Source: Zanthoxylum bungeanum (taxonomy: Eukaryota > Streptophyta > Magnoliopsida > Sapindales > Rutaceae). Taken from it: a DNA stretch of 64,000 bases. This document shows, piece after piece, positions 1-64,000 of this stretch. The notes under the pieces were generated by a model, which made no database searches, had not been told where the DNA came from, and was given only the letters and a program-made list of their open reading frames with translations. Positions within the stretch are counted from its first letter, which is position 1. Each line of letters opens with the position of its first letter. The DNA is taken from contig SKCR01033465.1 of NCBI GenBank assembly GCA_019454045.1, positions 1 through 64,000 on the forward strand, written 5' to 3'. The translations under genes and the position numbers were made by a program.

Positions 1-359
1 CAAACGTATTTGAAGTCCATCTGTCAAAGAGGTTTCAGCGTGGTTTTGGATGTCCGATTGAGGACAATCCCATGAGCATTGCTTTTAAAGGGTCTCTTCC
101 AACGATAAAGTGGCAAAAAGAATTTTGTCTCATTCAGTGCTTGTGCCACCTTTTTAAACTTTGTCGTTCCAGTTATTCCTGAAAAGAAAGAAAGAAAATC
201 AGGAGGTCTCGTATGGTGCTTGACTTTGAATGAGAGCTCCATTCTGTCAAGCTTATGGGCGGTGTTTTTGATTTGTACTCCCCAATACAGTGATGTTTCT
301 CCTGAAGTCATGATATCTTCAATATGGTCAGACATTCGCAATTTTTCCAAATATTTATA
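1..359. other. Unassigned left edge of window
   Basis: No gene is supported here. A minus-strand open frame of 108 codons spans 24-350, but I recognise no domain in it, and its base composition is not clearly coding. It lies to the left of a Copia-type LTR and could be LTR interior or element-internal sequence. Its left part is outside the window, so no boundary can be set. Confidence 0.3.
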
Positions 360-1730
360 ATTAGGTGACTAATCACATTTGTCTATCACTTTGATTTAAT
401 CCAATTAAATCAAGACAAAGTTTAATTAATGGATTAGTTGAATTTCTACCACTTTGATTTAATCCAATTAAATCAAGCCAAATACACATATTATTACATA
501 TTTATAATTACCAAAATATCCTCCAATGGTAGATATATTTATGAAATTATAATAAAGTCCTTTTTTGATTTTGGATTAATCTAATTAATCCAATTGGGTC
601 AAAGTAAATAATTAATGTTATCCAATAACACTTAATTATTTTAGTTGATAATTATAATATCAAATATTATTTATTATCAAAATTTATCGGTTACCCAAGT
701 GCCCAACGAGTACACTTCATATTGTGAGACACTCTAAGTCCATACACGCTCATCATATAAGCCCATCTTATATGTACGCAATCCGGCCATCTCTAAATTC
801 ACAAAGAATACAAATGACCTTTCTGAACTATATAAGTCGAGGTCATCACATATGTTTAACAATCTATCTGTCGTAGGATATTCGAGTTGTGCTTAGGAAA
901 CATATATTACACCGTCAAGTTTCCGAGAAGCATATCTCATGTCGACATGTTCATGATTCTTTACAACTAATCAGAATATCATTTATGATATATGTGATCC
1001 ACCCTAGGTAATCTACTTTGGCCAAAGTCTTAAGAATCAAGACTTACTCACATGGATACCTAAACCCTTTATGGTACACATATGAGCCGATGGATCCTAT
1101 CTTGATACGCACTTGATTAACGACTGCATCGGTCCACACCCAACGAACATCTAACGGTCATATCATGAAAAGTCTCTGATATATATGGCATCAAAGTGTG
1201 GAGGATCACACATAAAATCAATGTTATCCTATAGTTAAAGGATCACATATGCTAATCAACTTGTGGATATTCCTATTGACGGTGGTGTATACTTCCAACT
1301 ATTAGGAATCACATGTGAGTCATTCAGTATTCGCTCCAACGAATACCTACATGTCTATACGAGCTTCTTTTGCTCATGGTACATTGGGTTAAACCATTGG
1401 AACTCCAATTCCAATATACGATATGCGCTAGTCTTTTAGGTTATAAGAATTCGACCGTATTCCAAAATTAAAGACTATGAATATTTACTTTAAGAATAGT
1501 TTATAGTAGTAATATTATCTCAATATTGGACCACCTAGTGTCCAGTATTTCCACAAGACTATTCTAAGGTCGATGTCATTCTCAGCATATTTATATATAT
1601 CAATGTAATATGCATAATGACATTACCATTAATAAGGTTGAAATGAAAATGAGGTTATTTTATTAATAAATAATAAAATATAATGTACAATACATTATTC
1701 GAATTGGCGCTCTAAGCACCAACTTCAACA
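360..1730 (-). mobile_element. Copia-type LTR, partial, minus orientation
   Basis: The right end, 'GGCGCTCTAAGCACCAACTT' followed by CAACA, matches the terminus of the LTRs of Copia element C at 55400 and 63817. The stretch 690-1480 aligns by eye with 54440-55150: 'caacgagta', the direct-repeat blocks around 'ttgatacgcacttg', and 'ggtgtatacttcc'. It is a diverged copy in the same orientation. After 1730 the sequence becomes D-family LTR with no polypurine tract, so 1730 is the outer 5' edge of a minus-strand element or of a solo LTR. The left boundary is not resolved. Confidence 0.6.
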
Positions 1731-2425
1731 GTCGGTGACCACTACACTATTGGGCTCGCAGCCCGTAGAGAGTACGAATAATCCCGCGGGGGACTAACCA
1801 GAGAATAATGGAGTCGCCATTCGGTATGGGACACCGAGAATGATTTAAGACTGCACTACACACTTCTCGCAAGGTCCAACTTTAAATCCATTTGGGTTAA
1901 GAATGGTCTCTTACTGATGTCAGTATAATATTTATACTTAAATGAGGTATCTTCATATCTTATAATAAATTCACATGCAATACAATTTATAAAACACACA
2001 TCATAGCGCAAACACGATGAAGTAAAATGCGATAACTAAATAAAATTTAAGTGTGCAAATAATAATTACAATAATAATAAAAAAAATAAATGAAACATGT
2101 CTCCAGTGGGCTGGCCTCGGAGAGGCCTGGCCGGACATGGTCTATAGTCGGCCGGATGTGTCCTAAGGTCGACAGGATATAGTTGTTCATCCCCGACCGG
2201 ACTTGAATTAAGTTCGGCCGGACATTCTGCGCAGTCTCGAAATGTAGAAATATATATATGTAATAACGGATACATTAAACATGCATTTTGGATGTCACAA
2301 TGATGAAATGGTCATCTCTCAGTGGTACGTGGAATTGTATCCTGAGTGTGAATCATATTACCATCCATTCGGAATCGGATATGAAACTTACATCCGGGTT
2401 TCCCTCTTATATACCACATGGATCA

Positions 2426-4318
2426 TGTTGGACAATTATGACCCATAGCATCACTATTTGTAAAAGACATGGTATTTTTGTACAAATTAACTATATGACA
2501 AAGGAAATTTCTCTTTTATCATTTTGTAATTAGATTGCTTGGATATATAAATGATAAAAGTCCATATGGTTAAACCGGAATAATAAGATATGAGACAGTA
2601 TTAATCCGCGAACGGTTTAATCATTAATATCCCTAGTCGTAGTATTATCGAGACTGGACATCGATAATGCGGAATAGGCTAGTATTCCACTTGTGCGCGT
2701 TATGGAAGCTTAACGTCATAGTTCTCATATATTTAAGTATTGGATACTTATGCAAGTGTGATAGAAGGTTCTGTTAGCCGTTGGACCGGAACAGCTTCGC
2801 TCTGGATAGACCTATCGGAGTCCCATTAGTATTATAACTATGTGTCTATGGGAATCCGAATCAGGGTAGATGTATGTGGTCTTTAACCTGAGACTTGCAT
2901 CGCTAATACTTGCGACAATCAGTATACTTTGGTTTTGGTCGTCCGGAACTTTAACAGATTCTGTGTATACCTCTTCTGGGTTTACTGAGAATCGTAGTGT
3001 ATTGGTGTGATGTCCAGATGGGAGTATCACTTCAGTCATATGGAGATGATGATCACGCAGGATACAAAACTAGTACTCTTAAATGCTGCAGTTATCGGGA
3101 TAGTATGACTAGGTCATGATAATCTGATTACAGATACTATATGCTATTAATCCGATATATGCTTCGTACTGGCAGACACAATTCCAGCCCTAAGCCTAGC
3201 ATGTGACATATGATACTGGATCGTATTACGCAATACTTAGTATACTACGCCTGATACAGATTATATATTCTTCGTTGAATATTTCTTGAGAATTGGGTAG
3301 GCACAGTGTTTTGCTAGAAACCAATCATGTCTTGTAAATCGGTGAGAACGTGGTACGGGGTACGCACGTGTCGGATAGTCCGACAACTTTATTACTGCCA
3401 ATATATCCATGGATCTCTTGGGTCGCTTCCCAAAGATTCACAATGACATTTGACTCGAACAGAATTAATCTGAGATTAATTATGAGAGAGAAAATTAATC
3501 TGGGATTAATTTTCGTAAAAATTATCTGGGATTAAATTCGTCTATAAGAGAAAACGCGATAAATTTGGAATTAATCGATTAAATAAATTTAATAGTTAAA
3601 TTGAATTTTCTATTTAATTTATTTATTTGGGCTAAAATATATATTGGATATATTAATTGAAATTGGATTTCAATGCGGAATTAAAATTGGATTTTAATTC
3701 TGGCGAACGAATTAATTTGGAATTAATTCGTAAGCGATTTTCATAATAATTTTGCTAGGCATTATTATTTAATTAAATTGGATTTAATTACGTCGCGACC
3801 GAAAATTCATTTAATCGGATTAAATAAACCCGGGGCCAAAGTCGTGTTATGTGAGCCAACTTAAATTTAGAATTTAAGTGGGTGGGACCTACAACTCACA
3901 TCACTTGTCAAATTTTGATGGTGGTAGTTGGCAAAAGTAATTGGATTTTTTAATGCACACAACAACCCACTTTTCACCTACCTTATTTTTGTTTTTGGAA
4001 AACATATACACAACTTGGTTTTTGAAAACATAAGACAACACAACTTCTCTCTTCTCTTACACATTGTCGTGAACCTTCTCTTCTCCATTGGAATTTTATT
4101 GCAAAATTCAAGCAAGCTAGCACTTAAAGGAGTTGAATGAGGTGTTAGGGAAACTCACCCATGAGTTTAGAATTCAATTTAAAGCTTGGATCTTCCATCA
4201 TCCAAAGAAAGTTTTGAACTTCTCTACCGATCAATGTAAGTTATTCCGCAAACTTTACTTGATAAATTCACACACAAATCATTGTTTAGAGACCTTGGGC
4301 ATGTGTAGGACACTAACA
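2426..4318 (+). repeat. 5' LTR of Copia A
   Basis: It begins TGTTGGACAATTATGACC and ends GGACACTAACA. It aligns along its whole length with 8958-10848, with scattered substitutions and small indels. The section 3460-3830 is packed with short hyphenated palindromes such as ATTAATC-TGG-GATTAAT. Open frames inside (for example 3928-4140) recur in the other LTR but look non-coding. Confidence 0.93.
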
Positions 4319-4319
4319 A

Positions 4320-4332
4320 TGGTATCAGAGCC
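4320..4332 (+). promoter_or_regulatory. Primer-binding site of Copia A (initiator Met tRNA)
   Basis: TGGTATCAGAGCC lies one base after the LTR end. This is the standard plant Copia primer site complementary to the 3' end of initiator methionine tRNA. It fixes both orientation and LTR boundary. Confidence 0.93.
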
Positions 4333-5970
4333 AATCTAAACTTGATTTGAATTTTAGGGTTCTTAACTTTATTTGGTGATTTTGTGCATGGAGCATGTAA
4401 ATTCGAAATTGGTTGTTTGGTTGTGGTTAGATGATGATAATTGGATTTTTGCATCATTGGATTTGAGAAAATTGATTGGATCAAACGTTTCCCCAAATCC
4501 ATGACATGGCTGAATATGAACCCTAATTTACTCATGGTGATTTTTTGAAATTTGACAATTGGATATGTTAAATGCATGAAATAAATATTGATTGTTGATT
4601 TAATTGGATTGAAATCAAAATTAGGTGTTATTTCTTGCAATTGCCGTGAGTTGAAGCATGTTGTAGAATTGATTTTGCTTCAATTTATGTTGGACATGAA
4701 TTTGAAAATTGAGCATGATTAATTGGATTAATTAGTGTTTTGCAAACATTAGATTAATTGATTAATTATGTTAATTACACTTTAATTAGATTAATATGAT
4801 ATTTAGAATAATGTATTAATTTAATTTGTTGTATTTGGGCTAATAGGCTTGGTTGGGCCAAGTATGATTTTGGACAATTGGGTTGGATCCAATTGGCCTA
4901 AAACCATTTTCATAAAGTCCAAATATAACTATTGGCCCTTTAAAAATTTAATTAGGCCTGATGGGCCTAAATTGATTTTGGCAAATGGTGATTCCTAATT
5001 GGGCCTTGGCATTTTGGGTTGGATCAATAATGGCCAAAGCACATGCCTAAAGAATTAATTGAAAGCCCATTGGACTTTAATTGAATTAGCATTGGATGCT
5101 AATTGGGTCTTTGAGACCCAATTGGATTGGATTGGAATCCCAAGTCTAAAAGGCATTATTATAAGTGTAATTGTTTAATTTGAAATTAAACATGAATTAG
5201 TATTGGATACAATTGAATTGGATTTAAAATTGTAGTTCGATATAATTCAAGAATACGTACTTTGAGTATTTATTCTTAAACGAGTTGGACTCGCGCAAAT
5301 CAAATCGTTGTATGAACATTTGATGGTCATTAATTAAAGATTAATTAATTGATTAGATTGATTGAACGTCATGCTTTGTGTGAATACTTGGATGTATTTA
5401 TATGAATAATGTATATCAGATGGATATTAGTGGGTGGGGGCAATTTTGGAAATTGTTGTAAGTATTGTACTTATTTGAAATTGGACCCGCGTGTCAGCCT
5501 TTCACCTCATATTCTCTTTGTATTTTCTTCTCTCACCAATTCCCCTCATGTAAATGAGGTTTCTTTATGTATTATGTAATTGGGTAGAAGAATGTAAAGT
5601 GCTAGCGGGAGAGAAGAAAGAGAGAGATTTGTTCTATGAACAAATTAGATTATATATCCATCTGCATATCATTATTAATTTATCGCGCCTTATTATGCTT
5701 TTAGAATGCATGTTTAAGGGTGTATGTTGAGACCTAATCAAAGATAATAAATTGGTTGCCAATTTATGAAAAACCATCACTTTAATATTAAGTATTTTCC
5801 CTCTATTGAGTGGTTCTCTCTCAAGATCCAAGATTGACTTTGATTTGTTGGCCAAAGTCAAGATCATTGTCCATCACGGATGTGTTTGAACCATGAAATA
5901 TTTGTTATACATCGCATGTCTTGGGTAGTTGTGACTTGTTGACCAAAGTCAAGGTCACTTATGTACATCG
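4333..5970 (+). other. Non-coding leader of Copia A; gag not found
   Basis: This AT-rich leader is related to the leader of B1. It holds runs of hyphenated palindromes (5084-5104 and 5101-5123, both with 9-bp arms) and two copies of a TTG(G/A)CCAAAGTCAAG motif (about 5848 and 5939). The position where a Copia gag should lie is occupied by leader sequence. The coding part starts abruptly at about 5971, close to what looks like the remnant after a gag zinc knuckle. I infer a gag deletion. Confidence 0.6.
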
Positions 5971-7330
5971 ATGTGTGACTGTCGTGATTACAAGGCATAC
6001 ATGAAGGAAGTGAAGGCGGGCAAGGCTCCGGCTTCAGGTATATTTTTTATAAACATGTCCACTGCTGGTTTTAAAAAATGGATTTTTGATTCTGGATGTG
6101 GTACTCACATATGTACTGATGTGCAGGATCTTCTGATTAGCATGAGACTGGCTTCAGGAAAGATCAACCTGCGAGTCGGAAATGGGACGAGAGTTGTTGT
6201 TTTGGCCGTAGGGACCTATATTTTGAATCTGCCCTATGGGCATGTAATTACATTAGGTGACTGTTATTTTGTACCTAGTTTGACTAGAAACATCATCTCT
6301 GTATCTTGTTTAACCCGATGCGGGTATACCTTTGTATTCCGGAACACTAGGTGTTTTGTATATAAAGATGATATTTTAAAATGTACAGCAGATGTTAATA
6401 ATAGTCTTTATATTTTGAATTTAAATGAATTTCAAACATATTACATGACAAGCAAAAGTCTCAAATTGAGTAAAACATATGAAACTTATCTGTGGCATTG
6501 TCGTCTGTGACACATTAATAAGACTCATACATCCACACTTTCAAAGAGTGGATACTTGGAAGGATTTGATCATAATTCATATGACGTCTGCGAATCTTGT
6601 TTATTAGGCAAGATACCTAAAATGCCTTTTAGCGGTAAAGGTGTGCGTGCCACCGAGCTGTTAGCCCTCGTTTATAGTGACGTATGTGGGCCCATGTCTA
6701 GCCAAACTATAGGTGGATATGAATACTTCGTAACCTTTATGGATGATGCATCGCGTTATGGTTATGTGTATCTTATGAGACACAAGTCGGAAACTTTTGA
6801 GAAATTCAAAGAGTTTCGACACGAAGTAGAAAAACAGACCAACAAAAGTATTAAAACATTACGGTTGGACCGTGGTGGAGAATACATAAGCAATGAGTTT
6901 CAAGATTACTTGAAAGAGTATGGTATTATTTCACAGTGGACTCCTCCCGGAACACCTCAATTGAACGATGTGTCTGAACGGAGAAACTGAACTTTGTTAG
7001 ACATGGTAAGGTCTATGATGAGTCGCACTGAGCTACCAATTTCCTTCTGGGGATACGCATTGAACAGTGCAATACTTATTTTAAATAAGGTTCCGTCAAA
7101 GTCTGTTGGACAGACTCCATATGAAATATGGACAGGAAAGAAACCGGGTTTCTCATTCCTGAAGATTTGGGGATGTTAGGCATATGTAAAACGTTTGGAT
7201 GGTACCAAACTAGAACCCAAATCGGATAAGTGCCTATTTGTAGGTTATCCTAGGGAAACCAAAAGATATTACTTCTACAACCCATAAGAGAACAAGATAT
7301 GTGTTGCTCTTCATGCAATTTTCATCGAAA
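5971..7330 (+). pseudogene. Copia A protease, pre-integrase and integrase
   Basis: One reading frame runs through this stretch and is broken by nonsense codons at 6508 (TGA), 6988 (TGA), 7177 (TAG) and 7285 (TAA), with no frameshift seen to about 7330. The aspartic protease site DSG occurs in 'WIFDSGCGTHIC'. The GAG-pre-integrase zinc-binding residues follow (LWHC...CESC). The integrase core has its three acidic positions in 'YSDVCGPM', 'LDRGGEY' and 'SERRN'; neighbours such as ND in place of the usual NG show decay. The product would act in the virus-like particle and nucleus, cutting polyprotein and inserting cDNA, but this copy cannot make it. Confidence 0.88.
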
Positions 7331-7559
7331 AGGAATTCATAGATGCAGTGATAAGTGAGAGGAAAGTAGAACTCGATGAAAATCGGAGTGATACTGTTTC
7401 TGGCACCGACCCCTCACGAAACACCAACAGTCCATAGGGATGAGACTGTTCCATAATTTCTAACAAAAAGAATCGCGTAGGTCGGAGAGAGTCAAAAAAC
7501 AACTTGAGAGGTATGGGTTTCTGATCTCACCTCATGTAGACAATAATCTTATCGAGGAA

Positions 7560-8890
7560 GATGAACTGGCTACGTATGAGGAAGCGATACAAGGTATCGA
7601 CTCCGCTTTATGGCAAGAGGCCATGAAGTCCGAAATGGATTCCATGTATACCAACCAAGTTTGGACACTGGTTGATGTACCAGAAGGCATTGTGTCTATT
7701 GGTAGTAAATGGGTCTTCAAGAGGAAGATTGACATGGATGGCAACATACAAACGTACAAAGCTAGGCTTCTAGCGAAAGGGTATCGTCAACGACATGGTA
7801 TCGATTACGACGAAACCTTTTCACTTGTTTCCATGATTAAATCCATTCGGATAATGCTTGCTATTGCTTGCATATTTCGATTATGAAATATGACAGATGG
7901 ACGTTAATTTAAACCGTTTTCCTTAACGGAAACCTTTTGGAGGATGTTTATATGCAACAGTCTGACGGTTTTGTCGTGCCAAAACATGCAAACAAGGTTT
8001 GCAAGTTAAATCGATCCATTATGGATTGAAGCAAGCATCGCGTTCTTGGAACCCAACATTTGATGAGATCATAAAAGAATATGGTTTCATTCAAAACGAA
8101 GATGATTCTTGTGTATATAAGAAGGTTAGTGGGAGCGCACTAACTTTCATTGTCCTATATGTTGATGATGTATGCTTATTAGCAATGACATTCTCATGCT
8201 ACAATCGGTGAAAGCTTGGCTTTCATTAAAATTCTCCATGAAAAACTTGGGAGATGCGACCTTTATTCTATGAATAAGGATCTACTGGGATAGATCTAAA
8301 AGTTATTGGCACTCTCCGAGAACTCGTACATTCAAAAACATGTATGCGACCTAGTGTCTCATATGTTTGAGCATGTGCAGTCACTATCAGGCCGATCCAG
8401 GTGATGGTCACTGGATTGATGTTAAGAACATCATTGAGTATCTTAGACTAACTAAGGATGTTTCTTAGTATATGGGGAAGGAAAACTTGAGATGACTGGG
8501 TTTCACCGATGCAAGTTTCCAAACCGATAAAGACGACTGTAAGTCACAATTTAGGTACATATTTTGTTTGAATAACGGAACAGTGAGCTGAAAATCTTCC
8601 AAGCAAGATACTGTTACCGATTCAACAACGGAAGCGGAATATATTGATGCGGCTGAGGCGCAACAAAAGAAGCATTTTGGATCTATAAATTCCTAATTGG
8701 ATTAGGAGTAGTTCTGTTAGCAGTCTACAACACAGGCTAAGGAACCACGGTTTCATCAATGATCCAAGTATGTACTTCGATGGTTTCATCTGATCCGTGA
8801 GATCACACATCGTGGCGATGTGAAGATCGAAAAGATCGTTTCAGATGATAACCTTGCTGATCTGTTGACGAAAGCTATATCTTAGCAAAA
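7560..8890 (+). pseudogene. Copia A reverse transcriptase and RNase H remnant
   Basis: The N-terminal reverse transcriptase is open at 7623-7886 ('GSKWVFKRK', 'YKARLLAKGY', 'DYDETFS'). After frameshifts, the palm follows at 7999-8211 with 'YGLKQASRSW' and the catalytic YVDD at 8158-8169. RNase H pieces follow: a TDAS-like segment near 8500, 'TTEAEY' near 8625-8645, and a C-terminal 'LLTK' near 8865. At least three frame changes and several stops separate these pieces, so no functional product is possible. Confidence 0.85.
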
Positions 8891-8942
8891 GTTTGAGCGA
8901 TAAGTACATAGTTCAGGTGTTGGACACTTGAGTGATTGGCTA

Positions 8943-8957
8943 TAGGACGAGGGAGAT
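8943..8957 (+). promoter_or_regulatory. Polypurine tract of Copia A
   Basis: The purine-rich GGACGAGGGAGAT lies immediately before the 3' LTR start. This is the expected site for plus-strand DNA priming in reverse transcription. The same GGGAGAT ending is seen in B1 and C. Confidence 0.8.
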
Positions 8958-10848
8958 TGTTGGATAATTATACCCATAGCATCACTATTTGTAAAAGACA
9001 TGGTGTTTTGTACAAATTAACTATGTGACAAAGAAATTACTCTTTTATCATTTTGTAATTGGATTACTTGGATATATAAATGATAAAAGTCCATATGGTT
9101 AAACCGGATTAATAAGATATGAGACAATTAATTGCGAACGATTTAATCATTAAATATCCCTAGTCGTAGTATTATCGAGACTGGACATCGATAATGTGGA
9201 ATAGGCTAGTATTACACTTGTGCGCGTTATGGAAGTTTAACGGCATAGTTCTCATATATTTAAGTATTGGATAATTATGCAAGTGTGATATGAGGTTCTG
9301 TTAGCCGTTGGACCGGGAACAGCTTCGCTCTGGATAGACCCATCGGAGTCCCATTGGTTTTATGACTATGTGTCTATGGGAATCCGAATCAGGGTAGGTG
9401 TATGTGGTCTTTAACCTGAGACTTGTATCGCTAATACTTGCGACAATCAGTATACTTTGTTTTCGGTCGTCCGGAACTTTAACAGGTTCTGTGTACGCCT
9501 CTTCTGGATTTACTGAGAATCGTAGTGTATTGGGTGTGATGTCAAGATGGGAGTATCATTTCAGTCATATGGAGATGATGATCACACATGATACAAAACT
9601 AGTACTCTTAAATGTTGCAGCTATCGGGATAGTATGACTAGGTCATGATTATCCGATTACAGAGACTAGTTGCTAGTGATCCGATATATGCTTCGTACGG
9701 GGCAGACACAATTCCAGCCCTAGGCCTAGCATGTGACATCCGATATTGGATCGTATTACGTAATACTTAGTATACTACGCCTGATACAGATTATATATTC
9801 TTCGTTGAATATTTCTGGAGAATTGGGTAGGCACGGTGCTTTGCTAGAAGCCAACCATGTCTTGTAAATCGATGAGAACGTGGTACGGGGTACGCACGTG
9901 TCGGATAGTCCGACAACCGTATTTACTGCCAACATATCCGGGGATCTCTTGGGTCGCTTCCCAAAGATTCACCAATGACATTTGACTCGAACAGAATTAA
10001 TCTGGGATTAATTATGATAGAGAAAATTAATCTGAGATTAATTGCGGTAAGAATTTATCTGGGATAAATTCGTCTAGAAGAGAAAACGCGATTAATTGGA
10101 TTAATCGATTAAATAAATTTAATAGTTTAAATTGGATTTTTCTATTTAATTATTTATTATTTGGGCTAAAATAATATATTGATATATTAATTGAAATTGG
10201 ATTTCAATGCGGAATTAAAATTGGATTTTAATTCGGGCGAACGAATTAATTTGGATTTAATTCGTAAGCGACTTTCATAATAATTTTGCTAGACATTATT
10301 ATTTAATTAATTGGATTAATTACGTCGCGACCGAAAATTCGTTTAATCGGATTAAATAAACCCGGGGCCAAAGTCGTGTTATGTGAGCCAACTTAAATTT
10401 AGAATTTAATTGGGTGGGACCCACAACTCACATCACTTGTCAAATTTTGATGGTGGTAGTTGGCAAAAGTAATTGGATTCTTTAATGCACACAACAACCC
10501 ACTTTTCACCTACCTTATTTTTGTTTTTGGAAAACATATACACAACTTGGTTTTTGAAAACATAAGACAACACAACTTCTCTCTTCTCTTACACATTGTC
10601 GTGAACCTCTCTTCTCCATTGGAATTTTGTTGCAAAATTCAAGCAAGCTAGCACTTAAAGGAGTTGAATGAGGTGTTAGGGAAACTCACCATGAATTTAG
10701 AATTCAATTTAAAGCTTGGAGCTTCCATCATCCAAAGAAAGTTTTGAACTTCTCTACCGATCAATGTAAGTTATTCCGAAAACTTTACTTGATAAATTCA
10801 CACACAAATCATTATTTAGAGACCTTGGGCATGTGTAGGACACTAACA
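8958..10848 (+). repeat. 3' LTR of Copia A
   Basis: Starts TGTTGGATAATTATACCC and ends GGACACTAACA, followed by the target duplication GATCA. By eye it differs from the 5' LTR by a few percent plus short indels, so the insertion is not recent. Confidence 0.93.
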
Positions 10849-11967
10849 GATCATACGATCGGATATAAAATATGTCCGGCCAGACATAGAGCATATCTGG
10901 ACGAACTTCATTCGCATATCACACAGTAACCACAACATCATGTTATCTTGGACAGTGAAATAAACATATGTGTATGATTAATTAAAACAGAAAAATAAAA
11001 TAATTATACAGGCATAAATTAATGCTAACGAGTAACATAAAAAATAAAAAAATAATAAAAATTGAGCATGCAATTAACTAGATAAAAATAATAAACAATC
11101 CTGATATGTTTATGGGTGGCCGGAGGTGTGTATATGTTCGGCTGGACGTAGTGTACGTCCGACCGGAGATACTATGCCATAAAAACATAATCTCAAATAT
11201 ATCGAAAAGAGGGGGTCATTAGGTCGTGCCTTTTCTATGTAGTTTGGCTCTGAAGACGCTTTTGAACGAGAAGTCACTGTCGGATTCGTACTAGTGAAAG
11301 GAACTCCAAATGTGGGTGTTTGCTTCTCATGCTCTCTCTTTCTCTCGCTTATTATTTTTAGATTCTTAGGATTTTTATTTGGGTCAATCTCTCTAAATTC
11401 TCTCTAAAAGTCCCCCATATGTGAAGAAGGAGGCCTCCTTTATAGTGCAAATGTGAGGCCTTAGAAGGGGATGTGGAAACAAAAATCCCATGCTTCCCTC
11501 ATCTCTATCTGATTTTACTGGATTTCTGGAGATTGTAACGCCCGATGAATGTCCGGCGAACTTGTAAATTGAAATATATGTCTGAACGGACTTATGTCAA
11601 TCTGTGACTTCAGCCATTGGAAATTTATACGTGTGTTGACTAATTAATGCATGTCCATCCGGATGTGTGAATTGAATTACATATCCGACCAGCCATAATC
11701 AGATCATGTGCCTTTGATAACTGACAATTTCCTCATCAATGACATCCATGTTATATCCGGTCGGATTTAGGATTTTCAAAGAATATTCGGCAGGTTGAAC
11801 TAGCTAGAGAAAAGGTAGGTCAGACATAGGTTATATCCGACTGGCTTTTGGTTATGTTCTTGGAGTTCATTTCCTTCATGGTATTCATCCTTAAAATTTT
11901 CTAATTTTCAGAGGGTGTCCCGTAAGAGACTCATCATCGGGTTATGCATAAAAATACAGTGTCTAGA

Positions 11968-13899
11968 GTTGAGACCATGAAATTTTATTAATTAGAGAGA
12001 TATATTAATTTATCGATAAATTAATAATTTATCAATTTAAATAGAGTTTTTTCAATTCAACGAAAATAAATTTAATTACATAAAAAAATCATCGTATGTA
12101 TATCACTAATACATGTATCATATTTTATGAATTAATTTTTTTTTAAAAAAATCATTATGAAACTGAGGATGATTCAGTACCTTTGGAACCAATCACGCAA
12201 AAGGAAGCATTCATATCGATAATAACTCTTCACATTTTTTTATTGCAGTTCAGAAGACGATATCGGAGCATTGAATGCAATGAGAAAAAGTTAGATGAAA
12301 TCCACCTAAATTTAAATTTTAAGAAAGAAACAAATAACAATAATTTATATTTACTAAATTGTCATATTATGTTGTGTATTTTAGAAAATTATTAATATAT
12401 AATATGACGGGACTATAGATTTATATAAAAGTCTTCCTAAAAATTATTATTTAATTAATTTATCAAAATTACTATTTTTTAAATTGGCCCAAATTGGGAT
12501 TGGAAAAAATTATTATTTTAGAGAAGTTATTAATTTATCGAATATTTATTTATAGAAGTTTAATTGTAATAAATACTAGTGTGTGGGATACACGCATGAC
12601 CTTCAACCAATATATATACATACACACACCCATCATCGTCATCTTATATTCTTTCAGTTCACGCATCAAGATTAGAGGAGATGATATTCACTTGAGAGAG
12701 ATAAAAGATTTTTCAATTTTGGTGTGTTTATAAATTTGGGACAAAAAATTATATTAATTTTTGAATTATATTTGATTGAAATTCGATTTTTTTTTTATCA
12801 TTCTTAATCAAAATAGTGGATTAAAAACTAAATTAAGAGTAATGTATTTTGACTATTTCAATGTTATTAACCAAAGATGGATATGAAAATGAAATGAGTC
12901 CATTTAACACCTCAACCACATTAACTGTATCATATATATTATTTCGATTGCTACACATTTCATACGTGGAAGTGGCTTGCTCTTTCATGGTGCAATTTCA
13001 TGGACCATTTTGGACTATCTAGTTAATATCGATCAAATGTTTATGAGGTCTAAAATGAAAGTTATATATGTGGTATTTTTGTGCCATATTTTTTATTGAG
13101 ACGTGACCAAATTGAAGAATTATCCCAAAGGGGTCACACTCAGCTGGTTGGAAACTTATAATGAAAGCTCAAAGATATGAGATGGTCCAACCAAAGATGT
13201 GAGATGGTCCAACTTAATACATTATGAATGTTTGTGCAGCCCTACAAAAGTCAAATCTTTTTATTAAATTCCAATTTTGAGTAAATATCTGAAAATATCT
13301 TAAATACCCTATAAAGATATGTCACATTGAAAAATATCCTTTTTTTTCTTCAAATTATTAAAGGAGAAAAGAGATATATTTTCCTTTTAATATTGAAAGA
13401 GACAATTTATTTTAATTTGTAAAACATGTAATATTCTTTAATGCAAAATATTTCTAGTCGTGAATTAGTAAAATCTTCTCTAATTTTTTAACTTAAAATT
13501 GTCCTCTCATTTAGACGACCCCACAAGATGACCCAAATCCTTTATTAGCCCAATAATATGACCATTTATAGGGCTATGACCAAGCCCATAATATGGACAC
13601 TCATTTTCTTTTTAAATGAATAATTAGGGCATGTTTGATATGAATTTTTATTGGCTAAAAGCTTCCTCTTTTTTTCTTTTTTTTTTTTTTTTGAAATTTC
13701 ACTTTTATTTGCTTATAACTTAAATATAGCTTCTTGAAGATTATTTTTTTCCCCTCTCATTTTAAGTTTTTAGGAGTAGAGGTTATAGTTTTTTATTTTT
13801 TTAATCTAAAATACTCTTATTTTATCAAAAATTCTGATATGTATTAAATTTGATTTTGAATACTTCGTTCTTCATTAAGTTATATAATGTGGTGTCAAG
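11968..13899. other. AT-rich intergenic spacer
   Basis: No supported gene. Short open frames at 12183-12395 and 12494-12733 have no recognisable domain and sit in AT-rich sequence. There is a poly-T run near 13671-13693. I see no terminal inverted repeats or other element ends in this stretch. Confidence 0.5.
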
Positions 13900-14804
13900 C
13901 AGTGACATATCCAAAAATTTCAGTCAGTGGGGGCTAAATTTTTTTCTTATCAAAATAATATATAATGAATCCATACATATTTTTTAAAATTACAATATGA
14001 TCCCTATATTTTTGAAAATTATGAAATAGCCCCTAATTTTTAAACTTATAAATTAACCCAAAATTTTCAGAATTATATTTTTATCCATAATTTCTAAAAA
14101 TACAAATTTACCCTAAAATTTTAAGTAAAAATTAATTTTTAAAATTATGTATTTTAAGTTTATTTAGTATATTATATACTAAATTTTCGCTAATTTATTG
14201 TAGATTTAATCACTTTTTTAATTAAATTATTAAAAGTTTAGTGCTAAAACGCAATATTTGTGCTTTGAACAACTATAAATAAAAAATAAATATACAAAAA
14301 TATATACAAAATAATTATATTTATATTAATATGTGAATATTTTATACATAATAATTATACACGACGTGGTTTAGTAAAAGAATCACTACAAATATATCAA
14401 TAAATTAGAAGATCAATAACCAAACATAAGTATAAACATAGTTATTTTTATTTTTATTTTTATTTAAATGTAATGGAATCCCTATTATTTTGCAAATGGA
14501 AAAACACATAAATGGGTGGATTTAAAATGAAAAATAGTCAATTATTTATATACATACAAATTAAATATAATTATTTTAGATATGTTTAAGAAATAAGATT
14601 GATGCAAACGTGTATTGGAATTTTTTTAACTAATTTGAGCTTGGGCCTACATATTATATTAAAAAATACAACTAAAAAATTAATAAATAATATATTTATG
14701 GGTGTTGTTTAATTATTTATATTTTCATATATATATATAATTTATAAAAAAAAATAATAATGGGTCCAGTGAGGACATTTGGGCCCAACGTGACTCCGCC
14801 ACTG
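13900..14804. mobile_element. Non-autonomous hAT-type DNA transposon
   Basis: The element starts CAGTGACATATCC and ends GACTCCGCCACTG. The terminal CAGTG/CACTG and flanking bases are typical of hAT elements. It is bounded by a perfect 8-bp target duplication GTGTCAAG (13892-13899 and 14805-14812), the hAT hallmark. At 905 bp and very AT-rich, with no transposase open frame, it is a deletion derivative or MITE-like copy that would need transposase in trans. It lies ~1.4 kb downstream of the PP2C stop codon. Confidence 0.88.
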
Positions 14805-15054
14805 GTGTCAAGGTACGTGAGGATGTGATAGAAAAACTATTAATGCAACAAGGCCACTACCAATGGTGCATGCATTACCGAAGAAAAAATCATTATGGGC
14901 AATGGGAAGCTCCACTCTTGAAAGTCTTTATAGGCAACAAAGATGGCTTTGCAGCCACTAATGGCAAGAAAAAGAAAACAAGAACATATAACATTCTCGA
15001 TGCTCATCTGTATTTCAAGATTTGTAATGAGTGGAGTGTGATAGTTATTACCAA

Positions 15055-15190
15055 GGGGTGTGATTTGGTGACAAAAAGCTTAGAACTTAATTGTCAGGTC
15101 GTGGGTTCGAGTTCAGGGATACATTTCAGCCTAAAGCACTCGGAGATTTTACCTGCTCCGCTTAAGCCCGATCATATAATTTGACGATGA
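15055..15190 (+). mobile_element. tRNA-derived SINE
   Basis: The stretch begins 'GGGGTGTGATTTGGTG', resembling a tRNA A box region. About 35 bases on it has 'GGTTCGAGTTC' (15104-15114), a near-consensus RNA polymerase III B box. The spacing fits a tRNA-derived SINE head, and ~75 bp of non-tRNA body follow. A truncated relative with the same head occurs at 48086-48141. The end is not precisely defined. Confidence 0.65.
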
Positions 15191-15539
15191 GATTTCCAAC
15201 ATTCAAAATGCAACGGCTGTCCGTTTGTAGTAAAGACTCGCATTTGTTGAAGGATTCAAATATTGATATTTTCATGGTAAACTTGATCAAGATTAGTTTT
15301 CGACAATGTCCTTAATTCTAACCATTTGTTTATTGTGTTTTTTTTTCTTTTTTCCAATGGTTTGGTGATGGGACCGCATTGGAATCCAATGACTACTGAG
15401 ACAGCAATAGTGCCTCATGGACAAGGAATGGTTCGGGTGGTTTGTCCAAGCACTGCAAATGAGTCTTGACTGCAAAAAAAATATTAGTTTTCATTCCATG
15501 GCTGAGATGTCCTTCAACAATGACTTATTTATTTGGAAT

Positions 15540-15670
15540 ATCGGGGAAACCCCACTTCAATGCATGGGTAAATCAATACCGTTTCATGCTTTTATAAGAG
15601 TGCTACTCAAGACTTGAACCTGAGACTTTGATAAAGTCTCAAGTTGGGCTGCGCCCCTTAGGACCCTACG
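15540..15670 (-). mobile_element. Possible second tRNA-derived SINE, minus strand
   Basis: On the minus strand, 'GGTTCAAGTCTTG' (15620-15608) resembles a polymerase III B box. About 35 bases upstream 'GGCGCAGCCCAACTTG' resembles an A box. Between them is a small hairpin, GAGACTTT-ATC-AAAGTCTC. No poly-A tail or target duplication could be placed, so this is tentative. Confidence 0.4.
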
Positions 15671-16011
15671 GGACTATACAGAGTTAATAAAAACCTCTAA
15701 TTAAAACTAAATGCTTGCTTCTTGAATTCTGATCATAAGACATTGAAATTTGTTAGAAACAACATCATTGGACTAGATGCGACACCACCACCAATACACA
15801 CCCAGAAGATTTGAAAATATAGACCGCTCTTACACTGTTCGACTATATCAGCTTCAACGAATTAGAAAGCATTTTGAACAAATCCAGATTCAAGGACTAA
15901 AGAGGAAATGAAGCTCAGGTTCTGTGATGGTAACCGAGATCTGAAAGTTGGATTATCAAATGAATGTATCACTACTGATATAGTTTTCCCTGTAACAACA
16001 ATAACACAAAA

Positions 16012-16039
16012 AATAATAATAATAATAATAATAATAATG
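16012..16039. repeat. (AAT)n microsatellite
   Basis: About nine AAT units in a row, ~200 bp beyond the PP2C stop codon. They probably lie just past or within the 3' untranslated region of that gene. Confidence 0.85.
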
Positions 16040-16234
16040 AGAGAAAACTATAACGTTTGGTAAAGAGTATTGATTGAGAATATAATCTAGTTTAGAAGTA
16101 TTAGACTAAAGTATAAGGTAGCTTTAAGCTCCCAAACTCTACCAAAAGCTAGCTTATAAGAGTCATCCAAGTGCTGCCAGCCACCATGAACATATACATG
16201 GTTAATAAGCAAAGTGACATCGAAGAGGGCAGGC

Positions 16235-18659
16235 TCAGACACCGGCATAACCATTTATAAAAGACACAACAACGGTGATGTCGTCAAGCTTGCCACCATA
16301 GTAGCGGAAACCAGCATCTTGAGCAGCAGTTGAAAATGGTGTCTTCCTGTTTCTATCCTGTGCTCGTTGACGTGCCAAAGCTGCAATCATCTGAGCCGTC
16401 ACTTGGGGCTCTATGCCAGCTCTTAGAGCATGAACAACAACAGCAGTGACCTCATTATCATACAGGTTGTCAAACAGTCCATCCGTTCCAGCAACAATAA
16501 CATCACCCGGAGCAGCAGGAATCGTAAAAACCTATGAACATGAATCCATAAACATGTAAAGTTTATGACATACACTGTACTTGTGCTCAAAAGATTCAAA
16601 CTGCCTACGAGTGATAGTGTTCCTAAGCAACATGAAGAATACACAGAAGTTTAAATGATAGTTGATGTGTATCAGTGCATTAGCAATAACTGACCTGACC
16701 AGAGCTGGGTAGATCACCGGTATTGCCACTCTCCAATTGATATGTAAAATTGAAACCATGCTGTTGTACGGGGGATTGGAAGCTAGTACATCCATCTCTA
16801 ACCACCATGAATCCACTGTCCCCCAGGTTAATAGCATGTATTCCCTGTTGAAAGAAATTGATAGGATGAAACCATATGCTAATTCAATATATATATAGTG
16901 GACATTGCTCCAAAGAAACTGAGACAAATAAATTAACATAGATAATCAAACTCTATTAAAATGTTTACGCATCTTCACCTAAAATTTCATTGTCCACTAT
17001 ACTTCACAGTCCTTACTCTTTGCAACACCAAGAAGATATACAAAAAAGTTAGTCCCATATAATAAAACAAAGGTTCCCACTTATAATTGCAATTCAAGCA
17101 GGTGTTTTCAGCTAGAAGGATTGGTGTTTAATAGAGAGAGACGGAGAGTCAGTAACTCTCAGTACAGGATAGAAATTTCAGAGTCTTAAACAACTGCATA
17201 CAGGTACAACAATTTCTATGATACCTCCAAGAACACGGACTACCAAGCTCTGAAATCTGCCATGGCTTGATAACAACAATGGAGTAAGAAACCAGAGTAC
17301 TGTTTAAAATATTGGAGTGCTAAGCAATTTCATTTAGCCAAAGTTGCATAAAGAGGAGTTCATGAAGCTTAAAAAATGACAAAATAAATTGGAATGTGTT
17401 TTCTTGGCATAAGCAGCCAAAATTACTTTGTCATCATAGTCAAATATTGAAGAAAAGCTTATATTCTATTACCTAAACCATATTTTTCCTTGCAGTAACT
17501 ATCAAGTGCCTTCTCAAAGAAAAAACTATCAAGCTTCAGGGAAGGGGGTGGGCAGGACTGACTAGTGAAAATAAAAAACAACAAACCTTACTAGTGAGGG
17601 CAATGATGCATGCCGTTGATGAACCCTTGGACTTTGTGAGTGAGTGAGCCTTCTCCAATACCCTGGCAGGGTCAATAGCACCCTTGGGCTCCTCTTGAAT
17701 AGCCCTGACTGAATGAGACATAAGTTCACGGGAAAATTCTCCTGCATCAACACCAACATCTGCCCAGCCACCAACTCCATCTGCTACACCAATGACTTGT
17801 TCATCTCCACAAATAAAGTGAGCATCCTCTCCACCTGTTTTTTCTTTCGCAGGATGTGGCAGGTAACATGACCCAGAAACTAGCTGTAAGGTTCTTTCTC
17901 CTAGAATAGTTCTGGAGTAAACACCAAGCAGATAAGTTAGTATAAGAGAGGGACTAATAAAACTTAAAAGGTAATTTATAAGGAATATCTAGTGTAGATA
18001 GACAGAACCCCCTTGTTCTAGAGCTACGAAGCCTATTTCTCCATAACTAAACACCAATTAAAAGGGCCCAAGAAAATGCAATGAAAATTCTGTGATATTT
18101 ATCAAGAAAACAAATAAAAGAAACAAAGAACATTTAAATAAACAGAAGATGAGAGCACATACTGATCAGAAGCAACACTTCCGAGCTGTTGATCACAAGA
18201 GCCTCCGTCAAATGACACATCATGAGCAGAGAAACACACAGAAGACGAGATGTGAATATTTTTCAAACACGGCCCACCACCAAGTACATTAGAGTTGGAA
18301 CTTCTTCTCACAGAATCAAAGATAAAATACCCACAAACAAGTCCACCACTTGGGGATTCCCGTTTTCTCAAACTCATCCTAGCTTTTTGGAAACTACTCC
18401 AACTTCTATCATTGAAATAAACACCACTAGATTTCGAAAACTCTAAGCCGTTACCACAACTTGAAACTAAATCATCAATAAAAATATCTCCACCTACAGC
18501 CTTGGTACCAGAAGCTTCCATAGAGCTCCTCTTACACGACGATCCAGAATTACCAAACAACAGTTTTCCTTGTCCAAGAGCTAAACTTTTGGGACTACAC
18601 ACTCTCCTTAAACCAGAACAGACTGTAGGGTTCAGTTTCGTAAGAACACCAGCTGGCAT
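16235..18659 (-). CDS. PP2C-type protein phosphatase (PP2C 55/80-like)
   Basis: This is the one clear host gene: a Mg/Mn-dependent serine/threonine phosphatase. Predicted coding exons are 18659-18163, 17911-17587, 16844-16695 and 16531-16235 (1269 nt, 422 residues plus stop). Introns have GT–AG ends (donors GTATGT, GTTTGT, GTCAGT; acceptors CCAG, ACAG, ATAG) and the phases join in frame. Metal-binding and core motifs are present: ED at 194-195, VADGVGGW at 208-215, NLGDSG near 280-285, GTDGLFDN near 339-346, and KLDDITVVVSF near 405-415. The N-terminal ~160 residues are basic and serine-rich, consistent with an organellar transit peptide as in the PP2C 55/80 group; targeting is inference. The start ATG at 18659 follows a probable 5'UTR intron. 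No lesion is seen, so it is probably functional. Confidence 0.92.
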
Positions 18660-19092
18660 TTTAGCCCCTAATACAAAATAAGCTATATTCAACTACTCTC
18701 GTAAAGAATATCCAATCTTGAATAGCATTTAACACACTAAATTTAAATTTCATTACTTCCAACTCATCAACAACCAAGAAACCTGGAAATAAACAAAGTT
18801 ATGAACTACATGAAACTTTAAAAATACTAAGCTATACAGTTAATGGGAAAATTATATTACTAAAAAATAAGAATAAAAAGCGTTTAATTATTTTAAATAA
18901 ATAAATAAATAACGTAGAGTAGTAAAAAAAACGAACCTTTTTCAGCGGGGAGCAGTCCGTAAATGATTGATAAAAGAGAACCCTAATGAGAAAGGTCTAA
19001 TTTTGATAAGAATTTGATTGACTAGAGAGCTTAAAAAAGAGAAGAAACAAAATTTCTATTTGAATTAGATTATCCTCGGAGGGGATAATCTA
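18660..19092 (-). promoter_or_regulatory. PP2C 5' leader, probable 5'UTR intron and proximal promoter
   Basis: A donor AAG|GTTCGT at 18937/18936 and an acceptor TTAG at 18669-18668 would define a 5'UTR intron just before the ATG. A telo-box-like AACCCTAA (18979-18986, plus strand) lies in the presumed first exon. At 19066-19092 there is a perfect 10-bp inverted repeat (TAGATTATCC ... GGATAATCTA) with a 7-base loop, containing two GATAA cores as in plant I-box light elements. The transcription start was not located. Confidence 0.5.
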
Positions 19093-19439
19093 CTTGTTTG
19101 AAAAAAAAAACAAACTCATGAAAGCTTTCTTATTCAATCCAAATTAAATTTAAAATTTGTATTTAATCTTATTATAGTAAAATTATCAAAATGAGATATT
19201 GAACTAAACTTAAAATAATACGCAGGTGTGTTTAAAAATTAATATTTTTTTTCATTTTTAATTTAAAACATAAATATCTCCCAAAATATAAAATATTTCA
19301 TAAAAAATTAAATATTATCGATTTACAAATCATAAGATTTAAAATAAGGCTCATTGTCGATATGTTTCAATAAAAAAAAAAAAATATTTAAAAATGACAA
19401 TTATATTTATAAGAGAATAATGATATTAAATTAGTTATT
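19093..19439. other. AT-rich sequence upstream of PP2C
   Basis: No gene and no element ends recognised. It is AT-rich, with several poly-A and poly-T runs. It separates the PP2C promoter region from the diverged repeat into which the Athila element inserted. Confidence 0.5.
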
Positions 19440-19591
19440 TTCAAACACTCATATCTCATACAGTCACATACTAATAATCACATATTACTTGAGTCACAAA
19501 TTACTCAATCACAATCACATTTTTACCCATAGTCACAATATGACTATCAATTGGGTGACTGATAAATTAGTTATAGGTGTGCCTCAGTCAC
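19440..19591. repeat. Left part of a diverged repeat at the Athila target
   Basis: Contains 'tatgactatcaattgggtga' and repeated 'TCACA' blocks. The same sequence continues at 46300-46660 on the other side of the Athila element. The last five bases, GTCAC (19587-19591), are the Athila target duplication. Confidence 0.6.
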
Positions 19592-19779
19592 TAATGAGTG
19601 GTAATTATATCACTATTTCTCACTCATTTAACTTAATATTTTATATAGTTTCTTGAGTTTTGTGAATATTTTGATGTGTTTTGTGTTATTTTATAGATAA
19701 ATAAAGTTTCAGGACTATCTGGAGGTGATTTGGGGCCAAAACAGTGAAAAACGGACAAAAAAACAATTTGGTAATTTTG

Positions 19780-20060
19780 CGCGTCGCGACGCCTAACATG
19801 CGCCATGAGCTGCTAACGTGCGCCGGGGGACACGTGTCAGAATCTGAAAAATTTGACTTGCTAACGTGCGTCTGCCACGTGTCAACATCACAGCCAATCC
19901 GATAACGTGCGTCATGACACGTGTCATCATCCTATGGTGTAGACAATCGCCATCGCCACGTGTTGACACATGTCATCCTGCGTGTCTGACACGTCATTGT
20001 CCACATCAGCAGCTGACCGAGTCAACTCGCCACATCATCATCAGCCAATCACAACGCGCC
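19780..20060. promoter_or_regulatory. G-box/ABRE-like cluster in Athila U3
   Basis: Contains the perfect palindrome GACACGTGTC twice (19829-19838 and 19916-19925), CCACGTGTC near 19875, CCACGTGTTGACACATGTC near 19956, and further ACGTC/ACGTG cores. It also holds the CpG-rich palindrome GCGTCGCGACGC (19781-19792). The same cluster recurs in the 3' LTR (about 44424-44930) and continues after the B1 insertion at 30809-30900. ACGT-core boxes are known bZIP/bHLH sites; function here is inference. Confidence 0.6.
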
Positions 20061-20062
20061 AT

Positions 20063-22109
20063 TGTAGGACAATTATGACCCATAGCGTCACTATTTGTAC
20101 AAATCATGGTGTTGTTGTACAAATTAACTATGTGACAAAGGAGATTGCACTCTTATCATTTATGATTAGATCACCTAGATATATAAATGATGAGAGGTCC
20201 TTGTGATTTGTTCCTGGACGGAGAATGATATGAGATAGTATCAGTCCACGTAGGATAAATCATTAAATATCCCTAGTCAGAGTATTATCGAGATTGGACA
20301 TCGATAAATACGTAAAAGACTAGTATTGCACTTGTGCGCGTTGTGAGGGCACAACGTCATAGTTCTCATATATTTGGGTATAGGATACTCATGCAAGTGT
20401 AATAGGAGGTTGTGTTTTACCGATGGTACGGGAAACAGCTTCGCTCTGGATAGACCCCATCGGAATTCCATTGGTAGTATGACTATGTGTCTATGGAAGT
20501 CCGAAATCAGGGTAGGTCTATTTGGTCTTAACCTAAGACTTGCACCGCTAATACTTGCAACAATCAATATACTTTGGTTGCGGTCGTCCAGGGATTTAAC
20601 AGGTTCTGTGTACGCCAATGCTGGGTATATTGAGAATCGTAGTGTGTTGGGTGTGATGTCAAGACGGAAGTATCACTCCAGTCATAGTGGAGATGATGGT
20701 CACGTAGGATACGGGACAAGTTCTCTTAAATGCTGCAGCTATCGGGATAAAATGACAAGGTCATGTTTATCCGATTATAGAGACTAGTTACCAGAAATAC
20801 GACATGTGCTTCGTACGGGGCGGACACAATTCCAGCCCCAGGCCTAGCACATGATCATCCGATACTGGACAGAAATACGTAATAGTACGTATATTACGCC
20901 TGATATAGATCCTTTATTCCTGTAAGGATATTTCCGGAGAATTGGGTAGGCATGGCGCTTTGCTAGATGCCAAACTTGTCTTGTAAATCGGTATAAACGA
21001 AGTACGAGGTACTTACGTGTTCGGATAGTCCGACGACCGAATTTACTGCCAACATATCTGGGGATCTCATGGGTCGCTTCCCAAAGATTCACCGATGACG
21101 TATGACTCACACTCTAAATTAATCTGGGATTAATTAGAAGAGAGAGAAAATTAATCTGGGATTAATTGCAGAGATATTTTATCTGGGATAAAATATCAAT
21201 AAAAAAGAGATAACGATTAATTTGGAATTAATCGATTAATTAATATATTTGATATATTGAACGAAATTGGATTTCGACGCGGAATTAAAATTAGATTTTA
21301 ATTCGGGCGAACGAATTAATTTAGAATTAATTCGTTAGCGACGTGAATAGTGATTTTGCTAGGCGTAATCATTTAATTACGACGCAACGGAAAATTCGTT
21401 AATTTAGAATTAGCGAACCCGAGCCCGAGATTATTTGCGAGCGCATTCGCATTTCGAATTCGAATGCGGCACGCAAGTCAAATCAAGCGTCAAATCGCTA
21501 GTCGCAACTAGCGTCACATCATTCGTCAATCAAGTGATGGATGTCTTTCACTTTGAGTGATTGACGCAAGTCACTATTCATGGGTGATGTGAGTTGATGG
21601 AGGTTGATGGGCTTTAATTATTTGACTTTTTGAAAGCCAAATTCAAGTGAAATGAATTTGAAATTCACATGAGTGTATAAGACACACTTTAGCCATCAAC
21701 CAAATTAATCTCTCTCTCACTTCATCTCTTTCTTCTTCACGCCCATGGAGGGGCAATATGCTCACTGGTTTTCTGTCAAAACCGTGAGTTGGGGAGCAAG
21801 ATTGTGTGGTTTTTGTGGCAAAAATTACAAGAGTTAGCACTCCGAGAGACATGCGAAGGTGATAAGGAAGTCCACCCATGAGCCGGGAATCGTTCGACGA
21901 AGCTTGGAGCTTGACGAAGGACCGAAACCGAGCCAAACCAGTGGACTGCTGCTCTGAACTGCCGTGACCAGTCTAAAAGAAGAAAATCAGATTGTGTTCG
22001 TCAAAGCGTCGCTCAACCGATCGATGTGAGTATTCCGCAACTTCGTTGATTTGTATTCACACATATTTCATGCTTATTATTGATCTTGGGACCTTAATAT
22101 AAACCAACA
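20063..22109 (+). repeat. 5' LTR of Copia B1
   Basis: 2047 bp, same length as its partner at 28762-30808. The section 21110-21420 contains consecutive hyphenated palindromes: 10-bp arms at 21282-21291/21295-21304 and 11-bp arms at 21311-21321/21325-21335, each around a TAG spacer. Open frames here (for example 20374-20787) recur in the other LTR and are not considered genes. Confidence 0.93.
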
Positions 22110-22110
22110 A

Positions 22111-22123
22111 TGGCATCTAGAGC
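22111..22123 (+). promoter_or_regulatory. Primer-binding site of Copia B1 (variant)
   Basis: TGGCATCTAGAGC sits one base after the LTR end where A and C have TGGTATCAGAGC. It is recognisable as the initiator-Met site with a substitution and a small insertion. Confidence 0.75.
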
Positions 22124-24607
22124 AAGGTTTGAGCATGTAATGTTTATGGCTTAAAATTTGGGTAAAATTGATTTTGAGCATGAATTATGAAATTGGATGA
22201 TTAAGTATGCTTGAATGTGTTTTATATGATGATTGATTGGATCAATTTGTTGAAAAATTGTTTGGAACATTTTTTCCCCAAAATACTTAGCTTGGCCGAA
22301 AGTTAGAAGCCCTATAATGTCTTGGAATTTTGATTTTTGATTCATTGGATGAGTTAGAATCATTCGGGAATGTGATTTAATGTCGATTGTGGAATTAATT
22401 GGATTGAATTCGAATCGGACAAAAATCCCCTCCCTTGGCCGAGACTTTGAGCATGTATTAGGTTTGATTTTTGATCAAAATAAGTTGGACATGTTTTGTG
22501 GTAATTAAGCATGATTAGTTATGTTAATTGATGTTTTTGAAATGTTAATTGGGTAATTAATTGTGTAATGCACTTTAGGTAATTAAATTGGAAATTTGGA
22601 ATTTGGCAATTTAATTGAATTGGGCCTTAAAATTGGATTTGGGTTTGTTATGTTGTAATTGGGCTTGTTGGGCTTTGTTGTACAAAGTTGGGTTTAGGCA
22701 AAATTGGTTAGATCCAATTACGCCCAAAACCGCATCCATAAAGCCCAAATGCGACTAATGAACCTTTAAAGTTTAATTGGGCCTAATGGGCCAAGATTGA
22801 TTTATAGGCTTATGGGGTAACTCCCGGATTGGATTTTGGTTATTCGGTTTGACCCGAGTTGACCAAAAGTCCACGCCTTAAGAAATTAATTAAAAGCCCA
22901 TTGGACTTTAATTAAATTGACGTTGGACGTTAATCGGGCTTTGAGACCCGTAGCGATTAAATTTGGAATTTAAGTCGTAAAGGTTCGTAATTAAAGTGTA
23001 GTATTTAATTTGGAATTAAATAGCGAATTAGGATTGAATGCATATTAAATTGGATTTAATTGTGTGGTTTAATTTAATTCGAGAATATGTACTTTGAATA
23101 CTTATTCGCAAAACGAGTTTGACTCGAGCAAAATCAAATCGTTGTTTGAACATTGGATGGTCACTAATTATCAGATTAATTAATTTGATTAGATTGATTG
23201 ATAACATGCTTGTATGAATACATGGTTGCGATGCATGAATAATGTATATCGGATGGATATTAGATGGGTGGGACAATTTTAGAAATTGTTGTAATAAATT
23301 TGATTTATTAATTGGACCTGCGTGTCTAGCCTTATTACCTCTCTATTCTTTGTATTCTCTTCTCACCTATTCCCCTCAATGTAAATGAGGTTTCTTTAGA
23401 AGTGTAGTGTAACGGGTAGAAGTAATACATGTGCTAGCGGGAGAGATAAAGTGAGAGATTTGATCTAGGATCATTGTGTAAAGTATCCATCTGCATATCA
23501 TTATTATTTTTCATATGCACTTTATTATGTGTTTAGAATGCATGTTTAAGGGTGTATGATGATGAGACCTTAACAAAGATAATAAATTGGTTGTCAATTT
23601 GCACTCGAAAAACCCTCGCAAAATATTAAGCGTTTTTCCTTCCATTGAGTGATTCTCACTCAAGATCCGAGACTGGCATTGGCTTGTTGGCCAAAGTCAA
23701 GGCCTTTGTCCGTCGAGGATGTGTTTGAATCACGAAGACTTTGTTCCATATTGGTGTCTTGTCCAAGTGTTGGTTTGTTGGCCAAAGTCAAGACCACTTC
23801 TTGTCCATCGACATTGATTACGAAGCTTTCCATGGTCAATGGGTCGCGCTTAACTCGGATCACTAAGTTTGTTGTGCCAAAGCCAAGGCTTAGTTGATTC
23901 AGAGGAAAAAGGTTAGGTAATACATTGGATGTATTGGCATATATAAGATATATGTTTCGGACTTGGATGTCCCCTACCGGATCTAGGAATTGGATTGGAT
24001 CCAATCGATCTTAGAGATCTACCTAGTTAATTATCATACAATTTGTTGGCCAAAGTCAAGATTGTGTGATATTTAACGGGATCCTAGCCCACTAGGAAAC
24101 ACGGTTTCCCGAGTACTCGACAGAGGGTTAGAGGCTCGCCGAAAAATAGTGGGAGGCAAGAATTGAATTTGCAATATTCGTTTAATTACTTTCCATACGC
24201 GCTCATTCAAATATCATTCGTCGTCAAATAATTAAATGTTAGTTGGACTAATATTTAAAATGTTGTTTTAATAAATAGTTGGACTATATTCAAACTATTC
24301 ATTTATAATTGATTTTATAATTGGATTATAGTAATCAATATAATTGATTTTAATCTATTAAAAGTATAGTTGATTATATAGTTGGACTATAGTAATCATT
24401 ATATTAAATAGTACCTGAAATCGTTGATTAAATAGTTGGACTATTAAAATCAAGATAAAATTGAAAGATTGACATTTAAAACATAATCCTAGGGAAAATG
24501 TATTTAAATGGTTTAATTTTCAAATTGGGAATAAATTTTCAGGATGGTCCTGGAAAATAATAAGTTACTTTATTTGATAAAATAACGTATTATGCCTAAG
24601 CTAGGAG
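22124..24607 (+). other. Leader of Copia B1 with repeated motif
   Basis: Non-coding, homologous to the leader of Copia A. It contains four copies of a TTGTTGGCCAAAGTCAAG-like motif (about 23684, 23775, 23868 and 24042) and many hyphenated palindromes. A minus-strand open frame at 23660-24004 overlaps these repeats and is not considered real. Confidence 0.6.
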
Positions 24608-25578
24608 TAGGGGTGAGCATCGGTTCCGGTTCTACCCGGAACCGGTTGGACCGGACCGATTTTTCGGGTTTGGAACCGAAATCGGTTGTAATCGGGTAGG
24701 TTCCGGTTCCAAATATGAAGGAACAGATTTTATCTGGGTAGGTTCTGGTTCCAAAATGGTCGGAACCGGAATCGGACCATGGAACCGGTTTATATGAACA
24801 TAAATTTTAAACATTTGGTGTTCATTATGCGGAACCGGTTGAATATATACTTCAATACATAATTATGGCTGAATGTCTATGGATTTTAGTATCTCTGAGT
24901 AAAATTCTGTTTCAGTGGCATTTGCTGATAAGAGTGTCTGATTAAACATCTGGTGATGGACAATTAGACGTTTGATTTTGTTTTTGTATTGGGTTTGAAT
25001 GCTTGAGTAACCTTGTGATTTAATGCAAAAGAGTGATATACAGTCGCTATAAAGTGGGTACATATACCAATGTTAATTGTCAAATATTGTATTTTATGGT
25101 CAATTTGTTTTTCTCTGTGCTGTTATTATTGATTGATGACTATATTTTATTCCTATGCTCGTTGAAATATTATGGAGTATGGAAAGTATGCAAAAGAGAC
25201 TGTACTTGCTTACTAATTAGACGGCAATATACTTTCGTGGCTTTATCATGTTTGTGAAAATTTGGCTTAGAAGTATTTCGTTTGATCAGATTTTAAACAT
25301 AGTGGGCTATTGCATAACCTTTCGTTCTTGAGCTTCCGCACTTCGATTTGATCCCCGTTTTTTCCTACGAACTCGTATCAGAATGTAGTTTTCATTAAAA
25401 TATTTTAAAATAGGGTAATTCGGAACCGGACCGGAACCGAATTGGAACCGAATAATAGGGTACCCTGTTTAATCGGGTAGGTTCCGGTTCCGGTTCCACT
25501 TAGTGCGGAACTGAATTTTTCCGGGTAGGTTCCGGTTCTATGCGGAACCGGAACCGAAACCGATTTTGCTCACCCCTA
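24608..25578. mobile_element. Non-autonomous hAT-type element with GGTTCCGGTTCC-rich ends
   Basis: Terminal inverted repeats are TAGGGGTGAGCA and TGCTCACCCCTA (perfect 12 bp), followed on both sides by subterminal GGTTCC/GGAACC repeats. That arrangement is common in plant hAT MITE-like elements. Flanking 8-mers GCTAGGAG and GATATTAG agree at only 5 of 8 positions, so the target duplication is poor. No transposase is present. It splits the leader/gag region of B1. Confidence 0.75.
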
Positions 25579-25599
25579 GATATTAGAGCATAATCTTTG

Positions 25600-28500
25600 G
25601 AAGATTTATGTGATGATGACTTAGTGCTTAATCCATTATACTTCCGCAGTAGACTCCTTAATTTCTGAATCAGAACTAAGGATTAGATCCTTAAAATATG
25701 ATACTGAAATTGAAGGATCTTCATAAATCTATACTTAGATTTTAGAAGTACTACTATTGCAATAATAACTCTTGGAGAGTTAATGACTATTCTCAATGAG
25801 ATAAAGTCAAAGTTTGCAATAAGGCAAGTAGCGCAAGGCGTACCTTATTTCGATATTCTAGAAGGCCAAGGCTTGGCCAAAGGCTTCTGGAGTGTTGAAA
25901 CTGGAAAAGGCAAAATCATTATAATATTCTGGGAAGATAAAATGACATATCCCAAAATGTCTGCCTAAATTGTGGCAAACGGGATCGCGGAAGCTTGACT
26001 GTCGTTTGAACAAAGCAGACATGAAGGAATTGAAGACGAGCAAGGCTCTAACTTCAAATATGTTTGTCAACATTATGTTCACAACTAGTATTAAAATTAG
26101 ATTTTAAATACTTAGTGTGGTACATATATATATTGATGTTCAGAATCTGTTTTGAACAGGATACTGACTTCAATTGAGATTAATCTGCGAATTGGAAACG
26201 GGATGAAAATCGCTGTTTTAACCGTAGATACCTAAATTTAGGAACTACCTTCGGGTGTGTATCTAAATTTGGAAACTTTTATAATGTAACTAGTTTGACT
26301 AGAAACATTATCTTTATATCAGTGTTTAACCCGCTGCGGGTGAACCTTTATATCCTAGAACACTAAAGTGTTTCATTATATACAGATGATATTGAGATAA
26401 ACACATTAGATGTGAATAACAGAGTTTATATTTTGAATATAAATAATATCTCAAACATATAACATGACAAACAAATAGCTCGAACTGATTTGATCAGTTA
26501 AGAAACTTAAATGTGGCATTGTTGTCTGGGACACAATAAAACAAGAATCGTATATCCACACTTTTGAAGAGTGGATACTAGGACTGATTTGATTTCATTC
26601 AAATAATGTCTACGAATCTAGTTTATTGGGCAAAGTGCCTAAAACACTATTTACTTGGTAAAAGTGTAAATGCCACAGATCTGTTAGCCCTAGTTCATAG
26701 TGAAGCAAGTGGGCCCATGTCTAGCTAGGCTAGAGGCGGATATGAATATTTCGTGACCTTACGAATGTGGCATCGCGTTATGGTTATGTGTTTCTTTTGA
26801 AGAACACAAATCGAAAACTTTTACAATTTCGACACGAAATAGACAAACAGATCGGCTAAAGTATTATACCTTCACGGTGAGACCGTAATGAAAAATACTT
26901 AAGCAATAAGTTTCTTATATACTTGAAAGAGTATAGTATTCTTTCAATGAGGACTCCTCCCGGAACACGTCAGTTTGACGGTGTGTCCGAACTGAGATAA
27001 ACCGAATTATGTTAGACATGATAAGGCTAATCCTGAATCGCTCTGAGCTACCATTTCCTTCAACGGATAAGCTTTAACAGTGCAAAACTTATTTAGAATA
27101 AGGTTCCATAAAATTTGTTTGACAGATTTCATATTGGATATGAACGGAAAAGAAACATGGTTTCTCATTCCTATAAATTTGGGTATGCTAGGCATATGTT
27201 TGGATGATACCAAACTAAAACCCAAATTAGATAAGTGCCAAATTGGATAAGTGGGAGGATAGTAAAACTCGATGAAAATCAGAGTAATACTATTCAAGGC
27301 ATCGATTCCTAATGTAACACAAATAGTTCATCAATGATGAAAGTATACCATTAATCTTCGAATACACAAGAACCGCTTATGTCGGAGAGAGTCAGAAGAC
27401 AAACTGGGGTATGGGTTTCTGATCTCACCTCGTAAAGATGTCAATCTTTTGAGGTATACCAACTGACTACGTATGAGGAAGTGATACAAGGTATCGACTC
27501 CCTAATTATGGCAAAGTGCCATATAATCTGAAATGGATTCCATGTATATCAACTATGTTTGGATACTAGTTGATGTACCACAAGGCATTGTGCCTAATGG
27601 TACTATATAAGTCTTCAAGGAAGACATACATGGATGGCAACATACCAACGTATAAAGTTAGGCTTTTAGCGGAAAGGTATCGTTATCAACATTGTGTTGA
27701 CTACGATTCAACATTTTACCTGTTGCCACGGTAAATCCATTTGGATAATGCTTGCTAAAGCTGCGTATTTCATTTATGAAATATGTCAGCTTAACGGGAA
27801 AATTGCTTTCCTTAAACGGAAACCTTTTGGAGGATGTTTATAACATCATGTCGGTTTTGTCGTACCAAAACTAGCAAACAAGGTTTGTGGGTTATTCGAT
27901 CCATGTTTGGATTGAAGCAAGCATAGGTTCTTGGAATTGTCGTTTTGATGTAATCATAATGGAGTATGATTTAATTCAAAACAAAATGATTCTTGTGTAT
28001 ATAAGGAGGTTAGTGGGAGCGCACTGACAATAACTGTCCTATATAATAATGATAATATGTCATTTCTTGGAAATGATATTCCCATAAAATAACTATCGGT
28101 GAAAGCTTGGCTTTCGAGAAAACTCTCCGAGAAATCGTACATTGAAAAATGTACGTGACCTAATGTCTCATACGCTTTGAGCATATGGAAACAGGCCAAT
28201 CCAAGTGATAGTCACTGGATTGAAAGTAAGAACATCCGTTAGTTTCTTAGAGAACTAAGGATGCTGTCTTATACTATGGAGAAGGAGAACTTGAAGTGAC
28301 TGGGATCACTACTGCAAGTTTCCTAACCGATAAAATGACTATAAGTCGCAAACGGTACTACAAAGTTTGAATAATTGTACAGTGAGCTGGAAATCTTCCA
28401 AGCAAGATATTGTTACCGAATAAACAACAAATGCGGGTTATTGCTGCAGCAGAAGTAGCAATAGAAGCCTTCTGGGTCGATATAAATCCTAATTAGAGTA

Positions 28501-28745
28501 GGAATAGTTCTGTTAGCAGTTGAGCTAGGCTTGAGCACAGGCTAAAGAATTAATGGTCTCATCAACGATCCAGATACATACTTCGACTATTCATCTGATT
28601 CGTTCGGATCATACATCGTGGCGATGTGATGATCGTATAAATCGCATCAGACGATAATCATGCAAATCCGCTGACGAAAGCATTTCTCAGCAGTTTGAGC
28701 CAACCTTACATAGTTCGAGTGTAAGACACTCGAGTGACTGGCTAT
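25600..28745 (+). pseudogene. Heavily decayed Copia B1 gag-pol
   Basis: Only short matched pieces survive. A gag zinc-knuckle-like piece lies near 25960-26000 (CLNCGKRDR), pre-integrase near 26100-26530, an integrase remnant 26560-27350 (including 'PPGT' near 26955), reverse transcriptase 27480-28080, and an RNase H remnant 28290-28700. Comparison with Copia A shows indels every few tens of bases and no long open frame. A polypurine tract, AAGTGGGAGAT, ends at 28761. Confidence 0.8.
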
Positions 28746-28761
28746 AGGCCAAGTGGGAGAT

Positions 28762-30808
28762 TGTTGGACAATTATGACCCATAACGTCACTATTTTTACA
28801 GATCATGGTGTTGTTGTACAAATTAACTATGTGACAAAGGAGATTGCACTCTTATCATTTGTGATTAGATCACCTAGATGTATAAATGATGAGAGGTCCT
28901 TGTGATTTGTTCCTGGACGGAGAATGATATGAGACAGTATCAGTCCACGTAGGATAAATCATTAAATATCCTTAGTCAGAGTATTATCGAGATTGGACAT
29001 CGATAAATACGTAAAAGACTAGTATTGCACTTGTGCGCGTTGTGAGGGCACAACGGCATAGTTCTCATATATTTGGGTATAGGATACTCATGCAAGTGTA
29101 ATAGGAGGTTGTGTTTTACCGATGGTACGGGAAACAGCTTCGCTCTGGATAGACCCCCTCAGAATTCCATTGGTAGTATGACTATGTGTCTATGGAAGTC
29201 TGAAATCAAGGTAGGTGTATTTGGTCTTAACCTGAGACTTGCACCGCTAATACTTGCGACAATCAATATACTTTGGTTGCGGTTGTCCAGGGCTTTAACA
29301 GGTTCTGTGTACGCCAATGCTGGGTATATTGAGAATCGTAGTGTGTTGGGTGTGATGTCAATACGGAAGTATCACTCCAGTCATAGTGGAGATGACGGTC
29401 ACGTAGGATACGGGACTGGTTCTCTTAAATACTGCAGCTATCGGGATAAAATGACAAGGTCATGTTTATCCGATTATAGAGACTAGTTACCAGACATCTG
29501 ACATGTGTTTCGTACGGGGCAGACACAATTCCAGCCCCAGGCCTAGCACATGATCATCCGATACTGGACCGAAATACGCAATACTACGTATACTACGCCT
29601 GATATAGATCATTTATTCCTGTAAGGATATTTCCGGAGAATTGGGTAGGCATGACGCTTTGCTAGAGGCCAACCTTGTCTTGTAAATCGGTATAAACGAA
29701 GTATGAGGTACTTACGTGTTCGGATAGTCTGACGACCGAATTTACTGCCAATATATCCGGGGATCTCATGGGTCGCTTCCCAAAGATTCACCGATGACGT
29801 ATGACTCGCACTCTAAATTAATCTGGGATTAATTAGAAGAGAGAGAAAATTAATCTGGGATTAATTGCGGAGATATTTTATCTGGGATAAAATATCAATA
29901 AAATAGAGATAACGATTAATTTGGAATTAATCGATTAATTAATATATTTGATATATTGAACGAAATTGGATTTCGACGCGGAATTAAAATTAGATTTTAA
30001 TTCGGGCGAACGAATTAATTTAGAATTAATTCGTTAGCGACGTGAATAGTGATTTTGCTAGGCGTAATCATTTAATTACGACGCAACGGAAAATTCGTTA
30101 ATTTAGAATTAGCGAACCCGAGCCCGAGATTATTTGCGAGCGCATTCGCATTTCGAATTCGAATGCGGCACGCAAGTCAAATCAAGCGTCAAATCGCTAG
30201 TCGCAACTAGTGTCACATCATTCGTCAATCAAGTGATGGATGTCTTTCACTTTGAGTGATTGACGCAAGTCACTATTCATGGTGATGTGAGTTGATGGAG
30301 GTTGATGGGCTTTAATTATTTGACTTTTTGAAAGCCAAATTCAAGTGAAATGAATTTGAAATTCACATGAGTGTATAAGACACACTTTAGCCATCAACCA
30401 AAGTAATCTCTCTCTCACATCATCTCTTTCTTCTTCACGCCTATGGAGGGGCAATATGCTCACTGGTTTTCTGTCAAAACCGTGAGTTGGGGAGCAAGAG
30501 TTTGTGGTTTTTTTGGCAAAAATCACAAGAGCTAGGACTCCGAGAGACATGCGAAGGTGATAGGGAAGTCCACCCATGAGCCGGGAATCGTTCGAACGAA
30601 GCTTGGAGCTTGAAGAAGGACCAAAACCGAGCCAAACCAGTGGACTGCTGCTGTGAACTGCCGTGACCAGTCCAAGAGAAGAAAATCAGATTTTGTTCAT
30701 CGAAGCGTCGCTCAACCGATCGATGTGAGTATTCCGCAACTTCGTTGATTTGTATTCACACATATTTCATGCTTATTATTGATCTTGGGACCTTAATAGA
30801 AACCAACA
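28762..30808 (+). repeat. 3' LTR of Copia B1
   Basis: 2047 bp, TGTTGGACAATTATGACC to AACCAACA. It is nearly identical to the 5' LTR over most of its length. It is followed by GCCAC and the rest of the Athila LTR. Confidence 0.93.
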
Positions 30809-31018
30809 GCCACGTGTCACAATCCTACGGTGCCGAAAATCACTATCGACACGTGTCACCACGTCATCACCACGTCACTGCCACGTCAGCGCAATTATTG
30901 AGTTAATCATCCATATCGCCACGTCATTGGATAAGAATCTCAGCGGACTAACCAGAAGCTGACACATGTCGGGTCGCGTGAAGCTTGCGCGTCGCGACAC
31001 AGAGACCCTATCAACGCC

Positions 31019-31025
31019 TATAAAT
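31019..31025 (+). promoter_or_regulatory. TATA box of the Athila 5' LTR
   Basis: TATAAAT in 'aacgcctataaattcagc', shortly after the CpG palindrome and G-box cluster. The identical arrangement occurs in the 3' LTR at 44937-44943. Probable core promoter for the element's genomic RNA. Confidence 0.55.
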
Positions 31026-32384
31026 TCAGCTCGAGATTTTAGTTTCAGATGTACCTTCCTCTTTGAATTCTCTTATGTAAATAGAGAGTTTTATATCTAG
31101 TTTTCTTTAAATTCAGTTTTGTAATTAATTTTAATTACGTTCTGTAATAATAATTTACTTTCTTTACTTTTTCAGTCTTTACTATTCAGCTATGAGGAGG
31201 TAACTTCTCACTGCTAGGGTGAAAAGTAAAACTTTTATAACTGCTATTTAGATTAATCTCCCTTAATTATAATATATTCACTATTTAAAATTTGACTTAA
31301 CAAGGATACCGCTATATTGGCCGGTTGGTAATCAATTATAAACTGGTTTTAATCTGACTAAGCATGGCTACCGCCTGGTTGGTCGGTTGGTAATATACTG
31401 CCTTTATGGCAGGTCAGACTTAATTTGACTTAATCATATTACCGCCTATATGGCTGGTTGGTAATATTATCACAAGTTAATATATTATATTAAGGGAGAT
31501 ATCTAAATTAGTAGTGGTAAAAGTAGATCCTTTAACTCTAGCATTTTATTTTATTGTAATTTTACTTTTCGGTATTTACTTTGCCGCTTTACTTTTCAGC
31601 ATTTTATGTCTTTTACTTTTAAGTTTTTTTTACTAGCCCTAGTTATGTGTCGTAACTAAGTTAGTTATCTAGGGTTGTGATGAATTTTAATATCACCGGT
31701 TTATAAGGGGTTATTTTATAGTTTGGGTAATTTAAAGGTTTACTTATTAAGTCTTAAGCTTAATGCGTCTTGTTAACTGGCCACTAATAAGATTGATCTG
31801 GTAAATCTAAAATAAACTTGACAAATGAATTTTAGGTTTCAGCCTTAGACTTAATAGCTCACGATCTTCCTTGAGGATAGATAACCCTTTAATAGATTTC
31901 CTTACAGGATAGACATATACATGTCGGGCGGGGTAACATTTATTGGAACTTAATCTTAATGAATTCAGGTAATTTGGTTGTCAAAGACATATGGTTCAAT
32001 TGGGTTATACTGAGTATTTGCGTCTGACCTTCGACAGAGGCTTTCGCATAATTTCGTGTTCCAGGTTAGTAAACCAATTTATTACACAAACATTAAATAA
32101 TCACTTCATCTTTTAAAAGATATTAGAAAGATTCACAACCCTAGATAGTTCCTTAATATTGAATTTTCTTAAACCTACTTTCGAGCAATTTTATTTACTT
32201 GTTTTTAAGTTTAAAATCATCACCATTTCAAATCAATCAATCAACCTGTTAGATACTAGTAATCATTTGACCTCATAAAATTAATAGATTAGGTATTAAG
32301 TCCTCGTGGGATCGATACTTTTTATACTACTTGAACGATACGTGCGCTTGCGTTATACGCGTGTGATTACGCCGGTCAAGTTTT

Positions 32385-32403
32385 TGGCGCCATTGCCGGG
32401 GAC
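32385..32403 (+). promoter_or_regulatory. Athila primer-binding site (Asp-tRNA type)
   Basis: TGGCGCCATTGCCGGGGAC lies six bases after the LTR end at 32378. This is the characteristic Athila/Tat primer sequence and helps assign the lineage. Confidence 0.88.
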
Positions 32404-32510
32404 TTATTTATCTTTTACTATTAGTTTAGGGGTTAGGTACATTTACTTGTATCTAATTTCTTTTTACTTATTATTTCTGTTTTCTTGTGTTTCAGGTTCT
32501 CAAACACTAC

Positions 32511-34763
32511 ATGAGACGAACCAGAAGCTTTGAACTCCGACCACTTGACCCAGTGATTGAAAGAACCATCGGACAGTTGAGAAGGGAAATGAGTGAAGGC
32601 CAAGAAGCTTTAGTCAACATGGAACCTGAACCTTTGGAAGTTGCACCACTAATACCCATTCGAGACAGAACCATTCCGGTGGTCGACGGCTTCATTTCCT
32701 GTATTGTACTTTCTCCCTTACCAGCAAATGCGTGTGACATCAAAACATGCATTCAGATGATTCAGCAGTCAGTGCAGTTTGGGGGAAAAAAAACTGAAGA
32801 TCCTAATACCCACATCAGTAACTTCCTGGAAGTTTGCTGTACTTTCAATTACAACCGAGAAGCTGAAGAAGCAATGAGACTGCGGGGTTTTCCATACTCC
32901 TTGAAAGATAGAGCTAAAGCTTGGCTACATTCACTACCAGCGGGTTCCATCACAACTTGGAACACTTTAGCCACCGAATTTCTTGCAAAGTACTTTCCAC
33001 TAGCTAGAACTGGAAAGCTGACGAATGACATCACATCCTTTGTGCAACAAGATTCGGAAACTCTCTACGAAGTTTGGGAAAGGTACAAAGATTTACTCCG
33101 GAAATGTCCTCACCAAGAGATTCCAAAATGGCTTCAAGTCCAAACTTTCTATAATGGACTTTCTGGACTGATGAGAACCACAATTGATGCTGCTGCTGGA
33201 GGAGCTTTGATGGCAAAATGAGAAGATCAAGCCTGTGACCTAATCGAAGAAATGGCCAACAATAATTCCTTGTGGCCAACAGAAATGAGCATGATCCAAA
33301 GAATTGCAGGAATTTATGAAGTTGGAGCCAATACAGCAGTCAACGCCAAGCTGGATCAGATATGCAAATTCATGGAGACTCTTACCACTAGATCCACAAG
33401 TTCACCATATTGAGGAGCACCAGAACCAAACCAACTTGAAGAGACGGTGAATTATGTTAACAATTTCAACAGACAGGGGAATAATCCATATTCCAACACC
33501 TATAACCCAGGGTGGAGGAATCATCCGAATTTCTCATGGAGCAACAATTCAGGGCAAAAGAACTATCCACCACCTGGATTCCAGCAACAGAACAAATGCC
33601 AGGTGCAGGCAAATGAACCAGGAATAGCAGAAGTGCTGGCTCAGTTAAAAAAATACGATGCTATGTTTCAAAGCCAATCTGCTTCCATCAAAGCACTGGA
33701 GAATCAAATTGGACAACTGGCCAATGCTCAGAGTTACAGATCGCCAGGTAATCTTCCTAGTAACACAGAACCAAATCCAAGGAACCGAATGAAGGAGCAA
33801 TGTCAAGCCATCACCTTGAAAAGCGGTACTGAAATCAACAAAGATGTTGGAATCAAGGCAACAATTGAAGAACTTCCAAAAGATGCAGTTCCACAGATGG
33901 AGGGAAAATAAACAAAGGAAAAAGAAAAAGATCAGATCATTCCACCTCCATCTTTTCCTCAGCGTCTTCAGAAAAACAAATTGGACAAACAGTTTGCTTG
34001 TTTCTTGGAGGTTTTCAAAAAACTGCACATCAACATCCCATTTGCAGAAGCCTTGGAAGAAATGCCCAGCTATGTCAAATTCATGAAAGATATTCTTTCA
34101 CGAAAATGAAGATTGGGAGATTACGAGACAATAGCATTGACGGAAGAATGCAGTGTAATTATTCAAAGGAAACTTCCCCCGACGTTGAAAGATCCTGGCA
34201 GTTTTACTGTCTCATGCACCATTGGAGAACATTACATCGGTAAGGCTTGATGTGATTTAGGTGCTAGTGTTAACTTGATATCTTTTTCTATTTACAGGAA
34301 ACTGTAAATTGGAGAAGCAATGCCTACCTCAGTCTCGTTGCAACTTGCTGATCGAACACTCGCATTTCCAAGAGGTGTTGTTGAAGATGTGCTGGTCAAA
34401 GTCGATAAACTGATTCTCCCAGCAGATTTCATCATCCTTGACATGGAAGAAGACAAAGAAGTACCTATCATTCTTGGGAGACCATTCTTGGCTACAGGTA
34501 AAACTGTAATTGATGTGCAAAAAGGAGAACTGACCATGAAAGTGCATGACCAAGAAGTTACCTTTAATGTTTTCAAAGCCATGAAATTCCCGAGCGATGA
34601 AAAGGAAGAAGAGTGTTTCAGAGTTGATGTTGTTGATAGTATCGTTCAGGATACTGAGCCAAATCCCACGGATACACTTGAAGCTTGCATCACCAACATG
34701 ACTGACAGCGAGCTAGATACTGAAATCCTGAAATGTATCAACTACCTTGACAAACCATTCTGA
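32511..34763 (+). pseudogene. Athila gag and protease
   Basis: A single frame from the ATG at 32511 carries the Athila-type gag (residues resembling 'AKAWLHSLPAGSI', 'WERYKDLLRKCPHQ'), an Asn/Gln-rich stretch, and the aspartic protease. DLGAS is at about 34254, and 'PIILGRPFLATG' marks the protease end near 34470-34500. In-frame stops occur at 33219, 33411, 33909, 34107, 34248, 34305 and 34761, yet no frameshift is seen over 2.2 kb. Gag would form the particle and protease would cut the polyprotein. The upstream CAG|G at 32494 resembles a 3' splice site. It is decayed by point mutation. Confidence 0.9.
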
Positions 34764-34859
34764 TTCAAAGCGACACAAGTGGAAAGCCTGGAACTGCCAA
34801 AGAAAGATCGAATCAAACCTTCGATTGAAGAACCACCACAGCTGGAGCTGAAGTTACTA

Positions 34860-36803
34860 CCGATCCATCTCAGGTATGCATTTCTTGGAAACTCTTCTGA
34901 ATTACCTGTTATTATTTATTCTTCACTAACATTGTAGCAGGAAGAAAAGTTAATAAGAGTGCAATTGGTTGGACTATAGCAGACATTCGAGGCATTAGTC
35001 CATCATTTTACATGCACAAGATTCTGATGAACGATGAGTACAAACCCACAGTGGAGCATCAATGGAGACTCAATCCAATCATGAAGGAGGTCGTGAAGAA
35101 AGAAATCATCAAATGGTTGGATGTTGGCATCATTTACCCCATCTCAGATAGCACTTGGGTGAGTCTTATTCAGTGTGTGCCAAAGAAAGGAGGAATCATT
35201 GTAGTCACAAATGAAAAGAACGAGCTAATTCCAACAAGAACGGTGATTGGATGAAGAGTATGCATGAACTACCGGAAGCTGAACAAAGCCACAAGGAAAG
35301 ACCATTTTCCACTACCATTCATTGATCAGATGCTAGACAGACTGGCAGGACATGAGTACTATTGCTTTCTGGATGGATATTCAGGATACAATCAGATTGC
35401 TATCGCCCCAGAAGATCAGGAGAAAACCACTTTTACATGTCCGTATGGTACTTTTGCTTTCCGCAGGATGCCATTTGGATTATGTAATGCCCCTGCCACT
35501 TTTCAGCGTTGCATGATGGCCATCTTCTCAAACATGCTGAAGCTGAGTATGGAGGTATTCATGGATGATTTTTCTATGTTTGCAGACTCTTTTGACCACT
35601 TCTTGTAAAATTTGGAACATGTGTTACAAAGATGTGAATATACCAACCTAGTACTCAACTGGGAGAAATGCCACTTCATGGTGCATGAAGGCATTGTTCT
35701 TGGACACCAGATCTCACAAAAGGGAATCGAGGTAGACAAAGCAAAGATCGAAACAATTGAGAAATTACCTCCACCAACATCAGTCAAAGGGATTCGGAGC
35801 TTTCTTGGACATGCTGGCTTTTACAAGAGATTTATCAAAGACTTTTCCAAGATTGCTAAACTTCTATGCAATCTTCTGAAGAAGGATGTGTCTTTCAACT
35901 TCACCAAAGAATTCCATGAAGCTTTTGAGATCTTAAAACAGAAGCTGGTCTCTGCCCCCATCATTGTAGCACCAGACTGGACCTTTCCATTTGAGGTGAT
36001 GTGCGATGCTAGTGATTTTGCTGTAGGTGCATTTTTGGGACAACGCAAAGCAAAGAGTTTCCACACAATTAACTACTCCAGCAGAACTTTGAATAAAGCT
36101 CAACTCAACTACACAACCATCGAAAAGGAGTTGCTCGCAGTTGTGTACGCTTTTGACAAATTCTGCTCCTATCTGCTGGGTCCCAAAGTAGTAGTCTACA
36201 CAGATCATTCAGCAATCAAATACTTGATCACGAAGAAAGATGCCAAACCCAGATTGATCCGTTGGATACTTCTTCTGCAAGAATTTGACGTGGAGATCAG
36301 AGACAAGAAATGGACAGAGAATCAGGTGGCAGATCATCTATCGAGGCTTGAGAATGGAGAAACAGCTGGCAAAGAACTGACAATCAAAGAAACTTTTCCA
36401 GATGAACAGTTGTTTGCCATGAAACAACAAGATGTCCCTTGGTATGCTGACTATGTCAACTTCATTGTATCAGGAAAATGGTCATTGGAATGGACAACTC
36501 AGCAAATGAAGAAGTTCTTCAAAGAAGTCAAGCACTATGTTTGGGATGAGCCGTACCTGTTCAAACGATGTGCTGATCAATTACTGAGGTGTTGTGTTCC
36601 ACATGAGGAAGTCAACAGTGTTTTGTAGCACTGTCATTCATCACCATATGGCGGACACTTCAGTAGGAATAAAACTGCAGCCAAAGTTCTACAATCAGGT
36701 TTATTCTGGCCCACTCTTTTTAAAGTTGCTTATCTTTTTGCTCTTCAATGTGACAGGTGCCAGAGAACAGGAAATATTTCGAGGAAAAATGAAGGACCAT
36801 TGC
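34860..36803 (+). pseudogene. Athila reverse transcriptase, RNase H and integrase zinc finger
   Basis: From about 35012 the frame differs from that of gag-protease. It runs through reverse transcriptase ('YPISDSTW', 'CFLDGYSGYNQI', 'PFGLCNAPATFQRC', catalytic FMDD at 35558-35569), RNase H ('[16 protein letters not shown]', '[14 protein letters not shown]', '[10 protein letters not shown]') and the integrase HHCC finger (from about 36635, with 'CDRCQRTG'). Nonsense codons at 35252, 35606 and 36626 break it. The stretch ends where D1 inserted at 36804. After removal of D1 plus one ATTGC copy (3622 bp) the integrase frame resumes at 40426. Confidence 0.9.
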
Positions 36804-37697
36804 TGTAGGTATTGCATTTTTGCATGTGAAACCCGATGATGAGTCTCAGTTGGAGGCACTACCTTTTAAGTCACGGAAGCCGCGGGAAACGGAAGTCGGA
36901 AGGGAGGAGTCAAGAATTGACTCATATTCGGATTAAGTTCATTGGTTTAGCTTCGGGTTACTTGTTGGTTTTCCGTTTTAAAAATTATTCCTGGCCCAAA
37001 ACACTCACAAATCACCTAACCTCGGCCCAAAATCCCCGCAAGCCCCTTGGCCTTGACCTAAAACCCCCGCAAGCCCACACACCTAGCCCACACAAGCTAA
37101 CCACCCAACCAAAGGCCCACACGCCCACAACAAGGCCCACACGCCCAATCACCCTAAATTACACCCAAATTAAATAAAATATTAAATAAAATATTAATTA
37201 GATAATATATTTGAATTAAATAAAATATTTAAACCATTTACCAATTAAATAAAACATAATATATTAACTTCCTAACTAAACAAAATCACATACTAAATTA
37301 AAAATATGATATGCCTAATTAAAATCAATAATAACAAATAAGAAAAATTGACTTCCTAATCTAACAAATTAAATGCCTAATCCTAACCAATCAAATATAT
37401 TGTATTCCTAATTTGAACCAAATTTGTCCCCCCTCAATCTAATCTTTTCCATGTTGGATACCAAATCAAATCCTCCCTTTAATGCGAAATCATATTCCTT
37501 GTGAGACAAGGAGGAGCCCTAGCCATTCTCTATATAACCATCACCCAAAGCTCTCCCCCTCTCCAACACACACGTTTTTTGACAAGAAGTCACAAGCAAA
37601 AAACAACAACAAATCCCTTACAAGTTCACGCATATTACACCAAAAAATAACAAAAATTTCTCTTCATCTCCTTCCCCTACTTGACCGAAAAAACACA

Positions 37698-37815
37698 GCC
37701 CATAAGCCTCCCTATATCACCGAAACACAGCCCCATAAGCCTCCCTATATCACCGAAACACAACCCCATAAGCCTCCCTATATCACCAAAACAACAGCCC
37801 CGTAAACCTCCCTGC
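37698..37815 (+). repeat. 33-bp tandem repeat in D1
   Basis: 'GCCTCCCTATATCACC' starts at 37706, 37739 and 37772, a 33-bp period, with a degenerate fourth unit. Because 33 is divisible by three, the open frame 37482-37805 shows an 11-residue repeat (KPPYITETQPH). The frame lies in an LTR and is not considered a gene. Confidence 0.85.
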
Positions 37816-38512
37816 AGTACCGAAAAACTGCACTCCTATTAGCCCTCAAAACAGTCCCTAAAATCCCTAAACCAGTAACATAAAAACTGCACTTATAACC
37901 CTTAAATAATCACACAAAAACTGCACTTAAAACCCACAAAAAACACCCAAAACAGTCCCATAAACACCTGAAACAGTGACCAATAATACGACAGTGAAAC
38001 CGCGAGGAAACAGCAGTAAAACGGAGTCAAAACAGTAGCTTGAGCAGTGAAACAGCGAGGTAAAACGCAAACCAGTGAACCAGAAAAGTTGCGGTGTGAT
38101 AGCCCTTCCGACGGCCGTGAAACGTGAGTTCGAAAGTCGACATAAAATGTTATACCTGAGGGTATTTTCCACATTCGTTTTCTATTTTATTTGTATTATT
38201 TATTGAGTATTGCTTGCATGATTGTTATGTTGAAATGCATGTTGTGGACCTTGAGTAGATAAATATGCATGGATTATGAGATATTGTATGTTGTGGCTTT
38301 GGAATAAAATGAGAGATGTGTCAACTCTCGCGGTACATCGGATGGAAACCCGGACATAAATTTCATAGCCGATTCCGAATGGACGGTAGTATGATCTGTA
38401 CTCAGGATACAACTCCACGTACCGCTTAAGTAAACGACACTTTCTTTTGTTTTATATTGCTTTGATTTATTTATTTTTCGTCATTTGAATTCCGCACATT
38501 ATTTGTATGCAT

Positions 38513-39170
38513 GATACAATCGAGCGCATGGGCTTAGTAAGTCGGATTAAAGGTCCCCTATTTGGAGGGGTTAAAATCCTTTACCACAATGCTTTGCCGC
38601 TCCGGTTGATGTGTGTTCGGTTGGATATAAGATATATTCAATCAGGCATACTAAGTTTGATGTGATTGCCTTTATTTTTGTATGTATGATACAATCGAGC
38701 GCATGGGCTTAGTAAGTCGGATTAAAGGTTCCCTATTTGGAGGGGTTAAAATCCTATACCACAATGCTTTGCCGCGCCGGTTGATGTATGTTCGGTTGGA
38801 TATAAGATATGTTCAATCGGGCATACTAAGTTTGATGTGATTGTCTTTATTTTTGTATATATGATACAATCGAGCGCATGAGCTTAGTAAGTCGGATTAA
38901 AGGTCCCCTATTTGGAGGGGTTAAAATCCTTTACCACGATGCTTTGCCGCGCCGGTTGATGTGTGTTCGGTTGGATGTAAGATATGTTCAATCGGACATA
39001 CTAAGTTTGATATAGTTATCTTTATCTTTGTATGCATTATAACGGAAGGCGCATGGGCTTATTGTGTTGGATTAAAAGGTTCTCCGTTTAGGAAGAAAAG
39101 CCTAAAAGGCTATCTTTACCACGATATTTGCTGTGTCTTTCATCTATTGATTGCATCGTTTATCCCTGTC
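38513..39170 (+). repeat. 175-bp tandem repeat in D1
   Basis: 'GATACAATCGAGCGCATG' starts at 38513, 38688 and 38863, exactly 175 bp apart. A degenerate fourth unit starts at about 39038, and a more distant echo lies near 39860-39960. D2 lacks this expansion, which together with the C-rich block explains much of the 1.2-kb length difference. Confidence 0.9.
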
Positions 39171-39224
39171 TTGGCTCGACCTATTGTCATTGGTGTACCC
39201 ATACTCCCAGCCCATCACACCTTG

Positions 39225-39840
39225 AAGCCCCCTTAGCGCACACGCACAAAGTCCCCTGCCTTCACGCTAACCACTCCTTCAGCCACGCACCACACAAAAA
39301 ACCATAAGCAGCTCTCTTGCATTAACACGTAACCCTCACGTCCTTAAGCCATTCACGTCAAACTGCACCCATCCTTCACGCCGAATCCATGCAAACAGCC
39401 CCTAGACTTCACGGTAAATAAGCCCCTTTACAGCAGCTCAACTCTCACGTAAGACCCCTCATCAACTATCGGCCACCCTAGCATCATCCCTCACTGCCCT
39501 CATAAAGAACCTCACCGCTTCAACCCCTCAACAGCTGCCTCACCTCACGTCCTAGCCTCTACACTCCACAGCCCTTCACGCCTCACGCATAGCCATGCCA
39601 CAAATCAGCCAACCTTAACTGCCCTATTCCCTCTTCACACTAAACACACGCAGATCACAGCCCTAGCCCCTCTCGGCAGCAGCCTAAATCACCAGTCCTA
39701 GCTCACGCCAAACTGCCCTCAACACCACACGGCCACAAGAACCCTTCTGCCACTTCATTGCCTCATAAAACCCTAAACTGAACCCTTCATGCGACAGCCC
39801 CTTGCACTCACGCACACACTCACAACTCTCACATAAAGCT
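39225..39840 (+). other. C-rich, G-poor block of D1
   Basis: The plus strand is strongly C-rich and G-poor, with many loose repeats of (C)CTTCACGC or CCTCACG. D2 has a comparable block at about 48830-49760. No open frame or known motif array accounts for it. Confidence 0.6.
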
Positions 39841-40425
39841 AATTATACCATTCATGCATGTATTATGAAATCTCATATAGTCATTCTTATCTTTGTATGC
39901 ATCATAGTGAAAAGCATGTTTATCCCATTGGTTACATCATTTACCTTCGTCTTGGCTCAACGTATCGTATTACAATTCATGTATCTATGTCATGATAGCA
40001 TTTGAGTATTATTTCTTGTGGTATATAATATGCCAATGAAGTTGTATGTTCGTTGCTACTTTGATGTACTTTCAAGCATGAAATCTTAGATGTGAAATAT
40101 ATGTAAATTTAGGTGTAAGTTTTATCTTGTACATGTGAATTTAGAAGCATGATACTCTTGGAAATAAGTGTTACTTAAACTTGATTAAATTATTACATAA
40201 ATCCTTTCATTACAAGTGACATAAGTAAGGGATCATTCCGAACCCAACGGTTTGAGGTCTTCACTTGCGAGGGGTGAGTGCGGCCTTAAATCTCATTTTC
40301 CCAGTTCACACCGGGTGGCGACTTCATTATTCTCCGGTTTAGTCCCCCGTGGCTACTCCGTACTCCCAACTAGGCCACGAGCCTAGGACAGCATGCGTCA
40401 TCCAGTTTCTGTGTCCCACAATTGC

Positions 40426-41312
40426 AAAACATTTTGGAAGTAGAGATATTTGATGTGTGGGGTATTGATTTTATGAGACCCTTTGTTCCATCATTCAGAA
40501 ACTTGTATATCCTGGTTGCTGTAGACTACGTCTCCAAATGGGTCGAAACAATTGCACTGCCATCCAATGATTCAAAAGTGGTGATCAAATTCCTAAAAAA
40601 GAATATTTTCACTCGGTTCAGAACACCTCGGGCAATCATCAGCGATGGTGGCACACATTTTTGCAACAAATACTTTGATGCACTCCTATCCAAATATGGA
40701 GTTACTCACAAGGGTGCCACTGTTTACCATCCACAGTCAAATGGACAGGTTGAAGTTTCAAACAGAGAAATCAAAAGAATCTTAGAGAGAACTGTTGGAT
40801 CAACAAGGAGGGACTGGTCAAGAAAACTGGATGACGCATTATGGGCCTATCAGACAGCTTACAAGACACTCATTGGTATGTACCCATATCGTATGGTGTT
40901 TGGGAAAGCATGTCATCTGCCAGTTGAGCTTGAACACAAGGCGTACTTGGCACTGAAGAAGTTGAATCTTGATCCACAAGCTGCAGGAGAGAAAAGACTT
41001 CACCAACTCAACGAATTGGAGGAATTTCGCCTACAGGCTTATGAAAATGCCAGATTGTACAAGGAAAAGACCAAGAAATGGCATGATCGAAAAATAGTGC
41101 GCAGACAATTGGAACCAAGACAGCAGATGTTGTTGTACAATTCAAGGTTAAAACTTTTCCCTGGAAAGTTGAAATCAAGGTGGTCAGGTCCTTTTGTGAT
41201 CACTCAGGTTTTACCATACGGAGCTGTTGAGTTACTGGATCCCAACACCAACAACACATTCAAGGTTAACAGTCAGCGTGTCAAGCACTACTGGGGAGAA
41301 TCATTTGAGTGA
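40426..41312 (+). pseudogene. Athila integrase core and C-terminal domain
   Basis: An uninterrupted ~295-codon stretch continues integrase after D1. Catalytic acidic residues are visible in 'WGIDFM', 'ISDGGTHF' and 'EVSNREIKR', giving a D-D-E core. A C-terminal domain follows with '[22 protein letters not shown]', a GPF-type module that binds DNA. It would catalyse cDNA insertion in the nucleus. This part is intact, but the gene is cut by D1 and by upstream stops. A stop at 41310-41312 is followed by the Athila block 'GGGAGGCAACCCA'. Confidence 0.92.
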
Positions 41313-41486
41313 CAAAAAGAAAGTGTCACACTTTCAGATCCAGCCTAACGTTCGAGAAGTCACGTCTAGCTGACGACGTTAAACTTAGTGCTCGCAGGGA
41401 GGCAACCCATGCAATTTGTGTATATATTATGATCTGGTGTGTTTTATTTTTATGTGTTTAATTTTTGCAGGTAAAGTCATTTCACG

Positions 41487-42035
41487 ATGGAAGAAGTTCT
41501 CGCAAATCTTCACAAGCAATTTCCTTCTCTCCCTCAAAAATCTCTGATGAAAGTCTACAAAGCTCACTTGGAACGAATGAGATTACTGATGATCAAAGGT
41601 ATTCTTACTGACATTCGTTGGATTATTGAAGCATAGGTCCGATTGGCAGGTGAGTCTTCTGAATCTTTTATTTCACATCTGTCTGGTTTTGGAAGAAACA
41701 CCTATGCAAAGAAATGTAGAGCTAAGCAAATGGTTGTTTGTTACAAATATGCACGCTGGAATTACAATACTCGTTGTCGTTCTTTAGGAATGATGTCTGA
41801 TAATCGCGAAGATAAAATTAAATTCATTAGGGATGGCTTGAGTAAGGAGTCTTTAGATGATATATCTTCGACTCTTGAGACGCATCCCAGTGGATATGTT
41901 CATATAGCCATCCGTAAATTACATACACAATTCCAAAAGGAAAGACAACAGTTAAGTCTCGGGAATCTGACTCAAAAAGACTCTGTTTGCCAATTTATAA
42001 GAAAATTGGATGGGAAGCTTGTTCCTGACGCATAG
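41487..42035 (+). pseudogene. Accessory ORF of unknown function downstream of integrase
   Basis: I do not recognise this gene. From the ATG at 41487 the frame runs 182 codons to the stop at 42033-42035, broken only by TAG at 41634. The predicted protein is soluble, basic and without a signal peptide or membrane span. It has a cysteine-containing stretch (residues C..VVCYKYARW..TRC) and a helical-looking C-terminal half. A pyrimidine-rich CAG (41468-41470) lies 16 bases upstream and resembles a 3' splice site. Position after integrase is where Athila elements sometimes carry env-like ORFs, but nothing envelope-like is visible. It could be lineage-specific or a second captured gene. Confidence 0.6.
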
Positions 42036-42287
42036 ACGTCAATCAAGCCACTATGTTTCTTGTACATATTATATCTCTTTGTCTTTTCCTAATAATTGTG
42101 ATTTGTTTTGTTGTTTTCTTTTATTTTCTCCGATAGGATCCAGATCCTTTTTACTATCACGATTTATTTTACTGTTTAACTAATAATTGTCATTTGGCAT
42201 GTACTAGTGCTATTATTTTTGCTCACCCTTTACAGGTGTTATAAATTCAACTCATCATTGCACTTTTGAAGACTTCCAGAGTAAAAC

Positions 42288-42894
42288 ATGGAAGCCACTT
42301 CAAGAAGACGAGTTGAAAACATCTGTGTGTTTTGCGGTACTAGTGTTGGTGTTAAGCCACAATAAGTAACAGCAGCACATGAATTGGGTCGAGTCTTAGC
42401 TGCAAGGAATAAGCACTTAGTATATGACGGAGGCAATCTTGGACTAATGGGGATCGTTTCAAAGGCTGTACAGGAAGGAGGCAGTCAAGTCTTGGGAATC
42501 ATCCCAAAACCCTTGGCGGAGGCAAATCTTATTGGACCATCAAACGGAGAAGAGCTAATTGTGCCAGGTATGTCTGAACGACTGGTAGAAATGATTAACC
42601 GTGTTGATGCTTTTATTGCTTTGCCAGGTGGCTTGGGTACATTGGAGGAAATTTTTACAGTGTTATCTTGGGCAAACTTGAACATACACCAGAAACCGCT
42701 TGGACTGTACAACGTTGAAGGATTTTTATGATTTTCTTTGTGTATTTCTTGATGATGCCCGGAGAAATGGGTTCGTGACAAAACCTATGAAAGAGCTCCT
42801 CTTTACTGCCAGAACTGCTCCGGATCTAATTGACCAAATCTTAGCCTATGAACCACAAATTGACCCTATTATTTCAAAGATAAATTGGTTTTAA
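42288..42894 (+). pseudogene. LOG: Captured LOG cytokinin-activating phosphoribohydrolase
   Basis: The sequence encodes a nearly full-length LONELY GUY protein (lysine-decarboxylase-like/LOG family), which converts cytokinin riboside monophosphates to active bases in the cytosol. ATG at 42288. Visible motifs: 'ICVFCGTS' (residues 12-19), 'LVYDGGNLGLMG' (44-55, where LOGs usually have GGG), 'VLGIIPK', 'MSERLVEM' with the catalytic-type Arg, and the diagnostic PGGxGTxxE box as PGGLGTLEE (113-121). The C-terminal third continues one frame over to a stop at 42892-42894. Defects are TAA at codon 26 (42363-42365) and one extra T in the run 42723-42727. No introns are present, although plant LOG genes usually have several, so capture from processed mRNA is likely. 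It sits on the element's sense strand. A pyrimidine-rich TACAG at 42231-42235 lies upstream. Confidence 0.9.
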
Positions 42895-44233
42895 CTTTTA
42901 ACTTTTCGTGTAGAATTTCAGTTAACGAGGTACTATCTTCATAGCTCTTCTTCTACTGTTTAAGACATTGGGGACAATGTCTCATTTAGGTTTGGGGGAG
43001 GGAATTAGTTGATTAGTATCTTGTTTTTAGTTGTGTGTTGTTTTTATTTTTAGCCCAAAATTTTTCGAAAAATACAAAAAAAAAAAAAATTGAAAAAATT
43101 ACAAAAAATTTTTGCGTTTTTGTTTTTATTTTGACTAAAAAGGTGAAATTGGTAAGAGATAGCTGTGTAAGGAGTTCCCACTCCTGATACGTATTTCAAC
43201 CCATTTTCGAAACAAGTTAATTTTTGTTTATTTCCTTTTGAATTATTTAATTTGTGAATTCTCTATAAAATTGACTAAAATGGATCTTCATATGCTCAGT
43301 TGGTAGGTATTATCAACATGTATGGTAACATACAGACATGAGATGTAATTGAAAAGTTTGTAATATTCAGTGCTCTAGTTTAATTGGAGGAAGCATCTAT
43401 GAAAAGCATTGGAGTAAAAAAAAAACATATGAGATCCGAGTTATTAAGTCTGTGAAGGTGTTTTAACACCTAGTGCCCTAAAGCCAACTGGTTTGGGAGT
43501 CACTGGCCCAAAGCTCGCTACATGGATAAAAGATGCTGCAAAAATATATATATATGAAGTCTGAGTAATTAAGTCTGTAGAGGTGTCTTAACACCTGGTG
43601 CCCTAAAGCCATCTGATTTGGGAGCCACCGACCCAACACTCGCTACATAGATGTAAGATATTGTATATAAATAAATAAATAAATCAGAAATCAAAGAAAA
43701 AAAATCAGAAAAATCAGAAAAATTATTCCATTGCTACAAAAGGTGTGAATTCTGATAAAATTTTATGACAAAAATATTACTCTATTATCAACTGTACTTG
43801 TGACTGTTGTAGGCAAAAATGAGTTGATTAATATTTTGTTGGCTGTGTATATGGAGAATGGTAAATATAATCAGAGAATTTACTTATTCAATAATTTAGA
43901 AAGAAAGAAAACAACTAGTGACTTGGAGTAGAAGTTTAACTTGATTAGTCACTAACTTCTTTATTCTCTTTTCTCTTGTCTTTTTGCTTTTGTGTGCATT
44001 AGTTTTACTATCTTTTTATTTTTGTAAAATATTTGTGGGTATCATTGATGTAAACCATGACGAGACTACAACTCGTCCACTAGGGACACTAGGGGTTTAA
44101 AGGCTTGTTGTATATGCTAAATGCAACTGTGATCCCTACGAAAGTGGCTTAGTTAAATTTTATTTTAAAGATGTTTATATTATTTTATTCTGTGTTTTGC
44201 TCGAGGACTAGCAAAATATTAGGTTTGGGGATG
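42895..44233 (+). other. Athila 3' non-coding region and polypurine tract
   Basis: Contains the Athila-typical 'ACATTGGGGACAATGT' hairpin (about 42966-42981) followed by 'GGTTTGGGGGAGGG'. Next come A-rich sequence with AAATTTTTCGAAAAAT (about 43062-43077), a two-copy repeat (listed separately), and a second purine tract AGGTTTGGGGATG (44221-44233) directly before the 3' LTR, the probable plus-strand primer. No open frame is supported. Confidence 0.75.
43431..43660 (+). repeat. Two-copy ~125-bp direct repeat
   Basis: 'AAGTCTGT' at 43446 and 43571 opens two related units. Both contain 'AACACCT.GTGCCCTAAAGCC' and end near 'CTCGCTACAT.GAT'. They differ by about 15%. No function is apparent. Confidence 0.8.
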
Positions 44234-46299
44234 TGATGAGTGATAATTATATCACTATTTCTCACTCATTTAACTTAATATTTTGTATAGTTTCTTGAGT
44301 TTTGTGAATATTTTGATGTGTTTTGTGTTATTTTGTAGATAAATAAAGTTTCAGGACTCTCTTGAGGTGATTTGGGGCTAAAATAGTGAAAAACGGACAA
44401 AAGGGCAATTTGGTAATTTTTCACATCGCGACGCCTAACATGCGCCATTAGCTGCTAACGTGCGCCGGGGGACACGTGTCAGAATCTAAAAAGTTTGACT
44501 TGCTAACATGAGCCTGCCACGTGTCAACATCACAGCCAATCCGCTAACGTGCGCCGTGACACGTTTCATCATCCTATGGTGTCGACAATCGCCATCGCCA
44601 CGTGTTGACATGTGTCATCTCGCGTGTCTGACACGTCATCGTCCACATCAGCAGTTGACCGAGTCAACTCACCACGTCACTGCCACGTCATCATCAGCCT
44701 ATCACAACGCGCCACATGTTACAATCATACGGTGTTGACAATCACTATCGCCATGTGTCGCCACGTCATCACCACATCACCGCCATGTCACTGCCACATC
44801 AGCGCAATTATTGAGTTAATCATCCATATCGCCACATCATTGGATAAGAATCTCTGCGGACCAACCAGAAGCTGACACGAGTCGCGTCGCGACGCGTGAA
44901 GCTTGCGCGTCGCGACGCAGAGACCCTATCAACGCCTATAAATTCAGCTCGAGATTTCAGTTTCATATGTACCTTCATCTTTGAATTCTCTGATGTAAAT
45001 AGGGAGTTTTATATCTAATTTTCTTTAAATTTCAGTTTTGTAATTATTTTTAATTACGTTCTGTAATAATAATTTACTTTCTTTACTTTTTCAGTCTTTA
45101 CTATTCAGCTATGAGGAGGTAACTTCTCACTGCTAAGGTGAAAAGTAAAACTTTTATTACTGCAATTTAGATTAATCTCCCTTAATTATAGTATATTCAC
45201 TATTTAAAATTTGACTTAACAAGGATATCGCTATATTGGCCGGTTGGTAATCAATTATAAACTGGTTTTAATCTGACTAAGCATGGATACCGCCTGGTTG
45301 GTCGGTTGGTAATATACCGCCTTTATGGCAGGTCAGACTTAATTTGACTTAATCAGATTACCGCCTATATGGCTGGTTGGTAATGTTATCACAAGTTAAT
45401 ATATTATATTAATGGAGATATCTAAATTAGTAGTGGTAAAAGTAGATCCTTTAACCCTAGCATTTTATTTTATTGTAATTTTACTTTTCGGTATTTACTT
45501 TACCGCATTTACTTTTCAGCATTTTATATCTTTTACTTTTAAGTTTTTCTTACTAGCCCTAGTTATATGTCGTAACTAAGTTAGTTATCTAGGGTTGTGA
45601 TGAATTTTAATATCACCGGTTTATAAGGGGTTATTTTATAGTTTGGGTAATTTAAAGGTTTACTTATTAAGTCTTAAGCTTAATGCTTCTTGTTAACTGG
45701 TCACTAATAAGATTGATCTGGTAAATCTAAAATAAACTTGACAAATGAATTTTAGGTTTCAGCCTTAGACTTAATAGCTCACGATCTTCCTTGAGGATAG
45801 ATAACCCTTTAATAGATTTCCTTACAGGATAGACATATACATGTCGGGCGGGGGTAACCTTTATTGGAACTTAATCTTAATGAATCCAGGTAATTTGGTT
45901 GTCATAGACATATGGTTCAATTGGGTTATACTAGGTATTTGCGTCTGACCTTCGACAGAGGCTTTCGCATAATTTCGTGTTCCAGGTTAGTAAACCAATT
46001 TATTACACAAACATGAAATAACCACTTCATCTTTTAAAAGATATTAGAAAGATTCACAACCCTAGATAGTTCATTAATATTGAATTTTCTTAAACCTACT
46101 TTCGAGCAATTTTATTTACTTGTTTTTAAGTTTAAAATCATCACCATTTCAAATCAATCAATCAACCTGTTAGATACTAGTAATCATTTGACCTCATAAA
46201 ATTAAAAGATTAGGTATTAAGTCCTCGTGGGATCGATAATTTTTATACTACTTGAACGATACGTGCGCTTGCGTTATACGCGTGTGATTACGCCGGTCA
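44234..46299 (+). repeat. 3' LTR of the Athila element
   Basis: 2066 bp from TGATGAGTGATAATT to ATTACGCCGGTCA, followed by the duplication GTCAC. It is uninterrupted and serves as reference for the split 5' LTR. It contains the G-box and GCGTCGCGACGC palindromes (44884-44895 and 44907-44918) and a TATA box at 44937-44943. Open frames at 44508-44875 are U3 sequence, not genes. Confidence 0.93.
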
Positions 46300-46660
46300 G
46301 TCACATTATGACTTTATATTTTTTTTACCGACCGTACAATATGACTATCAATTGAGTAAGTGATAATTTAGTCATGGGTGTGTCTCAATCACATTTATAA
46401 CCTCAGTTATATTGTTATCATGTTTTTCACCTATGACCACACGATGACTGCCAATTACGAGTCACACTATAACTATTAGTTTGGTGACTGATAATTTAAT
46501 CATTCGTATGTCTCATTCACATTTGTGGCCTCAGTTACATTGTGATTGTATTTTTTCACCTATAGTCATACAATGACTATTAATTATGTGTGTGGCTGAG
46601 TGTGTATTTTTCAGGCATATACACAATGTGACTATCAGTGGTTTCATCCACATACTAAAA
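46300..46660. repeat. Right part of the diverged repeat at the Athila target
   Basis: 'ATGACT(A/G)(T/C)CAATT'-like blocks recur near 46342, 46445, 46574 and 46628. 'GTGACTGATAA', 'TCTCA.TCACATTT' and 'CCTCAGTTA.ATTG' recur between them. Spacing of 100-130 bp suggests an old degenerate tandem repeat. It continues 19440-19591. Confidence 0.55.
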
Positions 46661-48085
46661 ATGAATTAATATTTAGTATGTATTTAAATTAAAAATAAAA
46701 AATTTCAAAACGTAATGTCTATGTTCAAATCTTAAGGGAGTTAAGGGGTTAAAAAATATATTTGGGCTTGCCCGCTACTGATCTTTTAAAAGAAAAAATA
46801 AATAAATAATTGATTTCAATACGCAGTAAAATTCAAATCTTAAAGAAGTTAAGGGGGTAAAGTATGTATTTGAATTTGCTCGCCTCTTTATTTTTTTATA
46901 GAAAATAATAATAATAATAACAATAACAACAATAACGTTCACGTCAACCGTAACACAGTGTTCGCTTAATAGTAATCTATTTTTTACAATAAAGGTTAAA
47001 GGGAAAAAAATCAAGTCAAACTCCTTATTAGTAAAAAAATAAATGAAAATGAATAAAAAAAAATTGAATAAAATTTAAAATCTGATTATTAAAGACGAAA
47101 CGAGTTTAGAGATAAAGTTTTTTTTTTTAATAATAACGAAGATAAATATGATATTGTAATAAATTTCTATTTCTTTCATTCATGAACGGTCGAATTGTCT
47201 GACTGAATTGACCCTATTATTTTGAATGGACCGCAATTTATTGTTGTCGTTTGAGGACAGATGAGATTAGGGCATTTTAGGAATGCAAGTGGTTTGTTTA
47301 AAACAATGCACGTAGATAATCCTAGTTAGCTATACTATGTCGATTTAAAACTTTTACATATATTTTAAGCTTTATGTAAGTTAGTGTGAGTGAATTTATA
47401 TTATTAAATATTAATTTGACTATTAACATCTCATTATTAAATTACATTAGACCATTTGTTCAAAATTTATATCAAAATTTTTAAGTTAAAAATAAAAATA
47501 GACACATTCTTTAAATAATATTGTCATTTGATAGCTTTTAAGTGTACCTTCTTCAAAAATCGATCTACTATTAACAAAGTTTTTACAGATAATGATAAAT
47601 AAATAAAGGATTGGGTTATTTTAATTTAAAAAATTATTATTTTTATATTGATTTCATGAATATTCAATGATAGATGATGACATTATTAACGAGAGTTTTT
47701 ATTTATTAATAATTATTATTTTTATGTAGGTCCTGAAAAGGATACAAAATGAAATTAAGAAATAAAAAACATTAAGTAATTTAATTTACAACGAAACCAT
47801 AGTTTTTTTGGGAAATATTGGAAATCCCACCGTTAAATCATCCAATCAGAACTTAAGATGAACATATAAAATTCACGGTTGTCTCATACTTCTATAAAAA
47901 ATACATCATCTGAACTCAAATTTATAACCTATTAATCAAATTTTAAACCATTTGTCATGTCGGGGGCAACAAAACCAAAGTGATCAACAAAGCAAAGGTT
48001 CCAAGGGCCAATTTGGAGACGTCAAATCCATTTGTGCAGCATAAAATGGTTATTACTATTCTTAAGTAAGCCTGAATGCTATCCT
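46661..48085. other. AT-rich intergenic spacer
   Basis: No supported gene. Two short related blocks ('TCAAATCTTAA', 'GTTAAGG', 'TTTG', 'CTTGC' or 'TTGC') lie near 46725 and 46830. A degenerate AAT/AAC repeat lies near 46908-46935. No element ends were recognised. Confidence 0.5.
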
Positions 48086-48141
48086 CAAGGGTGTGACTTG
48101 GTGGTGTGTAATTCATGATCTCACATTGAGGTCCTGGGTTC
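48086..48141 (+). mobile_element. SINE head truncated in its B box
   Basis: 'AAGGGTGTGACTTGGTGG' matches the head of the SINE at 15055. 'GGTCCTGGGTTC' then stops inside the expected B box at 48141, where TGTAACACCCC of an LTR-like sequence begins. The rest of the SINE was not found within the window. Confidence 0.55.
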
Positions 48142-51100
48142 TGTAACACCCCGCCAGAGACAGGATGCTACCGGCATGAGATAGGAATGACTCATCTCCA
48201 TAAGCCTTGAAATCTACCGAAAATCCGGCATGATGTATCCTAAAACTGGACAACCTAGATCGCAGTCCAGCACCAAAACGAACCTAAAAAGAATATCATA
48301 TATCAAAATGGACCTTAGGTACTGTAGGCATTGCATTTTTGCATATCAGCCCGATGATGAGTCTCGTATGGAGACACTACCTCTTTAGTTGTGAAAGTCG
48401 CGGGAAACGGACGTTGGAAGGGTAAAGTTGGAAATTAGCATTTTGTCAGATTTAACTCGCTTGTTTCGCTTCGGGTTCGCTTGTTGGACCTCTGTTTTTA
48501 AAACACACCAAGCCCAAACTAAAATAATTAAAACATTTAAAAAAACATGTCACAAATTAAATTGAAACCAATTAAATTGAAATCTTAATTAAATTAAATT
48601 CACAAATTAAATCCAATTAAATTAATTAAATTGAATTTAAAATCCAATTAAATTAAATTCCAAAATTAAATTAAATCACTTCCTAATTTTAATTAAATCA
48701 CCCACCAAAATATAATAATTTCTTGCCTTAAATAATTAAAATTAAACACAAATTAAATTACTTGATTTCTTTCCTTTTTAAAAGCCATGCAAACCCTAAT
48801 GAATCACTATAAAAATAACACTTCACGCCAACATAGCCCTTCCTCTCATCACTCACCACTCACGGCACAACAAAAAAAATAAACCCTAAGGACCTTCCTC
48901 TCATTCACTCTCTCTCTCGGCACTTCAACCAAAAAATACAAAACCTAAACACCTTGACCTCTCTCTCTTCTCTCCCTCACTCAACACACGCATACAATTC
49001 TCTCAACCAAAACACTAATACCTTCCATCCAACCGACCAACAACTCTCTCTGACACGACGAGCCACACAAAAACACTGTCAGGCCCTTGACTCTCCAGTT
49101 CACAGCCCTCACTCTCACACAAAGCAACCCTCATAAACCCTAAAATCAGACGCAAACAGTAGAAACTATAACAAGCCAGCCCTTCCCTCACCAACTCACT
49201 CTCACAGCAATCACAAACAATAACCCTCACAAACCTAAAACTGCCGATAAACTAACCCCTCAATCCCACATCGGTTGCGCATGGAGGGTGTTCCAAATGT
49301 CCATGATATAGTCTCCACGTGAAAGCCATAAGAATCCAAGAAGCACCTCTCTACCGATACAACAATAGCCACTCAGACCTCACACGTCCCACATCGGCCA
49401 CAAATCAACAAGACCACTCAAGGCCCTCCACCGATTTCACCCCTCATACACACACGTGAAACCCAACTCCACACAGCCCTTGTTTTCACGCATCAGCCCC
49501 TCATCCAGCCAACCTTCACGCCACATAGCACCTTTAACTCACGCCACATGCCCCTCACTTCACAGCCTTCAACTCCACTCACGAAATTAACGCACACAAG
49601 CCCAGCAGCCCCTCACTCCCCTTCACGCATCAATTACACTCAAGCCCCACGCACGCAAGCCATTCACTAATTCAACGCATCACACAACCTTCACAACTCA
49701 CAGCCCTTCAATTCATTGCCCACTTCACGCCTAAAAATCCTTCCCTACGCAACCGCAAGCCAATTCGCCTTCAAAATCACCCAAAACAGTCCCATAAGCG
49801 ACCAAAACAGTGACCTGAAACGTAGCGACCAAACAGCAGCTAAACGGAGTAGAAACAGCAGCCCGAGCAACAAAACAATGAGGAAAGACGTTGAGTTGGT
49901 GAACTAAAAGAGTTTCGGATCAGTCACCCTTCCAACGGACGTGTAACGCCCTTTCTTGAGAGGACAAAAGAGGTTAGACCTGAGGGCACCTTTTTACCTT
50001 TTTATCCTTCGTTTATTTTATTTATTTTAGAAATATTATCGCATGAGAGTCATTTGAGGCATGATGTGATTGTTGGATGAGCGGAATATGTGTTCCCTTT
50101 TGTGGTATATAGGATGGAAACCCGAACGTAAATTTCGTAGCCGAATCCGAATGGACGGTAGTGCGGTTTGCACTCGGGATATAACGCCACGTACTACTTG
50201 AGAGACACACGTATTTCGTTTCATCCAACCATGTATTTGAGCATGATTTAGTCTAGTATGTTATTTAGTTATTTATTTTTAAGCATGATTAGTTATTTAT
50301 TTTGCATTTGGAATTTGCATTATGTTTATGTTGTTATTTGTTTTCCGCATTATATAATTGGAGCATGTTCATGGGATTGTCGTGTGTTATTGTGTGTTTG
50401 CCGTGGTGATAACTTACTTTTCAAGCATGCAAACTTAGACATAGGATTTGTCTTTATGAACATGAACTAGATATAGGTTGTTCTTGAGCATGTTGCGTAG
50501 ATTCGGTTAAGATATTGCACAAATCACATCATTACAAGTGGCATAAGTAAGGGACCATTCCGAACCCAACGGTTTGAGGTCTTCCCTTGCGAGGAGTGAG
50601 TGCGGCCTTAAATCTTTGTCCCAGTTCACACTGGGTGGCGACTTCATGTTATTTCTCCGGTTTAGTTCCTACACGGACTACTCCGTACTCCCAACTAGGC
50701 CACGAGCCTAGAACAGCGTCGTCAAGTTCTGTGTCCTACAGGTACACACCAACACATCAAAATAACCACCTAAGGGCTCCATGCCCATATTATCTATCAA
50801 CACTCAATGGCTCAGTACCCACAACATCATAAGCAATCAAAACATTTACTTAAAATATATATACAAACCATGTGCTCAACACGAAAAAATAAAACAATAA
50901 CTAGAATATCCTAAACTTTTTAAACTTCTATAACTTCTCACAGGACACTTGCGAGGGTGACTGCCGCTTGGGTGATCCGTGTCTCGAGCATGACTACCAA
51001 AGTTGTCGTGGTTGACCAATCTGGAAGCCAACCTACAAAACTAGCAAACTGATTTGGTGTGAGTTTTTTTTTTAAAAAAACTCAGTAAGTAACCATGCTA

Positions 51101-51608
51101 GCACTACAAACAAAACATAAAAATCAATTACATTAGGAGTTTTTCAGAGTTATCAAGTTATTACGAATCTTAGAATTATCAGCTTTCTATTATACTTTAT
51201 ACTTTACCCATATCAAATTTTTCATATTTACATATTGTCAATATAGTGGCTAGACATTCAAAGCACACGAAACATAGATTCGAAATCACAAAGTACGTCA
51301 CATATTAATACTTATCACAATTATATATCTTTGAAATATCATCAAATCAGTAAACCTAACAAACTTTCTTTTGTTCAGTTATAAACTATCTTTAATACCA
51401 AAATATATTTCTTCAATATTCAAACAATCTTTCTTTAACCATCTTTAATCCACGATGATCTTACAATAGTTAAACACTTGGGTTTCATATACATTCACAC
51501 ACACCGTAGCACACTTCTTTTATATACATGGAAATACAATTTCAGAATCCTTACACATGTGCATACATATCAATACAACTTAGCAAACACGCTTTATAAC
51601 CTCTAATA
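48142..51608 (-). mobile_element. LTR-like sequence (TGTAACACCCCG end), split by D2
   Basis: TGTAACACCCCGCCAG is a common plant Ty3/Gypsy LTR terminus read in reverse (element 3' end ...GGGGTGTTACA). The flanks of D2 (48142-48322 and 50741-51608) form one unit of ~1 kb, including 'ACTCAGTAAGTAACC' near 51080. The right end is unclear because a B-family LTR begins at about 51609. No coding region or primer site is seen, so a solo or partial LTR is likely. Confidence 0.45.
48323..50740 (+). mobile_element. Solo LTR D2
   Basis: 2418 bp from TGTAGGCATTGCATTTTTGC to TTCTGTGTCCTACA, flanked by a perfect GGTAC duplication (48318-48322 and 50741-50745). It shares both ends, the ~100-bp core (50100-50200) and the 'AAAACAGT' region (49780-49960) with D1. 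A TATA-like CTATAAAAA lies near 48812. No internal region is present. Open frames inside lie in a C-rich block and are not considered genes. Confidence 0.9.
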
Positions 51609-52997
51609 TATTGGAGTTTACTAAGGTCCCAAGGATCAATAAATAAACATGAACATGTGTGAATACAATAGAGAAAGTCACGGAATACTCACATCTATCG
51701 TTTGAGCGACGCTTTGAAGAACAAAAATTTCTTTTCTGCTCCTTGTGCATTCGGCAGTGACAGTGAGCAGCTCACTGGTTTGGCTCGATTTTGGTCCTTC
51801 GTCAAGCTCCAAGCTTCGTCGAACGATTCCCAGCTCATGGGTGGACTTCCCTATCACCTTCGCATGACTTCTTAGTGTGCTAGCACTCCCGATTTTGCCA
51901 CAAAATCGCAACTTTTGCTTCCATTTTCTTCTTGAAACTCGGCAGTGGAGAGAGAGAAGAGTTGTAAATGTGTGTTATCTTTTGGTAATTAATTTTCTAA
52001 AAAACATATACCAAAAAATTTTGGCTAACAAAGTCAAACCAATTAAAGCTTAACACACATGACCTATTCACATCAATCACAAGTTGTCAAGTCACATCAC
52101 TCAAAGTGATAAGTGATTTGACGCTTGATGCGACTAGCGATTTGACGCTTGATTTGACTTGCGTGCCGCACTCGAATTCGAAATGCGAATGCGCTCGCAA
52201 ATAATCCCGGGCTCGGGTTCGCTAATTCCAAATTAACGAATTTTCCGTTACGTTGTAATTAAATGATTACGCCTAGCGAAATCACTATTCACGTCGTTAA
52301 CGAATTAATTCTAAATTAACTCGTTCACCCGAATTAAAATCTAATTTCAATTCCGCGTCGAAATCCAATTTCGTTTAATATATCGAATATATTAATTTAA
52401 CCGATTAATTCCAAATTAATCGTTATCTCTCTTTAATTGATATTTTATCCAGATAAAATATCTCCGCAATTAATCCCAGATTAATTTTCTCTCTCATCAT
52501 TAATTAATCCCAGATTAATAAAAGTGCAAGTCATACGTCATCGGTGAATCTTCGGGAAGCGACCCATGAGATCCCCGGATATGTTGGCAGTAAATTCGGT
52601 CGTCGGACTATCCGAACACGTAGTACCTCGTACTACGTTATACCGATTTACAAGACAAGGTCGGCTTCTAGCAAAGCGCCATGCCTTCCCAATTCTCCGG
52701 AAATATCCTACAGGGATAAAGGATCTATATCAGGCGTAGTATACATAGTATTGCGTATTTCTGTCCAGTATCGGATGATCACATGCGAGGCCTGGGGCTG
52801 GTACAGTGTCTGCCCCGTACGAAGATATATCGGATGACAAGCAACTAGTCTCTTTAAATGGATAATCATGACCAAGTCATATTATCCCGACGGTTGCAAC
52901 CTTTTTAGAGAACCAGTCTGTATCACTGCGGATCATCACTCCATATGACTGGAGTGATACTTCCGTCTTGACATCACACCCAAACACACTACGATTC

Positions 52998-55400
52998 TGT
53001 AGGGGTTATTTAGGGGGTGAATCCGGTAACGCAGCGGAAGCGGTGAAAATCCGATTTTCAGATTTCAAAACTTTTTCTCGGATAAATTAAATAAACATAT
53101 TTATTTAATATTCCAATAATCAAATTATGAAAATAAATTCAATAAAACATTTTTAGGTGAATTTACCGAAATACCCTTGCTTTGTATTTTTTTTGTCCAT
53201 TTTAGTCCGAAATTGATCCAATCAATTTTGAATGATTCTAAATCATTTCTAAGATGAACTTATGATGTTCAAAACATCAAAACACCAAAGCAACCAAAAT
53301 CCCCAATTATTCCTCACAAAGCCGAGAGCACCATTTGGTGCCAAATTTGTGCATTTTGCACTTTCATGCTTCAAGACACATCCAAATGATATCCAATCAA
53401 CATGAAACTTTATATGCATCATATACACACCAAATACACAACATATATGAAAACCCCAAATTTGGAGTTAGTCATAAACCCTAATTTTTCAATTTCCTCA
53501 AATTGGACAAATTAGGCCATAACATTAAATCAATTGTTTCAATCATCAATCTTACATCCAATTCAAGTCTCAACACAATGAAACAACTCAAGATCAAATC
53601 TAGGTCATTTAAGAGTGGGTCAACAACTCTAGATTAGCAACTTGGTTTCAAAACCTTAAAAGAATCCTTACAACTACAATAGTCACAAGTTTCCTTCACC
53701 ATACATGCTCAACACTTCTATCAAACTTCCACCACAAAAACACAAAGAAATAAAGAAAGAAATAATCTAAGAACATCACATGTTGAAGCCTTGAACCTAA
53801 GGAACATATTCCTCTCTAATAGTAAGTTGGAAAAACTTACTAAATTCCAAGCTATCTTTGATTTTTGTCTTTCTTTTCTCAAGCTTCCTTTGCCTTTCTT
53901 CAATGGAGTTTATATGATAAAGTGTATTAGGTTAAGTGTATCATGAAATGAAAATCAATTTATACTTGTTTCATTGGCCTTTGGCCGAAAATGCTAAGGC
54001 AAAAACAGGAAATTAATTTCAATTTCATTTCAAATTCATTTGGTCAACTTGACAAATATCTTATAAACAACTTTATTAGATATTTATTTTGGTCAACAAA
54101 TGCAACTAATGTCATTTACTTTAAATATCCTAACATAAGATATTTATATTTTAATTAATTTAATCATTTAACAATTAAATAATTAATTAATTAATCAAAT
54201 ACAAATATATTAAATATATGTATAATATTTACATTAAATATTAAAAACATATATTCATTTAGGAAATAAGTCAAATAACTCATTTTGACTATTAATTAAT
54301 GTGTATTTAAATTAATCAAGTATTAAATGTAAATACACAATAATTAAGAAATGACTATCTAGTCTCTTTAGCATGTATCTTGCGTTTAACTATTAAACGA
54401 CTTTATAAATAATCAATATTATTTATTTATGTTGCTCTAGTGCTCAACGAGTATGTTTCATTATTGAGACTCTCTAGGTTCAGGTATATCCGTCACGAAA
54501 TCAAATTTCGTGTCCATAATCTATCCACCCGTAGATTATGACGATCACGGATAATCTCGCTGAACCATACAGGTCGAGGTCATGGCAAATGTATAATTCC
54601 TCCGTCACAGGTATCCGGATAAATCCCAGAGATATAGATGTAAACGTCAAATCTCTATCGGGATTATCCAGTCGACTATTCTATTAGCAATCTCAAAAAG
54701 AATGTTTAGAACTAGCTTCTAAACTTTACCACGGGCCCATGGTTTTATCTGATTGCTAATCATATGGACTACCTATGCTCTGGTACACAGAACTGACGGA
54801 TCCTATCTTGATACACATAGGACACCCTGAGGATCTATCTACACCCAACGAAAGGCGGAGGTCTGATCTTAATAGATCGGTGACGTGACTGCCGTCTAAG
54901 TGTAGAAGATGTCTCATGTGCCCACAATGGCATCTCAAGTCTAAGAATCACAAGTGCTACTCAACCCAAGAAGATTCTTATTGACGCTGGTGTACCATCC
55001 ATTAAGAATCTTCGGTGAGTCGTTCAGTGTTTATCCGCTATAAACACCTACACGTCTATACTAGTCTCCAAGACTAATGGTTCATTGAGAAACCATTGGA
55101 ATCATATATTCCAGTATACGACATGTACCGGTCTCAACGGGTTTACTATACTGACCAAGTAGTGTAAACCTTGACCAGGAACTGTCTGAGAATGACAACG
55201 TCATGATACATCTCAATGTCCGTTGCGACGCTTTTGCAACTGTATCATGACTAATCATTCTAGGGTCATTACGTCTTTACCATATAGAAAGATAGATTAT
55301 ATTATAGAAACTGCATATATTATTCATAATAATAATGTTTTACAGAAGTATTTAACAGAAATACAACCGGGAATTGGCGCTCTGAGCACCAACCCCAACA
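52998..55400 (-). repeat. 3' LTR of Copia C
   Basis: Plus-strand form runs TGTAGGGGTTATTTAGGG to CACCAACCCCAACA. It is followed on the right by AAATCTCCCACTTG, the reverse of a polypurine tract, which identifies it as the element's 3' LTR. Confidence 0.95.
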
Positions 55401-55414
55401 AAATCTCCCACTTG
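55401..55414 (-). promoter_or_regulatory. Polypurine tract of Copia C
   Basis: On the minus strand CAAGTGGGAGATTT directly precedes the 3' LTR start TGTTGGGG. It shares the GTGGGAGAT core with B1. Confidence 0.88.
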
Positions 55415-55416
55415 CT

Positions 55417-57488
55417 CTAGTGCCAATATCGATTGTATCTAATACCCATCGACTCCACGTGTTTATCAAACAACTTCGGAGGTATGGCCTTCGTCAGCGG
55501 GTCTGCTACATTATCTTCACTCGGTACCTTGCACACGACAATATCCCCTCGCGACACGATCTCTCGAATGATGTGGTACTTGCGTTCCACATGCTTCGAC
55601 TTCTGATGCGCCCTCGGTTCCTTTGCTTGCGCAATGGCTCCAGTATTATCACAGTATAACGGAATCGCATTCTCGATACTTGGGACAACTCCCAATTCTG
55701 TGATAAAATTCTTTATCCACACAGCCTCTTTTGCAGCTTCAGAAGCTGCAATATATTCCGCCTCAGTGGTGGAATCAGCTGTCGATCCCTGTTTGGAACT
55801 CTTCCAACAAACTGCACCTCCGTTAAGGGTAAAGACAAATCCAGATGTAGACTTTCTATCATCGGGATCCGATTGGAAATCGGAGTCTGTATACCCATTA
55901 ACCTGCAGTTCGTTTCCTCCATAACTATTAACTTATCCTTAGTACCTTTAAGATACTTTAGGATATGTTTAATGGCCATCCAATGGTCATTACCTGGATT
56001 GGACTGATATCGACTAGTTACGCTAACAGCGAAACTGATATCAGGCCTCGTACATAACATGGCATACATTATGCTACCCAAACACGAAGCATAAGGTTGG
56101 TTAGACATTCTAACCTTCTCATCTTCTGTTTGTGGACACATCTTCTTAGAAAGATGAATCCCATGTCTGAACGGTATGTTTGCTGTCTTACAGTTACCAA
56201 AGCTATACCGTTCCAAGATCTTATCTACGTACGTTGATTGGGATAACCCAATCAGCCTCCTTTGTCTATCTCTATAGAGTTTTATCCCTAAAACATAGGA
56301 AGCTTCTCCCAGGTCCTTCATGGAGAAATTCTTACAGAGGTACGCTTTGACGCTTTGCAACATACCTAAATCATTCCCAATGATTAGGATGTCATCAACA
56401 TATAGGACTAAAAATACGACCATGCTCCCACTGGCCTTCTGATACACACAGGATTCTTCCGAATTCTTGAGAAAACCAGACGATCTAATAATCTCATCGA
56501 ATCGAAGATTCCAACTTCGTGAAGCTTGTTTAAGTCCATAAATGGACTTCTTAAGCTTACATACCATACCCGAGGTTTCGCTGGATGTGAAACCTTCCGG
56601 CTGTTCCATATAGATTTCTTCATCAAGAAATCCATTTAGAAAAGCCGTTTTGACATCCATTTGCCAAATCTCGTAGTCATGATACGCAGCTATAGAAAGC
56701 AAAATCCGGATAGACTTAAGCATTGCTACCGGCGAAAAAGTTTCATCGTAGTCGACGCCAGGTCGCTGCGTGTAACCTTTTGCTACCAGTCGGGCCTTGT
56801 AAGTTTCAACCTTACCGTCAGGCCCGCGCTTCCTCTTGTAAACCCATTTACAACCGATAGGAACAATTCCTTCGGGAAGCGGAATCAAGTCCCAAACTTG
56901 ATTTTCATGCATTGAGTCTATCTCGGATTTCATGGCACTTTGCCATTTCACGGAGTCGATGTCCAACATCGATTCTCTATAGGTGAAAGGATCTGTCTCT
57001 TCAACTAAGAGAACATCCAGACTCTTTTCTTGTATCAAATACAAGCGTTCAGGAGGTCTAGATACCCTTTCCGACCTACGGAGTGTGTGTGTTGAAGGTC
57101 CTTCATCTACTTGAACTTCAGGTTCCTCCGTTGGTTCGTTGTTTTCAGGTTGGACTTCATCAAGCTCAACCTTTCTATGATCACCACCTTCTGACAAAAG
57201 TTCTACTTCTAGAAATTTTGCGAAGCGAGCTACGAACACATTTCGATGCTCGGTATCATAGAACAGATATCCCCTCGTGTTCGAGGGATATCCAACAAAC
57301 CTAAACTTTTGCCCTCGAGGCGAAAGCTTACTTTGCTGAGTTACCCTGACATAGGCAGAACAACCCCAAACCTTAATGTAATTAAGATTCGGTCTCCTAC
57401 CGAACCATATCTCATACGGTGTCGTAGGAACAGCCTTTGAAGGAATCTTATTCAAAAGATGTGCGGCTGTTAAGAGACAGTAGCCCAT
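55417..57488 (-). pseudogene. Copia C integrase end, reverse transcriptase and RNase H
   Basis: A 591-codon open frame (57488-55713) carries the end of integrase ('LLNKIPSKAV', 'TPYEIWFG'), a linker, and an apparently complete reverse transcriptase: 'GCKWVYKRK', 'YKARLVAKGYTQR', 'MDVKTAFLNG', 'YGLKQASRSW', catalytic YVDD at 56402-56391. Near 55900 the frame slips. RNase H resumes in another frame at 55722-55417 with 'YCDNTGAIAQAKEP' and 'NVADPLTKAIP', ending two bases before the polypurine tract. The reverse transcriptase is the best preserved in the window. The breaks are single-base indels and could be recent mutations or assembly errors. Confidence 0.92.
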
Positions 57489-57489
57489 A

Positions 57490-58500
57490 AGTAATAGGGC
57501 AAATCTGTGAAACTCAACATCGATCGGACCATATCCAATAAAGTCTGATTTCTCCTTTCAGATACACCATTGTGCTGTGGTGTACCTGGAGGAGTATATT
57601 GAGCGAGAATCTCATTCTCCTTCATATAATCCATGAACTCACCACTCATATATTCACCGCCTCGATCTGATCGAAGGCATTTAATATATTTACCAGTTTG
57701 TTTTTTCTACTTCATTTCGGAACTCTTTGAACTTTTCAAAGGTTTCCGATTTATGTCGCATCAAATACACATAACCGTACCGTGATAAATCATCGGTAAA
57801 GGTAACGAAGTACGAATAACCACTGTGAGTAGTTTGACTTAGTGGACCACATACATCAGAATGTACGAGTTCCAGTAAGTTAGTGGCACGGTGTCCAACA
57901 CCAGAAAATGGGGCTTTGGTCATCTTACCCTGAATACAGGATTCACAAGTTGGATAGGATTCAATGGTAAGATCTGATATCAAACCATTCCTAACCAATT
58001 GGGTTAGGCGTTTAACGCCAATGTGACCAAGTCTCATATGCCAAAGTTCAGTATTATTAATTACAGGTAAACTACGTTTATTAACTCCAGTATTTAAAAT
58101 ATCTTTTGAAGTTTGCAATGTATAATGACCATGCTGGTTTGGACAACTAAGGATCTGAATATTATTTTTATCATATAAATACAAAGAACTATTCTTAATA
58201 TTAATACAAAAGCCTTCTGTATCTAATACAAAAAGTGATATAATATTAGCGACACATCCCGGTACAAAATGACAGTCATATAACAAAAGTGTCCCATTCG
58301 ATAATGAGATCTCGCATACTCCCACTGCAACTGCATCCAAAGAGTCTCCACTCCCGAATCGCAACTGCATCTCTCCAGGCTTCAGTTTCCTACTTTCCTT
58401 CAGCACCTGCAACGAATTGCAAATGTGAATGGGACAAGCAGAATCTAAAATCCAGCTGGAATGTAACGGCTTCACAAGCCAAAGATAAATCAATAACTGG
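57490..58500 (-). pseudogene. Copia C protease, pre-integrase and integrase core
   Basis: An open frame at 58493-57690 has the protease segment 'WILDSACPIHIC', where the usual DSG/DTG triad reads DSA. It then has the pre-integrase finger ('ELWHMRLGHI', 'CESCIQGK') and the start of the integrase core ('HSDVCGPL', 'YSYFVTFTDD'). It breaks in an A-run near 57700. The next piece, with 'RSDRGGEYMS' and 'SERRNQTLL', is in another frame down to about 57490, where it slips again. All three integrase acidic positions are present across the pieces. Confidence 0.88.
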
Positions 58501-59365
58501 AAAAATAAAAGTACCTGATGTAGAAGCTCTGTCTCTCCTCACTTGGGCAATGTAATCAGGACAGTTCATTTTCCAGTGTCCAACCTTGCCGCAGTGGTGG
58601 CATTTGTCTTCAGAAGCCCTTTTGGGCTTTGCAATCTTCGCCTGTTGTTGAGGACCAAAAGCCTTCTTATTCTTCTTGCCTTTCTTGTTCTTTCCCTTGG
58701 ACCATCCTTGGGAAGAAGCCGAAAGAGAAGTAGTTCTAGGAGGGCGAGTCGGTACTCCCTTCTTAAAGTCCTCTTCTGCCGTGAGCAACATCCTATGTAG
58801 CTCCTGGTAGGTACAGACAGTCCCGTGCATGTTGAAGTACATCACGAACTGGCGAAATGAAGCTGGCAGTGAACCAAGAATGACACTCCTACCGAGAATG
58901 TCATTCAAGATGAGATTATGTTGCCTCAATTGATCGATCAAATCGATCATCTGAAGAACATGTGGGCTGACACTCTGCCCCTCATCCAGACGCGCATGGA
59001 ACAGTTCCATGGCGACTTTGTGAACAATAACTTGTTCCTGGTTCTCAAACGATTGTCTCAATCGCGTCATCATACTATAGGAATCTAACATACCATATAC
59101 TGTTGCTTGAGTTTCGGAGACAGTGAACTAAGGATGTATGATTTAACCCTTAAATCATCATCTTTCCAAGTTTCAAAAACTTGGCGTTCCTCCTCCGAAG
59201 CATCCTCGCCCACTGCAAGGGGCAACGGACCCTCAAGAACATAACCCAGCTCTCGGAATCGAGGACAATCCTCAAATCCAATTCCCAGTCTGCAAAGTTC
59301 TCAGCGCATTTCAGTTTGTTCGCATCAAGCATACGCGCAAACTGATTTGTGGATTGTCCCGCCAT
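58390..59365 (-). pseudogene. Copia C gag
   Basis: The probable start is the ATG at 59365-59363 ('MAGQSTNQFARML'). The frame slips near 59165 in an A/T-rich run and continues at 59091-58390 with a capsid-like UBN2-type segment, a Lys-rich linker and a CCHC zinc knuckle ('CHHCGKVGHWKMNC', about 58597-58556). The reading frame then changes before protease at about 58500. Gag would form the virus-like particle and bind RNA through the knuckle. Confidence 0.88.
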
Positions 59366-60125
59366 CGCCAATCTATCATATAGATCACGAAAAACGGTTA
59401 GCAGAAATAAAGCAGTTTCATATAATATCAAAAGCATAAACTAGATCATGGATTTTTAATCTAATATGCCCCTCCCACTAAATCATGCAATACTGTAATC
59501 CCAAAACAGAATACAAATATTTAATAATTAAATTAAATACTAATAGTGAAAAGTGGATCCCGTGAATATATTTCGGCTCACAGCAGAGGCACGGTCTCTT
59601 CTACGTATATTCATCAGGTAGACAACTCATTTGTCAATCATTCACTAATGACTCCTAAGTACCGGTCCTGGCCGTTTCTCGTTGTCGCTGCGAAGGCAGG
59701 CCCACAAGGAGACGTACCAAGGTTAAACTCGCCAATGATATACTCAAGTTACTTACGTAATCCTGACAGCTAGGGCACGTTCAGAATTCCGCTTTCGCTT
59801 GAATTTATCTAGTATCTGATATACATCCGGTATAAATAAATCTTTATCGGCTACACCCTCACAGCAGAGGCACGGTCTCGGATGTAGTCACAAAGATATA
59901 TTCATAAACCGTATTGACAAGACGGACCATATAACATGCATCAATTACATAATTACATTTAAACCTTATTATTAGGGATTTTCCGCTAAGTGTCATACAC
60001 CCTAAATCTAACCAGTTTAGATCCTAATAAGCATGCACAAAGTCAAGAAAACATGATTAAACATTGATTCAATGAAGGCTAATCATTTTAGGTGGCCTAG
60101 AATCAGACTCGCTCTGATACCATTT
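59366..60125 (-). other. Leader of Copia C between primer site and gag
   Basis: Non-coding. A 22-bp direct repeat (starting CTCACAGCAGAGGCACGG) occurs at 59577-59598 and 59858-59879, 281 bp apart. The copy of the primer site nearest gag is at 60111-60122. The open frame at 59546-59773 is not considered coding. Confidence 0.6.
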
Positions 60126-61407
60126 TGTAGGGGTTATTTAGGGGGTGAATCCGGTAACGCAGCGGAAGCGGTGAAAATCCGATTTTCAGATTTCAAAAAT
60201 TTTTCTCGGATAAATTAAATAAACATATTTATTTAATATTCCAATAATCAAATTATGAAAATAAATTCAATAAAACATTTTTAGGTGAATTTACTGAAAT
60301 ACCCTTGCTTTGTATTTTTTTGTCCATTTTAGTCCGAAATTGATCCAATCAATTTTGAATGATTCTAAATCATTTCTAAGATGAACTTATGATGTTCAAA
60401 ACATCAAAACACCAAAGCAACCAAAATCCCCAATATTCCTCACAAAGCCGAGAGCACCATTTGGTGCCAAATTTGTGCATTTTGCACTTTCATGCTTCAA
60501 GACACATCCAATAATATCCAATCAACATGAAACTTTATATGCATCATATACACACACAAATACACAACATATATGAAAACCCCCAAATTTGGAGTTAGTC
60601 ATAAACCTTATTATTAGGGATTTTCCGCTAAGTGTCATACACCCTAAATCTAACCAGTTTAGATCCTAATAAGCATGCACAAAGTCAAGAAAACATGATT
60701 AAACATTGATTCAATGAGGCTAATCATTTTAGGTGGCCTAGAATCAGACTCGCTCTGATACCATTTTGTAGGGGTTATTTAGGGGGTGAATCCGGTAACG
60801 CAGCGGAAGCGGTGAAAATCCGATTTTCAGATTTCAAAAATTTTTCTCGGATAAATTAAATAAACATATTTATTAATATTCCAATAATCAAATTATGAAA
60901 ATAAATTCAATAAAACATTTTTAGGTGAATTTACTGAAATACCCTTGCTTTGTTTTTTTGTCCATTTTAGTCCGAAATTGATCCAATCAATTTTGAATGA
61001 TTCTAAATCATTTCTAAGATGAACTTATGATGTTCAAAACATCAAAACACCAAAGCAACCAAAATCCCCAATTATTCCTCACAAAGCCGAGAGCACCATT
61101 TGGTGCCAAATTTGTGCATTTTGCACTTTCATGCTTCAAGACACATCCAAATAATATCCAATCAACATGAAACTTTATATGCATCATATACACACACAAA
61201 TACACAACATATATGAAAACCCCCAAATTTGGAGTTAGTCATAAACCTTATTATTAGGGATTTTCCGCTAAGTGTCATACACCCTAAATCTAACCAGTTT
61301 AGATCCTAATAAGCATGCACAAAGTCAAGAAAACATGATTAAACATTGATTCAATGAAGGCTAATCATTTTAGGTGGCCTAGAATCAGACTCGCTCTGAT
61401 ACCATTT
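60126..61407 (-). repeat. Two extra tandem 641-bp units of LTR start plus primer site
   Basis: TGTAGGGG starts at 60126, 60767 and 61408, exactly 641 bp apart. Each extra unit has the first ~480 bp of the plus-strand LTR form, then ~160 bp of leader ending with the primer site (GCTCTGATACCA at 60752-60763 and 61393-61404, as at 60111-60122). LTR and leader join at a TAAACC microhomology (near 60601 and 61243), which also occurs in the complete LTR and in the leader near 59960. This indicates duplication by microhomology or template switching. Confidence 0.9.
61393..61404 (-). promoter_or_regulatory. Primer-binding site of Copia C (initiator Met tRNA)
   Basis: On the minus strand TGGTATCAGAGC lies three bases from the end of the full 5' LTR. 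Identical sites occur at 60752-60763 and 60111-60122 in the duplicated units. Confidence 0.92.
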
Positions 61408-63817
61408 TGTAGGGGTTATTTAGGGGGTGAATCCGGTAACGCAGCGGAAGCGGTGAAAATCCGATTTTCAGATTTCAAAAATTTTTCTCGGATAAATTAA
61501 ATAAACATATTTATTTAATATTCCAATAATCAAATTATGAAAATAAATTCAATAAAACATTTTTAGGTGAATTTACTGAAATACCCTTGCTTTGTATTTT
61601 TTTGTCCATTTTAGTCCGAAATTGATCCAATCAATTTTGAATGATTCTAAATCATTTCTAAGATGAACTTATGATGTTCAAAACATCAAAACACCAAAGC
61701 AACCAAAATCCCCAATTATTCCTCACAAAGCCGAGAGCACCATTTGGTGCCAAATTTGTGCATTTTGCACTTTCATGCTTCAAGACACATCCAAATAATA
61801 TCCAATCAACATGAAACTTTATATGCATCATATACACACACAAATACACAACATATATGAAAACCCTCAAATTTGGAGTTAGTCATAAACCCTAATTTTT
61901 CAATTTCCTCAAATTGGACAAATTAGGCCATATACATTAAATCAATTGTTTCAATCATCAATATTACATCCAATTCAAGTCTCAACACAATGAAACAACT
62001 CAAGATCAAATCTAGGTCATTTAAGTGTGGGTCAAAACTCTAGATTAGCAACTTGGTTTCTAAAACCTTAAAAGAATCCTTACAACTACAATAGTCACAA
62101 GTTTCCTTCACCATACATGCTCAACACTTCTATCAAACTTCCACCAACAAAAACACAAAGAAATAAAGAAAGAAATAATCTAAGAACATCACATGTTGAA
62201 GCCTTGAACCTAAGGAACATATTCCTCTCTAATAGTAAGTTGGAAAAACTTACTAAATTCCAAGCTATCTTTGATTTTTTGTCTTTCTTTTCTCAAGCTT
62301 CCTTTGCCTTTCTTCAATGGAGTTTATATGATAAAGTGTATTAGGTTAAGTGTATCATGAAATGAAAATCAATTTATACTTGTTTCATTTGGCCTTTGGC
62401 CGAAAATGACTAAGGCAAAAACAAGGAAATTAATTTCAATTTCATTTCAAAATCATTTGGTCAACTTGGACAAATATCTTATAAACAACTTTATTAGATA
62501 TTTATTTTGGTCAACAAATGCAACTAATGTCATTTACTTTAAATATCCTAACATAAGATATTTATATTTTAATTAATTTAATCATTTAACAATTAAATAA
62601 TTAATTAATTAATCAAACAAATATATTAAATATATGTATAATATTTACATAAATATTAAAAACATATATTCATTTAGGAAATAAGTCAAATAACTCATTT
62701 TGACTATTAATTAATGTGTATTTAAATTAATCAAGTATTAAATGTAAATACACAATAATTAAGGAAATGACTATCTAGTCTCTTTAGCATGTATCTTGCG
62801 TTTAACTATTAAACGACTTTATAAATAATCAATATTATTTATTTATGTTGCTCTAGTGCTCAACGAGTATGTTTCATTATTGAGACTCTCTAGGTTCAGG
62901 TATATCCGTCATGAAATCAAATTTCGTGTCTATAATCTATCCACCCGTAGATTATGACGATCACGGATAATCTCGCTGAACCATACAGGTCGAGGTCATC
63001 GCAAATGTATAATTCCTCCGTCACAGGTATCCGGATAAATCCCAGAGATATAGATGTAAATGTCAAATCTCTATCGGGATTATCCAGTCGACTATTCTAT
63101 TAGCAATCTCAAAAAGAATGTTTAGAACTAGCTTATAAACTTTACCACGGGCCCATGGTTTTATCTGATTGCTAATCATATGGACTACCTATGCTCTGGT
63201 ACACAGAACTGACGGATCCTATCTTGATACACATAGGACACCCTGAGGATCTATCTACACCCAACGAACAGGCGGAGGTCTGATCTTAATAGATCGGTGA
63301 CGTGACTGCCGTCTAAGTGTAGAAGATGTCTCATGTGCCCACAATGGCATCTCAAGTCTAAGAATCACAAGTGCTACTCAACCCAAGAAGATTCTTATTG
63401 ACGCTGGTGTACCATCCATTAAGAATCTTCGGTGAGTCGTTCAGTGTTTATCCGCTATAAACACCTACACGTCTATACTAGTCTCCAAGACTAATGGTTC
63501 ATTGAGAAACCATTGGAATCATATATTCCAGTATACGACATGTACCGGTCTCAACGGGTTTACTATACTGACCAAGTAGTGTAAACCTTGACCAGGAACT
63601 GTCTGAGAATGACAACGTCATGATACATCTCAATGTCCGTTGCGACGCTTTTGCAACTGTATCATGACTAATCATTCTAGGGTCATTACGTCTTTACCAT
63701 ATAGAAAGATAGATTATATTATAGAAACTGCATATATTATTCATAATAATAATGTTTTACAGAAGTATTTAACAGAAATACAACCGGGAATTGGCGCTCT
63801 GAGCACCAACCCCAACA
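61408..63817 (-). repeat. 5' LTR of Copia C
   Basis: 2410 bp, matching 52998-55400 almost throughout; differences are mostly single-base indels in homopolymers and rare substitutions. It is followed by the target duplication GATTC. The open frame 62117-62344 and its counterparts are LTR sequence. Confidence 0.95.
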
Positions 63818-64000
63818 GATTCTTAATATACCCAGCATTGGCATACACAGAACATGTTAAAGTCATGGACGACCGCAACCAAAGTATATTGATTGTCGCA
63901 AGTATTAGCGGTGCAAGTCTCAGGTTAAGACCAAATACATCTACCCTGATTTCGGACTTCTATAGACACATAGTCATACTACCAATGGAATTCCGAGGGG

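Follow-up and report, generated by a model that had tools for sequence, protein, structure and literature searches.

A retrotransposon of Athila type in Zanthoxylum bungeanum carries two genes between its integrase and its 3′ long terminal repeat (LTR): a derivative of the cytokinin-activating LOG family and a virus-like gene, here called CRP. The copy analysed lies within positions 1 to 64,000 of contig SKCR01033465.1 (assembly GCA_019454045.1), and this whole stretch is referred to below as the window. We read the element as a decayed representative of an Athila-type lineage with many copies, in which the place of the env-like open reading frame (ORF) is taken by CRP and LOG, an accessory cassette that favours transposition, and we give this reading about an even chance of being correct. 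The features on which it builds are as follows.

19592–46299, + strand: Athila-type LTR element (Ty3/gypsy), delimited by its LTR pair and by a GTCAC target duplication at 19587–19591 and 46300–46304
19592–20062, + strand: 5′ LTR, first part, 91% identical to the 3′ LTR
20063–30808: nested LTR element inside the 5′ LTR, with its own LTRs 96.8% alike and GCCAT/GCCAC at its ends
30809–32378, + strand: 5′ LTR, second part, 95.6% identical to the 3′ LTR
32385–32402, + strand: tRNA-Asp-like primer binding site (PBS), TGGCGCCATTGCCGGGGA, 6 bases past the 5′ LTR
32487–33221, + strand: gag ORF (Pfam Retrotrans_gag, E 8e-21)
35612–36628, + strand: RNase H region of pol (Pfam RT_RNaseH, E 1e-34)
about 36806–40424: second insertion, splitting the integrase region by our own reading
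40422–41312, + strand: integrase core and C-terminus (Pfam rve, E 8.4e-16)
41487–42035, + strand: CRP gene, 182 codons with an in-frame TAG near codon 50, from homologues and the Pfam matches of aligned members
42288–42894, + strand: LOG-derived gene, broken in this copy, from Pfam, PDB, intact relatives and genome copies
42895–44233, + strand: 3′ spacer, non-coding, reaching the 3′ LTR and common to 30 of 30 LOG-selected loci including the window
44234–46299, + strand: 3′ LTR, from comparison of the LTR pair

By Pfam matches, gag lies upstream and RNase H precedes integrase, the order of gypsy elements. We take the PBS sequence to be complementary to tRNA-Asp. The element probably belongs to the Athila lineage, a name drawn from the PBS, the anatomy and the initial annotation, although a tRNA-Asp-like PBS and an extra ORF between pol and the 3′ LTR are traits not unique to Athila. 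K2P distances to the 3′ LTR are 0.075 (469 sites) and 0.033 (1567 sites) for the two parts of the 5′ LTR. The element is flanked by a tandem repeat with a period of about 128 bp (46336–46586) and seems to have inserted into an array of such repeats. As to the rest of the window, the insertion that splits the integrase region contains 175-bp tandem repeats and resembles 48.3–50.7 kb, and two 2.4-kb direct copies (52990–55406 and 61400–63823, 98.7% alike), one of them adjoined by a 1.3-kb tandem-like stretch near 59960–61894, are probably the LTRs of a younger element. A scan of the window for tRNA genes, run with the bacterial code, found none.

The similarity to LOG, claimed from the letters alone in the initial annotation, is borne out. 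A 115-residue open piece matches Pfam Lysine_decarbox (E 4.8e-28) and Arabidopsis LOG3 (AtLOG3, PDB 2a33; E 2.3e-34). The gene contains both ICVFCGTS and PGGLGTLEE, the latter an instance of the family signature PGGxGTxxE. At E ≤1e-10 there are 3489 relatives; the first among the best 120 of these, P0002, is an intact protein of 217 residues, 90% identical to the window LOG, whose structure model (pLDDT 84, pTM 0.81) has the LOG fold and finds AtLOG3 2a33 as its best PDB match (target TM 0.95). The window copy itself is a pseudogene. An in-frame TAA stands at codon 26, the reading continues beyond it to about residue 147, and a frameshift near 42725 follows, with loss of the C-terminal tail including its LxLxL; the element copy is dead, and a normal LOG cannot be read from it. 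This broken state, and the virus-like gene beside LOG, had been overlooked in the initial annotation. When 717 AG sites are ranked by a crude acceptor score, the one before LOG comes 16th and the one before CRP falls outside the best 20, and with ranks this weak we claim no splicing.

The LOG piece was searched against the 3.96-Gb assembly of 51,709 contigs that contains the window, and at least 150 matches were scored, the window's included, which excludes chance similarity; among these best-scoring matches, 117 of 150 lack a stop in the matched part by hand count. Thirty loci, including the window, were picked by LOG protein score. Integrase protein was found in 26 of them and CRP protein in 27, while all 30 have the 3′ spacer; the order integrase–CRP–LOG–spacer–3′ LTR recurs in three of three longer stretches. 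In this sample, biased by its selection, PGGLGTLEE is kept by every one of the 29 sister copies, and 28 of the 29 retain the R of MSER. A second sample, independent of LOG, comprised 29 copies picked by the non-coding spacer at 43100–43900. LOG was detected by DNA in 25 of these 29 (in one only in part), and is thus a regular component of the element; in several of these LOGs PGGLGTLEE, or else the E or R of MSER, is altered, and only 7 of 24 usable copies are fully open. CRP protein was found in 17 of the 29. Six copies (L057, L058, L061, L062, L064 and L067) form a subfamily, 87–92% alike upstream of LOG, in which LOG is present and tblastn finds no CRP, short remnants of CRP DNA persisting in three. 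Given this subfamily and the 17 of 29, the CRP–LOG pair is not obligatory. Elsewhere, three queries confirmed no relatives in IMG/VR, and GTDB contigs returned four bacterial LOGs and nothing else.

These results uphold two earlier proposals, that a sense-strand LOG lies between the integrase and the 3′ end of the element and that it belongs to, and multiplied with, an Athila-type element. They also bear on whether a host LOG gene was retrocopied late and independently into this single element; the sign named for that was a LOG occurring once, bordered by a target duplication and a poly-A of its own. LOG instead has its 150 matches, both of its flanks are shared by many sister copies, and no poly-A stands directly at its end. 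Part of its leader is similar to N-terminal extensions in two outside relatives, P0008 (15 residues, E 0.004) and P0010 (E 3e-07, a value to which LOG itself contributes). We found no evidence for a retrocopy and, regarding it as highly improbable, rejected it.

Most element LOGs end in a distinctive tail. Among the listed relatives of at least 195 residues, 65 of 85 carry an LxLxL ending, usually behind a basic stretch, and the combination occurs in none of the 120 AtLOG3-like proteins listed. The 20 without LxLxL include all five listed Xanthoceras proteins, and some others are near misses. GKRRR and INLDLNL, or motifs close to them, are retained by most element copies in the Z. bungeanum genome, and residues 204–217 of the P0002 model have pLDDT below 50, as in a disordered tail. 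EAR motifs follow the LxLxL pattern; most of the relatives, though not the window copy, have it in such an accessible tail. An element LOG with this tail might be nuclear and might recruit a co-repressor. It is conceivable, if unlikely, that the LOG fold now serves a purpose other than cytokinin release, for instance as a nuclear scaffold that brings in a TOPLESS-type co-repressor through LxLxL. The restriction of the tail to the element relatives and its predicted disorder would suit such a role, whereas PGGxGTxxE and nearby residues, which vary little or not at all across 31 aligned relatives, would be needless for a mere scaffold.

For the ORF at 41487–42035, which separates integrase from LOG, 305 homologues reach E ≤1e-3, many of them 182 residues long; those named in the list of 120 belong to Populus, Xanthoceras, Acer, Rhamnella and Parasponia. 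In an alignment of 32 members (the window piece and 31 of the 120 listed homologues), 28 match Viral_NABP and 25 match Carla_C4 at E ≤1e-3, with a best value of 1.1e-8. The window piece alone, with its one in-frame stop, reaches E 0.043 for Carla_C4, which is below the threshold. Through the profile matches of its relatives, CRP is probably a homologue of the nucleic-acid-binding proteins of carla- and allexivirus type. Its structure model is poor (pLDDT 62.5), and a Foldseek search with it against viral models gave no match at E 1e-3; ranks 2–15, none of them at that threshold, are all flexivirus proteins, 13 of these 14 named as silencing suppressors or as nucleic-acid- or RNA-binding. Two pairs of LOG and CRP relatives agree in contig size and source (P0052/P0267, 4511, jgi; P0081/P0295, 8723, ena), which suggests that each pair sits on one contig. 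P0052 and P0081 fall in branches of the LOG clade other than that of the window, so the CRP–LOG pair is probably old.

Purifying selection acted on LOG and CRP during some or all of the spread of the family. For LOG, 24 usable copies of the 29 picked by the spacer give a dN/dS of 0.435 (0.322–0.579) over 217 codons, all intervals here being codon resamplings that ignore the shared ancestry of copies. The value is 0.416 (0.289–0.608) in the seven fully open copies and 0.443 (0.322–0.593) in the 17 interrupted ones. L050, L052 and L065, where LOG is absent or truncated, were left out; with them, 27 copies give 0.611 (0.503–0.752). Values of 0.154–0.163 from the LOG-selected copies (0.154 for the searched part) were set aside in favour of the spacer-selected sample, because those copies had been picked by LOG protein score and the values are biased. 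Codons 148–217, which lie outside the query, give 0.555 (0.339–0.906) in the LOG-selected copies and 0.528 in the 17 open ones, with an interval that reaches 1 (0.298–1.018). CRP, by which no copy was picked, has a dN/dS of 0.411 in 27 copies including the window and 0.416 (0.281–0.630) in eight uninterrupted copies. These ratios bear on a simpler account, in which LOG and CRP were captured and amplified with the element and are of no use to it. The dead window copy is what one would expect of such passengers, as are the 17 of 24 interrupted LOGs and the 12 of 29 spacer-selected loci, truncated or nested in some cases, in which tblastn finds no CRP. Yet both genes have ratios below 1 in samples not picked by the gene concerned, and the tail is kept in most full-length relatives listed (65 of 85), and we consider that they are quite unlikely to be mere passengers.

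The LOG-selected copies also suggest a history that differs along the element. Compared with the window over the last 528 bases of the integrase DNA, the 26 loci that have it were sorted by identity into sets of 7 and 19, and over those bases the sets differ by 24.5%, against 8–9% within sets. For gap1, gap2, LOG and the spacer, the distance between sets lies within or close to the values within them, and for CRP it is 10.7% between sets and 7.0% and 11.7% within them. Steps of 60 bases place the end of the split at 41268–41327, where the integrase has its stop; this alignment looks unreliable over its first 120 bases. Among the LOG-selected copies, the best explanation is that the 3′ cassette was swapped between two integrase backbones, as judged from these distances.

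Where LOG came from was approached through its host relatives. A C-terminal AtLOG3 probe finds host exons that in L070–L077 are 88–94% identical to it, from probe residue 13 or 14 to 61, and that in L070 and L071 are bounded by TTTCAG and GTAGTA (AG / GT). Element-like matches, 46–51% identical to the probe, run on continuously across the place where those exons stop, in keeping with the earlier proposal that LOG is intronless. L068 and L069 (68% to the probe) are also continuous there, so one missing intron site is by itself no proof of processing. As a side observation, L068–L079 comprise many host LOG exons, several on near-identical contig pairs, as if from haplotypes or duplicated parts of the genome. 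In a tree of 114 sequences (the window LOG, 85 relatives, 25 of the 120 listed AtLOG3-like proteins and 3 bacterial LOGs), the window and its 85 relatives are split from the AtLOG3-like and bacterial proteins with support 100/99. The capture of LOG looks old, the cellular outgroup in this tree being the AtLOG3-like clade; as this is the only plant outgroup, another cellular LOG clade could be nearer. LOG would have entered the element long ago through a spliced host mRNA.

Under the accessory-cassette reading, intact element LOGs would still release cytokinin bases, while CRP would bind nucleic acid and suppress silencing or serve as a transcription factor. The most likely use of the two proteins would be to bring about a dividing, less-silencing cell state in which transposition is favoured. 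The LOG fold, the kept motifs, the dN/dS below 1, the tail, the Pfam matches, a cassette independent of integrase type and the silencing suppression described for carlavirus CRPs argue for this; the small number of open LOGs, the motif changes, the presence of CRP in 17 of 29 copies, the window's E of 0.043, the poor CRP model and the lack of a viral fold match at E 1e-3 speak against it. A bolder version is possible but doubtful: a transferable host-manipulation cassette, pairing a virus-type protein, either a suppressor of silencing or a transcription factor, with a nuclear cytokinin activator that recruits a co-repressor, both selected and swapped between backbones, the cassette aiding its own amplification through hormone state and silencing and recording gene exchange between flexuous viruses and retrotransposons. 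If true, it would resemble the accessory genes of complex viruses. Plant retrotransposons bearing enzymes of host physiology are rare, and LOG and CRP could both point to cell division. With an abundant family, open copies and measurable purifying selection, the steering of cytokinin level or silencing by a retrotransposon becomes testable.

Steinbauerova et al. (2011) reportedly found two Athila-like elements similar to LOGL4. The initial annotation knew of no LOG-bearing Athila element, and this novelty does not stand: the accessible text of PMC9289625, citing the same authors, describes a YgdH/LOG domain in LTR-element consensuses of Citrus and Populus, so that a LOG-bearing element is already a known kind. 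What seems new is the CRP–LOG pairing, the LxLxL tail and the 3′ cassette on two integrase backbones. We found no earlier recognition of these in a literature search that mostly fell outside subscription papers and did not address the tail or the exchange by name.

The Citrus and Populus elements are, like ours, Gypsy-type with a LOG-family domain, but the accessible text of PMC9289625 makes no mention of CRP, a tail, a selection test or backbone exchange. The AlkB-bearing Gypsy elements of Phalaenopsis, in the same portion of that source, are likewise plant Gypsy elements with an added enzyme domain, one also carried by some plant RNA viruses; they differ in the domain, in having no second gene there described and in a demethylase activity in vitro, whereas the window element is described from its genes. 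Calypso and Diaspora, according to the available part of PMC1142308, use a tRNA-Asp PBS 5 bases past the LTR, and Athila, Calypso and BAGY-2 have, as the window element does, an extra ORF between pol and the 3′ LTR; theirs is env-like, whereas ours is replaced by CRP and LOG. Among viruses, carlavirus CRPs act as silencing suppressors, as stated in the part of PMC12172455 available, and an endogenous betaflexivirus replicase is described for cucumber in that of PMC3136472. The element CRP differs from the cysteine-rich proteins of carlaviruses and allexiviruses in being a retrotransposon-encoded protein of 182 residues whose likeness comes from sequence profiles, yet it shares with them two Pfam profiles on one stretch, basic residues and cysteines, and so connects the 3′ ORFs of Athila-type elements with the accessory genes of flexuous RNA viruses.
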